From Polytrichum commune (taxonomy: Eukaryota; Streptophyta; Polytrichopsida; Polytrichales; Polytrichaceae), in the NCBI GenBank assembly GCA_950295325.1, contig OX485806.1, forward strand, positions 57,591,169 through 57,655,168: 64,000 nucleotides of DNA. The letters are read 5' to 3'. Numbering within the stretch: the first letter of the stretch is position 1; every line of letters begins with the position of its first letter. Shown here in pieces: positions 1-64,000 of this stretch. The notes beneath the pieces are model-generated. The model did no database searches. It was not told the origin of the DNA and worked only from the letters and a program-made list of their open reading frames with translations. Made by a program: the position numbers and the translations under genes.

Positions 1-12
1 TAAGTAATTTAT

Positions 13-33
13 TATAACCCCCCCCCCTCTTTA
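13..33 (-). other. Polypurine tract of element G1
   Basis: On the minus strand this is AAAGA followed by a run of ten G and then TTATAAT, 17 nt past the gag-pol stop. It is the expected plus-strand DNA priming site just before a 3' LTR, which would start beyond the left edge. Confidence 0.7.
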
Positions 34-49
34 AACTTAGTAACTGTCC

Positions 50-3000
50 TCAGTTACTTCGATATACTTTCAAACGATTTCCATTAAGTCGGGTGGGGAG
101 AACATTTCCCGCAAAATCTTCCAATTCGAAAGAACCATTGGCATGTATGACCCGTACTTTATAGGGACCTAACCAATGTAATCGAAATTTTCCCGGAAAT
201 TTCTGAAATCGGCTATCATAGAGTAATACTAAGTCCGTAGGTCCAATCTTTTTATCTTTCATTTTACTGTCATAATAAGACTTGCGCCATTTTTGTATGG
301 CGGCCGTATTTAAATATGCTTGGCTCCGAGTTTCATCTAATTTCTCAAGCATATTAATGCGAGCTTCTAATGATTCGACGTCGCCAAGACGCTCGTTAAT
401 GGCGATTCTTAATGATGGTAATTCCAACTCAATCGGTAAGATTGCCTCTTGACCGTATACTAATTGAAAGGGTGTAAATTTCGTGGTAACTTTGTATGCG
501 GTCCTATATGCCCATAATGCATCAATCAATTTAGTATCCCAATCAGTCATAGAACCTTGTACCGTTTTGGTTATGATTTTACAAAGAATCCCATTAGTCT
601 TTTCGGTTTGACCATTAGCTCGTGGGTGGTAGGGTGTAGTCAATCGATGTTTGATTTTATATTTGTTTGTTAATTCCTCAATAACATCATTAACAAAGTG
701 TGTGCCACGATCACTCACGAGTTCTTTAGGACAACCAAAACGTGCCATAATATTTTCTCGTAAAAATTTGGCAACAATTACTTTATCATTAGTTTTAGTG
801 GCTTCGGCTTCCGCCCATTTTGTAGCGTAATCCGTGGCTACTAAAATATAGCGATGACGACCATGTCGACTAGGTGGATTAATGGGACCAACAAAATCAA
901 TCCCCCATTTTTCAAACGGAGCTAACGCTAATATAGGTGTTAGAGGCATAGCCGATGATTCAGTGGGCTTACCTATTCGTTGGCAAACATCACATTGCCG
1001 TGTATACGTACCACAATCCGCAAATAGTGTAGGCCACCAATAACCAGATTGTAGTATTTTTCGTGCGGTAACATCTCCCGCAAAATGACCACCGGCGGGG
1101 TTATCATGACATTCTTTTAATATTTGTGGAATTTCCGAACTCGTAACACATCTACGAAGAACGCCATCTTTACCTTGTTTATATAAGGTATTGGCAATGA
1201 TAGTATAAGGTCCCGCTTTGTATGCTAACCTTCGTTTTTGCTTATCTGTATATCCTTCCGGAAAAGTATTAGTTTGTAAATAATTAATGATCTCGGCATA
1301 TTCCGGAGGTATAATATCCACAAAAAATAATTGAGCATCGGGAAAAGAATCATCAATGGGTTCATCTCCTAATTCATCATTTAAACGTGAGAGGTGATCC
1401 GCATTGGCGTGACTTTTACCCGGGCGGACTTCGACCGTAAAGTCAAATTCTTGTAAAAGTAATACCCATCGAGCAATACGACCGCTCAATTGGGGTTTAT
1501 TGACCATGTATTTTAAAGCATCATGATCTACGTGAAAAACCACCTTATTCCCTAATAGATAGTGTCGGAATTTTTGCACCGAAAATATCATGCCTAAGGC
1601 CTCTCGTTCCGTTACCGAATAATTCTTTTCGGCTTGGACTAATTGTCTACTGGCATAATATATTGGGTGGTCCCGTCCTTTCTCGTCTTTTTGACTAAGA
1701 ACGGAGCCTAAGGCTACGTTGGAGGCATCCACATAAATATGAAAATCTTTATCCCAATTTGGTGGTATTAAAATGGGAGCTGTCACTAGCTTCCGTTTAA
1801 GGGCGTTAAAAGCGTGAGTACATGCTGAGGTCCATACGGGTGGTGTTTCAGTTTTCCTTAATAATTCAGTTAAGGGCATAGCTATGGTAGCATACCCATG
1901 GATGAAACGACGGTAATAACCGGTATGGCCGAGAAATCCCTTAACTTCGGAAACCGTGGTAGGAATGGGTAATGACGCTATAATAGTTACCTTATCGGGA
2001 TCCGTAGCTATTCCCCTTTCCGATACAATATGTCCCACTAATTTCCCAAAAGGGACTAAAAACGCGGATTTGGCCGCATTTATGGAAATACCAAACTCCA
2101 TGCATTTATCAAAGCATTTCTGGAGATAATCGGCATGTTGTTCCATAGTTCCAAACACCGCGAAGTCATCCAAGAATATTTCCATAAATTTACGTAAATA
2201 TTCTTGAAAGGCCTCGGTCATGACACGTTGAAATGTTGCGGGAGCATTGCATAATCCAAATGGCATAACCATATATGCAAAGGTCCCCCAGTCCGTAGTA
2301 AATGTTGTGTACCATCTATGGGGTTCGTAGATTTGTATTTGATTATAACCAGAAAATCCATCCATAAACGAATAGGTTTTATGGCCCGAGACCGCATCTA
2401 GCATAGTGTCAGTGAAAGGTAATGGGAAGTAATCTTTTCTAGTGACACTATTTAATCGTCGGAAATCTTGACAAATCCTTAATTTCCCATTTTTCTTTGG
2501 TACGACTACAATGGGTGAAACCCACTCACTATAAGGGACTTTGTAAATGAACCCTGCCTCTAATAATTTATCAATTTCTTCCTTGACCAATAAAGAATAT
2601 TTAGGGTTCATTCGATATTGTCTTTGCCTTACGGGTGCCACACCTTCCTCTAATACAATTTTATGTTCACATACTTCCGGTGGTACACCTCGTAGATCCT
2701 TATAAGTCCATGCAAATACGTGTATATTTCTTTTAAAGAAATTATACCAATATTTCCATTCCGTATGAGAAATTTTCTCATAAACCTTAATTATTTTAGG
2801 GACTTCATCCGTGCCCAAGTTCATTTCCTTACATACGTCTTTTGCCACATAACTTTTGATTGGAGTGGAAGATGAAAACATAGCATCTTCCCAATCCCCC
2901 TCAGAAGCAGGTGGTGGTGGTTCAGGTTTCTTACGAACAGGGGATTGTTTTTTATCTAGGGGTTGAGGTGGATGATCCGTTGCGGGTGCTATAGTGGTGA

Positions 3001-5653
3001 CAATATTACATACAGATTTTTGCCACTGGAGAATTGCATCATCCGAATCTCCATCTCCCAACGGAAAATAATACTCCCCCATACCCAACGAAATTGGCTC
3101 GGATTGACTTTTAACATTATGTATAGCCTCGCTAAGGGCATAGTCAGTTTCCGAATCATAACCATCTGACGAAAATTCCGTACCATCATCTTGGGTTTCC
3201 CCTTGATATTTGGTAGGGAATAGAGGTAAGATCATTTTTTCAGACCCACGACCTAAGGTTAAGGTGCCTTTACCCCAATCCTCTTTGGCTTGGGCTAGGA
3301 TTAACCAAGGTCGTCCTAGGATGCCGGGTATTGGTTGTACGGCATCCGAGGTTCGAAAAACAATAAAATCAATTTTATATTCTTTCCCGGCCACGATTAC
3401 TGACACTTGGGGTAATTCTCCTAATGGTTTTGTTCGGGTGTGGTCTGCCATTTTGAGAATTATTGGGGTTGGGTTCATTTTAGTTATTCCCAATTCATTC
3501 AAGGTTTCCACACTCATTAGGTTGACACTTGACCCTGTATCAACTTGAAATCCGGGTATTAGTACCCCATCAATAATCACATCTACGGCAGGAGCTCCTG
3601 GGTCCTTACTTAAGGTTACATCATGTATATCTACCGTCTTTGGCCTCTTTCGGACCATTGATGAGCTTAATTTACTCCTACAATGGGGAGCTATTGCTAA
3701 CAATTGCCTCATAGTGATTTGAGGTTTTATATTATCCAAATCATTTATAATGTCATAGTGTTGAAGTCCGCTAGCTAATTCCATCACTCGCGTCCTCTTA
3801 GACGAGGATTTCCGATTAGCATTCCCGGAGTTCAAAACACTATAACTAGGCATCCTAACCGGCAATTGATTAATCCGGGTCACCGTAGTGGGTAATTTGG
3901 TAGTCCGACTAAGGTTAGGGACTGTGACCGGTTGGGGTTGAGGGTTTTGGGTAGGCACCGACACAGGCTGCGCCACATTTGTAGGTGGTACAGTCGGGGG
4001 CGGTAAACTTCCCTGTTGTGAACTCCCAGGGTTAAGGAGGTTCTGCGAATTAGAATTATTGGTGTCTATATTAACAGGGGAGTCGTAACCAAAACTCTTA
4101 TCGTCACTATTGTCATCCGGTACCGGTAGAGGTTCCACTATCCGTTTTGACCGAGTGGTGACGGCATTGACTTTTGATTCAGGATGTGAGGAGTGCTGGT
4201 AAATAGTATGTTGAATATGATTCACATTCCTAGACCCGCCTTCCCCATCCTCCTGGATACGAACGTGTTTGCCTTTCTTCCAATCCCTATCATTAGGTTG
4301 ATAATCCTTTTTAGGTTCGGGGCACTCATCCGTAGGGTGGCCTGCAGTTTTGCAATTTCCACATAGGGGAACGTAGTCTTGGGACTTCTTAGGGTTAGGA
4401 CATTCATTAGCGTAATGTCCCAACTCTTGACACCTATAACATACGGGTATTTTCCGTTTATCATTAGGATTAGAATTGTAATTCCGCATATTGTTGTTAT
4501 AAGGAGGTCCATCCCAGTTGGGTGGTCCGTTGGTGCGACCCCAACTAGGTCGGTTAGGAAAATTGATCGGGACTGGTCTTTTATTAAAACTCCTTCTCGG
4601 GTTATAATTGGAATTCGGTCCCGGTCCTGTTCTTTCCTCTTGCCACGGACGATTTCTGTTATCATCAATTTGATTAACAGAACGCTGGGGTCTCAAATTC
4701 CAACACTCACTCACCGAGTGATTACCCCCACAATAAGTGCATTTGATTCGTATGCCTTGGGGAGTAGGACACTCGTTAGCTACATGGCCATGTCCTTTAC
4801 AATTTGTGCACCAAACATTAGTTCGCTCATTAGTAGCTTGAGCTCGCTTTGGTGCTCCCTTCATAACTTTAACTGACAACTCCGTCAGTTGTTTTGTTAA
4901 ATTCATGATAGCATCCTCATGTTTAGCTATAGTAGGATCATGGGTTGAAGATTTCACCACTGCTGGTTTAGAATAAACAGGAGTGGTGAAGGTACTAGAA
5001 GGATGGGCATCACTAACAAAATGTTGATTTTGAGTCGTTACGGGAAAAGTCCCCATATAGTTGGGTATAGGATTATTTGAGTAGGTGTTGTCAGTATAGA
5101 CGACTAAGTCATCCTCTAAACGACACTCCTCCCAAATTTTGGCACGAGCATATGCTTGAGCATAGGTTGCGGTGCCTCCCTCCTTTACATAAGTTTTTAG
5201 TTCTATCGGATATAACCCTCCAATAAAAATGCTCATAAGGAAGTTATCGGGTATTTGATGAACTCCCATACGCTGCAGGATGTCTTGCATCCGCCCGTAA
5301 TAGTTGTCCACCCGTTCATTTATTCCCATCCTTATGGTTCGTAATTTTTCTTTAAGACTATTGGCAAATCCCAAAGGTCTAAAATGAGCAAGAAAAGCGG
5401 TTTTTAAGGCATTCCAATCTGCAAACGCAGCTTGCCTTAAATACCATGCAAAAGCCTCCTCCTGTAAAGAGGCAGCAAAAACCTCTTGGAACTTATCAGG
5501 GGGAATGCTGTTCGCATTACAAGTTAGTTCAAACTTGGCTACATGGGTATCTGGATCGGCACCTGGCCGTCCCAGAAAATAAGGGATATGTACCACATTA
5601 GTAATACGAGGATTTGGGTTAGGTGGTTGTGGTTGCACAATTGGTTGCGCCAT
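50..5653 (-). CDS. Gag-pol polyprotein of gypsy element G1
   Basis: Single uninterrupted frame for capsid, protease, reverse transcriptase, RNase H and integrase. From the first ATG (5653, 1867 aa): proline-rich N-terminus, Gag capsid domain around residues 20-190, four CCHC zinc knuckles near 283, 305, 405 and 431, protease D-T-G-S near 705, reverse transcriptase with F-L-D-D near 1161, RNase H, then integrase with an H2C2 finger (YWWPT near 1540) and an intact D,D,E core. It ends in a GPY-type C-terminal domain with no chromodomain. The frame is open upstream to a TAG at about 6060 without another ATG, so the product may begin further 5' by frameshift or reinitiation from the preceding ORF. 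No disabling mutation is visible, so the element may still be competent. Confidence 0.93.
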   Translation of the reverse strand: MAQPIVQPQPPNPNPRITNVVHIPYFLGRPGADPDTHVAKFELTCNANSIPPDKFQEVFAASLQEEAFAWYLRQAAFADWNALKTAFLAHFRPLGFANSLKEKLRTIRMGINERVDNYYGRMQDILQRMGVHQIPDNFLMSIFIGGLYPIELKTYVKEGGTATYAQAYARAKIWEECRLEDDLVVYTDNTYSNNPIPNYMGTFPVTTQNQHFVSDAHPSSTFTTPVYSKPAVVKSSTHDPTIAKHEDAIMNLTKQLTELSVKVMKGAPKRAQATNERTNVWCTNCKGHGHVANECPTPQGIRIKCTYCGGNHSVSECWNLRPQRSVNQIDDNRNRPWQEERTGPGPNSNYNPRRSFNKRPVPINFPNRPSWGRTNGPPNWDGPPYNNNMRNYNSNPNDKRKIPVCYRCQELGHYANECPNPKKSQDYVPLCGNCKTAGHPTDECPEPKKDYQPNDRDWKKGKHVRIQEDGEGGSRNVNHIQHTIYQHSSHPESKVNAVTTRSKRIVEPLPVPDDNSDDKSFGYDSPVNIDTNNSNSQNLLNPGSSQQGSLPPPTVPPTNVAQPVSVPTQNPQPQPVTVPNLSRTTKLPTTVTRINQLPVRMPSYSVLNSGNANRKSSSKRTRVMELASGLQHYDIINDLDNIKPQITMRQLLAIAPHCRSKLSSSMVRKRPKTVDIHDVTLSKDPGAPAVDVIIDGVLIPGFQVDTGSSVNLMSVETLNELGITKMNPTPIILKMADHTRTKPLGELPQVSVIVAGKEYKIDFIVFRTSDAVQPIPGILGRPWLILAQAKEDWGKGTLTLGRGSEKMILPLFPTKYQGETQDDGTEFSSDGYDSETDYALSEAIHNVKSQSEPISLGMGEYYFPLGDGDSDDAILQWQKSVCNIVTTIAPATDHPPQPLDKKQSPVRKKPEPPPPASEGDWEDAMFSSSTPIKSYVAKDVCKEMNLGTDEVPKIIKVYEKISHTEWKYWYNFFKRNIHVFAWTYKDLRGVPPEVCEHKIVLEEGVAPVRQRQYRMNPKYSLLVKEEIDKLLEAGFIYKVPYSEWVSPIVVVPKKNGKLRICQDFRRLNSVTRKDYFPLPFTDTMLDAVSGHKTYSFMDGFSGYNQIQIYEPHRWYTTFTTDWGTFAYMVMPFGLCNAPATFQRVMTEAFQEYLRKFMEIFLDDFAVFGTMEQHADYLQKCFDKCMEFGISINAAKSAFLVPFGKLVGHIVSERGIATDPDKVTIIASLPIPTTVSEVKGFLGHTGYYRRFIHGYATIAMPLTELLRKTETPPVWTSACTHAFNALKRKLVTAPILIPPNWDKDFHIYVDASNVALGSVLSQKDEKGRDHPIYYASRQLVQAEKNYSVTEREALGMIFSVQKFRHYLLGNKVVFHVDHDALKYMVNKPQLSGRIARWVLLLQEFDFTVEVRPGKSHANADHLSRLNDELGDEPIDDSFPDAQLFFVDIIPPEYAEIINYLQTNTFPEGYTDKQKRRLAYKAGPYTIIANTLYKQGKDGVLRRCVTSSEIPQILKECHDNPAGGHFAGDVTARKILQSGYWWPTLFADCGTYTRQCDVCQRIGKPTESSAMPLTPILALAPFEKWGIDFVGPINPPSRHGRHRYILVATDYATKWAEAEATKTNDKVIVAKFLRENIMARFGCPKELVSDRGTHFVNDVIEELTNKYKIKHRLTTPYHPRANGQTEKTNGILCKIITKTVQGSMTDWDTKLIDALWAYRTAYKVTTKFTPFQLVYGQEAILPIELELPSLRIAINERLGDVESLEARINMLEKLDETRSQAYLNTAAIQKWRKSYYDSKMKDKKIGPTDLVLLYDSRFQKFPGKFRLHWLGPYKVRVIHANGSFELEDFAGNVLPTRLNGNRLKVYRSN

Positions 5654-6048
5654 TGGTACCGGTGGTGGTACTGGTGGCGGTGGAGGAAATGGTGGAGGTG
5701 GTGACGGGGTTAATAAAACTTGAGGAGGTTGTATCAACTGATTTGGTGAGCCTCCTGAAGTTGACCCAAAATTTAATTGTTGGGGTTTAAGAGGAGATAA
5801 TATTCCCGATGAGGTAGGATCTCCAATAGGAACTTGATCTCCCTCGTTTGGCTCCTTATCAGTTTGTTCCTGGTGTAATTTTATGACCGATCTTAACCAA
5901 CCCCTATTCCTCTCCGCTTTCTTCCTTCGATAGTCTCTTGCTATAGCACGATCCTCTCTAGCCTTATCATTGGCTGCCTTTCTTACTGAGGCTGTCTGTG
6001 CATGAGACTTTGCATGCGCAGGTTCCAGTATGAAAGATGCATATATCT

Positions 6049-6600
6049 TTAATATGCTCTACCCAATTTCTTGGTAAACCGCTTTCTCCCGTTTAAACAC
6101 AGTTTTTCGAAATTAAGGAAGTTTGCGTCTTTAAGAGGAGAATCGGAAAAATCTGGTATGTTTACACTAGCACATGGGTCAAAAGGTCCGTAATGAAAAC
6201 GGGCCTCATTCTTAGTAAAAAGTCCACCATTCCAACAACCATAACCAAATTTGTTGATTGGAAAATTATCAGCTTTGTGTAGACTATATACTAGGAACAT
6301 AAATCTGAGATCTACTCTCAGTTGTGGGTGACCACGTTTAATAATAATTTCGTTAAAACCCTCACCTTGATTCCATATTCTCTGAAAGATATTTTCTTGG
6401 AGGTGGTGGGGTAATTTAAGGAAATTAACGCGAAACCCCTTTTGATAGACTGGGCGTTGTGGTCCTATATGGATACCAACTCCCCAATAAGAAGCTTTAT
6501 AAAATCGGTATAATGCAGCGAACAAATGTGGACCTTGGTACAACCAACTATCAGCACAACCTGGTTTAGGTGGTATATATTCCCAGGGCCACATTTTCAA
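6049..6600 (-). CDS. Small pre-gag ORF 2 of G1, paralogue of ORF 1
   Basis: A 183-aa ORF between the primer site and gag, starting MKMWPWE. It resembles the ORF just upstream: both begin with an MWPWE motif, carry a D-S-W a few residues later, and share a leucine/proline stretch followed by a helix ending in V/I-W-N/Q. Its ATG overlaps the end of ORF 1 by 35 nt in another frame, and its stop overlaps the 5' end of the open gag frame by about 12 nt. It is basic with many aromatics and has no signal peptide or membrane segment. I do not recognise a family. It could be an accessory or regulatory protein, or an N-terminal extension of Gag reached by frameshifting. Confidence 0.6.
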   Translation of the reverse strand: MKMWPWEYIPPKPGCADSWLYQGPHLFAALYRFYKASYWGVGIHIGPQRPVYQKGFRVNFLKLPHHLQENIFQRIWNQGEGFNEIIIKRGHPQLRVDLRFMFLVYSLHKADNFPINKFGYGCWNGGLFTKNEARFHYGPFDPCASVNIPDFSDSPLKDANFLNFEKLCLNGRKRFTKKLGRAY

Positions 6601-7045
6601 TTCTTTTTAATGCCTTGTTAGCATCCTCAATCAATTCCCTACCTCTAGGTGCTAACAGGACATGTTCGAGATATTGGCTCAACATGTAATCTTTTTCAAC
6701 AAAATTACTAAAGTCTCGTATCTCTTTGTCAGAAGTGTAAACAGTTCTATTCTGCCACACTTTAGTGACAATAATTTTCTGAATATCCAAGGGTAAAGTT
6801 TTAATCCTCCCCTCTAAAGAAGATCTAGCAAACACTGTATGGGTTAAGAACTTTTCCCTTGGAAAACGACACCACTTAAAAAGGTTAGTTTCTCGTGGTT
6901 TTTGACAATTGTAAAGTGGTTGAGCTTCGAAGCTCAATAACTTCGTAACGGGCTGTATTCGGTCACTTAATTCCACAACCAGGGAAAAAATTGCGACTGA
7001 ACACTGCCAAGAATCCTTAAGGCCGGATTCCCAAGGCCACATCAA
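6566..7045 (-). CDS. Small pre-gag ORF 1 of G1
   Basis: A 159-aa ORF, first after the leader (about 200 nt from the primer site), starting MMWPWE. It is in the same reading frame as gag-pol, while ORF 2 between them is in a different frame. The C-terminal half is charged and probably helical. The paralogy to ORF 2 (shared start motif, D-S-W and leucine-rich block) suggests duplication inside the element. No known domain recognised. Absence of stops in an otherwise intact element argues that it is translated. Confidence 0.55.
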   Translation of the reverse strand: MMWPWESGLKDSWQCSVAIFSLVVELSDRIQPVTKLLSFEAQPLYNCQKPRETNLFKWCRFPREKFLTHTVFARSSLEGRIKTLPLDIQKIIVTKVWQNRTVYTSDKEIRDFSNFVEKDYMLSQYLEHVLLAPRGRELIEDANKALKRIENVALGIYTT

Positions 7046-7247
7046 ATACGACTTGTAAGTATTTACTAAGATTATATCCCGTCATTGATTTGGTCGAGTC
7101 ATAAATAAATGGTAGAAATAGTCAAAGACTTATCTCCCAATTATTGGACTTGACTCTTTCATTCACAGGATATGTCTTAGTTTAATTTTACAAGTAAATT
7201 TGTATTTTCTATCAATACTTAATCTTCTAGATTCTGACGACCGTAGC
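7046..7247 (-). other. Untranslated leader of G1
   Basis: About 200 nt between the primer site and the first small ORF. It is the expected place for packaging signals. No ORF or clear structure was recognised. Confidence 0.4.
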
Positions 7248-7267
7248 CTTCCCCGGCAGCGGCGCCA
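7248..7267 (-). other. Primer binding site of G1 (tRNA-Asp type)
   Basis: The minus strand reads TGGCGCCGCTGCCGGGGAA, close to the primer site of plant Athila/Tat elements that is complementary to the 3' end of tRNA-Asp. It lies three nt inside the LTR edge, whose last bases are CTACA. It fixes both the element orientation and the inner edge of the 5' LTR. Confidence 0.8.
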
Positions 7268-7270
7268 AAA

Positions 7271-9883
7271 TGTAGATAGGATTTTTACTTGGGTTCCAAT
7301 TAAGAAAACCACACAGGGAAGACTAAATGAGTGTCAGATGTTATATCTAGGGGTCACCATTAAGTTAATTGATAGATCATAAAGGATTTAGAATGACTTT
7401 AGGACAACATGCTTACGTGAATTGGCCTTTAAAATGTGCTTTAATTATTATTATAAGGGGGATTAAGGGTCACTCATAGCAGTACATGCAATTGCACAGT
7501 CTCTCCCTTACAACCCACTCTCAACAGTACATCACTCTTATCATGTGTTTTGCAATGCAGGGAGTCACAGCTCATCCATAGACATTTGGTTACACCATAG
7601 CCTTAGAAACCCCAAGGACATAATTCCTTCTAATTTCCATAGTCTCTTCAAGTAAGTAACCAAGTTCCATAAGCCATACCACAGGTTAGTAAGTATCACA
7701 CTTACCCATGACTTCCCTCCTATCAAGTAAAGGAACTAATTTATTTATTTTAATGTTTCAAAATTAAGTGAATATTTGGTTCTTTTAGACTTAGCAAGGT
7801 CAAATAACATTTTAACATATCAAAAGTAATTATGTTAACTTGCAAAAGTCTAGTTACAAGTGACGGGAACCTAGTGAGCGTCTGAGTGAACGGAACCGGA
7901 CCTAAGTGAAAGCGACTACCCCCAAGACCATAGACTACACGGCGCGACCATAGTCTTAGTAACCATCCATAGTCTTAAGTCACCAGTTCCAAGTAAGCGT
8001 CAAGATCTCGAAAGTAGCTCAAGTCCCTTCTCCTTATATGCTTGCCCTCCTAAACTCGCCCAAACGATATGGGATAAAGGTGCCACGCTTCTCGCGCTCA
8101 CCACTCCCTCTTTCGCAGACTCGCCGCGGACTAAAACTCATCCTTTTCTCCCGCAGACGGCTCGTATTCGCCCGGTTGCGGTGCAGGTTAAATTCCTCTT
8201 CCTTTTCTTCAAGGTGGTAACAGATTGCCGTAGTTTATCAAGTCCTCATTGCTACAAACTTCTGAATTTCTCTCCAGGCAGTAGATTCGGCATTTACTTC
8301 AGAAATGATTTCCACTGATCTCTTGCTTTTAGCTGCTGAATTTCCACACTGGGGTTTCCTTCCTATTGAGACTTAAGCTCTAATCATCCACAACAAAATA
8401 ACTACGACATTTTTGACCATGAGAGAACGGAACATCACTTTCTGAAATGAATTCCTACACTCAATGGCTTCACAGAATTGTTGCTGGGACACTGCAAACA
8501 GAAAAAGGTTACTTCAAGTTTTCATACTTCCATAGCTTGGCCGAATTTCAATCTTCCTTCGACATGAACATTGCTCATTTCAACTAATTCTACAAACTTA
8601 TTTATCAGGCTTGTAATCTCTTGATTAACTTTGTAGAATTCTAACATCAAATGGACCATGTGAGATTTCGGATTTCTTGTTCCATTCATCAACATAAAGG
8701 AGCCTTGGAGAATTAAAGATGATTAAACTGCTTCACACAGTTTAACCTCATACGCACGCCAGACAATGACAAATGAAATTCGCTCCTTTCACAAGTTTTT
8801 AATTTATACTTGCACCTTTAGAGGAATTTTCCACAGAGATGACAAGTTGATTCTCAAAAGTCTATCCTGAATTCCCATCAGATAGAGTAAGGCTAATCCA
8901 GCCAGCCCACATGGCCGAACACACACATAAAGAATGAACTTCACATTCACTCTATTATGACATAATAAATTCCCAATTCGGGCTTACATATTGATTACAG
9001 GTTCCACACCCTCAAGTTCTTTCATAATTATTCCCCAATAAGATTGCAGTACAAGTACGATTCTTGATCTCTCCGAGAGGATCACTATAACTTTCCTTAC
9101 CAAATTCACACAAATAAATGATACAGTTACCCACAGTGAAATCTCACATTCCACTTGTAAGTTATAGTCAAGAGTAAGAATGTTGGGATTGGGACACCAC
9201 AAATGATCCACACAGTGTCACCCCTAACACATCCTTACAACAGTAAGTCACAATTGAGAAGGTAAGAATGCAGTAATTTCATTCAGAGTTTCACACTCCT
9301 TTACATAACTTTCAGCAATGAAGAGCACACAACAATTATCTTACTCCCTTCACAGGAGAAAGGTAATACAACTGCTTTCCCGATTCTTCACGAACCAGAA
9401 AATGATGCTTTGACTTAATTGATTCACAACAACAACACAAACAACACATCACAATTTTGATTCACTCACACACAGTTGATAAGACAGCTTCACGCTGTAA
9501 TACTATATTAAGAAGAGTAAGATGTACATCACAAAGGGCTTCACACCTAAGCAAAAAGCACTCAAAAAACGACAAAGCAAGGGAAGCTCTCTTCTCGAGA
9601 GGAACTCTCCCCTTCCTCTCTCTTTTTCTCCTGTATACTCCTGAACTACTCCCTGTCTCTTAAGATCCGATATCAGCAGGTTTCCACTTAATCACATGTC
9701 CAAAAGTCACTTCCCCTCTCAAAATCTGAGTCATTGAACTAAATGGTCACTTTATATCTATTTCCACTAATTGCTCACTAATCACGTACATACATGTTCA
9801 TTTCACATTCTGATTGAGCAACTAGGTTTACATTCTATCAAATTTCAGAAATGACCATTTCAAGACAAAAAATATGCACGACA
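7271..9883 (-). repeat. 5' LTR of G1 (outer end uncertain)
   Basis: On the plus strand the LTR starts TGTAGATAGG at 7271, directly after the primer site. A minus-strand TATA-like ATATAAGG lies at about 8031-8038, giving a plausible R-U5 of roughly 0.7 kb. The rest to 9883 is AT-rich and rich in CACA/ACAA, with no gene. Without the 3' partner or a target duplication the LTR may end anywhere before 9883. Confidence 0.45.
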
Positions 9884-9952
9884 GCAATCCTTGTGTGTTG
9901 TGTTCTACCTTTCTACGCTGATGTCTTTGCTTTCTCCTCTCATTTCCCAATA
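9884..9952 (+). repeat. Truncated 5' LTR of the copia element
   Basis: 69 bp starting GCAATCC and ending CCCAATA, repeated at 16020-16088. The sequence immediately to the left differs from the 3' LTR, so the first part of the LTR, with the TATA box, is missing. Confidence 0.85.
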
Positions 9953-9966
9953 GGTTATGGGCCCAC
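9953..9966 (+). other. Half-tRNA primer binding site of the copia element
   Basis: GGTTATGGGCCCAC directly abuts the LTR. It is complementary to the anticodon stem-loop of plant initiator tRNA-Met (GUGGGCCCAUAACC), not to a tRNA 3' end. Drosophila copia and yeast Ty5 prime this way from a cleaved initiator tRNA; the same is inferred here. Confidence 0.8.
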
Positions 9967-10204
9967 TTTGCTTTAGAGCTTAGAGATCAACTTAGGAGGA
10001 GGTAGGAGAGAGCCGGATCTGATCGGAGGCGATTTGGAGGTGTTTCAAGCTTTTGGTGGAGTTTTGGAGTTTTGGAGCACTTTTGGAGCGCCTTGGAGCA
10101 TTCTTGGACACTTGGACCAGCGTGGAGGACACCTTAGGTTGAGGTTCATTGTATCTTGAGTGTTTATGTGAGATCGATTCGCATTTTAAGGGTTTGAGGT
10201 GATT
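9967..10204 (+). other. Proximal leader of the copia element
   Basis: 238 nt of untranslated leader between the primer site and the minisatellite. It contains short direct repeats of TTTTGGAG near 10060-10090. No ORF recognised. Confidence 0.4.
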
Positions 10205-11728
10205 AGCGTTCCGAAAGGCTTAGTTGTGGCTTTTTGATGGTTATGTAGTTATTAAGCTTAGTTTCGGAGTGGAAAGGTACTGACTTGAGAGATCCATCCA
10301 TTCTATGCTTACTTTGAGGTGTTTTGAGTTCCAAAAGGCTTAGTTGTGGCTTTTTGATGGTTATGTAGTTATTAAGCTTAGTTTTGGAGTGGAAAGGTGC
10401 TGACTTGAGAGATCCATCCATTCTATGTTTACTTTGAGGTGTTTTGAGTTCCAAAAGGCTTAGTTGTGGCTTTTTGATGGTTATGTAGTTATTAAGCTTA
10501 GTTTTGGAGTGGAAAGGTGCTGACTTGAGAGATCCATCCATTCTATGCTTACTTTGAGGTGTTTTGAGTTCCAAAAGGCTTAGGTGTGGTTTTTTGATGG
10601 TTATGTAGTTATTAAGCTTAGTTTTGGAGTGGAAAGGTGCTGACTTGAGAGATCCATCCATTCTATGCTTACTTTGAGGTGTTTTGAGTTCCAAAAGGCT
10701 TAGGTGTGGTTTTTTGATGGTTATGTAGTTATTAAGCTTAGTTTTGGAGTGGAAAGGTGCTGACTTGAGAGATCCATCCATTCTATGCTTACTTTGAGGT
10801 GTTTTGAGTTCCAAAAGACTTAAGTATGGCTTTTTGATGGTTATGTAGTTATTAAGCTTAGTTTTGGAGTGGAAAGGTGCTGACTTGAGAGATCCATCCA
10901 TTCAAAACCAACTTTGAGGTGTTTTGAGTTCCAAAAGGCTTAGTTGTGGCTTTTTGATGGTTATATAGTTATTAAGCTTAGTTTTGGAGTGGAAAGGTGC
11001 TGACTTGAGAGATCCATCCATTCTATGCTTACTTTGAGGTGTTTTGAGTTCCAAAAGGCTTAGGTGTGGCTTTTTGATGGTTATGTAGTTATTAAGCTTA
11101 GTTTTGAAGTGGAAAGGTGCTGACTTGAGAGATCCATCCATTCTATGCTTATTTTGAGGTGTTTTGAGTTCCAAAAGACTTAAGTATGGCTTTTTGATGG
11201 TTATGTAGTTATTAAGCTTAGTTTTGGAGTGGAAAGGTGCTGACTTGAGAGATCCATCCATTCAAAACCAACTTTGAGGTGTTTTGAGTTCCAAAAGGCT
11301 TAGTTGTGGCTTTTTGATGGTTATATAGTTATTAAGCTTAGTTTTGGAGTGGAAAGGTGCTGACTTGAGAGATCCATCCATTCTATGCTTACTTTGAGGT
11401 GTTTTGAGTTCCAAAAGGCTTAGGTGTGGCTTTTTGATGGTTATGTAGTTATTAAGCTTAGTTTTGGAGTGGAAAGGTGCTGACTTGAGAGATCCATCCA
11501 TTCTATGCTTATTTTGAGGTGTTTTGAGTTCCAAAAGGCTTAGTTGTGGCTTTTTGATGGTTATATAGTTATTAAGCTTAGTTTTGGAGTGGAAAGGTGC
11601 TGACTTGAGAGATCCATCCATTCAAAACTAACTTTGAGGTGTTTTGAGTTCCAAAAGGCTTAGTTGTGGCTTTTTTGATGGTTATATAGTTATTTGGCTT
11701 AGCTTTGGAGTGGAAAGGTGTTGACTTG
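10205..11728 (+). repeat. 120-bp minisatellite in the copia leader, about 12.7 copies
   Basis: Each 120-bp unit runs from near AGTTCCAAAAGGCTTAG through GATCCATCCATTC. Units are very similar. A variant block TTCAAAACCAACTTTGAG recurs near 10903, 11263 and 11623, exactly 360 bp apart, and AGACTTAAGTATGG at 10817 and 11177 is also 360 apart, so the distal part has a three-unit higher-order repeat. Because 120 is a multiple of three, the complementary strand shows long 40-residue-periodic ORFs. I treat these as a by-product. Confidence 0.95.
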
Positions 11729-11844
11729 AGTGTGTGAGAACCTTGAATTAATTCCAAAGTTTAAAATCATTTTCTAAACTTCCTTGAGGGTTTCTAAGCC
11801 CTTGTACTACATTGAGTGAGTGGGAGCTTGCATTCGGTTTGAAA

Positions 11845-14800
11845 ATGGCTTCTAGGGAAAACGATGGACTTATATCGGTTGACAAGTTCGGTGGCGAGAA
11901 CTTCAACCTCTATAAGTTCAAATTGGAGATGGCCATGTCCACCAAAGATCTTTGGGAGATCGTGGATGGTTCGGAGTTGCCACCGCCTTCTACGGCGAGC
12001 GACGAAGTCAAGAAGGCGTACGAGCGACGATGCAAGAAAGCCTTCGCCATCATTGCCATGAGTTTGGTGGACAAGGAGTTGGCGCACATCAAAGGATGCA
12101 AGGGACCCGCGGAAGCGTGGAAGACCTTGTGCAACATCCACGAAACCAAAAGCTTGTCCAACATCTTGTTCATAAGGCGCAAGTTCTTCACCATCAAGAT
12201 GGACGAGGGCGACGACATCCTCACGCACATCAACAAGGTAAAATCTCTTGCGGACCAACTCACGTGCTTGGAGGTGCCTATGAAGGACGAGGACGTGGTC
12301 ATGACCTTGCTCGATAGCCTACCACCCTCGTTCGAGCATTTGATCACCGCATTGGAGACGCGCCCCATTTCGGAGCTCAAGTTGGACTTCATCACCGCAC
12401 GTCTCATGCACGAGGTGTCCAAGAGGAAGGAAAAAGAGCCTCAAGGCGACGATGCGGCCATGTTGTCCCGCCAACATCGAGCGTTCGACAACAACGAGAG
12501 GCGCGGCGACGGCCCGAGGTGCTACAATTGTGGTAAGTTGGGCCACATTGCTCGTAATTGTCGAATGAAACGCAAGGTGAACGCAAACATGGCAAGGTCG
12601 AGTGATGATTTTGCATTTGTAGCGAGAAATGGGGCGTCTAAAACGTCCGCCACTAGATGGATCGTGGATTCGGGGGCCTCGCAACACATGACACCACATA
12701 AGCATTTTTTCGACACTTACGAACCCGCCACGGGTCGCAAAGTGTTTATGGGTGATAACGGCATGGTAGATGCCGTAGGCAAAGGCTCCATACTAGTGGA
12801 AACACGCGTGAAAGGCCGTGTGCGGAGCATTAGAATGCACGACGTGCTTCATGTGCCGAAAATGCATTCCAACTTGCTTTCGGTGAGCAAGCTCATTTCG
12901 AGGGGTTTGAAAGTGCATTTCAACTCGTTGGGATGCGTGGTGAGGGCGAGCAACGGCGAGATGTTGGCCGTGGCGTCGTTGGAGTCCAATTTGTACCAAT
13001 TGGACACCAACGTGTTGAATGGGGCCGAAACGAGTTCTTTGGCGCATTCGGAGGCCAACTCGCATCCTTTGGAGCTTTGGCACAAGAGGTTGGGGCATCT
13101 CAACGCCAATAGCGTGAAAATGCTCCAAAGCATGGTGAGCGGGATGGACGTGGGAGCGGCGCAAGGCGACGTGCATTCCTTCGCGTGCGAAGGATGTGTG
13201 GAGGGCAAACAAGCGAGGCGACCATTCCCCACGGACGGAGGCACCCGCGCCACCAAGATCTTGGAGCTCGTGCATTCCGACGTATGCGGGCCGATGAAAA
13301 CGGCGTCCATTGGAGGCGCAAGGTATTTTCTCACCTTCATTGATGATTTCTCACGCAAGATTTGGGTGTACGTGCTCAAGTCAAAGAAGGAGGTGTTGGC
13401 AAGGTTCAAAGAATGGAAAACCTTGGTGGAGAGGCAATCGGAGCACGTAGTGAAGGTTCTTAGGTCGGATAACGGGGGGAAATACATTTCAAAGGCATTT
13501 GATGATTTCTTGACCAAACATGGCATTGCACGGCAAACCTCCTCACCTTACACGCCGCAACAAAACGGCGTGGCGGAGCGAGCCAACCGGACCATTGTGG
13601 AGATGGCACGGTCCATGATTCATGCCCAACGCCTCGGCCACGAATTTTGGGCGGAGGCGGTGTGCAATGCGGCGTACGTACGCAACCGGTGTCCGACCAA
13701 GGCGGTTGAAGGAATGACACCCGAGGAGGCGTGGAGCGGGAGGATGCCGCACGTGTCGCACATGCGGGTGTTCGGATGTGTGGCTTACGCGAAGGTGCCG
13801 GATCAAAGGCGAACGAAGTTGGATGCGAAGGGCGTCCAGTGTTTGTTCCTCGGATATTGCGAAGGCACCAAGGCGTATCGGCTCATGTGCTTGGAGACGA
13901 AGAAAATCATCAAGAGTCCGGACGTGGTGTTTTTCGAAGACAAAACGCATTTGGAGGATTGTCCAAGTGGGAGAGTTGATGAAGTACCGACGGTGAAGGT
14001 GGACATATCTCCCAAATCGGAAGCGGAGGAGTTGGAGGCGAGCGGCGACGTTTCAGAGCCGGACGAGGAGGAGCCGAACATTGAGGACGAGTCGGAGGCC
14101 GAAATACCGGCCGCGAAATCCACTCGTAGCGCGGAGGCATCGAAACTTAACGCCGGTAAGAAAACCGCAACCAAACCACCTCCACCACCGCAAGATGGCA
14201 ATGAGACCATAGGCAATTCTAGGTATCCGGATAGGCCACGCAAACCTCTTGGGGAATGGTGGAAGAACCACATTCCGCAACCCGAAGACGATGAGCACGC
14301 AAACATAGCAATGGTTGGGGAACCTAGAAACTTGAGAGAAGCATTTGAATCGAGTGATGCGAGCGAGTGGGAGTCGGCTATGCAAGAGGAGTACGAATCT
14401 CTCATAGCCAACGCCACGTGGGAGTTGGTTCCATTGCCGAAGGGCCGCAAGGCCGTGAAATGCAAGTGGGTGTTTCGCACGAAGAAGGATGCCAACGGTA
14501 TGGTAGTTCGGTTTAAAGCGAGGTTGGTGGCCAAGGGGTGCTCGCAAGTGGAAGGTGTGGATTTCGGCGAGACTTTCGCACCCGTGGCCAAATTCAACAC
14601 CATTAGGGTCATCCTCGCAATGGCGGCGGCCATGGGCTTGGAGATACATCAAATGGACGTCAAGACCGCATTCTTGAACGGCGAATTGCACGTGGTCATC
14701 TACATGGAGCAACCGGAGGGGTTTGTGCAAAAAGGCCGAGAGCACCTCGTATGCAAGTTGGGGAAATCGCTCTACGGATTAAAGCAATCCGGACGAGCGT

Positions 14801-15909
14801 GGTACGAGTGCATTCACATATTCTTTGTGAACAAAGGCTTTACGAGGAGCCATGCGGACCACTCGTTGTACGTGTTACAAACTTGCCACTACATTGTGAT
14901 TGTAATCATATATGTAGACGACCTCATCATCTTGGCAAGCAACGTGGACGTGATCAACGAGTTGAAATCTAGCCTCGAGAAGGAGTTCGAGATGAGCGAC
15001 CTCGGCGAGTTGCATTTCTTCCTCGGAGTCCATTTCGAGCGAGATAGGAGGACGCGCACCATCACCATGCATCAACGAAGCTACATCGAAACCATTTTGG
15101 AGCGATTCGGCATGAGTGATTGCAAGCCCATCTCAACCCCGCTCGACACCAAGACCTCATTGGCAAAGCTTTCGGAGGAGGAATACGAGAAGCATTCACA
15201 CGAAATGAAGGACATTCCGTACCAAAGGGCGGTGGGGTCGTTGATGTACGCAATGGTGGCCACAAGACCGGACCTCGCATTCGCGGTAAGCGTGGTAAGT
15301 CGGTTTATGTCGCAACCGGGTCCGATGCATTGGATGGCCGTGAAACGAATTATGCGATACTTGAAAGGCACCATTGATATGAGGTTGCGCATCGGAGGAC
15401 AACACATAAACCTTAAAGGTTATTCGGATGCGGATTGGGCCGGCGATGTGGAAAACCGAAGGTCTACCTCCGGATACGTTTTCTTTGTTGGAGACGGGGC
15501 CGTGACGTGGAATAGCAAACGACAACTAACGGTGGCTCAATCCACAATGGAGGCGGAGTACATGGCCATGAACCGATGCACGAGGGAGGCCATTTGGCTA
15601 AGGCAACTAATTGAGGATGTAGGTTGTGCACAAGAGGAGGCGACAACCATGATGTGCGACAACCAAGGTTCTATGGCATTAGCTAAGAACCCAACCAACC
15701 ATGATAGGTCAAAACATATAGATGTGCAACATCATTTTATTAGAGAGAAAATTGAAAACAATGTTGTAGAGCTAGAATATTGTCCAACGCAATATATGGT
15801 AGCGGATATTCTTACAAAGGCTTTAGCGAGGGATAGGCATGAGATGTTAAGTGAAATAATGGGGTTGGAGTACAATGCCACCTCGCAAAGTGGGAGTATT
15901 GGAAGGTAG
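11845..15909 (+). CDS. Gag-pol polyprotein of the copia element
   Basis: One intact frame of 1354 aa from ATG 11845; the earlier in-frame TTG at 11812 is not a likely start. Order: UBN2-type Gag at the N-terminus, CCHC knuckle CYNCGKLGHIARNC near 230, protease WIVDSGASQHMT near 270, integrase zinc finger and catalytic core with HSDVCGP and SDNGG, reverse transcriptase with IYVDDLII near 1030, and RNase H with AEYMAM. Protease before integrase before RT is the copia order. It lets the element form particles, copy its RNA and integrate. No stop or frameshift is seen and all main motifs are present, so the protein looks functional even though the 5' LTR lacks its promoter. Confidence 0.95.
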   Translation: MASRENDGLISVDKFGGENFNLYKFKLEMAMSTKDLWEIVDGSELPPPSTASDEVKKAYERRCKKAFAIIAMSLVDKELAHIKGCKGPAEAWKTLCNIHETKSLSNILFIRRKFFTIKMDEGDDILTHINKVKSLADQLTCLEVPMKDEDVVMTLLDSLPPSFEHLITALETRPISELKLDFITARLMHEVSKRKEKEPQGDDAAMLSRQHRAFDNNERRGDGPRCYNCGKLGHIARNCRMKRKVNANMARSSDDFAFVARNGASKTSATRWIVDSGASQHMTPHKHFFDTYEPATGRKVFMGDNGMVDAVGKGSILVETRVKGRVRSIRMHDVLHVPKMHSNLLSVSKLISRGLKVHFNSLGCVVRASNGEMLAVASLESNLYQLDTNVLNGAETSSLAHSEANSHPLELWHKRLGHLNANSVKMLQSMVSGMDVGAAQGDVHSFACEGCVEGKQARRPFPTDGGTRATKILELVHSDVCGPMKTASIGGARYFLTFIDDFSRKIWVYVLKSKKEVLARFKEWKTLVERQSEHVVKVLRSDNGGKYISKAFDDFLTKHGIARQTSSPYTPQQNGVAERANRTIVEMARSMIHAQRLGHEFWAEAVCNAAYVRNRCPTKAVEGMTPEEAWSGRMPHVSHMRVFGCVAYAKVPDQRRTKLDAKGVQCLFLGYCEGTKAYRLMCLETKKIIKSPDVVFFEDKTHLEDCPSGRVDEVPTVKVDISPKSEAEELEASGDVSEPDEEEPNIEDESEAEIPAAKSTRSAEASKLNAGKKTATKPPPPPQDGNETIGNSRYPDRPRKPLGEWWKNHIPQPEDDEHANIAMVGEPRNLREAFESSDASEWESAMQEEYESLIANATWELVPLPKGRKAVKCKWVFRTKKDANGMVVRFKARLVAKGCSQVEGVDFGETFAPVAKFNTIRVILAMAAAMGLEIHQMDVKTAFLNGELHVVIYMEQPEGFVQKGREHLVCKLGKSLYGLKQSGRAWYECIHIFFVNKGFTRSHADHSLYVLQTCHYIVIVIIYVDDLIILASNVDVINELKSSLEKEFEMSDLGELHFFLGVHFERDRRTRTITMHQRSYIETILERFGMSDCKPISTPLDTKTSLAKLSEEEYEKHSHEMKDIPYQRAVGSLMYAMVATRPDLAFAVSVVSRFMSQPGPMHWMAVKRIMRYLKGTIDMRLRIGGQHINLKGYSDADWAGDVENRRSTSGYVFFVGDGAVTWNSKRQLTVAQSTMEAEYMAMNRCTREAIWLRQLIEDVGCAQEEATTMMCDNQGSMALAKNPTNHDRSKHIDVQHHFIREKIENNVVELEYCPTQYMVADILTKALARDRHEMLSEIMGLEYNATSQSGSIGR
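15889..15909 (+). other. Polypurine tract of the copia element, overlapping the stop
   Basis: GTGGGAGTATTGGAAGGTAG lies immediately before the 3' LTR and includes the polyprotein stop codon, so coding sequence runs right up to the LTR. Confidence 0.55.
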
Positions 15910-16088
15910 TGTTAGGTTGCATCGGTGACATTGTCCCATATGGGTTGTCACGGCTGGTCCTAACCTACACATATAAATAAATGCATAAGGGGAGGAGCTA
16001 ATCACTCTCTCCATTATATGCAATCCTTGTGTGTTGTGTTCTACCTTTCTACGCTGATGTCTTTGCTTTCTCCTCTCATTTCCCAATA
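15910..16088 (+). repeat. 3' LTR of the copia element (179 bp)
   Basis: Starts TGTTAGG and ends CCCAATA, with TA rather than the usual CA; the 5' remnant ends the same way next to the primer site. A TATAAATA box lies at 15972-15979, so this LTR still has a promoter. Confidence 0.85.
15972..15979 (+). promoter_or_regulatory. TATA box in the copia 3' LTR
   Basis: TATAAATA about 60 bp into the LTR. It is absent from the truncated 5' LTR. Confidence 0.6.
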
Positions 16089-16690
16089 AAAATTATGAGT
16101 GTTTTAATGAAGGTGTTCTAGCTACCTCTCAAACTACAAGTACTGACTTTGCATGCGCATAACTAAAAGAGAAATAATCCAATTTCTTTGATATTTGAAT
16201 ATGTTATAGTTCTTGTTGTTAGATTTCTAGAAAATATAAGTTTGTCACAATCAGATTTAAGGAGAAAAAGTTATGGATGTTTGAATGAAGGTATCCCAGC
16301 TGCCTCCTAAAATATAAGAGCTGACTTTGTAAGCTCATACCTGCAAGAGGAATCATGCAGTTGTTTTGATATTTGGGGCACTTGTAGATCTGATTTTAAG
16401 GTTTCTAGAAAGTCTAAACTTGCTGGAATCTAAGTTAATAAGCAAAAGTTATGGATGTTTGAATGAAGGTATCCCAGCTGCCTCTAGAATCCTAAGAGCT
16501 GACTTTGTAGGCTTATATCTTTAAGAAGGTACATGCAGTTGCTTTGATAATTGGATGAGTGATAGTTCTTGTTGTTAGCTTTCCAGATTACTAATAATTG
16601 TTCCAATTGAAGCTTTTGGACAAAAGTTATGGCCGTTTAAGCGAAGGGGTGTCTGCTGCCTTACAAGAAGAGGTTTGTCCATCCAAAGGT
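16089..16690 (+). repeat. 178-bp tandem repeat, about 3.4 copies
   Basis: Units begin with AGTTATGGATGTTTGAATG or close variants near 16092, 16269, 16447 and 16625, a period of 177-178 bp. Each carries AGCTGCCTC and GAGCTGACTTTG. Divergence between units is moderate. The array starts exactly at the copia 3' LTR edge. Confidence 0.85.
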
Positions 16691-17841
16691 GGCGGGTACG
16701 AGTTGGTGTTGTGGGCGGCCGAGCGATGGAGTAGGGGTTCCGCACCAACCATCGCCAAGCCAAGATGGGAGTCAATCGGTAAGCATTTTAACCTTACACC
16801 CTTCAATTTAGGAATGGAGGGAGCGCGGCAAAGGTATATTCTCACCCCAACCCAACTATCCATATAAGGCTAGGGGGGGCATCACCCACCTAGCCACCGA
16901 GGGGAAGTCCAACTCCCATGTGTGCGGAGCCTCTCGGTTAAATGTTGTGGTAGTAGCTTTCTATTCATAGCTCGTTCGTGTGTGGTGAAGCCGGATTAAT
17001 CACCGGCATGATCACTATGTATGTTTGTAGGTGGTAAGGTGGGAGTAATGACCTACGAAACCACCATCATGTTGTTGGCCCCAAGGGTTGGAGGTGATGG
17101 CCCCAACCCTTGAAGATTGTGCAACAGGTTGAACACACAGGTTGCCTTATTTCCCAGTCCCATCAAGTTGAATTTTTGTGGTCAAACCGTGTTAAACTAA
17201 TTAATAACCAACACAATTTGTACGACCCCCGTGGACAAAAAACCAACCGGAAACTTAACTCGGAGGATTGAGACTACCCCTCCGACGGCAAAGATCGGAG
17301 GGTGTAAGTATCAATCAACCTTCAAGAGATCCGCACAGGGCCTTGAAGGGTTCGGGTTAGGGCGTGCACCAAACATGTAGGTGGTGATGCCATAATTTAT
17401 GAACTTAGTAATATAGGCTTTGTTCAATTAACCATAAACTAATAATGAAGGTTGAGAGGGTGGGACTTAATTAAGGTCCCCCCGTTTAGATAATTTAATA
17501 TAAAAATAAATAAAGAATTAGAGGTGGCCCAAGGTAAAAGGTAAGGTTATTTCATCCAGTAGGGTTAGGTTGCCTTGATCCCAAGGCTGGTGCGTCTGCG
17601 CGTAGACTAGGATAGAGTAGACATTAGGTTAGAAAACTTGATAATTATCCTAGGCACTTAATATATAGGCACAACCTATCGGAAGGATACGACGCGATTA
17701 CCAAATCCCTCCACTAACACCACACACCCATTAAATATCGTAACAACCGGGTTCGGCTTGGGCACCTGCTAAGGCAGGCCACCCTCACCGAAGGGATTGT
17801 GCGGTACTTTTAGGCTCCCTCGGAGGGGGGTGCCCAAAAGC
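16691..17841. other. Unassigned stretch without a convincing gene
   Basis: Open frames are short; the longest runs to 16867 and contains a tryptophan-rich segment vaguely like a Myb/SANT helix, too weak to call. There are inverted repeats, for example AAGGGTTGG near 17083 against CCAACCCTT near 17112. The stretch leads directly into the 138-bp satellite. Confidence 0.4.
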
Positions 17842-18119
17842 ACCACACGGATCCGAGAGGGTCCTACCCAAGCCATACATAATTAAGCCAAAACCGAAAA
17901 CATATGAAATATACACTTAATCATATATGCCTTAAAACATTTCTATCAAAATCAGGCCCTTCATAGTCCCACAGGATGACCCTCTCGGATCCGAGAGGGT
18001 CCTACCCAAGCCCATACATAACTAGGTCGAGACCGAAAACATATGAAATATACACTTCATCATATATGCGTTAAAACATTTCTATCAAAATTTGGCCCTT
18101 CATAGTCCCACTCGATGAC

Positions 18120-19353
18120 TGTTAATGGATTTTCGCACTCCTTCCTTGTTCCATTAACTAGTTCGCCGATAGTCACGTCCAAGCCTTGCATAAACACCTC
18201 CCAAGCTAGTTCCTCATCCCTAGACATCTCCTTTGACGCACAATCCCCTACAACTTCCGTTTAACGCTTGAAAACATGCCCTGGACATTACCTACCAGCT
18301 CACGTTTTTGGCCCGATCAGCCAACTTACAAAGGTCGTTTCCACAATATAAGCTTGGATTTGCCATCTCTAACCTCCTACCAACCTACAGTATTGTTTTC
18401 GGGCCATTCTGACCACTTTCATATTTTCGACCAGCTCACGTTTTTAGTCAGATCCGGCAACTTCTGGAGATGGTTTTCACAAACCAAGTCCGGATCTGAC
18501 CTCTTTAACCTTCTACCGACTTATGGTACATTTTTTAGGTCATTCTAACTACTTGCTCTGGACGTCCTCCCATAAGCGTCACGTCCGTGCATACCCACCT
18601 TTTCTACTTTCGAATGCATTCCTTGGTACTACATCACAAGTTGTCCGACGCACATTTTCGATAACACATTCAATCCCTTCGTCTTGTCAACACTAAGACT
18701 ATGTTAGCTTCCAAGACAGGTAGAACACCAACAATGAATCTACTCTTCAAATCCCTCCTTCAACACTTTATTGTTTGTTTTTCCAGGACTGTGGTTCTGT
18801 TCGAATTGCAATACACTTCCAGATTGCCACCCGTCCAGATCTAAAAACTCACAAACATACATATCTTCTCTAAGGGTCTAAGTCCTGTCCGCATATGTGT
18901 ACTAAGAGAGCCAAAAGGCTCTAGGACCATCCTTATATACTTCAAAACAACTACCACTAGGTGGATCAACTTGGTAGGTTGCCATCTTGTCAAAACACTG
19001 CAACTAGTTGTTCTGACGTTTTCCCACCCTCTGTCCAGTTCATGACAAGCTGGCACACTGGGGTCATAAAATACAATCAACTAGTAAAAGACTCCCAATG
19101 CCATTTTAATAACTTTGGACCTACAAGTCATTTTCTGATTACCTAAGTTACGAACCCCAAACACTTACTACTACTGAATAAACCATTCAGTAGTAAAATA
19201 CTAAAAACCAACTAGTGGACGTTCTAACAATTTTGCATCAAGGGCAAATTTGACGTCAACTAGTAAACTAGCATTTTTTGCCTTTTTGACAATTTATGAC
19301 CAACTAGTCAATTTTTGACAACTTAAAACACAGTGCTAAATTCTACCTTAACA
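18120..19353 (-). mobile_element. Solo LTR of the G3 family inserted in the satellite
   Basis: TGTTAATGG...CCTTAACA, 1234 bp, near-identical to the G3 5' LTR at 60860-62094. Flanks are ATGAC (18115-18119) and ATGAT (19354-19358), a 5-bp target duplication with one difference. Neither edge has a polypurine tract or primer site, so it is a solo LTR made by LTR-LTR recombination. It contains an imperfect internal duplication of about 130 bp (from 18294 and from 18433) and a minus-strand TATA box at 18932-18939. Confidence 0.9.
18932..18939 (-). promoter_or_regulatory. TATA box of the solo LTR
   Basis: TATATAAG on the minus strand, conserved in the partner LTR at 61671-61678. Confidence 0.55.
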
Positions 19354-19986
19354 ATGATCCAAGAGGGTCCTACCCAACCCATACACAACTAGGCCGAAAT
19401 AGAAAACACAAGACATTTATACTTATACATACATGCATCAAGATATGTAAATCAAAATTTGGCCCCTCAAAGCACTAATCGATGACCCTTTCGGATCCGA
19501 GAGGGTCCTACCCCCAGCTCATAAACAAAAGGCCAAAATAAAAAACATATGAAATATATACACAAACATACATGCCTTAAAACATTTCAATAAAAATCTG
19601 GCCTTTCAAAGTACTACTCGATGACCCTCTCGGATCCGAGAGGGTCCTACCCTAGCCCACACACAACTAGGCCGAAACAGAAAACACAAAATATATACTT
19701 TTACATACATGCCTCAAAATATTTGAATCAAAATCTGGCCCTTCATAGACCCACTGGATTACCCTCTCGGATCCGAGAGGGTCCTACCCAAGCCATACAT
19801 AACTAGGCCGAAACCGAAAACATATGAAATATACACTTAATCATATATGCCTTAAAACATTTCTATCAAAATCTAGCCCTTCATAGTCCCGCTCGATGAC
19901 CCTCTCGGATCCGAGAGGGTCCTACGCAGCCCATACACAACTAGGCCGAAACAGAAAACACAAGACATTTATACACAAGACACAAG

Positions 19987-20859
19987 AAGCTCTGGCATAT
20001 TGCTCGAGTTCCTTACAATTCCTCCAAAGCATGTTGGGCCATGCATGCTGTCACAAATAAGAAATGCACTACCAAAATCGTCTCCAACTCCAAGAGCACC
20101 CCTGCACCGGCATACATTGGAGTTTGGAACTATTACAAATTCACAACACCTAAGGTCGAGAAGTTTTTTTTTTGCCCAGACGACATTGAACGTTGTGTCA
20201 AAGGATCCCGTCGCAAGTGGGTCGACAAATTCTCTACAGACCAAGAACGACCTCCAATCCCGCTTGTGTGGCCTATCAAAATTGGTACCAACCTCACTCG
20301 TCCGGAGATCCTTAACCTTGAGAACGTCGGCTTTCAGCTCCCTCAAAAAGAGCGCATCACGCCCACTCGCCTCTTCAACACATCGGCTCCTCCACTCGAC
20401 CTCTCTGGAGTGGACGTTCCAGCCAACCCAGACTCGTATCATTCTTCCAGGCAGTCCAAGACTACGAGACGGTCTGCAACCGCACCATCAACAAAACAAA
20501 TGCAAATGGTTGCATCTGCACGAGCTATGGATGGGACCATTTTGAAGGTGACCATGATTCCACGCCCTAGAGTTGGTTGCGTTATCATATTGCAGTCCAA
20601 ACCTGCACCTATTCAATCAATTTACCAACTTACAGTCAGTTCCCTCCCGGAGTGTAATTGCCCGGCCTTGAAGGATATGATATCAAAGTTTGGCCATAAA
20701 CGAAATTCGTTCCTGCATTGTAAGCACCTCTACTTCATATTTGTCAAGGTCTTTAATGTAGACCCCGAAGTTGACTTGTTCATTCACGCCCCTACCTTTA
20801 GCTTCAATGAGGTTAAATTCATCCTCGAAGGGGGCCTCTTGACACAATCTACTTCCTAG
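19987..20859 (+). pseudogene. SWIM-finger transposase-like C-terminal fragment, unit copy 1
   Basis: 291 codons open without a stop, but lacking the upstream catalytic part. The C-terminal half has C-N-C ... C-K-H, a CxCxnCxH SWIM zinc finger, as found at the C-terminus of Mutator-like transposases. It is paralogous to 23384-24241: both have a W-H-I start segment, F-C-P-D-D-I-E-R-C-V-K-G, K-I-G-T-N-L-T-R and the same last residues GGLLTQSTS. The 5' end is cut at the satellite edge, so no proper start exists; the ATG at 20041 is internal. Probably a DNA-binding fragment of a dead transposase. Confidence 0.65.
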
Positions 20860-21076
20860 AATTACTCTCATCCTAGCACTACATTTTGTCCTAATGGATG
20901 TGGTCAGTTCTGGATTGAATGTGAACTCATAATTGATTGCTATAATAAATATAATCTCATGGATTATTTTTATTCGCTTCAAAATTTTGTATTACAATAT
21001 TCAAATGTGCCATGTGTCTCTCTCCCGGTTGAACATTTCATGTTCAATTTGAAGGTGCTACCTATGTTTATCAAAT

Positions 21077-21589
21077 CTACTTCCGTTTGCCCAACTTTCT
21101 AGATGTTTCATCGTCCCTTCTTGATGGAGGTGGACCCGGTCGAAGCAAATCAATGTATGACACCCTTTTATTCCTCATTCGATCCTTCAGTGGACGACGA
21201 TGCGGCGACAATCTTCTCATCCTCTCACGAAATGACAAAGACCTCGAAGATTCGCCTACTACCTTCACCTCATCCTCCCCGTTCGTCGTCTTGTCTTCAT
21301 TCAAATCCGCCTCTTCATTCACATCAGCGTCCTTCTCCTGCACATCCGCTCGCATTTTATTTTTCTTTGCATATTGTTTCTGCTCCTCCTGCATCCTCCA
21401 CCTCCAGGCTTGTGTGTACTGCAAAAATGGAGTGAGCTCATAGTCATCACTACATTGCTTTCCAGCACCTTTGTCATGTTCTGGCGATGGATTAAAAGGA
21501 ACATGGGGATCTCCTAGACTCCTAATCTCCTTCTCCCATCCTAGGCCAGCGAACATGTCTCTCTCCTCTCCCATTGTGTCCCTAAACAC
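21077..21589 (-). CDS. Convergent small ORF of the transposon unit, copy 1
   Basis: 170 aa (164 aa if started at the second ATG, MGEERDMF). It lies about 220 bp from the transposase stop and points towards it. It contains a tryptophan-rich QAWRWRMQEE block, an acidic middle and a basic C-terminus with PGPPPSRRDDE. No known family. A close paralogue lies at 24413-24971 in the same position relative to the second transposase copy, so it belongs to the unit. The charge pattern suggests a nuclear protein; function unknown. Confidence 0.6.
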   Translation of the reverse strand: MFRDTMGEERDMFAGLGWEKEIRSLGDPHVPFNPSPEHDKGAGKQCSDDYELTPFLQYTQAWRWRMQEEQKQYAKKNKMRADVQEKDADVNEEADLNEDKTTNGEDEVKVVGESSRSLSFRERMRRLSPHRRPLKDRMRNKRVSYIDLLRPGPPPSRRDDETSRKLGKRK

Positions 21590-22112
21590 TCTACATCCGT
21601 ATTGGATACGAGTCTAACTTATGTCCTTTTATATTTTGAGCTGAAGATAATCTCCACAAATAATAATTGTGCGAGTCCAAACTCTAGAATTGACTCACAT
21701 ATAGGATAAATATAAAAATGATGGAATAAAAATGAAGCAAGTTGGTCGCCATTTGTATTTTCATTGACTCATTATTCAATTATACCAAATTCGACAAAAT
21801 CATTTTCAATTATTCTTTTTTGGAATCACCCTTGGTTTAAATCATATACTTATCTATTTTATCATAATTCTTATATCATTTTTGCACTTCCTGTATTCTA
21901 AATTTAACGACTTCATTTCAAATTCAGATCATTTTCATTTATTGTTGGACCTATCCATTCCACGGAAATAGGTCTTTTACTATTTTTGGAATATTATTTG
22001 CTATTTAACATTTTTGCTAAATTTAGTCTGAAAGTTTTGCTATTTTTTCTTCATCTCCGCTCTCCAAATCTCTGCTCTCCGCTCTACGCTCACATAGTTG
22101 TGTCGTCCGGGT
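21590..22112. repeat. Terminal non-coding part of unit copy 1
   Basis: AT-rich sequence with a recognisable partner at 24972-25505. Both run from CTCTACATCCGTATTGGAT through GTCCAA(A/G)CTCTAGA to CTCTCCGCTCTxCGCTCACATAG and GTGTCGTCC. The shared right edge near GTGTCGTCC is probably the unit terminus. It would contain the promoter of the small minus-strand ORF. Confidence 0.6.
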
Positions 22113-24241
22113 CGACTTGGTTAAGCGCATGCAACCTGGTGGGGATCTCGAGCATTCTTGGATCATGTCTGACCATGTCACACGCGTCGCCAAGTGGACC
22201 ACCATGGCCTGCCACGTATACGACGGAACCTACCAACGCATCATGACCATCGCTTGCTGCAACTTCCAATCTGAGGACAAGGATGCTTAAGTTTTTTTCT
22301 AGCAAAACCTCAACCAAGTCATGGCCCGGCACGGTATCCCACATCCAAACTTCATAGGCTTCATGGCAGACAGTGCCCAAGCCAATTGGAATGTTGTGCG
22401 CATTGTGTATGGTTCAGGAGATCCTAAAGTTCCAATGGAGGGCCGTGAGCGCACTTGTTATTTTCACTAGAAACAATCGCTCGAGAAACTTACGAAATCG
22501 TATATAAAGCATGAGTTACAAGACCAACATAGACACCTTTGCCTTCAATATCGGAATGCGTCGTCTATGGAAGAGGCGGAGACTAGGTACCTAGCTATCA
22601 AGACTTGGTGGGCGTCGTTGAATTGTACAAGTGAGGACGGTTTCAAGCACCTCCAACTATGGCTTGCTTTTTGGCACTTCCGCTACCTTCAATGGAGTGG
22701 TTTCATAGAACTGGTACATTTCCCTTATGATTCATTATATTTTTTTCCTGCATTTATTTTCCTCTCTCTGTGCTCCCTCTTATACTTCATTTCTCCAATT
22801 AGGAAAATGTATTGACCCAAGACCAGTTGGCTGAGATGCCGTCATGCAATCTTGCGGAGTCCGTCCACAACAAGTGGCTTCAAGCCTCCGGCAACAAGGG
22901 TGGAGATCTGTACGTGGCTACTGTGGACGACTACATTCGCGCCTTCTTACAAGTTGTTGCATACTACCAATTCCTTAAAGGTGGAGTTGGCGGTGATGGT
23001 CTAAGCAAAGAAGAACTAAAACTAAGGGGAACTCAACGTCGAGCTCAGCGTATTGGCGACCCCCCAGTGTTGCAGAAGGTTTTGCTTGACATGCCAGGTG
23101 GGGAAGAGTTTTGCACTTGCGATCCACACCTTGAGGGCGCCGAGGTGTTTGGATCGCAGAAGCGAAGACGGGACACTCCAATTGGTGATGATGGCGAAAC
23201 GCATTGCCCCGATACCGTCAACTTCTCTCGCCCCCCCCCCCCCCGCTAAGTAAGTCACTCGATCTCAACCAGTACCACTACCTACTATCATTGAGGAGTC
23301 TACCCCGTCTGTACAAGAGGTTCAAGTGCCTTCTCCAGCAGGAATTGATTTTCATCGTGTCACCGCCGTACAAAAAACCAAAGTAGATGTCTCTCTTTGG
23401 CATATTACCCGCATACCCCATACCTCTGGGAAGTCTTGTTGGGCTAATTATGTTGGCACGAAGAAGAAGTGCACCGCAAGAATCGTCACCAATAATAAGA
23501 GCGTCCCTGCGCCGACCTTCACCGGTATGTGGCACATTACACACTCAAAACGAAGAAGCGCATGGACTTCGTCTTTTGCCCAGACGACATCGAGCGTTGT
23601 GTAAAGGGCCCTTGCTGGAAATGGGTCATGCCGTTCTCTGGTGATGATCAGAAACCTCCTATTCCCCCAATCTGGCCCGTCAAGATTGGTACCAACCTCA
23701 CCCGTTCGGAGATCTTTGCGCTTGAGAACGCAGGTTTTCAACTCCCACCAAAGGAGCGCATCACACCAACTCGACTCTTCACCAACACCACTTCCCCATT
23801 GGATATGTCTGGAATCCATATTCCAGACAACCCATACTTCATCCCTCCGACAAGATTGTCCAAGGTTGTTCGACGATCCAGCAACGCACCTTCGGCACAG
23901 CAGAGGCTATGCATGGTACTGTTCTGAAGTTAACTATGATCCCTCAACTGGGCTTTGGTTGCATTATCACTCTGCAGTCCAAGTCAGAACTGCAACCCCC
24001 CATCTACCAAGAGACAGTGAGTTCTCTTCCAGAGTGCAATTGCGCATGTTTCTTGGATATGATTTCCAAGTTCGGCCGCAAACGAAATTCTTATCTGAAT
24101 TGTAAGCATCTTTATTACATCTTCATCAAGGTTTCTAATTTGGTTGCAGAAGTGAATTTGTTCATTCACGCCCCGACCTTTAGCTTCAATGAAGTCAAAC
24201 TCATCCTCAAAGGGGGTCTTTTGACACAATCTACTTCCTAG
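22113..24241 (+). pseudogene. SWIM-finger, probably MULE-like transposase, unit copy 2
   Basis: Longer paralogue of 19987-20859. The 5' part reads as a probable RNase H-fold core: V-Y-D-G-T near 22220, F-M-A-D-S-A-Q-A-N-W near 22363-22390, then an E-R-T-C-Y-F-H block. Several in-frame stops interrupt it (TAA and TAG near 22290-22300, TAG near 22470), the last at a position where tryptophan fits. A GT-AG intron at about 22712-22802 joins the part with A-E-S-V-H-N-K-W-L. A run of about 14 C near 23230 is followed by a frame change. The SWIM finger C-N-C...C-K-H and the shared C-terminus GGLLTQSTS follow. It is non-functional. MULE assignment rests on the core-plus-SWIM order and is tentative. 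Confidence 0.65.
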
Positions 24242-24412
24242 AATTCATCTCAGCCTACCAATATATTGTGTCCTAATAGATGTGCCAATTATGGACATCA
24301 TGTTAACTTAAAATTATTTGCGATAATAAATAAAATTCCATGGATTATTTTTATTCTCTTCAAGATGTTTTATTACAATACGGAATTGTGTCAAGCATGC
24401 CTATTATGTATA

Positions 24413-24971
24413 TCAACTATACTTCCGTGTTTCCATCCTCCTACATGCTTCCGACTTCTTTTCGTCGTCCCTTCTTGATGGAGGTGGACCCGGTCGAAGC
24501 AAATCAACGTACGAAACCGTTTTATCCCTCATTCGATCCTTCAATAGATGACGATGCGGCGATAATCCTCTCATCCTATCGCGAAACGACAAAGACCTCG
24601 AACATTCGCCTACCATCTTGACTTCTTGCTCCATGTCGATTGACTTGTCTTCATTCAAATCATGTGCATCATTTGCCTCACTAATCATGCACTTTGTTTC
24701 GTCCTTCTCCTGCACATCACCTCGCCTTTTATCATTTTTTGCATATCGTTTCTTCTCCTCCTGCATCCTCCACCTCCTGCATCCTCCACCTCCATGCTTG
24801 TGTGAACTGCAAAAATGGAGTGAGCTCGTAGTCATCACTATGTTGATTTCCAACACCTATGTCATGTTCCGACGATGGATTAAAGGGAACATGGGGATCT
24901 CCTAGACTTCTAATCTCCTTCTCCCATCCTAGCCCAACAAACATGTCTCTCTCCTCTCCCATTGTGTGCAT
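24413..24971 (-). pseudogene. Convergent small ORF of the transposon unit, copy 2 (frameshifted)
   Basis: Paralogue of the 21077-21589 ORF with the same MGEERDMF start and the PGPPPSRRDDE end. A short duplication of CTCCTGCATCCTCCAC near 24758-24790 shifts the frame after QAWRWRMQE, splitting it into two overlapping ORFs. It converges on the transposase pseudogene as in copy 1. Confidence 0.65.
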
Positions 24972-25505
24972 ATGTCTCTACATCCGTATTGGATGCGAGT
25001 ATAACTTATGTCCTCATTTATATACAGCTGAAGATAATATTTTTGACCACAAACAATAATTGTTGGAGTCCAAGCTCTAGAGTTGACTCACACATAGGAT
25101 AAAGACAAAAGTGATGGAATCAAAACGAAGCAAGTTGATCGCCCTTTCTATTTTGATTGACTCTATCTTCAATTATACCAACCTCGATAAAATTATTTTC
25201 ATTCGTTCTTTCTTGGTTCATCATTGGTTTTATCATATACTTATTTGTTTTATCTTAATTTTATATCATTTTAGCACTTCCCGATTTCCAAATGTAATGA
25301 GACCATTTTAAATTCAGGGCCTTTTGATTTATTTTTGGACCTATATATTCTACAGAAATAGGTCATAATTTTTTACTATTTTATTAAAATCTGGAATATT
25401 CTGAGCATATTCAAGTCTTTTTTAATAATTCTAAATTTGGTATTAGAAGTTTACTAAATTTAATTCCTCTCCGCTCTCCGCTCACATAGAAGTGTCGTCC
25501 CCGCG
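24972..25505. repeat. Terminal non-coding part of unit copy 2
   Basis: Diverged duplicate of 21590-22112, ending at the same GTGTCGTCC motif. No gene. Confidence 0.6.
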
Positions 25506-26450
25506 ACTGGCGTTTGGTTCCCACCGCGGATGGTAGGCGTGGTAGCAACATCCCTATGTTAGCCCCGCTGTCGCGAAAATAAGCAGACCCTGGGTCCTAT
25601 CATGTGTGACCTGTGGAACAACACAAGCTACCCATTGTGAGGATAGGATCGAAGATGTTGTGTTTCCACCTTTCTCGAGGGAGGGTTCGGTTTCCGTGTG
25701 TGGTATAGTGGAAATAGTGCCATCACAGAAACTAGATCAGGCTGGTTCTGTAGATCCAAAACTTCCTCCACCTTTCCCCCGTCAAAGGGAATGGCACGTG
25801 ATGAATACCTGAGTGGGACACCCTCTCGAGGGAGGGCTGCCCCCATCATAACACCAGTCTAAGGGAATAGTAGTTAGGAGGAGGAAGTGGAGATAGGGAG
25901 ACAACCCTGAGAAATCAAACCAAAGGGCGAAATCGTGATGAACAACTACCAAGTCTCTTTAAGCATTCTAGCCTAAAACACTAGAATTATTGTTGTCGAG
26001 GCCACCTTCAATCCTCAGCCTTAGACGGTGTAACCCGCTGCTGAACCGGTTTACATGGAAGTTACTCCCACCAAAATTAGACCTTTATAGGTTTCCTTTT
26101 CTATGAAGGTGGTTACTTGTATACTATTATTTAGATTCGTGATAGTTTGTTTTTGTGCTCTTTTGAACTCTCAAGGAGCAGATGACCTAGGTTTGCAAGT
26201 TTATGTTCTTTTAAATCCTAATGTCAAGGTTAAGTGTTGTAAGCGTAGAGAGTGTTTTTGCAAGTAATATATTAGGAAGCCAATATACTTCAATTCCATT
26301 TCAATTCGAATATCCTCAACCAAAGTTTACAATCTTGAATGTTTTATCAATCATGTTTATTGATACATCTAGATTGTAATAACTTAATCGTGAGATTGGA
26401 CTACTTGATAGTCTTCGAATTCTCCTATTCTCGAATGATGGTTTGAAGCC
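25506..26450. other. Unassigned stretch
   Basis: No ORF above about 70 codons and no recognisable family. GAGGGAGG-rich patches recur near 25677, 25827 and 25875. It may contain the outer end of the LTR that finishes at 28202. Confidence 0.3.
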
Positions 26451-27240
26451 CTCTCAATGTCTTCAATCTCTAATGATGAAAGTTTAATTCTCTGGTCTCG
26501 AGAACTTACTTTGGACTTCACTCTTCAAAAGAATCTTCTTAGTCTTTGTAAAATCTTCTTAGCCTTCAAAAATATCTTAGTCTTCGACTTTGAAAACTCC
26601 TTAGTCTTTGGCCTCGAGAACCTCCTTGGTCTTCGGTCCGCAAAATCTTCTTAGTCCTTTGTCTTCTCGGTCCTCCAGTCTCACGGGCCCTCAGTCTCAC
26701 GGTCCTTTCGTCTTCATGTTCTCCGGTCTTTAATTTCCTCAACCAAATCTATGTTCCCCGATAAAAGTCTCAAGAACTTCATAAGTCTTCAGTCTTCTCT
26801 CCTTTGGTCTCGCGGTCCTTCAGTCCCGCGGGCCTTCAATCTCCAAGGTTCACCAAAAGAGTCTTCAAGTCTCCGAGTCTTCGTCTTCGTTAAGGATCAG
26901 TCTTCAAGTCTTGTAAAATCGCCATCCGGTTCCGCGGTCCTCCAGTCTGCGGGCCTTCAGTATCGTGGTCCCTCAGCCTCGTGGCCTTCCGATCTTCAAA
27001 TTCCTCTAAAAGCCTTAGAGTCTTCAAGTTCAACGAAAATGTCTTCAATTAAATCTTCAAGTGCTCCCGGTCTTCAAGTACTATCGATCTTCAAGTAAAT
27101 CTTCAATTAATTCTTCAAGGGCCCAAAGGCTCCTAAATCTTCAAGAGCTCAAAGGCTCCTTAGTCTTCGTCTTCGAAAATCTTCTAAGCCTTGTGGTCCT
27201 CCGGTCCCGCGGGCCTTCAGTCTTCGAATAGAATTTCGCT
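26451..27240. repeat. Degenerate TCTTC/GGTC-rich low-complexity tract
   Basis: Dozens of TCTTCAAGTC, GTCTTCGG, CTTAGTCTTC and GGTCCTCCAGTC motifs with no fixed period. Apparent ORFs such as 26751-27098 simply read through the repeats. Its position suggests an internal part of the LTR ending at 28202. Confidence 0.6.
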
Positions 27241-28202
27241 CCCGATAAAGCTTTGACGCTCACATTATATTGTCGTGATAGAATGAGGTGGTATAGGGCC
27301 TCGTAGTGCCCCTTTATATAGGCCCCGAAATCCTTCGATTGGTTGAATTGGCGGTTAGACATTCGGCCCCTAATGCCAAATGTCCCAACATGCTAATTTT
27401 AATATGAAATGTGGCTATAGTCTAAATTTAGTACTATCGGATCTATTTACAGTAAACCCACGTGTTAAATTTAGATGTCCTTGTGGGGTAGATTGGTTAT
27501 AGTTCTTCCTATTTCCTAGATGTGCCTAAGGTAATCGGTTATCATTCATATAACACATTCATTCAAAATTCCATTTTCCATTGCTAAATGGTTGAGGCGG
27601 TTAATGTCATCCAAGGGATTTTCATCCCTTGTCTTTGTCTTCATTTACATCTTTTAATGATATCATTGTTAGTAACTAAGCCTAACCTAACGGGTGACTA
27701 AGTACTCACTAGTTACTACTTCCATCTACTAGTGTTCTTGCCTCCCATCCAAAAAGGTGGCTATGTCATCACTAAACCTCAAACCTATCCTACTAATGTC
27801 TTCATCCATTCCCGATGGTCTCGTCCTCGGTTCCCGCCGGCCTAAGTACGTTCTCATCTCCACTACTGTTCCCGGCCACGTGGCACCGACTTCCCGGGGC
27901 CGGCTCCCCGTCGCTTCCGTGGCTCCCTTGAGCCTTCATATACCCAGCCCTGAGGGTTATCAACCCGGCCTTCTCCTGTCCGGGCTTCTCCCTCCTTGTT
28001 CCCTCACGGCCTCCACCTGGTTGCTCGTCGTCTCTCCTTCCTCTTGGTCGCTCGTCGTCTCTCCTCCCCAACTCCCCTCTGTTGCTTCAGTCTCCGCTCG
28101 AGCTACCATCTCTTTCTCTCTTCGAGATTTCCCTGTTTCCCTCTTGCTGGTTCCCTTGGTGATCTCTCCTTGATGTAGCTCATCCACCAATGTGGGTCCA
28201 CA
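27241..28202 (-). repeat. Inner part of the 3' LTR of a decayed LTR element
   Basis: On the minus strand the LTR begins TGTGGACCCACA at 28202, immediately after a polypurine tract. A minus-strand TATA box lies about 0.9 kb inside. The far end is not determined and may reach to about 26 kb. No second copy was found for comparison. Confidence 0.45.
27313..27320 (-). promoter_or_regulatory. TATA box in the decayed 3' LTR
   Basis: TATATAAA followed by GGGGCAC on the minus strand, a strong plant TATA match in the expected orientation. Confidence 0.5.
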
Positions 28203-28221
28203 TTTTACCCCCTCCCCTCAG
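28203..28221 (-). other. Polypurine tract
   Basis: Minus strand TGAGGGGAGGGGGTAAAA directly followed by TGTGGACC. It marks the inner edge of a 3' LTR and shows that the accessory gene to its right was the last gene of an LTR element. Confidence 0.65.
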
Positions 28222-28234
28222 GAGAAGCATGTCC

Positions 28235-31134
28235 TCATGCTTCAGGGGTCTCCCGGGATTCGGAGTTTGGTGGATCTGATGCCCGCATGCGAAGAATGGT
28301 ACCGTTGTTGATGGTACCAAATTGCCCTTTTGTTATGGTGATCTGCTGTTCCTCCAGGGTCTGGGTGACATAGGCCTTGAGGTGGGGTAGCGAAATTTGT
28401 ATTGCATGTGTTGGGTGATGCTCGATCAACCACTGGTGCCTTCTCACCACCTCGAAGCAGATGGTGGTATCTTCTTTCCGCAGGGAGTCTGTGGCTTGTT
28501 GGAAAATCGCTTTGTTATTTGGTTGCAGCTTGGCGATCTCCATCCTCTGGCTATGCGTGTAAGGGCGTAGGGTGGGTAGTGATTGGTTGAATCTGTGATC
28601 TTTGGCTTCAATTGCTTTGTATTGGGCCAATAAGGCCATACTATGGAGTATAAATCTTCTTATGTAAAACGGGGGGGATCCTGTTATAATCTCTATGACG
28701 CCCAAAGGTAGCTTAAAATCACCGGCTGCCCACAGGAATGCTAGGGTGTCTCTTGCTCGGGGGTTAGCTTGGTCTCACAAATCTTTGAACTGTGTTTGCT
28801 TTAATGTGATCCCCCTCTTAAGCAAGGGCAGATTGCTGGTAAGCAGATTAATCAGCCTATAAGCTTGGTAGCATTGCATTACTGATTGGAGAGGGTTTGT
28901 GTGTTCGAGCAATTGGTGGTAGATCTCCGCCCTTTGGTGTGTGCAGGATTGTGGTAGATCAACTCGTACTGATGGGCTCCCCTTTTGGAGTTGCTGTTGT
29001 AGCTACTATTTTTCCTACTTGACCTCCTGTAGCTCATACTATAGATCGTTGAGCAGTTGTTTGGCTGCGAGTGCTGCGAGTGCTTGGCGCTCCGTTCGGT
29101 CTATTGGCCGTCTTGAGCTCTGGCTGGCTCCTGGATTGCTGGTGGGGTTGCAGGCTGGTATTGTTCCTCCTGTGGCTGCTCTTAACCTTTCGTTCTTGGT
29201 TCGTAAATTGGCGAGTTCTTCCTTCTCATGTTGCTGGTTTTGGTGCCACTCTCTTGCATTTCTGTTGTAAGTAGATGCTTCGTACTTGAGCTTTTGAATC
29301 TGGTGGTGCAATTTTTTTGCCTTCTTGTTATAAGTTGTGGCATCGTCTTGGAGTTTTTGAATCCGGTCTTTCAAGGTGACCATTACCTTTTCCTTGTCTT
29401 CTATTTGTTGCAAGTAAACTCTTTCCAGATTCTTGCTGTCCGCTTCGTTTTGAAGTTCCTGGATCCGTTCGTGCAAAGTCGCAATCTTGGCGTCCTTAGC
29501 TTCCAACTGTTGTGTTTGAGTTTCCTCCTTCTTGTGGGCGTTGGCCAAGACATTAGAGTGTTTGTTGGCGAGAGTTTTCACCTCCGTCCTTAACCTCTCG
29601 TTTTCAGCTTGTATTTCTGATATTTGGGTTTGCAATCTGAAGGAGTCGTCAATGTAAATGTCGTTCAATTCATCTGCATTGGCTAGCTTCTCCTATAGCC
29701 TCTCGATTTGGGTACTCTGAGATTTGAACATCTCAGACATGAGTGTGGTGCTGTCATCTGTAAGCCGAGTTCCTTCATGCAATATGGCTTCTCTTTGCAA
29801 CTTGTGGAACTGGAAATAACATGCCGCATCAGTTGGGAGGGAGTCTTGCTCGCAAGGGTCGTGAGTAAGTTTTCGAGCCTCCTGTGGGCCTGGCTGATTT
29901 GTTTGGTTAAATTTGGAATGGCATCTGGAACCTGCCATGTTTCTTCTATTTCAATCACTACTGATTGTGGTACTTTAGTGGACTAAGGTGGTGTTTTCGA
30001 TTCAGATGGCTCTTGTTCAAGGTCTATCACCTTGGTCTGTACAACCCTCACCGTGCTTTGTAGGTTGGGTGGTGGTCGTGCTGACAACCCCTTATGCGGA
30101 TCCTTAGTCGGCATGACCTTGTCCGTGCTATGCAGAGGCGGTGCTGCTCTTGGGCACCTCTTCTTGTGGGGCTTATGGGTACTAGTGGAGTTAACCATAT
30201 GGAACCCTGCTTCTGCCTCGTGTCGGATATTCATCACCCCAGCAACTGTAAGAATGAGAGTAAGGTGAGGTCCAATGGCGGTCCGTTCAACCTTCACTGG
30301 GTTCTGTGAATGCTTTTGGTGAACCTTCAGAATTTCATCCTGGAGCTCTTGATGAAATTCTTCAACCCAATCAATGGTGTTGCCATTTAGTGCTGCTAGG
30401 ATTAATTCTGCAAATGATATGGAAATGTGGTCGTGACCCGTTGTATTGAGACAAAATAAAGAGCTGAGAATTCTGAGAGGTTTCTTGGCACCTGGGTAGG
30501 CGCAATCCGTCACCTTCACTGTCTCTCGTCCATCCGATGTTGTCTTGAGCGATGGAAATAATTCCGTAAGCTCCCATTGCTTGGTTGAGGCTACTTTTCG
30601 GGTTGTGAATTCAAAAATGTCCCGCAATTGAGTTTTCCAATTTGTTGCTAGTAATGGAAATGTCTTGCCTTGCACTGTGGTCGTCATGGTGGATACTTCA
30701 AGGTTTGCAATTGCCTCTCGAATCAAAGCCTCATGTAGCACCTTCCATGTAACCCTGGTTATAAAGCCATTGAAGTTGACTTGTTTGAGAAACTTGGCTT
30801 CCTCCAAGGTGAACTCAGGGTGCTTAAGAACTGCATCCACCACAAAAATGTATCTTGCCGGCTGCTCCTCTCCTTGCTTCCTCTTCATTTTGTCAACAAG
30901 ACCCAACTCCTCAATGGTTTTCACAGCCCTGCACAATATCTCTTGAGAAACATGAAACTTGCACGACCTTGGGTACCACTGGGACTTACTTTTGCTCCAA
31001 CATATTGAGGTGAAAGCTTGCAGACATGTGGTCTGCAAATCCCTCCAAAACATTCCTTGCTCATTCAGTTGCGGCTTAACCTCACATAATGTTGCGCGCT
31101 TCTCCATGAGGAGTTCCTGAAACACCATGGACAC
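28235..31134 (-). pseudogene. Helical/coiled-coil accessory protein of an LTR element, decayed
   Basis: Read right to left: a helical domain (about 31.1-30.2 kb) containing an I-S-x3-A-E-L-I-L-A-A-L-N-G...W block, a proline/lysine-rich linker, a coiled coil at 29.65-29.05 kb with repeated Q-I-Q-x-L and K-x-R-I-Q-x-L-Q heptads, and a C-terminal helical segment (28.97-28.24 kb). In-frame stops near 29038, 28990 and 28780 and frame changes near 29.7-29.95 kb disable it. The I-S...A...G...W block followed by a coiled coil resembles the 4-kb-unit protein (32405-34495), so both may belong to one accessory or Gag-like family. Its 5' part continues at 36125-36358 beyond a nested insertion. Confidence 0.55.
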
Positions 31135-32164
31135 AAGGGGGACCCCGGAGTGACACCCGGGACTTGTGGTGCCGTTGGTGAGAGGGCCCAAGTGATCCTA
31201 GTGTGGGTGAGGGCCCCGGGCGTTGGGAACGCCTCCCACCCACAAAGACTAGGAGGCATGAGGGTAAGGCCATGAGCTATGCGTAGCTCATGGCGTGGTG
31301 ATTCTAGAATGCTCAAGATCACCTCAATCGGAGGTGTGAGCTAGGAGTTATGGCCATTTCAGTGGGGCGCTGTCCCGGGACAGCGCCCTGGTACAGCAGT
31401 GCCTGGGAGTGATTCCCTGGACTGCCAAGGTTCAAACAGGCATAACTTCCTCAAGACTTGCCCGAATGGGGCAAGTGAGGAGTACATCGGCATCTACGTG
31501 AAGCGTGGATTCAAATGGAGTGGTTGGTTGTTATGATCAAACATCATACAAGGAAGTTATGATGGTCTGAAACTGCTGGGGGGGTTCTAGGCCCAGCAGC
31601 TAAAGGAAAATGTCCACTTGGCCCCAACTCTTGGTAGAGAGACAAGAGGTTGGTTGACGGTGGGGTAGGGGCCCCGCGTAAAGTCCTAGAGGCTTATATG
31701 GGTGAGGTGGTGTGGCCTCACCCACCCGAGGCCGAACGGCACGGCCTCCATGGGCATTGGCCCAATGTGAGGCCATAGTTGCTGTGGGAGTCCAAATTCG
31801 ACGGAAATACGGAAATACGGAAATATGGATTCAATTTCCGTATTTTTCCTTGCTCGTATGAGGATAATAGGGCCTCTTAGGATAAATTACTTGTACTAGG
31901 AAATAGGGCATTCTAAATCCGCCTTGTGCGATAAAACGAATAAAAATGAGTATTATGACCGGTCCGTCAAATTGGATTAGCGGACCGTTTAATCATGGTC
32001 CGAACCGCTGGTCCGGACCAAGTAATGGCCGCGCCAAGATTAACCAACGGACCGAAAGTGGCGGTTACAACGGGTTTATAACGGTTGGGGAAACCATCGG
32101 AAAATGGTTGGTAACCGTTTTCCGTTAAACCCTAACGGTAATCGTGAGAGGAAAAGGGGGAGGA

Positions 32165-32172
32165 TATTTAAA
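32165..32172 (+). promoter_or_regulatory. TATA box of the 4-kb unit, copy 1
   Basis: TATTTAAA 240 bp upstream of the conserved ATG. The matching TATTTAAG is at 55168 in copy 2. Confidence 0.55.
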
Positions 32173-32404
32173 GGTCTCTTCCTTCTCCTCCCCACTTTTT
32201 GCAAGGAGAAGATTTGTTGAGTGAAAGAGTGGTGAGACTTTATTTTTCTTTCGAGCCGCCAGCAGTTGGATTGCTGGGACTCCGTACTTTCTAGTCACCC
32301 GCAGTTGGCTTGCCGGGACTCCATAGCGGTTGAGCGGAAGAGAGGGTACCCGGAGAGGAGAGAGTTTCCGTAAATTGAGACGGAAGTTGAGAGAAGAGAG
32401 GAAG

Positions 32405-34495
32405 ATGCCGGAAACACAGGAAGAGGATCAGAGGGAACCCATCCCAATCCCGCTCAAAACCCTAGTCCCTGCAATTCCAAGAGATGATAGGGAGTTGCAG
32501 GAGCTAGCGGAGGATCTCCGGGTTATGGGCTGTGTTGGGTTGCTCGCTAAACCCTGGAACCTCGGAGCGGAAAATACCCTCCGAGAATTCAAGTTCGAGA
32601 GAGGTAATCAGTGGTTAGGAACCAAGAGGAGGGATCCGGGTCATTGGACTCCTGATGTATGGAATAGGGTCTACGGATTCCCAAGGGGAATTGCAGAGGG
32701 GTGGGCCGGCCGGCGCGACGGCTTGTTCGCCGGAAAGATTAGAGGGGACACGGATCCGAAGGACGGCTTCCACCCCGGGAACTGCCGGAACCTTAGGGAG
32801 CGGAGGGTGTTAGAATTCCTCTTGCCCATCCTCAATCCGGACAAGCCGAAACGGATTAGCCTCACCATGGCTAACACCCTGTTTGGTGCCATGTCTGGAG
32901 TCCAGCCGGTGAATTGGGGTCTGATAATCCAGGAGATAGTAGGGCGGTCCCTCCCCCACATAGGCCGGAAACCCTCCTTCCTCTCCCCCTTCATTCTGCA
33001 CCTCTATCAACACTTCGACTGTTTCACGGCCGAGGAGGAGGACCTGCTGACGATAGCAGTGGACGAGGTCACCTACAAGCTCCATCCGGAAGTTGGAGAC
33101 TTCGAGACGGAGACTTCCAGTGACCCCATCATTCCGGAAGCACCTCCCTCATCACCCGGAAGCCCGCCGCCAACCATTTCTAGGCCACTCTCTCCTCCTC
33201 CTCTTCCTCATCATCATCCGGAACCCGAGCCCAGCCGGGAAACCACTTGGCGGAATGTGGACCTTGCCGCTTGGGACTTTCCGGAAAATCCCTTCAAGCG
33301 GGTCCAGGAGGGGATGGAGGATCTCCAAAACCAGTACTACCAGTTGGAGCACATCGTCCGAGGAGCGAACCAGGCCCTGGACGACTGCGGACCCGGAAAT
33401 ATCCTCCGGGAGTTGGCCAAGAGGGCGGACAGGAAGGAGCTCGAGCAGGCCAAGACAGAGAATGCTCACCTCACCGCGCAGGTTGTGGCCATGACTCAGG
33501 AGCTGAGTCAGAAGAGCGAAGAAATCCGAAAGTACCACGCAGAGCAGGCAATGCTCTTCAGCTGAATCCGGGAGCTGGTGGGGCATCCGGCAAAGATCGT
33601 CAACAAGGCGCATCTCTACGACTGGATGATGGAGTCCGGAGAACCTGCTTCCACCAGATAGACCCTTCCCATCCTCGTGAAATACTCACGGACGATGAAG
33701 GATCTCCTGGCGAAAATCCAGAAGGTGGTTCCGCCAAGCGGAACACCCCGGCGGGTATTCTATCTGGGTCCGCCTGGGTCCCCAACCGGAACCCTCTACG
33801 AAGTAGTTGGCGAGGTCGCTCTGGTTCAGAACCCGCCAACGTCTGCAGGACCTAGCCAGCAGGGAGGCGGCTTTCGGCCGGCTAGTTCCGGAAGAGCTCC
33901 GGAAAGGGTTTGTTCTCCCCAGGTGAGGAGAAAGAGTACCGGGTCTATTAGATCCGGACGAGGCCAGTCCCCGGTTCCGCGGACCTCGGATCGGTCCCGG
34001 ACTCCGGATAGGGCTAGGACACCGATCCGGCATCAGACTTCGGATCGAGAGGCAACTCCGAGTAGGGGCAAGGCCCCTATGACCCACGCCTCGCCGTCGT
34101 CTCCTCCGGACTGCCAAATGGTTAGTCCTTTTCCTTCGCCACCCTCCAGGGCGGCCTCCAACAGGGATCCGCGGACTGCCTGGATCTCAGGCGGGCCGAA
34201 ACAGCGTACCGGAAGCGATCCTTCTCCAGTCTGGAGCATCCGGAAGGGGACAGTTTCCGGAACCCCGGGGACCGTCTCTGGAACACCACAACCAGTTTCT
34301 GGAACCCCAGGGACCGGAACACCGCGGACCGAGGGGGCAGCAGATTCGGAGGACAAGATTGCCCCGTCTCCAAACATGAAGAGGATGCTCACGCGGCTGC
34401 AAAAGGCATCGCCGGGAGGGGGCTCATCCGCCGTTAGCGGACTCGACAGTCACTCGAAGGAGGGATCGGCTCAGAAGAAGCACCGCTCTTCTTAG
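32405..34495 (+). pseudogene. 696-codon protein gene of the 4-kb unit, copy 1
   Basis: The start ATG 32405 is chosen because copy 2 has an aligned ATG (55399); the frame is also open upstream. One reading frame runs to 34495 with only two stops, TGA 33563-33565 (copy 2 has CGG) and TAG 33659-33661 (copy 2 has CAG). N-terminal ~220 residues: mixed helical domain with G-R-R-D-G, a D-G-F-H-P-G-N-C-R motif and a leucine-rich F-I-L-H-L-Y-Q-H. Then a proline linker, a coiled coil (about residues 300-385) and a long S/P/T/R-rich basic tail with repeated S-G-T-P. No enzymatic motif. A Gag-like or nucleic-acid-binding role is a guess. The low stop count suggests recent function. Confidence 0.7.
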
Positions 34496-34569
34496 CTTAG
34501 AAAGGCAACTAGATTAGTTAGGCAGAATAGAGGTAGGCAGGGAGGACTTAGGAGTTTTTGAAGAGGAGG

Positions 34570-34782
34570 AATAAAATTCTCCCTTGGATGTGTCAGCGAA
34601 AAATCTGGATCTTGATCTGGGAAATCCGGGAGAACGGGTGTATTTAGGGTTTTCCTTCGAGGCGGCCGCCTGGGCCGCTGCCCTCAGATTAAGGATTTTG
34701 AGCCTCTACTTAAGGCTGAATAAGGAGTTGGGGAAGGGTTCCTTCTCCATTGTTGTATTTCGATTGCTCCTACTCTAATAAA
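34570..34782 (+). terminator. Polyadenylation signals of the 4-kb unit, copy 1
   Basis: AATAAA at 34570-34575 and at 34777-34782 follow the stop. The first is conserved in copy 2 near 57474. Confidence 0.4.
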
Positions 34783-34947
34783 TTACTTGGTTTCTCACTC
34801 CTTGACTTTCCTTGATCGATGTTTGTATGGATGATCCGGAGATCGTTAGCGGAGGAGAGAGAGTATGAGGGATAGGAGTTCCGGATAGGACATGGGAGAG
34901 GAGACCCGGATCTGATCCGGTTATTGCCTTGTAGATCCTCTCTGTGT

Positions 34948-35500
34948 GTAGTGGGAGGGAAACCTCAATAACCCGGATGGTTGAGTAACGTCTAGGTGGG
35001 ATAACCGCTGGGAGGATTGGGTGAGATCCAGAAGGGACCCGAACTCACGCCAATCTGATCTTCTGAAGAGGTCCCACCGCCCTTAGACGGACCAATCCGG
35101 AAGGTGGTACGGATCGCCCAATTAGCTCAGATTGAGTAGAATCCAAGGTAGAGGTAGTCGGATAGATCTGTCGGAAGGAGAAGGGAAGGACCGGATCAGT
35201 AAGGGTTCCGGGTTGGAGGCCACCTCCGGAGTGTAGTGGAAGAGATCCTCATTGTTCCGGGTGTCTGGGTAACGTCCAGGTGAGATAGCCGTGGGGAAGA
35301 TTGAGCAAAGGTCCGGAAAGGATCCGGAATTATGCCAATCTGATCTTCCGAAGAGGTTTCATCGCCGGAGAGCGGGACAATCCAGAAAGTGGAACGGGTC
35401 ACCCACTTAACCCGTCGAGTTAGATCTCCGGTTGGAATCCGGACTCCTCTAGTCACTGTGGTCCTAAGAAATAATCTGGATCTCTCTGCGTGACCTGCCA
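34948..35500 (+). repeat. Internal 285-bp tandem duplication of the 4-kb unit
   Basis: Two imperfect copies beginning GTAGTGG at 34948 and 35233 share TAACGTC(T/C)AGGTG, GCCAATCTGATCTTC and GAAGAGGT. The same pair lies at 57855 and 58139 in copy 2, so it predates the split of the copies. Confidence 0.75.
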
Positions 35501-36124
35501 GGACGGATCTGATCAATCCGGATTGATTGTGAGGGAGTTTTCGGATTCTAATCTTATAAAGGACGTCTTCGCCGGAAGGAACCACCTATTCTAGAGGATA
35601 GACGTAGAGGGGCAAGTTAGCGTTATAATTAGGACCTAGAGGCTCAATCCGGAAAGGCACCCTCCGGAAGAAGACGAAGAGTGTCCCAAAGACCAAAAGT
35701 CCGGAAATTTGGCTAAGGAAGAGGAGATAAGCAGGAGCGGAGGGTTCTAGACCTCCTACACTTCACAGAATCCCTGGACGATACTAGGGTCATCTGGACA
35801 AAACCGGATTAGGCACTTAAAAACGCCAATCCGGATATGTTGGTGTTCGCGTGTCCCCACAGTTGCCTAGTGTGGTTCAGGTTGTTGTAGTGTTGCTCCG
35901 GCAATGCGATGATCAACATAGGATTGGACTTCTATGGATGGAAGTCCACATTGAGGAAATGGGTTACCAATTAAGGGGTGAGTCCCGGAAGCAAAGTAGG
36001 AGGGTTGGTTCCCCTCCTATGAACTAAAAGGTTCGGGGTAGGAGGAGCTAACCATTAGCATGGCGGAATGCGAATGATTAGCGCTCGTAACCTTTGCTAG
36101 AATTGAAAATTGGCAAGATTGTCA

Positions 36125-36358
36125 AGGGGGACTAGCAAGGGTTGCGACACATAAGCTCTCCATCGCAGCCTTCCTGTTAGTTTCTACCGAACAATCTGGT
36201 ACAACTCCTCTGGCAACTGCTACGCACGGTGGTTGTGAGGAGTGGTTTCTCTGCCACAGCTCCCTTTCAGCTGAAATAAAGAGGTTGAGGCTTCTTGTCT
36301 TAGGGTTTGACACGTTCCAACTGGCTTGCTTCCTTGGCCAGATGGTTGGTGGTCCCAT
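36125..36358 (-). pseudogene. 5' piece of the accessory pseudogene
   Basis: About 78 codons, starting MGPPTIWPRKQ and ending LASPP. It points the same way as the 28235-31134 pseudogene and joins it across the nested insertion with a one-base frame change in a C run. Low similarity information; the link is mainly positional. Confidence 0.35.
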
Positions 36359-37566
36359 TCCTCGCTGGACTTCTGATTTGCCCAGGTAATACCCTCAACC
36401 TGATTTTTACTGTGCAAGTTTTTTTTTTCACTTCACCTATTGACTTGGGGTAAGTGGTTCTCTTGCAGGTACAATAAGTCCTCCTTTTGTGGGATTCCCC
36501 ACTTCGGTGGGTTGAATCCCCATTTCTTTGGGGTCCACTTGTTGGACCCCTCCCAACAAAAATCAAAATCGGAAACTAACTCCTTCATTCACTTGTATTT
36601 TGATGTTTATGTTGGTGTGTGTGTTGAATGTTTTTACCCCTGGTAATTTGAATCTCTATTGTAAATTCCCTTTCTTGTGCTATGTGGTTACTCCTAACTC
36701 TTGAGCTCAAACTGGTTAATTATGGTATCATTTCACGTTCAACTTCCTTCACATGATTTACTTATCCACTGTGCTACCAGCTTTGATTTCACCTAAGTTT
36801 TTCCCCATATCTAAATTCTACTAAGTGTTCTAAAATCTAGTTCGTGGTTCTGAAACCTTCCATAAGAAACAGCTCCCAGTTTATGTGCTCAAAGCTTTAT
36901 ATAGCCCTTAACACCCTTTCACTCCATACACTGGACTCCCAAAGTCCCCTCCATATTTCAACCAGAGTCTCCTTCAAACAAGATTTCATCCACGTACTTC
37001 ATCTAGCTCCTATGGTTCGGTCTCTTCAAACAAAGGTCCGAGCTTCCCTTCTACATTCATCCAAGGTAGTGGTTTCATTTAAGATACTTAAAAAAATCTT
37101 CATCCCTCTCAAGTTGAAATTAATTCCTCCGTGGTGTTAACTTCCTAAAAATACGTGCCTTTCTCAATAATGTAATTCATCCATATGTCATAATTTGTTG
37201 GGAATCTCTTTCATCCTTAAAGCAACTCCTACTTAACTTTTGGGGTGATCCTCGGTGATAAGTGATTATTTTGGTTATGTTTCCTCCGTGTAGGCTTAGA
37301 TACTAGTGACTTCTCTCTTAATCCTCTCATCCTTAAATTGCGATGAAAGGGCTCTTACTGGTTTACTATTCAAGTGGTCAGTCCTAGGTGAGCCTTTACC
37401 TAGGCTTTATTTTCTCATAATTTACATTTGTGAGTTGATTCCCCCCCAGTTGACTTCAAGCGAGGTAAGGCAGGGTAAGCATGGGTTGTATTCCTCATAG
37501 GTGTTGTGCTTCCCGTACTTTCTCCTGAACTTGATAGTAGTTCCCATTGGGATAAGGGTTGTATTC
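36359..37566. other. Unassigned AT-rich stretch
   Basis: No gene. It should hold the LTR/primer region to the right of the accessory element and the 3' side of G2. TGTTGGACCCCTCCCAACA at 36540 has LTR-end character, and a minus-strand GGGGGGG tract at 37441-37447 could be the G2 polypurine tract. Neither has a partner to confirm it. Confidence 0.3.
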
Positions 37567-37770
37567 GTATGGTATGTAGGTTGGTTTTTTTTTCATCCCT
37601 TTGGTCATACCTTTGGGGGTTTAAGGTATCTTTCTCTTGTTGTAATTGTATGGTATGTAGGTTGGTTTCTTTTTCATCCCTTTGGTCATACCTTTGGGGG
37701 TTTAAGGTATCTTTCTCTTGTAATTGTATGGTATGTAGGTTGGTTTTTTTTTCCTCCATTTGGGAGTGTG
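37567..37770. repeat. 78-81-bp tandem repeat at the 3' end of G2
   Basis: GTATGGTATGTAGGTTGG recurs at 37567, 37648 and 37726 with near-identical sequence between, about 2.6 units. It lies just beyond the integrase C-terminus of G2. Confidence 0.85.
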
Positions 37771-38083
37771 GTAATTGGGGATTTGGTGGTAATATTCTTT
37801 GAATGGTTTTGAATGGTCTCTACTTCCAAAATATGACATGCTAAAATTTGTAAGGCATAGGCTTGAGTAGTTTCTGGCTCTTGGTAGGGTTTTAGTTTGT
37901 TCATATTGACTCGTCCCAAATTTTCTTCTTGTAGGGTGGTAACATCCACCGATCCATTGTCATATACTTGTTCAATGAGGTAGGGTCCTGCCCATCGTAT
38001 TTTGAACTTGCCCGGCCCAGGTATTTTATGGCGTAAGTGCCATAGGATTCGTTGGCCGGGGTAAAACGTGCCTTAGGTGTCAA
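37686..38083 (-). pseudogene. Integrase C-terminal domain of G2
   Basis: Frame-shifted continuation after the stop at 38106. The pieces read G-P-Y-L-I-E-Q then D-V-T-T-L-Q-E-E-N-L-G-R-V-N-x-N-K-L-K-P-Y, a typical GPY-type integrase tail. No chromodomain. Confidence 0.6.
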
Positions 38084-38105
38084 GGTTTGCTCACACTCTT
38101 CACTA

Positions 38106-39167
38106 CTAGGAGTTTGTTTCCTCCATAGCTTGCACGGTTACTTCCTTCAAGGTGTCATGTTTCTTGGTTTCCTTTCGTGGGGGCTTGGCTATCCCATGAT
38201 TACAATGCTTACATGGTGTCTTCATCCTTGGCTTGTCATGCCTGTCTTTGCGTAACATTTGCATGTGTTTCATATTTTCTTCGGCTTCATGTCGGGTTAA
38301 ATCCATAACCCTAAGTTGCTCCATTCTCTTCTCTAGAATGGGATGAATTTCTTGACTTCGTCTTTGGTAAACATCGGGGTGAAGGTAAGCCATAGGTAAC
38401 AAGGCTTCCGTTCCAAAAACTAATGAGAATGGAGTATGTTTCGTTGTGACCTTGTAGGCTGTCCTATAGGCCCAAAGTGCTGCATGTAATTTGGTATCCC
38501 AATTTGTTCGATTAGCGTTCACCATTTTGGTCAAGGCTATCTTTATCACCTTGTTGGTAATCTCAGCTTGCCCGTTAGCCTGCGGGTAGTATGTTGTCGA
38601 TTTTCGATGAAGAATCATGAATTCTTGAGTGAATACTTTGATGGTGTCGTTGATAAAATGGCCCCCTTGGTCGCTTACAAACTCCAAAGGGCATCCAAAT
38701 TTTGTAATTATTTCTTCAAAAAGGAATTTGGTTGTGGATTTAGCCGTGTTATCCTCTAAGGCTCTGGCTTCCACCCATTTGGTGGTGTAGTCCGTAGCCG
38801 TGATAATGTACCGATTTTTGGTACCTTTAGCTGGTGGGTTGACTGGTCCGATGAAATCCAAACCCCATTTCTGAAATACCTCCGTGGGCATTGTGGGATG
38901 TAGGGGTTGGAGGTTGGAAGAGATTTTGGGGCCAACTCGTTGACAAATGTCACATTGAACGCAATAAAGATAAACATTCTTCTTCATCGTGGGCCACCAA
39001 TACAAGGCAGTTAAAACCTTGTGTAAGGTGATATTCGCCAAAAAGTGCCCTCCAGCTATTCCTTCATGAGCCTCCGTGATAATGGCTGTAGTTATCGGTC
39101 CAGCTACGCATGTCCTCCGTATACCATCGGGCCCTTCTTTTATCAGAGTCCCATTGTGATTTAGCAT
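38106..39167 (-). pseudogene. Integrase of G2
   Basis: 353 codons beginning inside the last zinc module (H-E-G-I-A-G-G-H ... Y-W-W-P-T ... C-D-I-C), then the catalytic core: W-G-L-D-F-I-G-P, T-D-Y-T-T-K-W, S-D-Q-G-G-H-F and the glutamate in N-G-Q-A-E. All three catalytic acids are present. It is in the same frame as the upstream zinc-module ORFs, separated by a TAA at 39264 and a TGA near 39201. Confidence 0.85.
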
Positions 39168-42135
39168 GTATGGACAACTTCGTATGGCGATTTGTTGTCA
39201 CTGCGTGGTTGAAGCTTCTGTGGTCAGCCTCCCGTATGTTAAGTAATCGATGAAAGGTGTTCTTTAGTCCGGTTCTTCTTTGTCCTTGATCGTGATAGTT
39301 TTGCAGTCAACAACATGTTTCGGGAATTTATTTGGCCAACACACTCTACATTTCTTACATAGGTGGTCAATGTCCGGAGGAATTGTGGGCCACCAATAAG
39401 GCCCTTTGGTGACTTGTAAAATCATTTCATCCATTGAAAGATGGGGGTACCGTTGATTGTGGATGGTTGTCAACCATTCGATTCCCTTTTCTTGAGAGAT
39501 GCACAGTCTTGTTTGCCCATTTGCAAAACTTTGCTTTAACTTTCCTTTCTTTAGAAAGTAATGAGGTAATTCCGTCCGTAAGGTACCCAATTTTTCATGG
39601 AAGGCGAAGTCGCTTAGTTCCATTGGGTTTTTGAGGTATTGAATGATTGGTTCTCTCCAATCATGTGCATTCTGATTCTGAAGGAAGAGGGCCCCATAGT
39701 TCTCAACTTTGAGGCTTGATGTTGTGGTGTTTCGACACGGTGCGCATTTATGAATTAAATGCGTCACATTTGAAGACATGGTTGGCCACCAATACGGGCC
39801 TTTGTGTACTGGCGTGAGTACCTCTTTTCTCGTAAAGTGTGGTACTTGGTATTCATGTATCCGTTTTATCCAATCCAACGCTTCCTCTTTTGTCACGCAC
39901 ATTTTTACTTCCTCATTAGGTAACCGATATTTCAAACCATCATTGGTTATGAAATAAGTATCGGTGTCGGGGCTGACTAATCCCAACTCTTCATGTGTGC
40001 CAATGTGGTTTAACTCCTCAAAGTTCTTCAATCGTTGTGTGATCGGTTGTCTCCAATCTGGCTCAGGTGTTGGTTTTGGCGAAGATGAGTTTGGACTTTC
40101 TTTGTGGCGTTTCTCCAGTGTCTTCGTCTTACTGCAGGTTGTGCAGTATTGTAAATGATTGCATACGTCATTTTCCCATGTCGGCCACCAGTATGTTCCT
40201 GTGGCCACGGCCTTCCATGTTTCTATGGCGGCCAAGTGGGGTCCGCTTTCCCCATGGGTCTCGAATAGGTACATGGAAACTTGAGTCTCAGGTATACAGA
40301 TTTGGTTATTCTTTCCTCCTTTGCATATCCGTTGTAACGTGCTGTTGGTGAACACAAAATACTTATGGCTTTGTGTTACCGCCCTTTTTACCTTTGGTGG
40401 TAAGGTTTGGTCGAAGATTTTTTTGCATGTTAGGTACTCCATGTAAGGCCGTCTCCAATCTACAACAATCCCTCTTGGTAGGTCTTTCCGGTCCAGAGGC
40501 GATGGTGTTTGCTGGTCCTTTGAAAATTCCGCTTGGTTGCTACATACCGTACATTTCCGACCGCATAAGTTGTTAATGTCAGCTCCACATGTAGGCCACC
40601 AGTATGATCCAAACATGATCAGGTGCCACATTATCTCGATGCTAAGATACTGCCCGGATTCAGTAACATGTAGTTCTTGCAGGTATTTGTTGATCTCACG
40701 TCCCCCAATACATATCTTAATATCTCCATTTGCCAAGATTCGTTTTAGCTCCCCTTCTTCAATGAAATATTCTCGGCTTTGCCGAGTTATTTTCTTGTAT
40801 TGATTTTTCGAGATGCGGGGCCCTTTCAAGTACCCATATGTGAGGTATTCTATAAGTAATCTCCTCCAATCCTTGTTGTCATGGGCTTGTACGATGACGG
40901 ACCCGCAAATTATGTTATGGAGCGGGCCTCGAAATCTTCTTCGACAAGACGGGCAGTCGTACATAATGTAGATTTGTATGTCGCACAGCCCCATCGTGGG
41001 CCACCACCGATTCCCTTGCGAGCATCAAAGCCAAGTTTGCCGATCGTCCAAGTGTCTTTGCTGGTGTACGTGCACTTTCCCTATCCAATGCTTTATTTGG
41101 TAATCAGCAATGCAGATTCTAACCATTCCATTTTTCTCCAGTTTTCGAAGTTTTCTTTTCTCCAAAGTGAAAATTTTGCTCTTTCGTATGGTTTCATGCT
41201 GCCCTCTTTGAGTCTCCATGTCCATTTTGAATCTTCCATGCGCCAGATATTCGACTAGAGGTGTTCTCCAATCGTTAAAGGTCTCTTTGTATGGTATAAT
41301 GTCCGCCCCGCTACCCGGTTCCGAAGAGCTTGCTTCAGTGGGTAACTCTTCTCCCTGTTCTTCACACTCGGTGCATAGTGTGATGAGTAGTGAGACATCT
41401 TCCGCAATAGTTGGCCACCAATACGGCCTTTGTAGAACTAATTTCCTGGTGGCATTTATTGAAAGATGCTGATTTTCTCGTATATGGAGGGTCTTGATGT
41501 AACTCCTCACATATCTTCTAGGCATACATTTCTTCGTAATGCCGTTAGGAAACATGCGATGTAACTCTCATTCAATGAGTTTGAAAAATTTGCTTCGGTA
41601 CACTACCAATTTTTTCTCTTCTTTGGGTAGGGAACTCACCCAGGGGGTTCCGTGTGTTAGACATGTTAGATTTTGGACATATGGTGTTGTCCAATCTGAT
41701 TCTGCTTTTTCCTTTTATGTCTTCTTGCGCTTCCAAAGGTTGGAAAGGGAATGGATCGTCGTCGTCCTCGGGATCTTGTGGGGTAATGTTCCCGGTTTTG
41801 TTTCTTTGGTCAGTAACCTTACATACTAGACATTCTTGACAGTATTCCAGTACGTCTCTTCGTCGGGTGGGCCACCAATATGGTGTGCGTAGTATGTAAT
41901 GTCATGTTGAAGTTAGATTGTAGTGTATCCCATCTTGCTCATGGGCTTCGCTTATGACTTCTTCAATGATGTCCCCGGCTATACACTCATGTATCTTCCC
42001 GGAGATATTGACTTGCTTGAGCTTTTCGTCGTCTAGGACGAATGGCTCACTCAGTTGCTTGATCTTGTTTTGTTCTTGTGGGGTGGCCAGAGCTCACAAC
42101 AACCTCCCATGGGTAAGATACTCAATGAAATGCGC
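39168..42135 (-). pseudogene. Tandem array of integrase-type H2C2 zinc modules of G2
   Basis: Eight Y-W-W-P-T (one N-R-W-W-P-T) motifs read on the minus strand at plus positions about 41871, 41413, 41001, 40594, 40183, 39783, 39388 and 38991, spaced 458, 412, 407, 411, 400, 395 and 397 bp; the last is the normal integrase finger. Each module has D-W-R-x-P near its start, a Y-F/L-x-x-G-x-L block, H-x5-H, Y-W-W-P-T and C-x2-C. Seven of eight keep all four zinc ligands; the 40594 module has Q for the second H. Normal gypsy integrases have one such module. The open stretch 39264-40994 alone is 576 codons. The role is unknown; extra nucleic-acid or protein contacts are conceivable. Confidence 0.85.
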
Positions 42136-42966
42136 TCACCAATCTTCAAATGGTTGTACGTGTACCATAAAGAGGTTGGCGTCCAGAAACTGATCTTGTA
42201 CTCCCGAGGGGTCTTCTCCGCTTTCTATCCTTGATAGGTGGTCAGCCATTACATGGCTTCTACCGGGTTTGTAAATGACTTCGAGGTCGTATTCTTGGAG
42301 TAAAAGCATCCATCTTGCAATGCGCCCGGACACCACTGGTCGATTGACCAAGTATATCAGGGCTTGATGGTCCACGTAGAAAATGAAATGGTTTGCTGGT
42401 AGATAATGCTCAAATTTGCCCACTGAGTAGATCATCGCTAGGGCTTCACGCTCCGTCGTACTGTAGTTCTTCTCCGTATTGTTTAAGAGTCGACTTGCGT
42501 AATGAATTGGAGAATCTCTATCTCCATGTATGTTTTGAGCCAAAACGGCTCCAATCGCGATGTTTGACGCATTGCAGTGTACGTGGAACTCCATGGTCCA
42601 ATTGGGAGTTACCAAAATGGGGGTGGTCGTTAACATTTTCTTCACTTCTTCGAAAGCCTCCTGACACGATTTGGTCCAAAGATATTTTTCTCCTTTCTTG
42701 AGTAATAAATACAAAGGCCGAGTGATCTCAGCATACATCCATATGAATTTTCGATGGTATGTAGCTTGTCCCAGGAAACTCCGAATTCCTCGTATGGCGG
42801 TTGGTGGAGGTAATCCCTTTATGACTTCCACCTTCTTCGGATCCACCAACAATCCTTCCTTGCATACCACGTGCCCTAAGAGTCTCCCTGAATTGACGCA
42901 GAAGAAACATTTCTTTGGGTTCAGGCTTACTCCATTTTCGCGGCACTTCATGAGACATTTTTCCAA
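42136..42966 (-). pseudogene. RT thumb/connection and RNase H of G2
   Basis: Continues RT in another frame after a frameshift at 42967-42998. It includes L-L-G-H-V-V, the F-L-G-Q-A-T-Y-H-R-K-F-I block, RNase H with H-C-N-A-S-N-I (usually D-A-S) and T-E-R-E-A-L-A-M-I-Y, and ends H-V-M-A-D-H-L-S-R. The next module reads D-W-TGA where the other modules have D-W-R. Confidence 0.8.
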
Positions 42967-42998
42967 ATGCTCAATGTGGTCTTCCTTGGTTCCGTAAA

Positions 42999-43877
42999 CT
43001 ATAAATCATCTAAAAACACCTTCATGAATTTGTCGAGGTAGTCGGCAAATATCTTCATCATGCCTTTTTGGAAGGTGGCTGGTGCGCACATCAATCCAAA
43101 GGGCATTACCCTGTACGCGAATGCTCCGTACTCGGTGATGAAAGAAGTCTTCAGCTGGTCTTCTAAGGTGATCATGATTTGGTTGTAGCCACTGTACCCG
43201 TCCATCAACGTGTACATCTCATGTCCTGCAACCGCTTCCAAGATGCATTCTGTAAAAGGTAAAAAGAAAGGATCTACCTTAGTGACGGCGTTTAATTTCC
43301 TGTAGTCGACGCACACGCATAGTTTCCCATTCTTCTTGGGTACAATCACGATCGGGGATAACCATTCTGTTTTATCCATAGGTTATATGAATCCCGCTTC
43401 CAAGTACTTGTCGATTTCTTCCTTCACCTTGGCTGTGTAATTAAAATTCATCCTATAACGCATTTGTCGTACCGGCTTGGCTTCCGGCTGCAGCTCAATC
43501 TTGTGCTCGCACACATGAGGGGGTATGCCCTTCATGTCTTTATATGTGAAAGCAAACACATCCTTGAATTTTAGGAGTAGCTCTTTCACCTTTGCTTCGT
43601 AATCTCCCAAATCTTTCGCGATTTTGACTAACTTAGGCTCCTCTGGAGTTCCTAAGTTTAAATTCTTCACCAAGTCTTCATCTTCAACGGTCCATCCTGC
43701 TATTTTCTTCTCTTTGACGGCATCTGAGGTAGGGGTGCGATCTACCGCGATATCCCCTTTTTTTACTTTGTAGAACTGGCTTGGATACACCGGTTTCTCC
43801 TCCATGGCTTCTTGCTCCTTCTTAGTTGCTTTTCGTTTCCAAGTTTTCTCGGGTTTACTTTTTTGTGCTCTAATCAT
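42999..43877 (-). pseudogene. Reverse transcriptase of G2
   Basis: Contains V-C-E-H-K-I-E-L, the fingers motif S-P-I-V-I-V-P-K-K-N-G-K, M-P-F-G-L-M-C-A-P-A-T-F-Q and the catalytic F-L-D-D. A stop at 43380-43382 splits it, but the frame is unchanged on both sides. Confidence 0.82.
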
Positions 43878-43913
43878 TTATGAGTGGATCTTTACCGCGT
43901 TGCAGCTTGGTCC

Positions 43914-44531
43914 TCATAGCTTCTTCAAGCTTTTCAAATCAAAATCTCCCATGGGTAACAATTCTGGAAATGCTTCATAGACTACCGCTTCTTCTTCATC
44001 GGTCAGTCCCATTTCCCAATCGTAGTCTTCCCAATGTAAAGGTCTCTTATCAGGTGGTAGTGCAGGGGTTCTCTGAAAACTCAATTCGACCTTGCTTCCT
44101 CCTTGAGTCAAGGTTAATTTATTGAGGGGCCAATCATGTTGTGCTTGGGCCTCCTTTAACCACGGTCTTCCCAATAATAGGAAATAGCTGTCTTCGGTGC
44201 TCACCATGTCTATAACGGTGAGTGTTGTCCGGATCACGATTCCGCCGACATCAAGGCGTACATCCCGGATGATTCTTTTGGGCGTGACCCTCTTCTGGTC
44301 AGCCATCTTAATGGTAAATGGTGCGGGCTCTATCTTCTTGAGTCCTAATTTCTTCTTCAATGTGTCTGTGATGATGTTCACTCCTGATCCACCATCGATC
44401 AACGCGTTCGGTATTCGTTTATTCTTCACAATTTCTGATATCATGGGCATTTCCTCATCGAATGCCTTTGTTGTAACTTGATAGGTTTGAGCCGGTTCTT
44501 CTGTCGTTTCATCATTCGCTAATGCCGCCAT
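43914..44531 (-). pseudogene. Aspartic protease region of G2
   Basis: Holds the active-site loop A-L-I-D-G-G-S-G-V-N-I, with D-G-G in place of D-T/S-G, and L-L-G-R-P-W-L. In the polyprotein it lies between the acidic region and RT. Confidence 0.7.
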
Positions 44532-44534
44532 TAT

Positions 44535-45128
44535 TCATTTCTTGCAATAAGGGGCTATCTCAAGCAATTGTCCTATTGATATATTTGCTTTTGTGTGGTT
44601 CATCACATTCTCCAAGATCTTGTCTACCCTTGCTTGGGTAGTCTTTGGGACGCCTCCTTTCTCGGGGCTCCGTTCTTTAGGCTTCCCTGCATTTTCTTCT
44701 TCTGGGTACCAAGGTGCGAACTCTTCTGGCGTGGGTAGAGCTTCGCCCTCTTCCTCCTGTATGTCTTTGATAGTTTTACTCACCTCCCGGTGGACTTCCC
44801 TATCAGCTTTCCATTCATCGTTGTTGGCTCCTATTGGCCTCTCCTCATTCTCCTTATTATCCTCATCGTTGTGTTTGTCTTGCGCAAACACGTCATCTTT
44901 CTCATCATTGGAGTCTTCTTCTCCTCTTTCATGTGGGTGGTCTTCTTGCTCCTCCAAGCTACCACTACTTGTATCATCATCATCATCATCATCATCATCA
45001 CTCTCGTCACTCTCACTATCCTTCTTGCCTTCCTTGGCTGCAGCCCGTTGGACTCTTGTCATAACATACACAACAGGAGATACCGCATTGGCTCCTACCG
45101 CTGGCTTAGTGTTTCTAAACCCGTTCAA
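44535..45128 (-). pseudogene. Acidic pre-protease region of G2
   Basis: 197 codons with a run of nine aspartates encoded by an ATC/GAT microsatellite (about 44973-45000) and many D/E/K residues, ending in I-G-Q-L-L-E-I-A-P-Y, which also precedes protease in G3 (L-G-Q-L-L-Q-L-A-P) and G1 (R-Q-L-L-A-I-A-P). Confidence 0.65.
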
Positions 45129-45239
45129 CTCCTATTGATGTTTAATGTAATGCGGACAATCCGGCTTCCGGTGCCCCTTCTGATGACAATAGAAACACTC
45201 GTCGGGGTTGCCATCTCGCCTTGGTGTTGTTATTATCCA

Positions 45240-45935
45240 TCAGGCTTCTGGTATACTCATACCTGTCATGGTTGATAGGTCCTCTGGGGCCTCCTCGATA
45301 GGGGTATCCATTTTCCCTCCGGTAATCTTGGCTTTTGTAGGGGTAATAACCTTCCTTCCTACAATCATCTATGTAGCTATCATTGGGCCTAAAGTAGGGC
45401 CGTTCATCTCTGCGATATTCATTTCCTCAGTAGGGGCCTCCCGCCTCCCGCTGGTAATCGCCTTCCCTATATGGGGATCTCTCGTCTCTTCTATAATCCG
45501 TTCTTGGTTCGAACCGAACTCTCCTTTCATTCATCTCTCGCCTAGAAGTTATCGCTCCTGGCCTCCGATTGGTTTGGGGCTGCACTTGGTTCACCCCATA
45601 TCTCCTATCCCGGGGTCTCCGAGATTCATGCCTTTCATAAACACACTCACTGGTGTTGTGTGTTAGGCTGTTGCAGTTGGTGCACTGCTTCATTTGACAC
45701 TCCTGCACGTAGTGTCCTTCATTTCGGCATCTCCGGCAAATGATGCCTGTTCGAAATTTCCTGCTCCCTAGAGCTAGTCCTTCAATTTCCTACCTGAGGG
45801 TCTTTATGTCCTCTTTGGTAGAGTCATTTCTCTTACCCTTTGATTTCTTTTTCTTTTTCTTCCGCTCTTCTTCTGAATCATCGCTTGAGTCGTCGCTGTC
45901 ACTTTCATCGAGGAATCTTCCTTTCCTCATTTGAC
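45240..45935 (-). pseudogene. Nucleocapsid region of G2
   Basis: Acidic S-D-S-D-D-S then a lysine run, followed by two knuckles, C-R-R-C-R-N-E-G-H-Y-V-Q-E-C and C-T-N-C-N-S-L-T-H-N-T-S-E-C, and a long R/Y-rich tail with repeated Y-R-R-D-E-R. Stops near 45427 and 45790 interrupt it. Confidence 0.7.
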
Positions 45936-45972
45936 CTAGCTCCAATTTCCGAGCTGAGGCCTTCGCTTCTTC

Positions 45973-46839
45973 TCAGTCATCAGTTGGCATGAGATCAATA
46001 TGTTTGGCGTACTCCTTTTTGAGGCCGTTAAGAAACCATACCTTCTTGAAATGATCACTGGGTTGTGGATTGATTTTTGAGGATTCCACCATAATCCTTT
46101 TGTAAAATTCTTCGACTATTTCATCCTTTTTTTGTTTGAGGGATCCTAGACTCTCAATCACTTCTCCCTCCAATTTCTTGGATCTAAATCTCATTAGAAA
46201 GGTAGCTCCCAAGGCTGGCCAATCCGGAAAATGGTGTGGGCCAAATTGAGAATACCATTCTAGTGACCACTTCTTCAAGGTAACTGGAAATAATTGCAAC
46301 TTAATCGCATCGGTGTCTTCCTGGTTGGCAAGACAAACATTGTTAAATTCCTGCATATAAGTATCGGGATCGGTCTTACCCTTATAGGTTGGTAAGGGAA
46401 CCTTTGTTCTCCGCGGTTGAGTGGCCATGTTGGCCGGGTTAGGTGGGTTGTTTCCCACACTAGGTACGTTGTTGTTGTTGGCTGGTGGTGGGCTGACTCC
46501 GGGGTTAATTCCAAGGTTTTGGAGTTGCCTGAGTCTTTCTTCGAACTTCCTCCTTAGTTCGTCAAACTCCTCTTGACTGATAGGTTTCTTTACTCCTTGG
46601 TCGATGTCGTTCTGTGTGCTCCCTCTGGAGAAATCGGAATCCTCGTAGCTAAATTGTGTCTGAAAATTTCTTTTTAACTCTTCCCAAGTCCTGTGGTTGA
46701 GAATGTCTTCTTTGTTTGTGTTTCCTTGATGAGCTTTACCTTTATCCTGCGCCCCACTTACCGGGGTATGCGTACCGGTGCTTCTCCCTGTACCTTTTGT
46801 TCTTAGAACATAGGTCCCAAGAGGGGTACCTATTATCAA
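45973..46839 (-). pseudogene. Gag capsid of G2
   Basis: 288 codons. An E/R/K-rich helix with E-L-R-R-K-F-E-E-R-L is followed by an N/P-rich linker and the retrotransposon Gag capsid core: V-P-L-P-T-Y-K-G-K-T-D-P-D-T-Y, W-Y-S-Q-F and F-Y-K-R-I. The start is uncertain because the element is cut about 30 bp upstream. Confidence 0.75.
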
Positions 46840-46870
46840 ATCATCTTTGTCATCGCTTTCCTCTTGAGCT

Positions 46871-48116
46871 AAGTTGTCCTCATTCGTACTACGACATGTC
46901 TCTCCCTACAACAACCTCAATGAGGTACTTCATGTCTCCGATGACATCCACGGTTCTTGGAGTACATTATGGCAAGAGGCCAATGAGAAATTCGACGCCA
47001 TGCTCCAAAATGACCTTGACCTTGAACACCTTTCTGGCAAGATGTTCTACGTGTGGGAGGGTAACCATTGTTTGACAGCTTGGTGGAGGCACATAAATAA
47101 GCATCACTCGCTGGATAAAGATTGGCATATCTCAGTTGACTGTATTGTCGTGGATCCAAGAAATTCCACCACAGTCTTCTTGAATGCCATGAATGACATC
47201 AATTGGTAAGATGAGCTTTATTTTCCTTGTTTCTTATCCGTGTTACTATGATTCTAATTACTTTGTTTTTTAGGTCCACGGAGCATGATCATGTCAAGGA
47301 TAACCTCCCTGCCAAATTGCTTCGGATTCGAATATTTGGGAAAATGAAGCTTGAGGATTTCAAGGACCTCATTTCTGTTGACGACTACAAGATGTGCAAG
47401 TCCAAGATGGAGAAGAATCCTACTTGGTATCCCCTCACATTGGATGTCTTCGTCAAGTTCTTGTACAAGGTAATTCTGCTCCTCGATCCTATTTGTTTCC
47501 TTCGTCATGTTTTATGCATGTATCCTTACACACAATTATGTTTATTGTAGAGAGAGATATCCAATTCAGCGGACACTGCTGCACAGTTATACCACGAGGC
47601 CACTCCCGAGGCTCTTAGATCTGCTCCTGGGATTTGGGATGTCATGACCAAAGCACAGGAAAAATTGATCAAAAGTATTCGATCTCGGAACTTTGAAAAG
47701 TTCATCTCCGTAACACACAAGGACAACGGCGATGACTTCTTCCAAGAGGTACTCCCTTGACATCTTCAATATTTATTTGCTTCAACCTTCATGTTTTTGA
47801 AGCCGTTTTTTTTGTATATTTTCTCACATAACACTATTTTATTTATCAGATTGACTGTCATTTCTCCAACTTCCTTGTCTCGGATATGACTATTGAAAAA
47901 CTCCAAAAGGTGGCTACAACACATGTGGATGCTTCCTTTAAGGCTAGGTGGCTTCGGTGGTGGAATTCCCCCACCGAGGTCAAAACCAAAAACAAGTTCC
48001 CCTCTTCTCTTCTTCTTCGCGAGAAAATCCTTGATGACTGGCGCAACAAAACTTCTTATTGGGCACATGTACTCCATGGCCCTCCTTTCATATATTTGTT
48101 CTCTTCAACCATTTAG
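46871..48116 (+). pseudogene. Spliced gene fragment with a possible ParB-like domain
   Basis: Four exons joined in frame by canonical GT-AG introns at 47206-47273, 47470-47550 and 47749-47849. Exon 1 has G-K-M-F-Y-V-W-E-G-N-H-C-L-T-A-W, like the G-x-H-R-L-x-A loop of ParB/sulfiredoxin-fold proteins with R changed to C, followed by a beta-rich D-W-H-I-S-V-D-C-I-V-V-D and, in exon 2, a charged block. Exon 4 is helical with W-L-R-W-W and ends at TAG 48116. The 5' end is cut at the G2 junction and the 3' end runs into a palindromic array, so it is partial. It may be the N-terminal part of the SWIM transposase family at 20-24 kb, since related palindromic arrays flank both; no overlap proves this. 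Confidence 0.55.
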
Positions 48117-48756
48117 TTCAACTAGATGGTTGGTAGGCTCAGAACCGAGAAGGACCAGATTTTCCTCTTGAAGGTTGACAGCTTGTTTGTATGAATAAGT
48201 TCAACTAGTTGGGTGTCAGGTTCAACTCGTTTGTTTTGGGGCTAGGATTTCACCCTCTCGGAACCGAGAGGGTTTCAGTGTAGCAAGGAAGGAGACGATT
48301 GTGCACATTAAGGTTGAAAGCTTGTTTGTGCACATAGGTTGAACTAGTTTGTTTGGTGGCTAGAATTTCACCCTATCGGAACCGAAAGGGTCTTAGGTTA
48401 GAAATATAGGAATTGATTTTGCACATTAAATTTGAATGTTTGTTTGTCTGGATAGATTCAACTAGGTGGTTCATAGGTTCAACTCGTTTGTTTTTGGGCT
48501 AGAATTACACCCTCTCGCAACCGAGAGGGTCTTAGTGTAGGAATATGGGACCACATTATCCAGTTGAAGGTTGTTAGCTTGTGTGTGTGGATAGGTTCAA
48601 CTAGTTTGTTTGTGGGCTAGAATTTCACCCTCTCGGAACCGAGAGGGTCTTAGGATAGAAATAAAGGACCCCATTCTGCACATTAAGGTTGTTAGCTTGT
48701 AGGTGTGTATAGGTTCAACTAGTTATTTGTTAGGTTCAACTGGTTTGTTTTGGAAC
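48117..48756 (+). repeat. Palindromic tandem array 2
   Basis: CCCTCTCGGAACCGAGAGGG or variants at about 48252, 48370, 48508 and 48627 (steps 118, 138, 119 bp), each within GGGCTAGAATTTCACCC and followed by TCTTAG. The stem is nine bp with an AA centre. The intervening sequence repeats GGTTCAACTAGTTTGTTTG. The core differs from the 17.8-20.0 kb satellite only at the centre (AA for AT). Confidence 0.88.
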
Positions 48757-49318
48757 GGTAGAGGGTATGGGTCCGAATTGAGTTTTCGGTAGTCAATACA
48801 TATCCTCAATTTGCCATTTTTCTTTGGTACCACCACAATTGGTGATAACCAACTAGCCTCGTCCACTTGCTGAATTAGGCCGGCTGCAATCAACTTGTCC
48901 AACTCCTTTTTCACAACCTTGGCATAGTTTCGGTTCATCCTATACCTGGTTTGATGAGCTGGTGGAATAATTGGGTCCAAGTCAATTTTGTGTGTTGCAA
49001 ATTGTGCCGGTACTTGCTTCAAATCCTTGAAGGACCACGCAAATACTCCCTTAAACTTCTTCAATAACTTGAGTAATTCTTTATCAAGCTTCTCAGGCAA
49101 CTTTGCATTGACCTTCACATGCTTTGGTTCCATCTCTGTGCCCAAATTCATCTTTTTAATCTGCTCCTGCTCCGGCAACGTCCAACCAGCCACCTTCATG
49201 TCTTTCACTTTCTCCCGTGCTAGTTGTTCATCCACCAGTACATCTCTCTCTATGAACTAGTAGAAGTTGTCTGGATAGTCCTTTGGCTTATCCACCTCGG
49301 GCGGGACGTCCAAGGGTT
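48757..49318 (-). pseudogene. Protease-RT linker and N-terminal RT of G3
   Basis: Contains K-V-A-G-W-T, Y-R-M-N-R-N-Y-A, S-P-I-V-V-V-P-K-K-N-G-K and I-D-Y-R-K-L-N, then a small deletion before D-P-Y-P-L-P-F, after which the sequence becomes array 2. The palm domain with the catalytic aspartates is absent. A TAG near 49259 precedes the first ATG. Confidence 0.75.
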
Positions 49319-49326
49319 GCCCCACA
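49319..49326. other. Target duplication, left copy
   Basis: GCCCCACA, repeated at 51417-51424 (or nine bases, GCCCCACAC, if the end is set one base later). Confidence 0.8.
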
Positions 49327-51416
49327 CACGGGGGGATTACACCCCGTTACATTTGTAACCACGTGCGATAATGGGGTATTTAATGGGGGGATATTTATGC
49401 ACCTCTCAATATTTTTTCCCTCCCTATATGTAGATATAAAGCTATTTTGACGTATTTTTTAACACCCTATATTTATTTGTAATTGTCTAGAAAGGCTAAT
49501 TTTTGGCATCATATTTTTTTTTATAAATCGTACAAGTACCAAATAGTAGACGGAATACTATAGCATTGCAAAGTTGACTATGTGAGCAACAAACGTTCCA
49601 TAGCATCCATCTTGTTATTTAATCGGTTTCAATTAGTTTTACCAATGCTAAACCGTTCAAAATGCCGTTCAAAACACAATCAATAACACTTGGATATTAT
49701 TTAAAAGGTTACCAATAAACATGGAGATAACAAAATGTACAGGCTAACATAGACAAGTTGTAAAAATGGATAGAACAAAACAAGAAACACAATCAATTAT
49801 CACAAAACATGATTTTTTGCACAACTATGTATTCCAAAAACAAAAGATTGCATTTAAATGAAAGAAAGTTAAATACACAAATTGAAAACATTTACTTCAA
49901 TTGTGTTCACAAACACATTCAACCTTGTACCAAATATTTACAATGTGAAGGGTTACGATATAACTATGCACCCTCCAATACATGTCAATATCCTCTACAA
50001 TGTCATGATAAGACTAAAAAATTTGGAGAGATTTGCTTAACACCAATGATGACGAATAACTAAAACTAATTGATGGCATGAGGTGGGTAACCTTTGAAGT
50101 CTCCAACCACTCCACCAAGTCTTCCTCCAAGGCAAAGTGCAAGACAAAGCGCAATCCTCTACGTCTACCACGGTGATATTGCCAAATGTTGTAGCGCATC
50201 ATCGATCATCTACAAAAGATTGTTGTCGCAAAAATATAATCAATAGAATGTTGGCATATTGGACACTACTAGCATTACTATGATTACATAATGGAGTTTG
50301 TAATTTTATGTTTGAAATCTTCGAAAGAAACCTATAATTCTAGGGTTGAAAAGGATCATATGAAAAAAGTTGGCTCACATTTCCGAGATGATCCCAATAT
50401 CGGCCTTTCTAGAACCCAATTCCAACCTCACAAACTTTTCTTACTATCTATTTCATTTGAGTAATCTCCTAGTTTCTACGACATTAGTTCCAGTTCGATG
50501 ACAAAATTGGCCTCTCATGAAATGACACTGCAATCTCCTGTAGGATCTCGTCCTCTGACTACGAAACCACATGTTACACAAAATCTGAATGACACATCTC
50601 ATCAAAACGTACATATTTTTACAACTATTGGTAGCGACATCAGAACATCCCACTTGAGGTAGATTTCTCAAAGAACAAAATACAAGTACAGAATAACCTG
50701 GAAAACATCTCATCTTTCTACGCTCACATTCAATTTTTGTAACTCTTCATCTTTCTACATCTCACATTTAGGAGGGCGTCGGAAATCAATAGCATGTCGT
50801 CAAAAAACAAACAGTGGAAGGGAAAAATCAAGGAGTTGGAGTTTGAAATCAATTCTTACCGCATGCAAGCTGGATCTTTGGCGCTCATGAAACACCTTGT
50901 GTGAACGTTATGAAGCAAAGAAGAAAACTCCAAAAAATGTGTCTTACCTACCGCCTATGCGCTACACTTCATCAACGCAAGACCTCCTACCCGAACGCTT
51001 TACCGCCTTCATGCCACTGTGCTTGCCCAACCCTAAGTAAGCCAAGGGCCATTGAGAAGTCACAACATTCCTTCCCCCAAAAAAATCCACAACATTTCCC
51101 TCCATACTAACGCGTTTCATTCAAATTTGGACAAAATTTACACAATTCTTCATCCAAGTAGTCAAACCCATAATTATTTTATTGATCCTACTACACACAT
51201 TTGGGGGGATCCAATATCTAATACCCTATTTTTTTCTACTGATTACTAAAATGGAGGAATTATTCACCACCCTATTTTACAAATAATCATGTAGAGGACA
51301 TATTTCCAATGCTATGGTAGATCTAACGAATTTGTAAAATTTACCCTCGATGAATTAAATTGACCCTATTTTTTATCTCACGTGGTTTCTAAAATTTCAA
51401 TAGTCACCTCCCCGTG
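49327..51416. mobile_element. Non-autonomous DNA transposon, 2.09 kb, hAT- or MULE-like
   Basis: Ends are inverted: CACGGGGGGATTAC at the left and, reverse-complemented, CACGGGGAGGTGAC at the right (11 of 14 match), flanked by an 8-bp (or 9-bp) duplication GCCCCACA. Removing it with one duplication rejoins the G3 frame from S-V-G to Q-P-L-D-V without a shift. Internally AT-rich. Small minus ORFs at 50014-50202 and 50453-50713 resemble nothing I know, so no transposase is encoded. Eight bp with CA...TG favours hAT; nine bp would favour Mutator-like. Confidence 0.8.
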
Positions 51417-51424
51417 GCCCCACA
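51417..51424. other. Target duplication, right copy
   Basis: GCCCCACA, identical to 49319-49326. Confidence 0.8.
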
Positions 51425-52650
51425 CTCACTGGTTTGGCAGGGGCTGCTTCTGCAGTGACATCCCCTCCTATTGAGCTACGAGGTGTGGAACGCAGCGACA
51501 CCCCATCTAGTAGGTCGTCCATGCCTTCATTATTTGGGACAGTACCAGTCGGTCTATTCAGGTCATCTTGGTTTCCAGTTGGGATATGACCAGTTGGAAC
51601 ATGACCAGCTAAGAGGTGATGGTCCACAATATTGTTGGTCTGGACGTTTCTCTCTAAATTATTTGCATCTGATTTGCTACCAGCATGATTCTTTCCAAAT
51701 TCTTTAGTAGTATCATGTTCATCAGCGATCAATCTTTGGACGTCCAACTCCTTTTTCGTCACGCCATGTTCTGGTAGTGGCAATTTAGGGATAGTCACGG
51801 TGGCTACTGGAAGTAAGTCCGGTTCTGCTACAAACAATCTGTCCTCTTCTTCGTCCATCAACCCATTTTGCCAATCATACATGAGTAGGACTTGAGGCCG
51901 GAGGGTGTCCCCGGGTAGTTTTCGATTCACCCTCACACGTCTACTCCCCATCAGTCCTTGGATTACTAGTTGGTCACCTTCCCAATCATGTACCAACCAC
52001 GGTCTGCCCAACAATATGGAGTAATCTGGGGTATCGTTATGTGATGCCAAACTCATTACAAAAAATGTGATTTGATAAGGCATACCTTCCACTTCAATAT
52101 TGATGTTCTCCAATAGTCCCACTGGCAATGTAATGCTCTGATGAGCCATCTTGATGTTGTAGGTGGCTACTTTTGGTTTGGGCAATCCCAAATGTTTCCT
52201 CAAGGTGTTGGTGAGGATGTTCACACCAACTCCCCCGTTGATTAGGACGTCTGAAATATATTTGTTTGCAATTTTGATGGTGATAACTGGCATGGTGTAG
52301 TCTACTGCAATGGCACCAACCATGCTGGTTGGGGTCGTGGACGCCTGAGTTGGTGTTGTTTTTGGAATCCAAAATGGGACAGCTTGCCTCATGATAAAAT
52401 CTTTCAACCCTGGTGCTAACTGTAATAATTGACCTAAGGTTAATGTGAACCGACTTTCCAATACCTGATTTGTAATCAAGGCAAAGGACGCATCCAAATT
52501 TTCCGGACCTCCTTCACCCACCTCGTAGTTTACAGTGTCCAACACATTGGGTTCTAGCCGGTCTTGACTGTCATGATTTATGTTTGGTAATCCAGCCCAC
52601 TCGGTGGAGAAATTATGTTGCTCTCCTTCCTCAGGGGGTGCACCTTTCAT
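51425..52650 (-). pseudogene. Protease region of G3
   Basis: Open for 417 codons, the last few lying inside the 2.09-kb insertion. Includes L-G-Q-L-L-Q-L-A-P, the protease loop V-L-I-N-G-G-V-G-V-N-I, L-L-G-R-P-W-L and a D/E-rich linker. The catalytic aspartate is replaced by asparagine, consistent with GAC to AAC, so this protease is probably dead. The homologous loop of G2 is I-D-G-G-S-G. Confidence 0.75.
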
Positions 52651-52674
52651 TAAAACCTAGAATCACGTGCGTTC

Positions 52675-53340
52675 ACTGCATACTCTAAAGACCCCCTATA
52701 TATAAGTTATTTTTTGTGAAATGAAGTAATACACATACAATTGCAACAATAAATATACAAATGACAATATGTATACACAAAAAAAACATCTATTCATAAA
52801 TATTCATTAATATAAGTATACAAATATATTTTTGAACAATAATCAACCCCTATAATATGTATAACAAAATATCCTAGCTTTCATCAGCAAAGTCGTTGAA
52901 AACTTTTTCATCTCCCGGATGTAACTCATAAACATTTGATTCACCAATATATGTCATTGTAGCCAATGCAATTATTGTCCCTAAGTCTACCATCAAATGA
53001 TCAGTAAGATCATATGTCCACTTGTTGTTAGCCCCTTTTTGATACCAACATAAACCAATTTCCACGTTTGATGGACGGTCCATCAAGTCAATTGGATCCC
53101 TAAACTCCACCCAACGATTACCAAATGATTTCCAAACGATTTCATCCAATATGAAAACTTATGATATGTAGTATAGTAACAGTACCATACAAGTACAATT
53201 ATTGTATATTTTTTAAAGGCCTTCCATATATGTACGTAATTATAAATTATAACATGTATACCATATGTATACGTAATACGGCAAGGTCCAAATCAATACC
53301 CCTCCTGTGCATTCACGTATACTCGTACATGTTTAGTACA
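52675..53340. mobile_element. 666-bp insertion in G3
   Basis: It interrupts the G3 polyprotein between an E/K/Q-rich helix (53593-53349) and the pre-protease region. The flanks GTGCGTTC (52667-52674) and GTGCATTC (53341-53348) look like an 8-bp duplication with one change. The ends are weakly inverted only if the shared CAC is counted. AT-rich apart from a 92-codon minus ORF. Confidence 0.5.
52874..53149 (-). CDS. 92-codon ORF inside the 666-bp insertion, possibly captured
   Basis: MDEIVWKSF start, then W-V-E-F-R-D-P-I-D-L and an acidic end with E-L-H-P-G-D-E-K-V-F. Its composition looks like real protein, unlike the AT-rich flanks. No family recognised. It could be a captured gene fragment or the only gene of a small element. 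No promoter seen. Confidence 0.35.
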   Translation of the reverse strand: MDEIVWKSFGNRWVEFRDPIDLMDRPSNVEIGLCWYQKGANNKWTYDLTDHLMVDLGTIIALATMTYIGESNVYELHPGDEKVFNDFADES

Positions 53341-53348
53341 GTGCATTC

Positions 53349-54750
53349 CCCGAGTCTCCTTCGTCCAACTGGAACCGTACACGTTTTTGCTCCGTCTTCT
53401 TGGCTAGTTCTTGTTTTTCCAACTCTTGAAGACGTTGGACCTCCTCAATGCACCCATGCCTCAACTCCTCCTCCTGCCTCCATTCATCATGACCTTTATC
53501 CTTCAACGGTTCTTTCTCACGGAACGCCACTTCTTCCGGTACCAACCTTGCTTTGCTTCTGGTTACTACAGCAACCACAGTGGCTGTAGTCACGTTCGGT
53601 CTTGGGGATGGTTGGTCTTGGTCCGTCCATTTGTGTTGCCCAAACTGTTGGCGAGCTTACTCTCCGGACGGACATTGGAATGCTAAATGTTCAACACTAC
53701 CACATATGAAACAAAATTTTGGTCTATTAATTGGTCTGGGTGGTGGCCACCTATTCCTGTTCAGGTTGTCCCGGTTGTACCTAGGCCTGACTGGTTCCGT
53801 CCCCACAGCATGTATGGTAGTTTGTGAAGGCCTCTTCATGTTGGGTTGGTAGTTTGCACTTTGCGGGTTACCCCAACAATTTTCCGTTTTTATGCCCTCT
53901 TCCACCACAACATGAGCACAACGGATCCAAATCTTTTTGTCTCATGTGTTGGCTCGTATTACCCAAACTGGTAGTTTCTACTGGTTGCACCCCCACCTTC
54001 CAAGGAATTCGATTTCCTTCTGCATCAAAAACACTTTCTTCACAAGCCATTGCCGATTCTTTTGAATTGATCAATGTTTTCTCGGACATACCAGCTGTGG
54101 CTACTCGTAGGTAATCTGGTAGGCCTACCTTAAAACATGTGTTTAACCATTCATCATCTGGACGGTACGTCAGGCAGTTCGCTAGTTTGATCAACCATTC
54201 GTAATATGCTTCCACGTCCTCTGTGTCTCTCATTTTTAAGGCCCTCAACGCCACATATGCCTGCATGTCTGTTTGCACCTTTCTATACCTCCTAGCAAAT
54301 GCATCCAATAGCTTATCCAGAGTACAATGTGGGTGACTATCGGTATAATTTTCACTCCACTTTGACGCATTCTCCCGCAAAGAATATGTGAATAAATTAA
54401 TCAATGCCTCATCGTCCGTATCCCCCATTGTATATGCCCATTTTTTGAAAGTACGGGCTTGTGAGTTGGTGTCCGATTTGGGGTCATATATCGGAAGTGG
54501 TAGCTTGATCCCTGACTTACTAGGACTGACCCTCGCTGGAGGAGCTATTGGTGTTGGCGGGGGTCCTGGTGGGTAGTATCCTGGCCATGGCCAAGGTGCC
54601 ATGGTCGGAGTTGTCTCTTCCTTCCTCTGTCTTCATGCCCTCATTGTTGACCTTCGTCTCTTGGATTCTATTACTGGTTCATCATCCTCGTTGTCATCTG
54701 TGTCATCACTTCCTCCCCCTCCTAGGGGCCCTGGAGGTGCTCCTCCTGGA
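53349..54750 (-). pseudogene. Gag C-terminal half of G3
   Basis: Contains M-A-P-W-P-W-P then a proline stretch, the Gag capsid core with I-K-L-P-L-P-I-Y-D-P-K-S-D and Y-Y-E-W-L-I-K-L-A-N, two knuckles (C-S-C-C-G-G-R-G-H-K split by a frameshift near 53890, and C-F-I-C-G-S-V-E-H-L-A-F-Q-C), then an E/K/Q-rich helix. A TGA near 54628 and a TAA near 53658 interrupt it. It continues from 58807-60474 across the inserted 4-kb unit. Confidence 0.75.
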
Positions 54751-55167
54751 GGACCTATGGGAGCCCAATATTCTACGGAAATATGGAAATACGGAAATAC
54801 GGATCCATTTTCCGTATTTTACCCTGCTCGTATGAGGACAATAGGGTCTCTTAGGGTAAATTAATTGTACTAGGAAATAGGGCGTTCTAAATCCGCCTCG
54901 CACGATAAAAATGATAAAAAGGGGTACTATTACCGGTCCGGCAAATTGGACGAGGACCGTTTGATTATGGTCCAGACCGCTGGTCCGAACCAAGTAACGG
55001 TTACGTCACGTTTACCCAACGGTCCAGAAGTGGAGAGCCGACTGGTAACGACGGTTACAACGGACTTGTGGCGGTTGGGGGAAACCGTTGGTAAACCGTC
55101 GGAAGATGGTTGGCAACCGTTTTCCGTTAAAACGAACGGTAACAGGGGAAGGAAGAGGGAGGAAGGA

Positions 55168-55175
55168 TATTTAAG
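55168..55175 (+). promoter_or_regulatory. TATA box of the 4-kb unit, copy 2
   Basis: TATTTAAG, aligned with 32165-32172 of copy 1. Confidence 0.5.
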
Positions 55176-55398
55176 GGTCCCTTCCTTCTCCCCACTTTTT
55201 CGCAAGAGGAAAATTTGTTGAGAGAATGAGTGGTGAGGTTGTTTTTCGAGCCGCCAGCCGTTGGATTGCTGGGACTCCGCAATTTCTAGTTACCGGTAGT
55301 TGGCTTGCTGGGACTCCGTAGCAATTAAGCGGAAGAGAGGGAACCCGGAGGGGAGAGAATTTCCGTAGTTGTGATAGAGGTTGAAAGAAGAAAGGAAA

Positions 55399-57399
55399 AT
55401 GTCGGAAGCACGGGAAGAGGATCGGAGGGAACCCATCCCGATTCCGCTCAAAGCCCTCATCCCTGCAATTCCGAAGGAGGACGGGGAGCTGCGGGAACTA
55501 GCGGAGGATTTCCGGGTTATGGGTTGTGAGGGTTTGCTCGCCAAACCCTAGAACCTCCGAGCAGAAGATACCCTCCGGGAATTCAAGTTCGAGAGAGGGA
55601 ATCAGTGGCTAGGAACTAAAAGGAGGGATCCGGATAGTTGGACTCCGGAAGTCTGGAATAGGGTTTACGGGTTTTCGAGAGGAATTGCAGAGGGATGGGC
55701 CGGCCGCCGCGATGGCATGTTCTCCGAAAAGTTTAGAGGAGACGCGGACCCGAAGGACGGCTTCCACCCCGGGAACTGCCGGAACCTTAGAGAGCGGAGG
55801 GTATTAGAGTTCCTCATGCCCATCCTTAACCTGGACAAGCCTAAGCGGATCAGCCTTACCATGGCTAACACCTTGTTCGGTGCTATGTCCGGAGTCCGGC
55901 CCGTGAATTGGGGGTTGATAATTCACGAGGTAGTAGGGCGGGCCCTCCCCAATGTAGGCCGGAAACCCTCTTTCCTCTCCCCCTTCATTTTGCACCTCTA
56001 TCAGCACTTTGACTGCATCACGGCTGAGGAGGAGGACATGCTGACTATAGCGGCGGACGAAGTCACCTACAAGCTCCATCCGGAAGTCGGAGACATCGAG
56101 ACGGAAACCTCAAGCGACCCCATCATTCCGGAAGCGCCTCCATCTTCACCCGGAAGTCTGCCGCCGACCCTCGAGAGACCAACCTCTCTTTCCCTTCATT
56201 ATCATCCGGAAACCGGACCCAGCCGGGAGACCACTTGGCGGAACGTGGATCTCTCCACTTGGGACTTTATGGAAAATCCCTTCAAGCGGGTCCAGGAGGG
56301 GCTGGAGGATCTGCAGAACCAGTAGTTCCGGCTGGAACACATCGCCCGGGGAGCGAACCAGGCCCTGGACAACTGCGGACCCGGAAATATTCTCTGGGAG
56401 TTGGCGAAGAGGGCGGACAGGAAAGAGCTCGAGCAAGCCAAGACGGAAAATGCTCACCTCACCGCGCAGGTAGCGGCCATCACTCAGGAGCTGAGTCAGA
56501 AGAACGAGGAAATCCAGAAGTACCACGCGGAGCAGGCAGTGGTCTTTAGCCGGATCCGGGAGCTGGTGGGGCATCCGGCAAAGATCGTCAACAACGCACA
56601 TCTCTACGACCGGATGATGGAGTCCGGAGAACCGGCTTCTGCTAGGCAGGCCCTCCCCATCCTCGTGAAATACTCACGGACGATGAAGGATCTCTTGGCG
56701 GAAATCCAGAAGGTGGTTCCGCCAAGCGGAACACTCCGGCGGGTACTCTATCCGAGTCCGCCTGGGTCACCAACCGGAACCCTCTACGAGGTAGTTGGTG
56801 AAGTCGCCCTGGTCCAGAATCCGCCAACGGCTGCAGGACCCAACCAACAGGGAGGCGGCTCTCGGTCTGCCAGTTCCGGAAGAGCTCCGAAAAGGATCCG
56901 CTCTCCCCAAGTGAGGCGGAAGAGCACCGGATCTGTTAGATCCGGACGAGGCCAGTCCCCTATTCCGCAGACCTCGGACCCCTATAAGGCACCGAACTCT
57001 GGATCGAGAGGCGACTCCGGGTAAGGCCCCTATGACCCAAGCCTCGCCGTCGTCTCCTCCGGACTGCCAAATGGTGAACACATTCCCTCCGCCACCCTCA
57101 AGGGCAGCCTCCACCAGGGATCCGCGGACTACCTCGATCTCGGTCGGACAAAATCCGGAGCAACGCACCAGAAATGATCCTTCCCGATCCGGAGCGTCCG
57201 GAAGGGAAGTACAGTTTCCGGAATACCACGGACAGAAGGAGCAGGGGACTCGGAGGACGAGATTGCCCCTTCTCCAAACATGAGGAGGATGCTTACACGA
57301 CTACAAAAGGCATCGCCGGGAGGGGGCTCATCCGCCGTCAGCGGCCTCGGCAGCCATTCGAAGGAGGGAGCAACTTAGAAGAAGCACCGCTCTTCTTAG
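55399..57399 (+). pseudogene. Protein gene of the 4-kb unit, copy 2
   Basis: Homologue of 32405-34495 with an aligned ATG. Stops at 55549-55551 (TAG where copy 1 has TGG) and 56323-56325 (TAG where copy 1 has TAC), then a small indel near 56990 shifts the frame so that it ends at TAA 57024; the original stop region is at 57397-57399. Conserved between copies: the D-G-F-H-P-G-N-C-R motif, the leucine-rich helical core and the coiled coil with K-T-E-N-A-H-L-T-A-Q-V. The S/P/R-rich tail is the most variable part. Confidence 0.7.
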
Positions 57400-57854
57400 C
57401 TTAAGACGGTAGTTAGATTAGTTAGGCAGAATAGAGATAGGAAGATAGGACTTAGGAGTTTTTGGAAGTTGAGGAATAAAATTCTCCCTTGGGTTTTGTC
57501 AGCGGAAAATCCGGATCTTGATCCGGGAAATCCGGGAGGATGGAAGCAATTAGGGTTTTTTTAGTGGTGGCCGCCTGGGCCGCCGCCTTCAAATTAGGGA
57601 TTTTGGGCCTCTACTTAAGGCTGAATAAGGAGCTGGAGAGGGGTTCCTTCTCCATTGTTGTATTTTGATTGCTCCTACTCTAATGAATTCCTTGATTTCT
57701 CACTCCTTGACTTTCCTTGATTGATTTTGTATACGAATGATTCGGAGATCGTTAGCGGAGGAGAGAGAGCATGAGGGGATAGGAGTTCCGGATAGGACAT
57801 GGGAGAAGAGACCCGGATCAGATCTAGTTATTGCCTTGCGGATCCTCTCTGTGT

Positions 57855-58420
57855 GTAGTGGGAGGGAAACCTCACTATTCCGGATGGTTGAGTAACGTCT
57901 AGGTGGGATAGCCGCTGGGAGGATTGGGTGAGATCCAGAAGGGATCCGGACTTGCACCGTCCGAGATTCTGAAGAGGTCCCACTGCCCTTAGACGGACCA
58001 ATCCGGAAAGTGGTACGAATCGCCCAGTTAGCTCAGATTTAGTAGAGCCCAAGGTAGTGGTAGCCGGATCAATCCGTCAGAAGGAGGAGGGAAGGACCGG
58101 AACAGTTAGGATTCCGGGTCGGAGGCCATCTCCGGAGTGTAGTGGGAAGGGGACCTCATTGTTCTGGATGTCTGGGTAACGTCTAGGTGAGATAGCCGTG
58201 GGGAGGACTGGGTAAAGATCCGGAAGGGATCCGGACTTGCGCCAATCTGATCTTTTGAAGAGGTCTCACCGCTTTTGGATGGGACAATCTGGAAAGTGGT
58301 ACGGATCACCCACTTATCCCGTCGAGTCAGATCTCCGGGTGGAATCCGGAATACTCCGGTCGTTGTAGTCCTAAGATATAATCCGGATTTCCCTGTGTGA
58401 CCTACCAAGACGGATTTGGC
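57855..58420 (+). repeat. Internal 284-bp duplication of the 4-kb unit, copy 2
   Basis: Two imperfect copies starting GTAGTGGGA near 57855 and 58139, matching 34948 and 35233 of copy 1. Confidence 0.7.
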
Positions 58421-58806
58421 CAATCCGGATTGGTTGTGAGGGAATATCCGGATCCCAATTTTATAAGGGACGTCTTCACCGGAAGAAACCAACTATTCTA
58501 GAGGGTAGAACGTAGAGGGGTAAATCTGGACCATAGGGGTGAGTAAGTATTATAATTAGGACCTAAAGATACAATCCGGAAAGGAAAACTCCGGAGGAGG
58601 AAGAGTTTCCAAAAGACCGGAAGGCCGGAAACCGGGGTTTCCGGAAATTCGGCTAAAGAGTGGAAGATAAGCGGGTACGGGGAGTTCTCGACCTCCTACA
58701 CTTCACAGAATCCCTGGACGATACTAGGGTCATCCGGACAAAACTGGATTAGGCACTTAAAAACGCCAATCCGGATATTTTGGTGTTCGTGTGTTCCCAC
58801 AGGACC

Positions 58807-60474
58807 ACCTGGGTAACCTGCACTTGGAGAGGGACTACGCCGGGACGTTCGATGTGGAGGTAGGTGTGGTAACTGACCACCTTGTATTGGGGTATGTGGT
58901 GCATAATCCCCTACCGGTCCCCCCGTTGTTGGATGGAACTGGGAGACGGTGACCAAAGGTGGTACCCATGTGGATGTTCGTGGTTGATGCATGCTCAATA
59001 CCGGAGATCTTGTTGTCCTGGGGTCATAACCATAGGCCAGACGACCAATCGTTACCGTGTGGTTGGTTGGTGCTTGTGTCGCTGGTCTATCGATGTGTGA
59101 AGGGTATCCATTATGGTTCCACTGTCCCTGGGGCTCTTGGGGATGAATGTGTTCAATTCTTCCCAATTGCCCTGTCATATCGTTGAAACTAATCCCTTCC
59201 GCTGCTCCTGTGTAACCAATTGCTTCATTTATGGCAATGTGACGAGTGTGACCTGTGCGACCAACTGGTACGTCATGAAGCAGTGTTGTCTGGCGATTAA
59301 TCAGGTTTGGTTGAGCTTCATGTCTTGGAAGGTTGGTGTGGTTGGCAGCCCCCCATCCTTGACTATAGGTGCTAAGAGGTTGGACAGCTGATTGAACCGT
59401 TTGGGCCAACGTTACTACCAGCTCCCTTGGTGGTAAAACAATACTTTGTGATTGGATAGGTAGAACACTATGTGTGAGGTAATCTTGTTGTTGCTGAGAG
59501 TATGAACTCGGTTGTCTATTTGCAACAAGTTGGGAAATTTGTGTCGACTGGGTAATACATTGCCTACTGCGGTGCAACGTGCTGTGACAATGCCGACACG
59601 GACGTTGGCTCCGCTGTTTGGTTGTTGGTGGCAGCTTAGACAATTTCTCTGCACTAGGCTGGTTGTTAAGAGTAACTTGTGAGAAAAAATCCACAATACC
59701 CACGTCATTGTTGTAAGGCGGGGTTGCATGGCGTGGAGCATCCCATGGGCTTGGTGAGACACCCCATGACCGTGGAATGTTTGGTGTGGTTGGGTGCCAA
59801 CCTCCCATATTGCATGTTGGAGTTGGCCTCCATAGCATGGGTGATTCAGGACGTGCGATACTAGCTGGAATATTAGGCGAAACATCTTCCAGTGGAGATA
59901 ATTCCGGTTCTCGTTCTCTCCTTATAAATGTGACACGTCTTCGGACAGGTGGTTGATGTTGGTTAACATTTGGGCTGAACGCCTCATAAGTAACAGCCTC
60001 ATCAGTTGCCCATGGTATTCCCTGGCCCGTTGGAATGTCCTGGTCCATGGATCCTATGGGACGTACAAAATGCGACGTGACATGATTTCGGGATAGCACG
60101 AAATCAGGAAACTCTTGTCGTAAATGCTCCAGCAAGTCACTGGACGTTCCAAACTTTGGTGGGTCAGATTGTTGTACATGGTCTTCTTGAAGAGATGTTA
60201 AGCCGTCTGGTCCAGCAGGTAAGTTTTCACCTATGACGGGTGACGGAGGTCGGGCGTCCCCACTCCACCGGCCGTACATATGATGATTCCCATAATTTTC
60301 ATACCCTGGAAACAATGCCCTATGCATGGCATCTGCTTGTTGGGTGGTTTCCCTTGAGTTACTTTGGCTAATTGGCCTCTCCGGTTCTGAATCACTCGCA
60401 GATGAGATGTGCGGATCCGTCTGAAGCTCCAAAGCCCTCCATCTGATCATGCTTCTAGTTTGAACACGAGCCAT
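58807..60474 (-). pseudogene. Gag N-terminal region of G3
   Basis: ATG at 60474 (MARVQTRSM) is preferred to the ATG at 60519 because the following basic segment is typical of a Gag start. The ~550 codons are P/S/T/Q/H-rich and low in secondary structure, with P-C-R-H-C-H-S-T-L-H-R-S-R-Q-C, a possible CCHC-like finger (C-x2-C-x4-H-x5-C). No stop until the 4-kb unit, whose sequence supplies the final ~30 codons of the visible ORF. It joins 53349-54750 in frame once the unit is removed. Confidence 0.65.
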
Positions 60475-60845
60475 CACAATTACATAAAATCTGATCGTGC
60501 TAGATCTAGGTGCATACACACTAGTATGTGGCTCTACCTCCAGCTTGACTTACACTTGCAGTGGCGAGTTACCCTTGGACGTCTTCGGACTAAGTAGATC
60601 TGGTTGAGTGGCCACAGTCTGTCCACCAACTCGTTTGGTTGTTGGAATCTTTGCTGCACCCTCCTGTCCTAGATGTACTTCCACGCCCCAAATGGTTTCT
60701 GCCCCTTGCTGCAAGTAAATCACAACCCAACTGTTTCACCAGCCTACACCAACTATATTCCTTGTTCCGGATCTAGATCTATTGGACTATCACCCTAACC
60801 CTAAAATTCAAGAGAGAGCAAATGAGATAGAGTTGCGTTACCATT

Positions 60846-60857
60846 GCATGGTCGCCA
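60846..60857 (-). other. Primer binding site of G3
   Basis: Minus strand TGGCGACCATGC, two nt after the LTR end ATTAACA. It begins with the obligatory TGG, but I cannot name the tRNA. Confidence 0.5.
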
Positions 60858-60859
60858 AA

Positions 60860-62094
60860 TGTTAATGGATTTTCGCACTCCTTCTTTGCTTCATTAACTA
60901 GTTCGCCGCTACTCACGTCCAAGCCTTGCATAAACACCTCCCAAGCTAGTTCCTCATCCCTAGACATCTCCTTTGACGCATAATCCCCAACAACTTCCGT
61001 TTAAGGCTTGAAACATGCCCTGGACACTACCTACCAGCTCACGTTTTTGGCCCGATCAGCCAACTTACAAAGGTCGTTTCCACAATATAAGCTTGGATTT
61101 GCCATCTCTAACCTCCTACCAACCTACAGTATTGTTTTCGGGCCATTCTGACCACTTTCATATTTTCGACCAGCTCACGTTTTTAGTCAGATCTCGCAAC
61201 TTCTGGAGATGGTTTTTGCAAACCAAGTCCGGATCTGACATCTCTAACCTTCTACCAACTTATGGTACATTTTTTAGGCCATTCTAACTACTTGCTCTGG
61301 ACGTCCTCCCATAAGCGTCACGTCCGTGCATACCCACCCTTTCTACTTTCGAATGCATTCCTTGGTACTACATCACAAGTTGTCCGATGCACATTTTCGA
61401 TAACACATTCAATCCCTTTGTCTTGTAAACACTAAGACTATGTTAGCTTCCAAGACGGGTAAAACACCAACAATGAATCTACTCTTCAAATCCCTCCTTC
61501 AACACTTTATTGCTTGTTTTTCCAGGACTGTGGTTCTGTTCGGATTGCAATACACTTCCAGATTGCCACCCGTCCTGATCTAAAAAATCACAAGTATACA
61601 TATCTTTTCTAAGGGTCTAAGTCCTCTCCGAATATGTGTACTAAGACAGCCAAAAGGCTCTAGGACAATCCTTATATACTTCAAAACAACTACCACTAGG
61701 TGGATCAACTTGGTAGGTTGCCACCTTGTCAAACCACTGCAACTAGCTGTCCTGACGCATTCATGCCCTCTGCCCAGTTCATGACCAGCTGGCACACTGA
61801 GGTCATAAAAAACAATCAACTAGTAAAAGACTCCCAATGCCATTTTAGTAACTTTGGACCTACAAGTCATTTTCTGATCACCTAAGTTACTAACCCCAAA
61901 CACTTACTACTACTGAATAGACCATTCAGTAGTAGAATACTAAAAACCAACTAGTGGACGTTCTAACAATTTATTGCATCAAGGGCAAATTTGACGTCAA
62001 CTAGTAAACTAGCATTTTTTGCCCTTTTGACAATTTGTGACCAACTAGTCAATTTTTGATAGCTTAAAACACAGTGCTAAATTCTACCTTAACA
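60860..62094 (-). repeat. 5' LTR of G3 (1235 bp)
   Basis: TGTTAATGG...CCTTAACA on the plus strand. The partner is the solo LTR at 18120-19353, with only scattered differences. The inner edge meets the primer site and the outer edge is followed by CAACCCTCTCG. Confidence 0.9.
61671..61678 (-). promoter_or_regulatory. TATA box of the G3 5' LTR
   Basis: Minus-strand TATATAAG, conserved in the solo LTR; it would drive G3 transcription leftward. Confidence 0.6.
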
Positions 62095-64000
62095 CAACCC
62101 TCTCGCTTCAGTGTCCTAGACTTCTCTTCATCTTTCGCCATGCACATGTGCAATCATCACGTGTGGCAGCCTTAAATTCACCCCCCCCATTAACATCCTC
62201 TGTTCCTGTAAGGACTCAAGCACACGTGTGTTTTTGAACACATTGTCCCCTCAATCCAAAGATTCTCTCAAGGAACCGTAGGCAACTCCAAGACACTTGA
62301 GAGAAGAGTCTGCGACATCATGCTGCTAACTTTCAATAGGAAAGTTCAAAATGGGCGGAGCTCCGCAAGGGAGCAACAATAACTTCGTTTCTCTGTTATC
62401 CTCAAGGAAGGCCTTCTCCTGGGTAGCCATAAGCAACAACTCATCTCGGTGCAGGACCGCATAGTCCCCCACCATGGTCTTCAGATTTGCCAACCCACTC
62501 CCACAATTCTCTCCAAGCACATGTGGTTATCCAATGGAACAATTCACACCATTATTCACGAATTTGGGTTTGACGACCTTAAGCACTGTCATGAGTTGGA
62601 CGGCCGTGAGGCACAACATAGTTCAACCATTTCATGTTTTCCTCTTCACCTCAATCTACTGAATCAATAAACCTTGCTCACCTGCTCACCTCATGTGTTG
62701 CCGTAAGCACAGACAGTGTTGCCTTTTTGCTTGACAATGGAAGAAGGATAAAAAATGAGAGATGTTCTCATTATTTTCTTTTGTTTTCCTTTGTTTTTTT
62801 TAAATTCCATGAAATTCACGGAGACCCAAGAGTTGTTAATCACGTGGCACTAGCCTGGTCAATCTCTATGACAACGTAATGAAGCAATTGCATCACATAA
62901 TCACCCAACTTCTATTAGGGGTGAGATATGATGCAAAGACAAGAGGGATGAATGGAAACACCCCTGTCTATTCCCTACCCAATAACTTATAAGGAAATGA
63001 TGCAAGAACCTTAACGACCCTCACGTATTTGCCAGGAGTCATCTCTTCACACGTTGATGCAACCTTGGGATCTATTTGATGAAAATGACGATTCTTCACA
63101 ACACATGACAATGAATAGAGAACATTATGAGTGGAATGGAGGCCTGGAAATTTGGATCGGAGAATTTAGCTGCCTGGGTTTAATCATAGTAATCTCTTCA
63201 TAATCAAGACCTTGTGACTACGTATTCAAGCCCCCCCAGCAACAACGGGAAAAACAAAATTGGGTTTCGACTCAGGTGTAGTCTAAAAAATACAGCAACA
63301 GAGAAGATGACTACAATATCAATTTCTCTTGCCTAAGATAAGAGCAGTTCCTCATCATTCGTGCTACTCTCACTCCCATTGAGCGAGCTACTATGACCCA
63401 AAGGTGGAAGCTCATGCTACTATGTCGCTATAAAAAATTTCCATCAACCCCCTTGGATGTTAGGCTTTAGGAAATGACTGCAAAAAAAAATCAAATGTCG
63501 TTTTTTTACTATGCCACTAGTGATTGCAAGACCCTAACAACACAATTAATTATTTATCACCGGACCATGCAATTTGTGATGGCGTTTATGTAAGACTCAT
63601 TTTTTTTGTCCACTCTTTACAGATTGTACGAGATTTGGAAGAAGAAACAAAAAAATTTAAACCAACTAACCCATTCGATGGTCTTGCCAAAGCTTACCAT
63701 ACCAAGCACCCAAGGGATGCACTCACACAATTTATCTAATCACCACCCTAAGTTCTCCATTCCGCATCTCCCTGATCCAATGAGGCTTAATTCCAAGAAA
63801 GGACCAACTTGCCCACTTCAAAGAGCATGTATCACTTAGATTTTTTCTACTTCTAAACTCGCTTAATCTATCTTCCGAGCATTTTGCTCCTACGGCAACT
63901 GCCACCTCAACCCACACATACCATGCTAAACCAAATCCAATTCTTATTCCACGACCTGTCTAACTAAGGTTCCAAAAGGTGAGTGCAATCTTAGCTCAGG
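62095..64000. other. Unassigned right flank
   Basis: No convincing gene. The best frame is a 64-codon minus ORF at 62326-62520 (M-V-G-D-Y-A-V-L-H-R-D-E), which has protein-like composition but no recognisable domain or context. The rest is AT-rich with homopolymer runs. It may be pre-insertion genomic DNA next to G3. Confidence 0.3.

What the first reader, a model, noticed from the sequence alone, without database searches (positions are those of the whole stretch)
38991..42135. Eight tandem integrase zinc-binding modules in one gypsy polyprotein
Between RNase H and the integrase core of G2 the pre-integrase module (D-W-R-x-P linker plus H-x5-H / Y-W-W-P-T / C-x2-C finger) is repeated eight times at a regular 395-458-bp spacing. 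Known Ty3/gypsy integrases carry one. Sequences have diverged strongly between modules, yet seven of eight keep all four zinc ligands, and modules 2-8 share one frame with integrase. That suggests the array was maintained by selection rather than being a recent slip. I know of no described element with this architecture. Possible roles are multivalent integrase assembly, target-site reading or RNA binding.
Basis: partly seen in the sequence, partly recalled or inferred. Interest (0 to 1): 0.88.

Follow-up and report, generated by a model that had tools for sequence, protein, structure and literature searches.

The report
Integrase with many repeated zinc modules
In this plant-type genome a family of jumping genes carries 5, 8 or 11 repeated copies of the small zinc-holding front domain of its DNA-inserting enzyme instead of the usual one, and the repeats are preserved by natural selection, so they very probably do something useful for the element.

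Summary
On the minus strand at 38907-42168 lie eight H2C2 zinc modules between RNase H and the integrase core. Each is a whole ~110-residue unit like the NED-NTD of foamy-virus and Ty3 integrase. The window copy is decayed (stops, one frame break), the family is not. Database proteins hold arrays in the same module order (61 of 61 modules). The window's own genome holds at least 41 places with module 5, several in open frames of 2,100-3,716 aa. Median dN/dS per module (M2-M8) is 0.09-0.24, with 0 of 990 pairs at 1 or above, and 904 of 922 ligand codons are kept although third bases vary. Eight of 41 copies have a second M1-M2-M3 block, making 11 modules. A sister lineage, read in three copies, has five colinear modules. 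This suggests growth from 1 to 5, 8 and 11. Module 8 is the most canonical. Best reading: a multivalent integrase N-terminus for complex assembly or tethering. Architecture and selection are shown, the mechanism is inferred. Seven paper searches found no description.

The parts
45973..46905 (-). gag ORF of the element (Retrotrans_gag)
   Evidence: PF03732 E 2e-7
45427..45789 (-). zinc-knuckle part of gag
   Evidence: PF13696/PF00098 weak, below cut-off
43914..44534 (-). aspartic protease region
   Evidence: PF13975/PF13650 E ~1e-4, below cut-off; database protein P0027 (protease region, RT, RNase H and the start of M1 in one frame) is 85-87% identical to 44534-41971
42136..43382 (-). reverse transcriptase and RNase H (two ORFs, overlapping frame break)
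   Evidence: PF00078, PF17917, PF17919
41788..42168 (-). module M1 (decayed in this copy: three internal stops; different frame from M2-M8)
41328..41720 (-). module M2 (one internal stop)
40917..41300 (-). module M3 (one internal stop)
40506..40898 (-). module M4 (second His of the zinc site is Tyr in this copy)
40098..40463 (-). module M5
   Evidence: own-genome query
39696..40079 (-). module M6
39300..39683 (-). module M7 (folded; like foamy-virus integrase NED-NTD)
38907..39296 (-). module M8, the most canonical integrase N-terminal unit, next to the core (two internal stops in this copy)
38109..38906 (-). integrase catalytic core with D..D-x35-E, plus start of the tail
   Evidence: PF00665 E 1e-10; core translation printed, spacing counted from it
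37824..38342 (-). integrase C-terminal part (...KFKIRWAGPYL...), partly in another frame in this copy
   Evidence: tblastn of a C-terminal stretch of P0005, 68% over 173 columns; ORF 37686-38072
29563..31088 (-). probable further 3' part of the same element, cut off by the 4-kb LTR-like insertion at 31783-35861; overlaps a long ORF, and L044 has a long ORF there too
   Evidence: blastn of L044 against the window, 65-69% identity

Best explanation
This is a lineage of Ty3/gypsy LTR retrotransposons whose integrase N-terminal unit (NED plus H2C2 zinc-binding NTD, about 110 residues, joined by polar linkers with medians of 23-41 residues) has been amplified in tandem inside the gag-pol reading frame, probably in steps 1 to 5 to 8 to 11, and has been kept by purifying selection. 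Shown: architecture, recurrence, colinear inheritance, purifying selection on M2-M8, retention of the zinc ligands, one most canonical module (M8) next to the core, divergence of the others, nearly identical copies on different chromosome-size contigs. Inferred mechanism: M8 does the ordinary NTD job for the catalytic core, while M1-M7 form a flexible chain of specialised NTD-like units that adds contacts for integrase-integrase, integrase-cDNA or integrase-target assembly. It would supply in one chain what retroviral intasomes obtain from extra integrase subunits (recalled analogy). Not shown: whether the chain stays attached to the core after protease processing, and what each module binds.
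Against: No biochemical or structural evidence on the chain as a whole: the 586-aa multi-module model failed (pLDDT 31.9). M6 has lost zinc ligands in one subclade (for example P0002, P0003, P0035), and lineage B's module Y lacks C-x2-C in L041-L043 though P0032 keeps it, so not every zinc site is needed. M8 itself departs from the single-module units at 5 of the 19 columns, and the nine units include five close relatives. Database proteins P0011 and P0016 keep M5-M7 (P0016 M7 only) but lack M8 and the core, so array modules can be carried without the catalytic domain. Polyprotein cleavage sites are unknown. The B-A pairing of X with M4 (82/69) and Y with M5 (93/70, flagged as long branches meeting) is only moderately supported.
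Confidence: 0.5

Rival explanations
1. The chain is chiefly a nucleic-acid binder: the zinc modules hold the element's RNA or cDNA, or scan target DNA, like a string of fingers.
For: M2, M3, M5 and M8 carry net positive charge (medians +5, +5, +5, +3); zinc sites retained. That retroviral NED-NTD units touch viral DNA is recalled, not from a call.
Against: M1, M6 and M7 are acidic (medians -3.5, -6, -3). The modules have diverged from one another rather than staying alike (20-39% within the window).
Confidence: 0.2
2. The polyprotein is cut between modules, and the freed small zinc proteins act separately (for example on Gag assembly or against host defence).
For: Linkers separate all modules (medians 23-41 residues, range 10-42 in lineage A), rich in P/S/T/G/N/Q or, after M1, acidic; module-specific conserved sequences; core-less derivatives keep array modules.
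Against: No cleavage site was recognised (none was searched for by a tool); in the open copies the array lies in one frame with the integrase.
Confidence: 0.15
3. Ratchet without benefit: modules multiplied by unequal exchange, and each became hard to lose because the polyprotein must fold; no added function.
For: Module-wise changes occur: M1-M3 block doubled in 8 of 41 copies, M6 seems missing in P0016 (read), zinc site lost in some M6 and Y modules. Interior modules have higher dN/dS than M8.
Against: dN/dS of 0.14-0.24 in M2-M7 and 98% retention of ligand codons are strong for mere tolerance; eight modules cost about 3.3 kb per copy, and the array seems to have grown in several steps.
Confidence: 0.13
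4. Local degenerate duplication or assembly error in one copy.
For: This copy is decayed; such cases were discarded as likely mispredictions in a survey (PMC6317226).
Against: At least 41 places in the genome carry M5 and 42 of 48 database proteins carry two or more module hits, with the same order and dN/dS far below 1.
Confidence: 0.01

Closest known systems
Prototype foamy virus integrase NED-NTD (PDB 4e7k, 3l2q)
   Different: One unit per integrase against 5, 8 or 11 here.
Ty3 integrase of Saccharomyces cerevisiae (PDB 7q5b)
   Different: As far as recalled one N-terminal unit; only one stretch matched.
Single-module gypsy element at window 53-6058 and eight PF17921 stretches of the same genome (L001-L008)
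   Same: RNase H, one zinc unit and core in the usual order (for 53-6058; L001-L008 only read as ~3.2-kb stretches); share G, Q and the ligands with M8.
   Different: One module hit in 9 of 9 tested with the same profile.
OTA (Athila/Tat) elements and Tat elements with additional RNase H (PMC6317226: passages and section 6 read; PMC10508981: passages read)
   Same: Non-chromovirus plant gypsy elements that gained extra domains; one Tat structure has two sequential additional RNase H domains (passages).
   Different: The gain here is in the integrase N-terminus; no additional RNase H found in the ORFs scanned. Lineage membership not tested.
ZBTB11 (PMC5384227; title and start of abstract seen)
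   Same: Reuse of an integrase-like HHCC zinc finger outside its usual place.
   Different: A host regulator, with no tandem array known to me (recall).
Retroviral intasomes with flanking integrase subunits (recalled, no call)
   Same: Extra NTDs used for assembly, the proposed working analogy.
   Different: There the extra NTDs come from extra subunits, not from one chain.

Membership tests
Ty3/gypsy LTR retrotransposon | Domain order gag-PR-RT-RNase H-integrase | tested here: met
   (protease matches below Pfam's cut-off); open frames up to 3,716 aa in other copies
Ty3/gypsy LTR retrotransposon | Integrase core with DD35E | tested here: met
   PF00665; D-x35-E counted in the core printed
Ty3/gypsy LTR retrotransposon | Paired LTRs and target-site duplication of this element | tested here: inconclusive
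   No LTR pair found for it between 46900-49999 and 35861-38110; its 3' side is broken by another insertion
Integrase zinc-binding domain (H2C2, PF17921) | HHCC ligands and fold | tested here: met
   (fold predicted for M7 only)
Usual gypsy integrase | One N-terminal zinc unit | tested here: not met
   5, 8 or 11 units
Chromovirus | Chromodomain at integrase C-terminus | tested here: inconclusive
   No Pfam match in 37686-38072; this copy is broken there
Tat lineage (additional RNase H) | A second, additional RNase H | tested here: inconclusive
   None in the pol ORFs scanned or in 29986-31197; some Tat may have lost it (passages of PMC10508981)
Athila/Tat (OTA) superclade | RT phylogeny | not tested
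   No named reference sequences were at hand

The most novel reading that the evidence does not exclude
A recently mobile group of plant-type retrotransposons has evolved a modular, multivalent integrase in which position-specific NTD-like units, added stepwise (1, 5, 8, 11), build or target the intasome from within a single chain: an intasome scaffold encoded as beads on a string, with non-autonomous derivatives that keep array modules without a catalytic core.
Probability: 0.35. Interest if true: 0.9.

Novelty: new variant of a known kind. Interest (0 to 1): 0.82.

Why it matters
The integrase N-terminal unit is, as far as I know, present once in described Ty3/gypsy elements and retroviruses. 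A selected series with 5, 8 and 11 diverged units, beside single-unit elements in the same genome, makes it testable how many and which NTD contacts an integration complex needs and how integrases gain new contacts. It also warns that filters which discard elements with repeated domains as mispredictions (PMC6317226, section read) can hide real architectures.

Tried and rejected
Local degenerate duplication and misassembly: rejected.

The 4-kb repeats at 31783-35861 and 54756-58801 looked like the LTR pair of this element. Each is flanked by its own 5-bp repeat (GCAAC; GGTCC), so they are separate solo-LTR-like insertions, one of them probably inside the 3' part of this element.

Viral contigs, bacterial and archaeal genome contigs and plasmids: no relatives found. 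A fold of the 586-aa multi-module stretch gave pLDDT 31.9 and was not used. In the alignment for the M7 fold some of the 21 rows hardly overlap M7. The first comparison of the core with lineage B used a frame shifted by one and is void; it was redone. A failed script was redone; part of the printed alignment was cut from the output. A TRF run inside one search printed nothing. A search of the own genome with P0032 did not complete. dN/dS used only stop-free, nearly full modules (20-25 of 30 loci per module) and pairs with dS 0.1-1.2; closer and saturated pairs were dropped. M1 was not included in dN/dS because its start lies outside the loci. The host species was not identified. Whether P0011, P0016, P0044, P0046 and P0047 come from genomic DNA or transcripts is unknown, and their junctions were not tested further; the likeness of the P0044/46/47 tails to other tails is weak (E 0.006-0.02 in the better pairings, 0.05-0.2 in others).

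Full report
What is there. The finding lies on the minus strand, in a decayed Ty3/gypsy element whose gag, protease, reverse transcriptase, RNase H and integrase core were all recognised (protease and zinc-knuckle matches are below Pfam's cut-off). Between RNase H and the core are eight units, M1 to M8 (38907-42168). Translation, Pfam PF17921 (seven stretches) and a profile of the whole unit (all eight) agree. The unit is about 110 residues: D-W-R-x-P, a small three-strand region with a conserved Cys, then H-x5/6-H, Y-W-W-P-T and C-x2-C, followed by a linker (medians 23-41 residues, range 10-42 in lineage A). Seven of eight units in the window keep all four ligands. The window copy has stops in M1, M2, M3 and M8 and M1 in another frame, so it is dead.

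Is it one damaged copy? No. A protein search with the 586-aa stretch gave 17 proteins. All 61 of their modules match the module of the same ordinal position in the window, in the same order, at about 49-86% identity, while different modules within the window are 20-39% identical. Two more searches brought the total to 48 proteins, of which 42 have two or more module hits, partial ones counted. In a tree of 106 modules, each of the eight ordinal groups (91 rows) is one side of a single branch; 15 rows of divergent or single-module proteins were in no group and not counted. Database proteins that overlap each other cover protease-RT-RH-start of M1 (P0027), RH-M1-M2-M3 (P0017), part of M1 to part of M7 (P0004), part of M3 to core (P0001) and part of M5 to tail (P0005), each open.

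In the own genome. The window lies in a 407.8-Mb assembly. M5 as query found 41 places at 52% identity or more over at least 104 residues, the window included, many in open frames: for example 3,716, 3,652, 3,306, 3,264 and 2,889 aa (only 150 candidates are scored, so counts are lower bounds). The 30 best, the window copy among them, were read as loci L009-L038. All keep the order of the modules they have; four lack some in the stretch held: L012 (most of M8), L015 (M7, M8), L027 (M1-M3), L036 (M1, M2, part of M3). Many have stops or frame breaks; 7 of 30 have all modules stop-free in one frame, M1 being cut by the locus edge. Very similar copies exist, such as L028 and L029 on two chromosome-size contigs, 99.8% identical over 3,354 bp, which points to recent movement (inference). 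As a control, the single-module gypsy element at window 53-6058 and eight other PF17921 stretches of about 3.2 kb (L001-L008) show one module hit each with the same profile (9 of 9; in L001-L008 the hit covers the finger half only).

Selection. Nei-Gojobori medians over pairs with dS 0.1-1.2 are: M2 0.14 (109 pairs), M3 0.16 (89), M4 0.18 (165), M5 0.21 (270), M6 0.24 (206), M7 0.18 (77), M8 0.09 (74); none of the 990 pairs reaches 1. Pairs are not independent, and only stop-free, nearly full modules were used (20-25 of 30 loci). M1 was not tested this way. At the zinc ligands of M1-M8, 904 of 922 codons still encode His or Cys (H1 227/231, H2 225/232, C1 228/230, C2 224/229), while 200 codons are in the rarer synonymous state.

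Growth of the array. Eight of the 41 copies carry two M2 modules about 1.24-1.26 kb apart. Two of them were read: RNase H is followed by M1-M2-M3 and then by M1 again, without a stop in the 3.5- and 3.6-kb stretches, which with the other modules makes 11. A second lineage in the same genome has five modules between RNase H and core in the three copies read (L041-L043); its second module is found at 23 places nearly full length at 88-100% identity, whose other modules I did not all read. In the tree its modules fall with A's M1, M4, M5, M6+M7 and M8, in that order. M6+M7 with Z has 100/96 support, M1 92/78, X with M4 82/69, and Y with M5 93/70 with a long-branch warning. The simplest reading is an ancestor with five, gain of M2-M3 and a split of M6/M7 giving eight, and a block doubling giving 11. 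Other copies have only the second type of M1-M3 block, judged by M2 (L011, L013, L024; L014 by identity), so recombination between subfamilies is an alternative route to 11.

Results against a simple story. M6 lost its zinc site in one subclade, and lineage B's module Y lacks C-x2-C in L041-L043, though P0032 keeps it. Two database proteins, 87% identical over 417 residues, keep M5-M7 or M7 but lack M8 and the core and run on into the C-terminal tail; P0016 also seems to lack M6, as its start resembles the M5-M6 linker (read). The origin of these contigs, DNA or RNA, is unknown. The multi-module fold failed.

Literature. Seven answered searches found no description of tandem integrase zinc units (listings seen); the library lacks most subscription journals. 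In PMC6317226 (passages; [quoted passage not shown] PMC10508981 (passages) shows that plant Tat elements can gain and double an additional RNase H.

Verdict. Observation confirmed, interpretation supported in its main claim, and the case is broader than reported. Architecture and selection I hold at about 0.97; multivalent assembly or tethering as the mechanism at about 0.4-0.5.

Noticed in passing
window 53-6058 (-): A 2,002-aa open gypsy polyprotein with gag, protease, RT, RNase H, core and one zinc module.
   Followed up: partly
window 11788-15906 (+): A 1,373-aa open copia polyprotein.
   Followed up: no
window 10193-11730: 12.8 copies of a 120-bp tandem repeat, about 95% alike, just before the copia ORF.
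   Followed up: no
window 31783-35861 and 54756-58801: Two 4-kb TGTGGG..CCCA(C/T)A units, 82.6% identical, each with its own 5-bp flanking repeat: solo-LTR-like. The first probably sits in the 3' part of the array element.
   Followed up: partly
window 18120-19353 and 60860-62094: A 1.2-kb direct repeat, 95% identical, 43 kb apart.
   Followed up: no
window 48723-54632 (-): Pieces of another gypsy element: RT start 48651-49277 (46% to P0027) and protease region 51781-52335 (38% to P0027), a gag-like ORF 53868-54632 judged by eye; the RT stops at a 118-bp tandem repeat.
   Followed up: no
window 37558-37797 and L044 506-662: 81-bp tandem repeat just beyond the integrase tail; L044 matches these units at the corresponding place.
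   Followed up: no
window 29986-31197 (-); L044 from 2475; L045 from 2736: Long ORFs downstream of the integrase, without a Pfam match in the window copy; the L044 and L045 ORFs look different from each other.
   Followed up: partly
P0011, P0016; P0044, P0046, P0047: Array derivatives without the integrase core in lineage A and perhaps in lineage B.
   Followed up: partly
L041, L042, L043 third module: Module Y keeps Y-W-W-P-T but lost C-x2-C and the usual second His, in stop-free module stretches.
   Followed up: no
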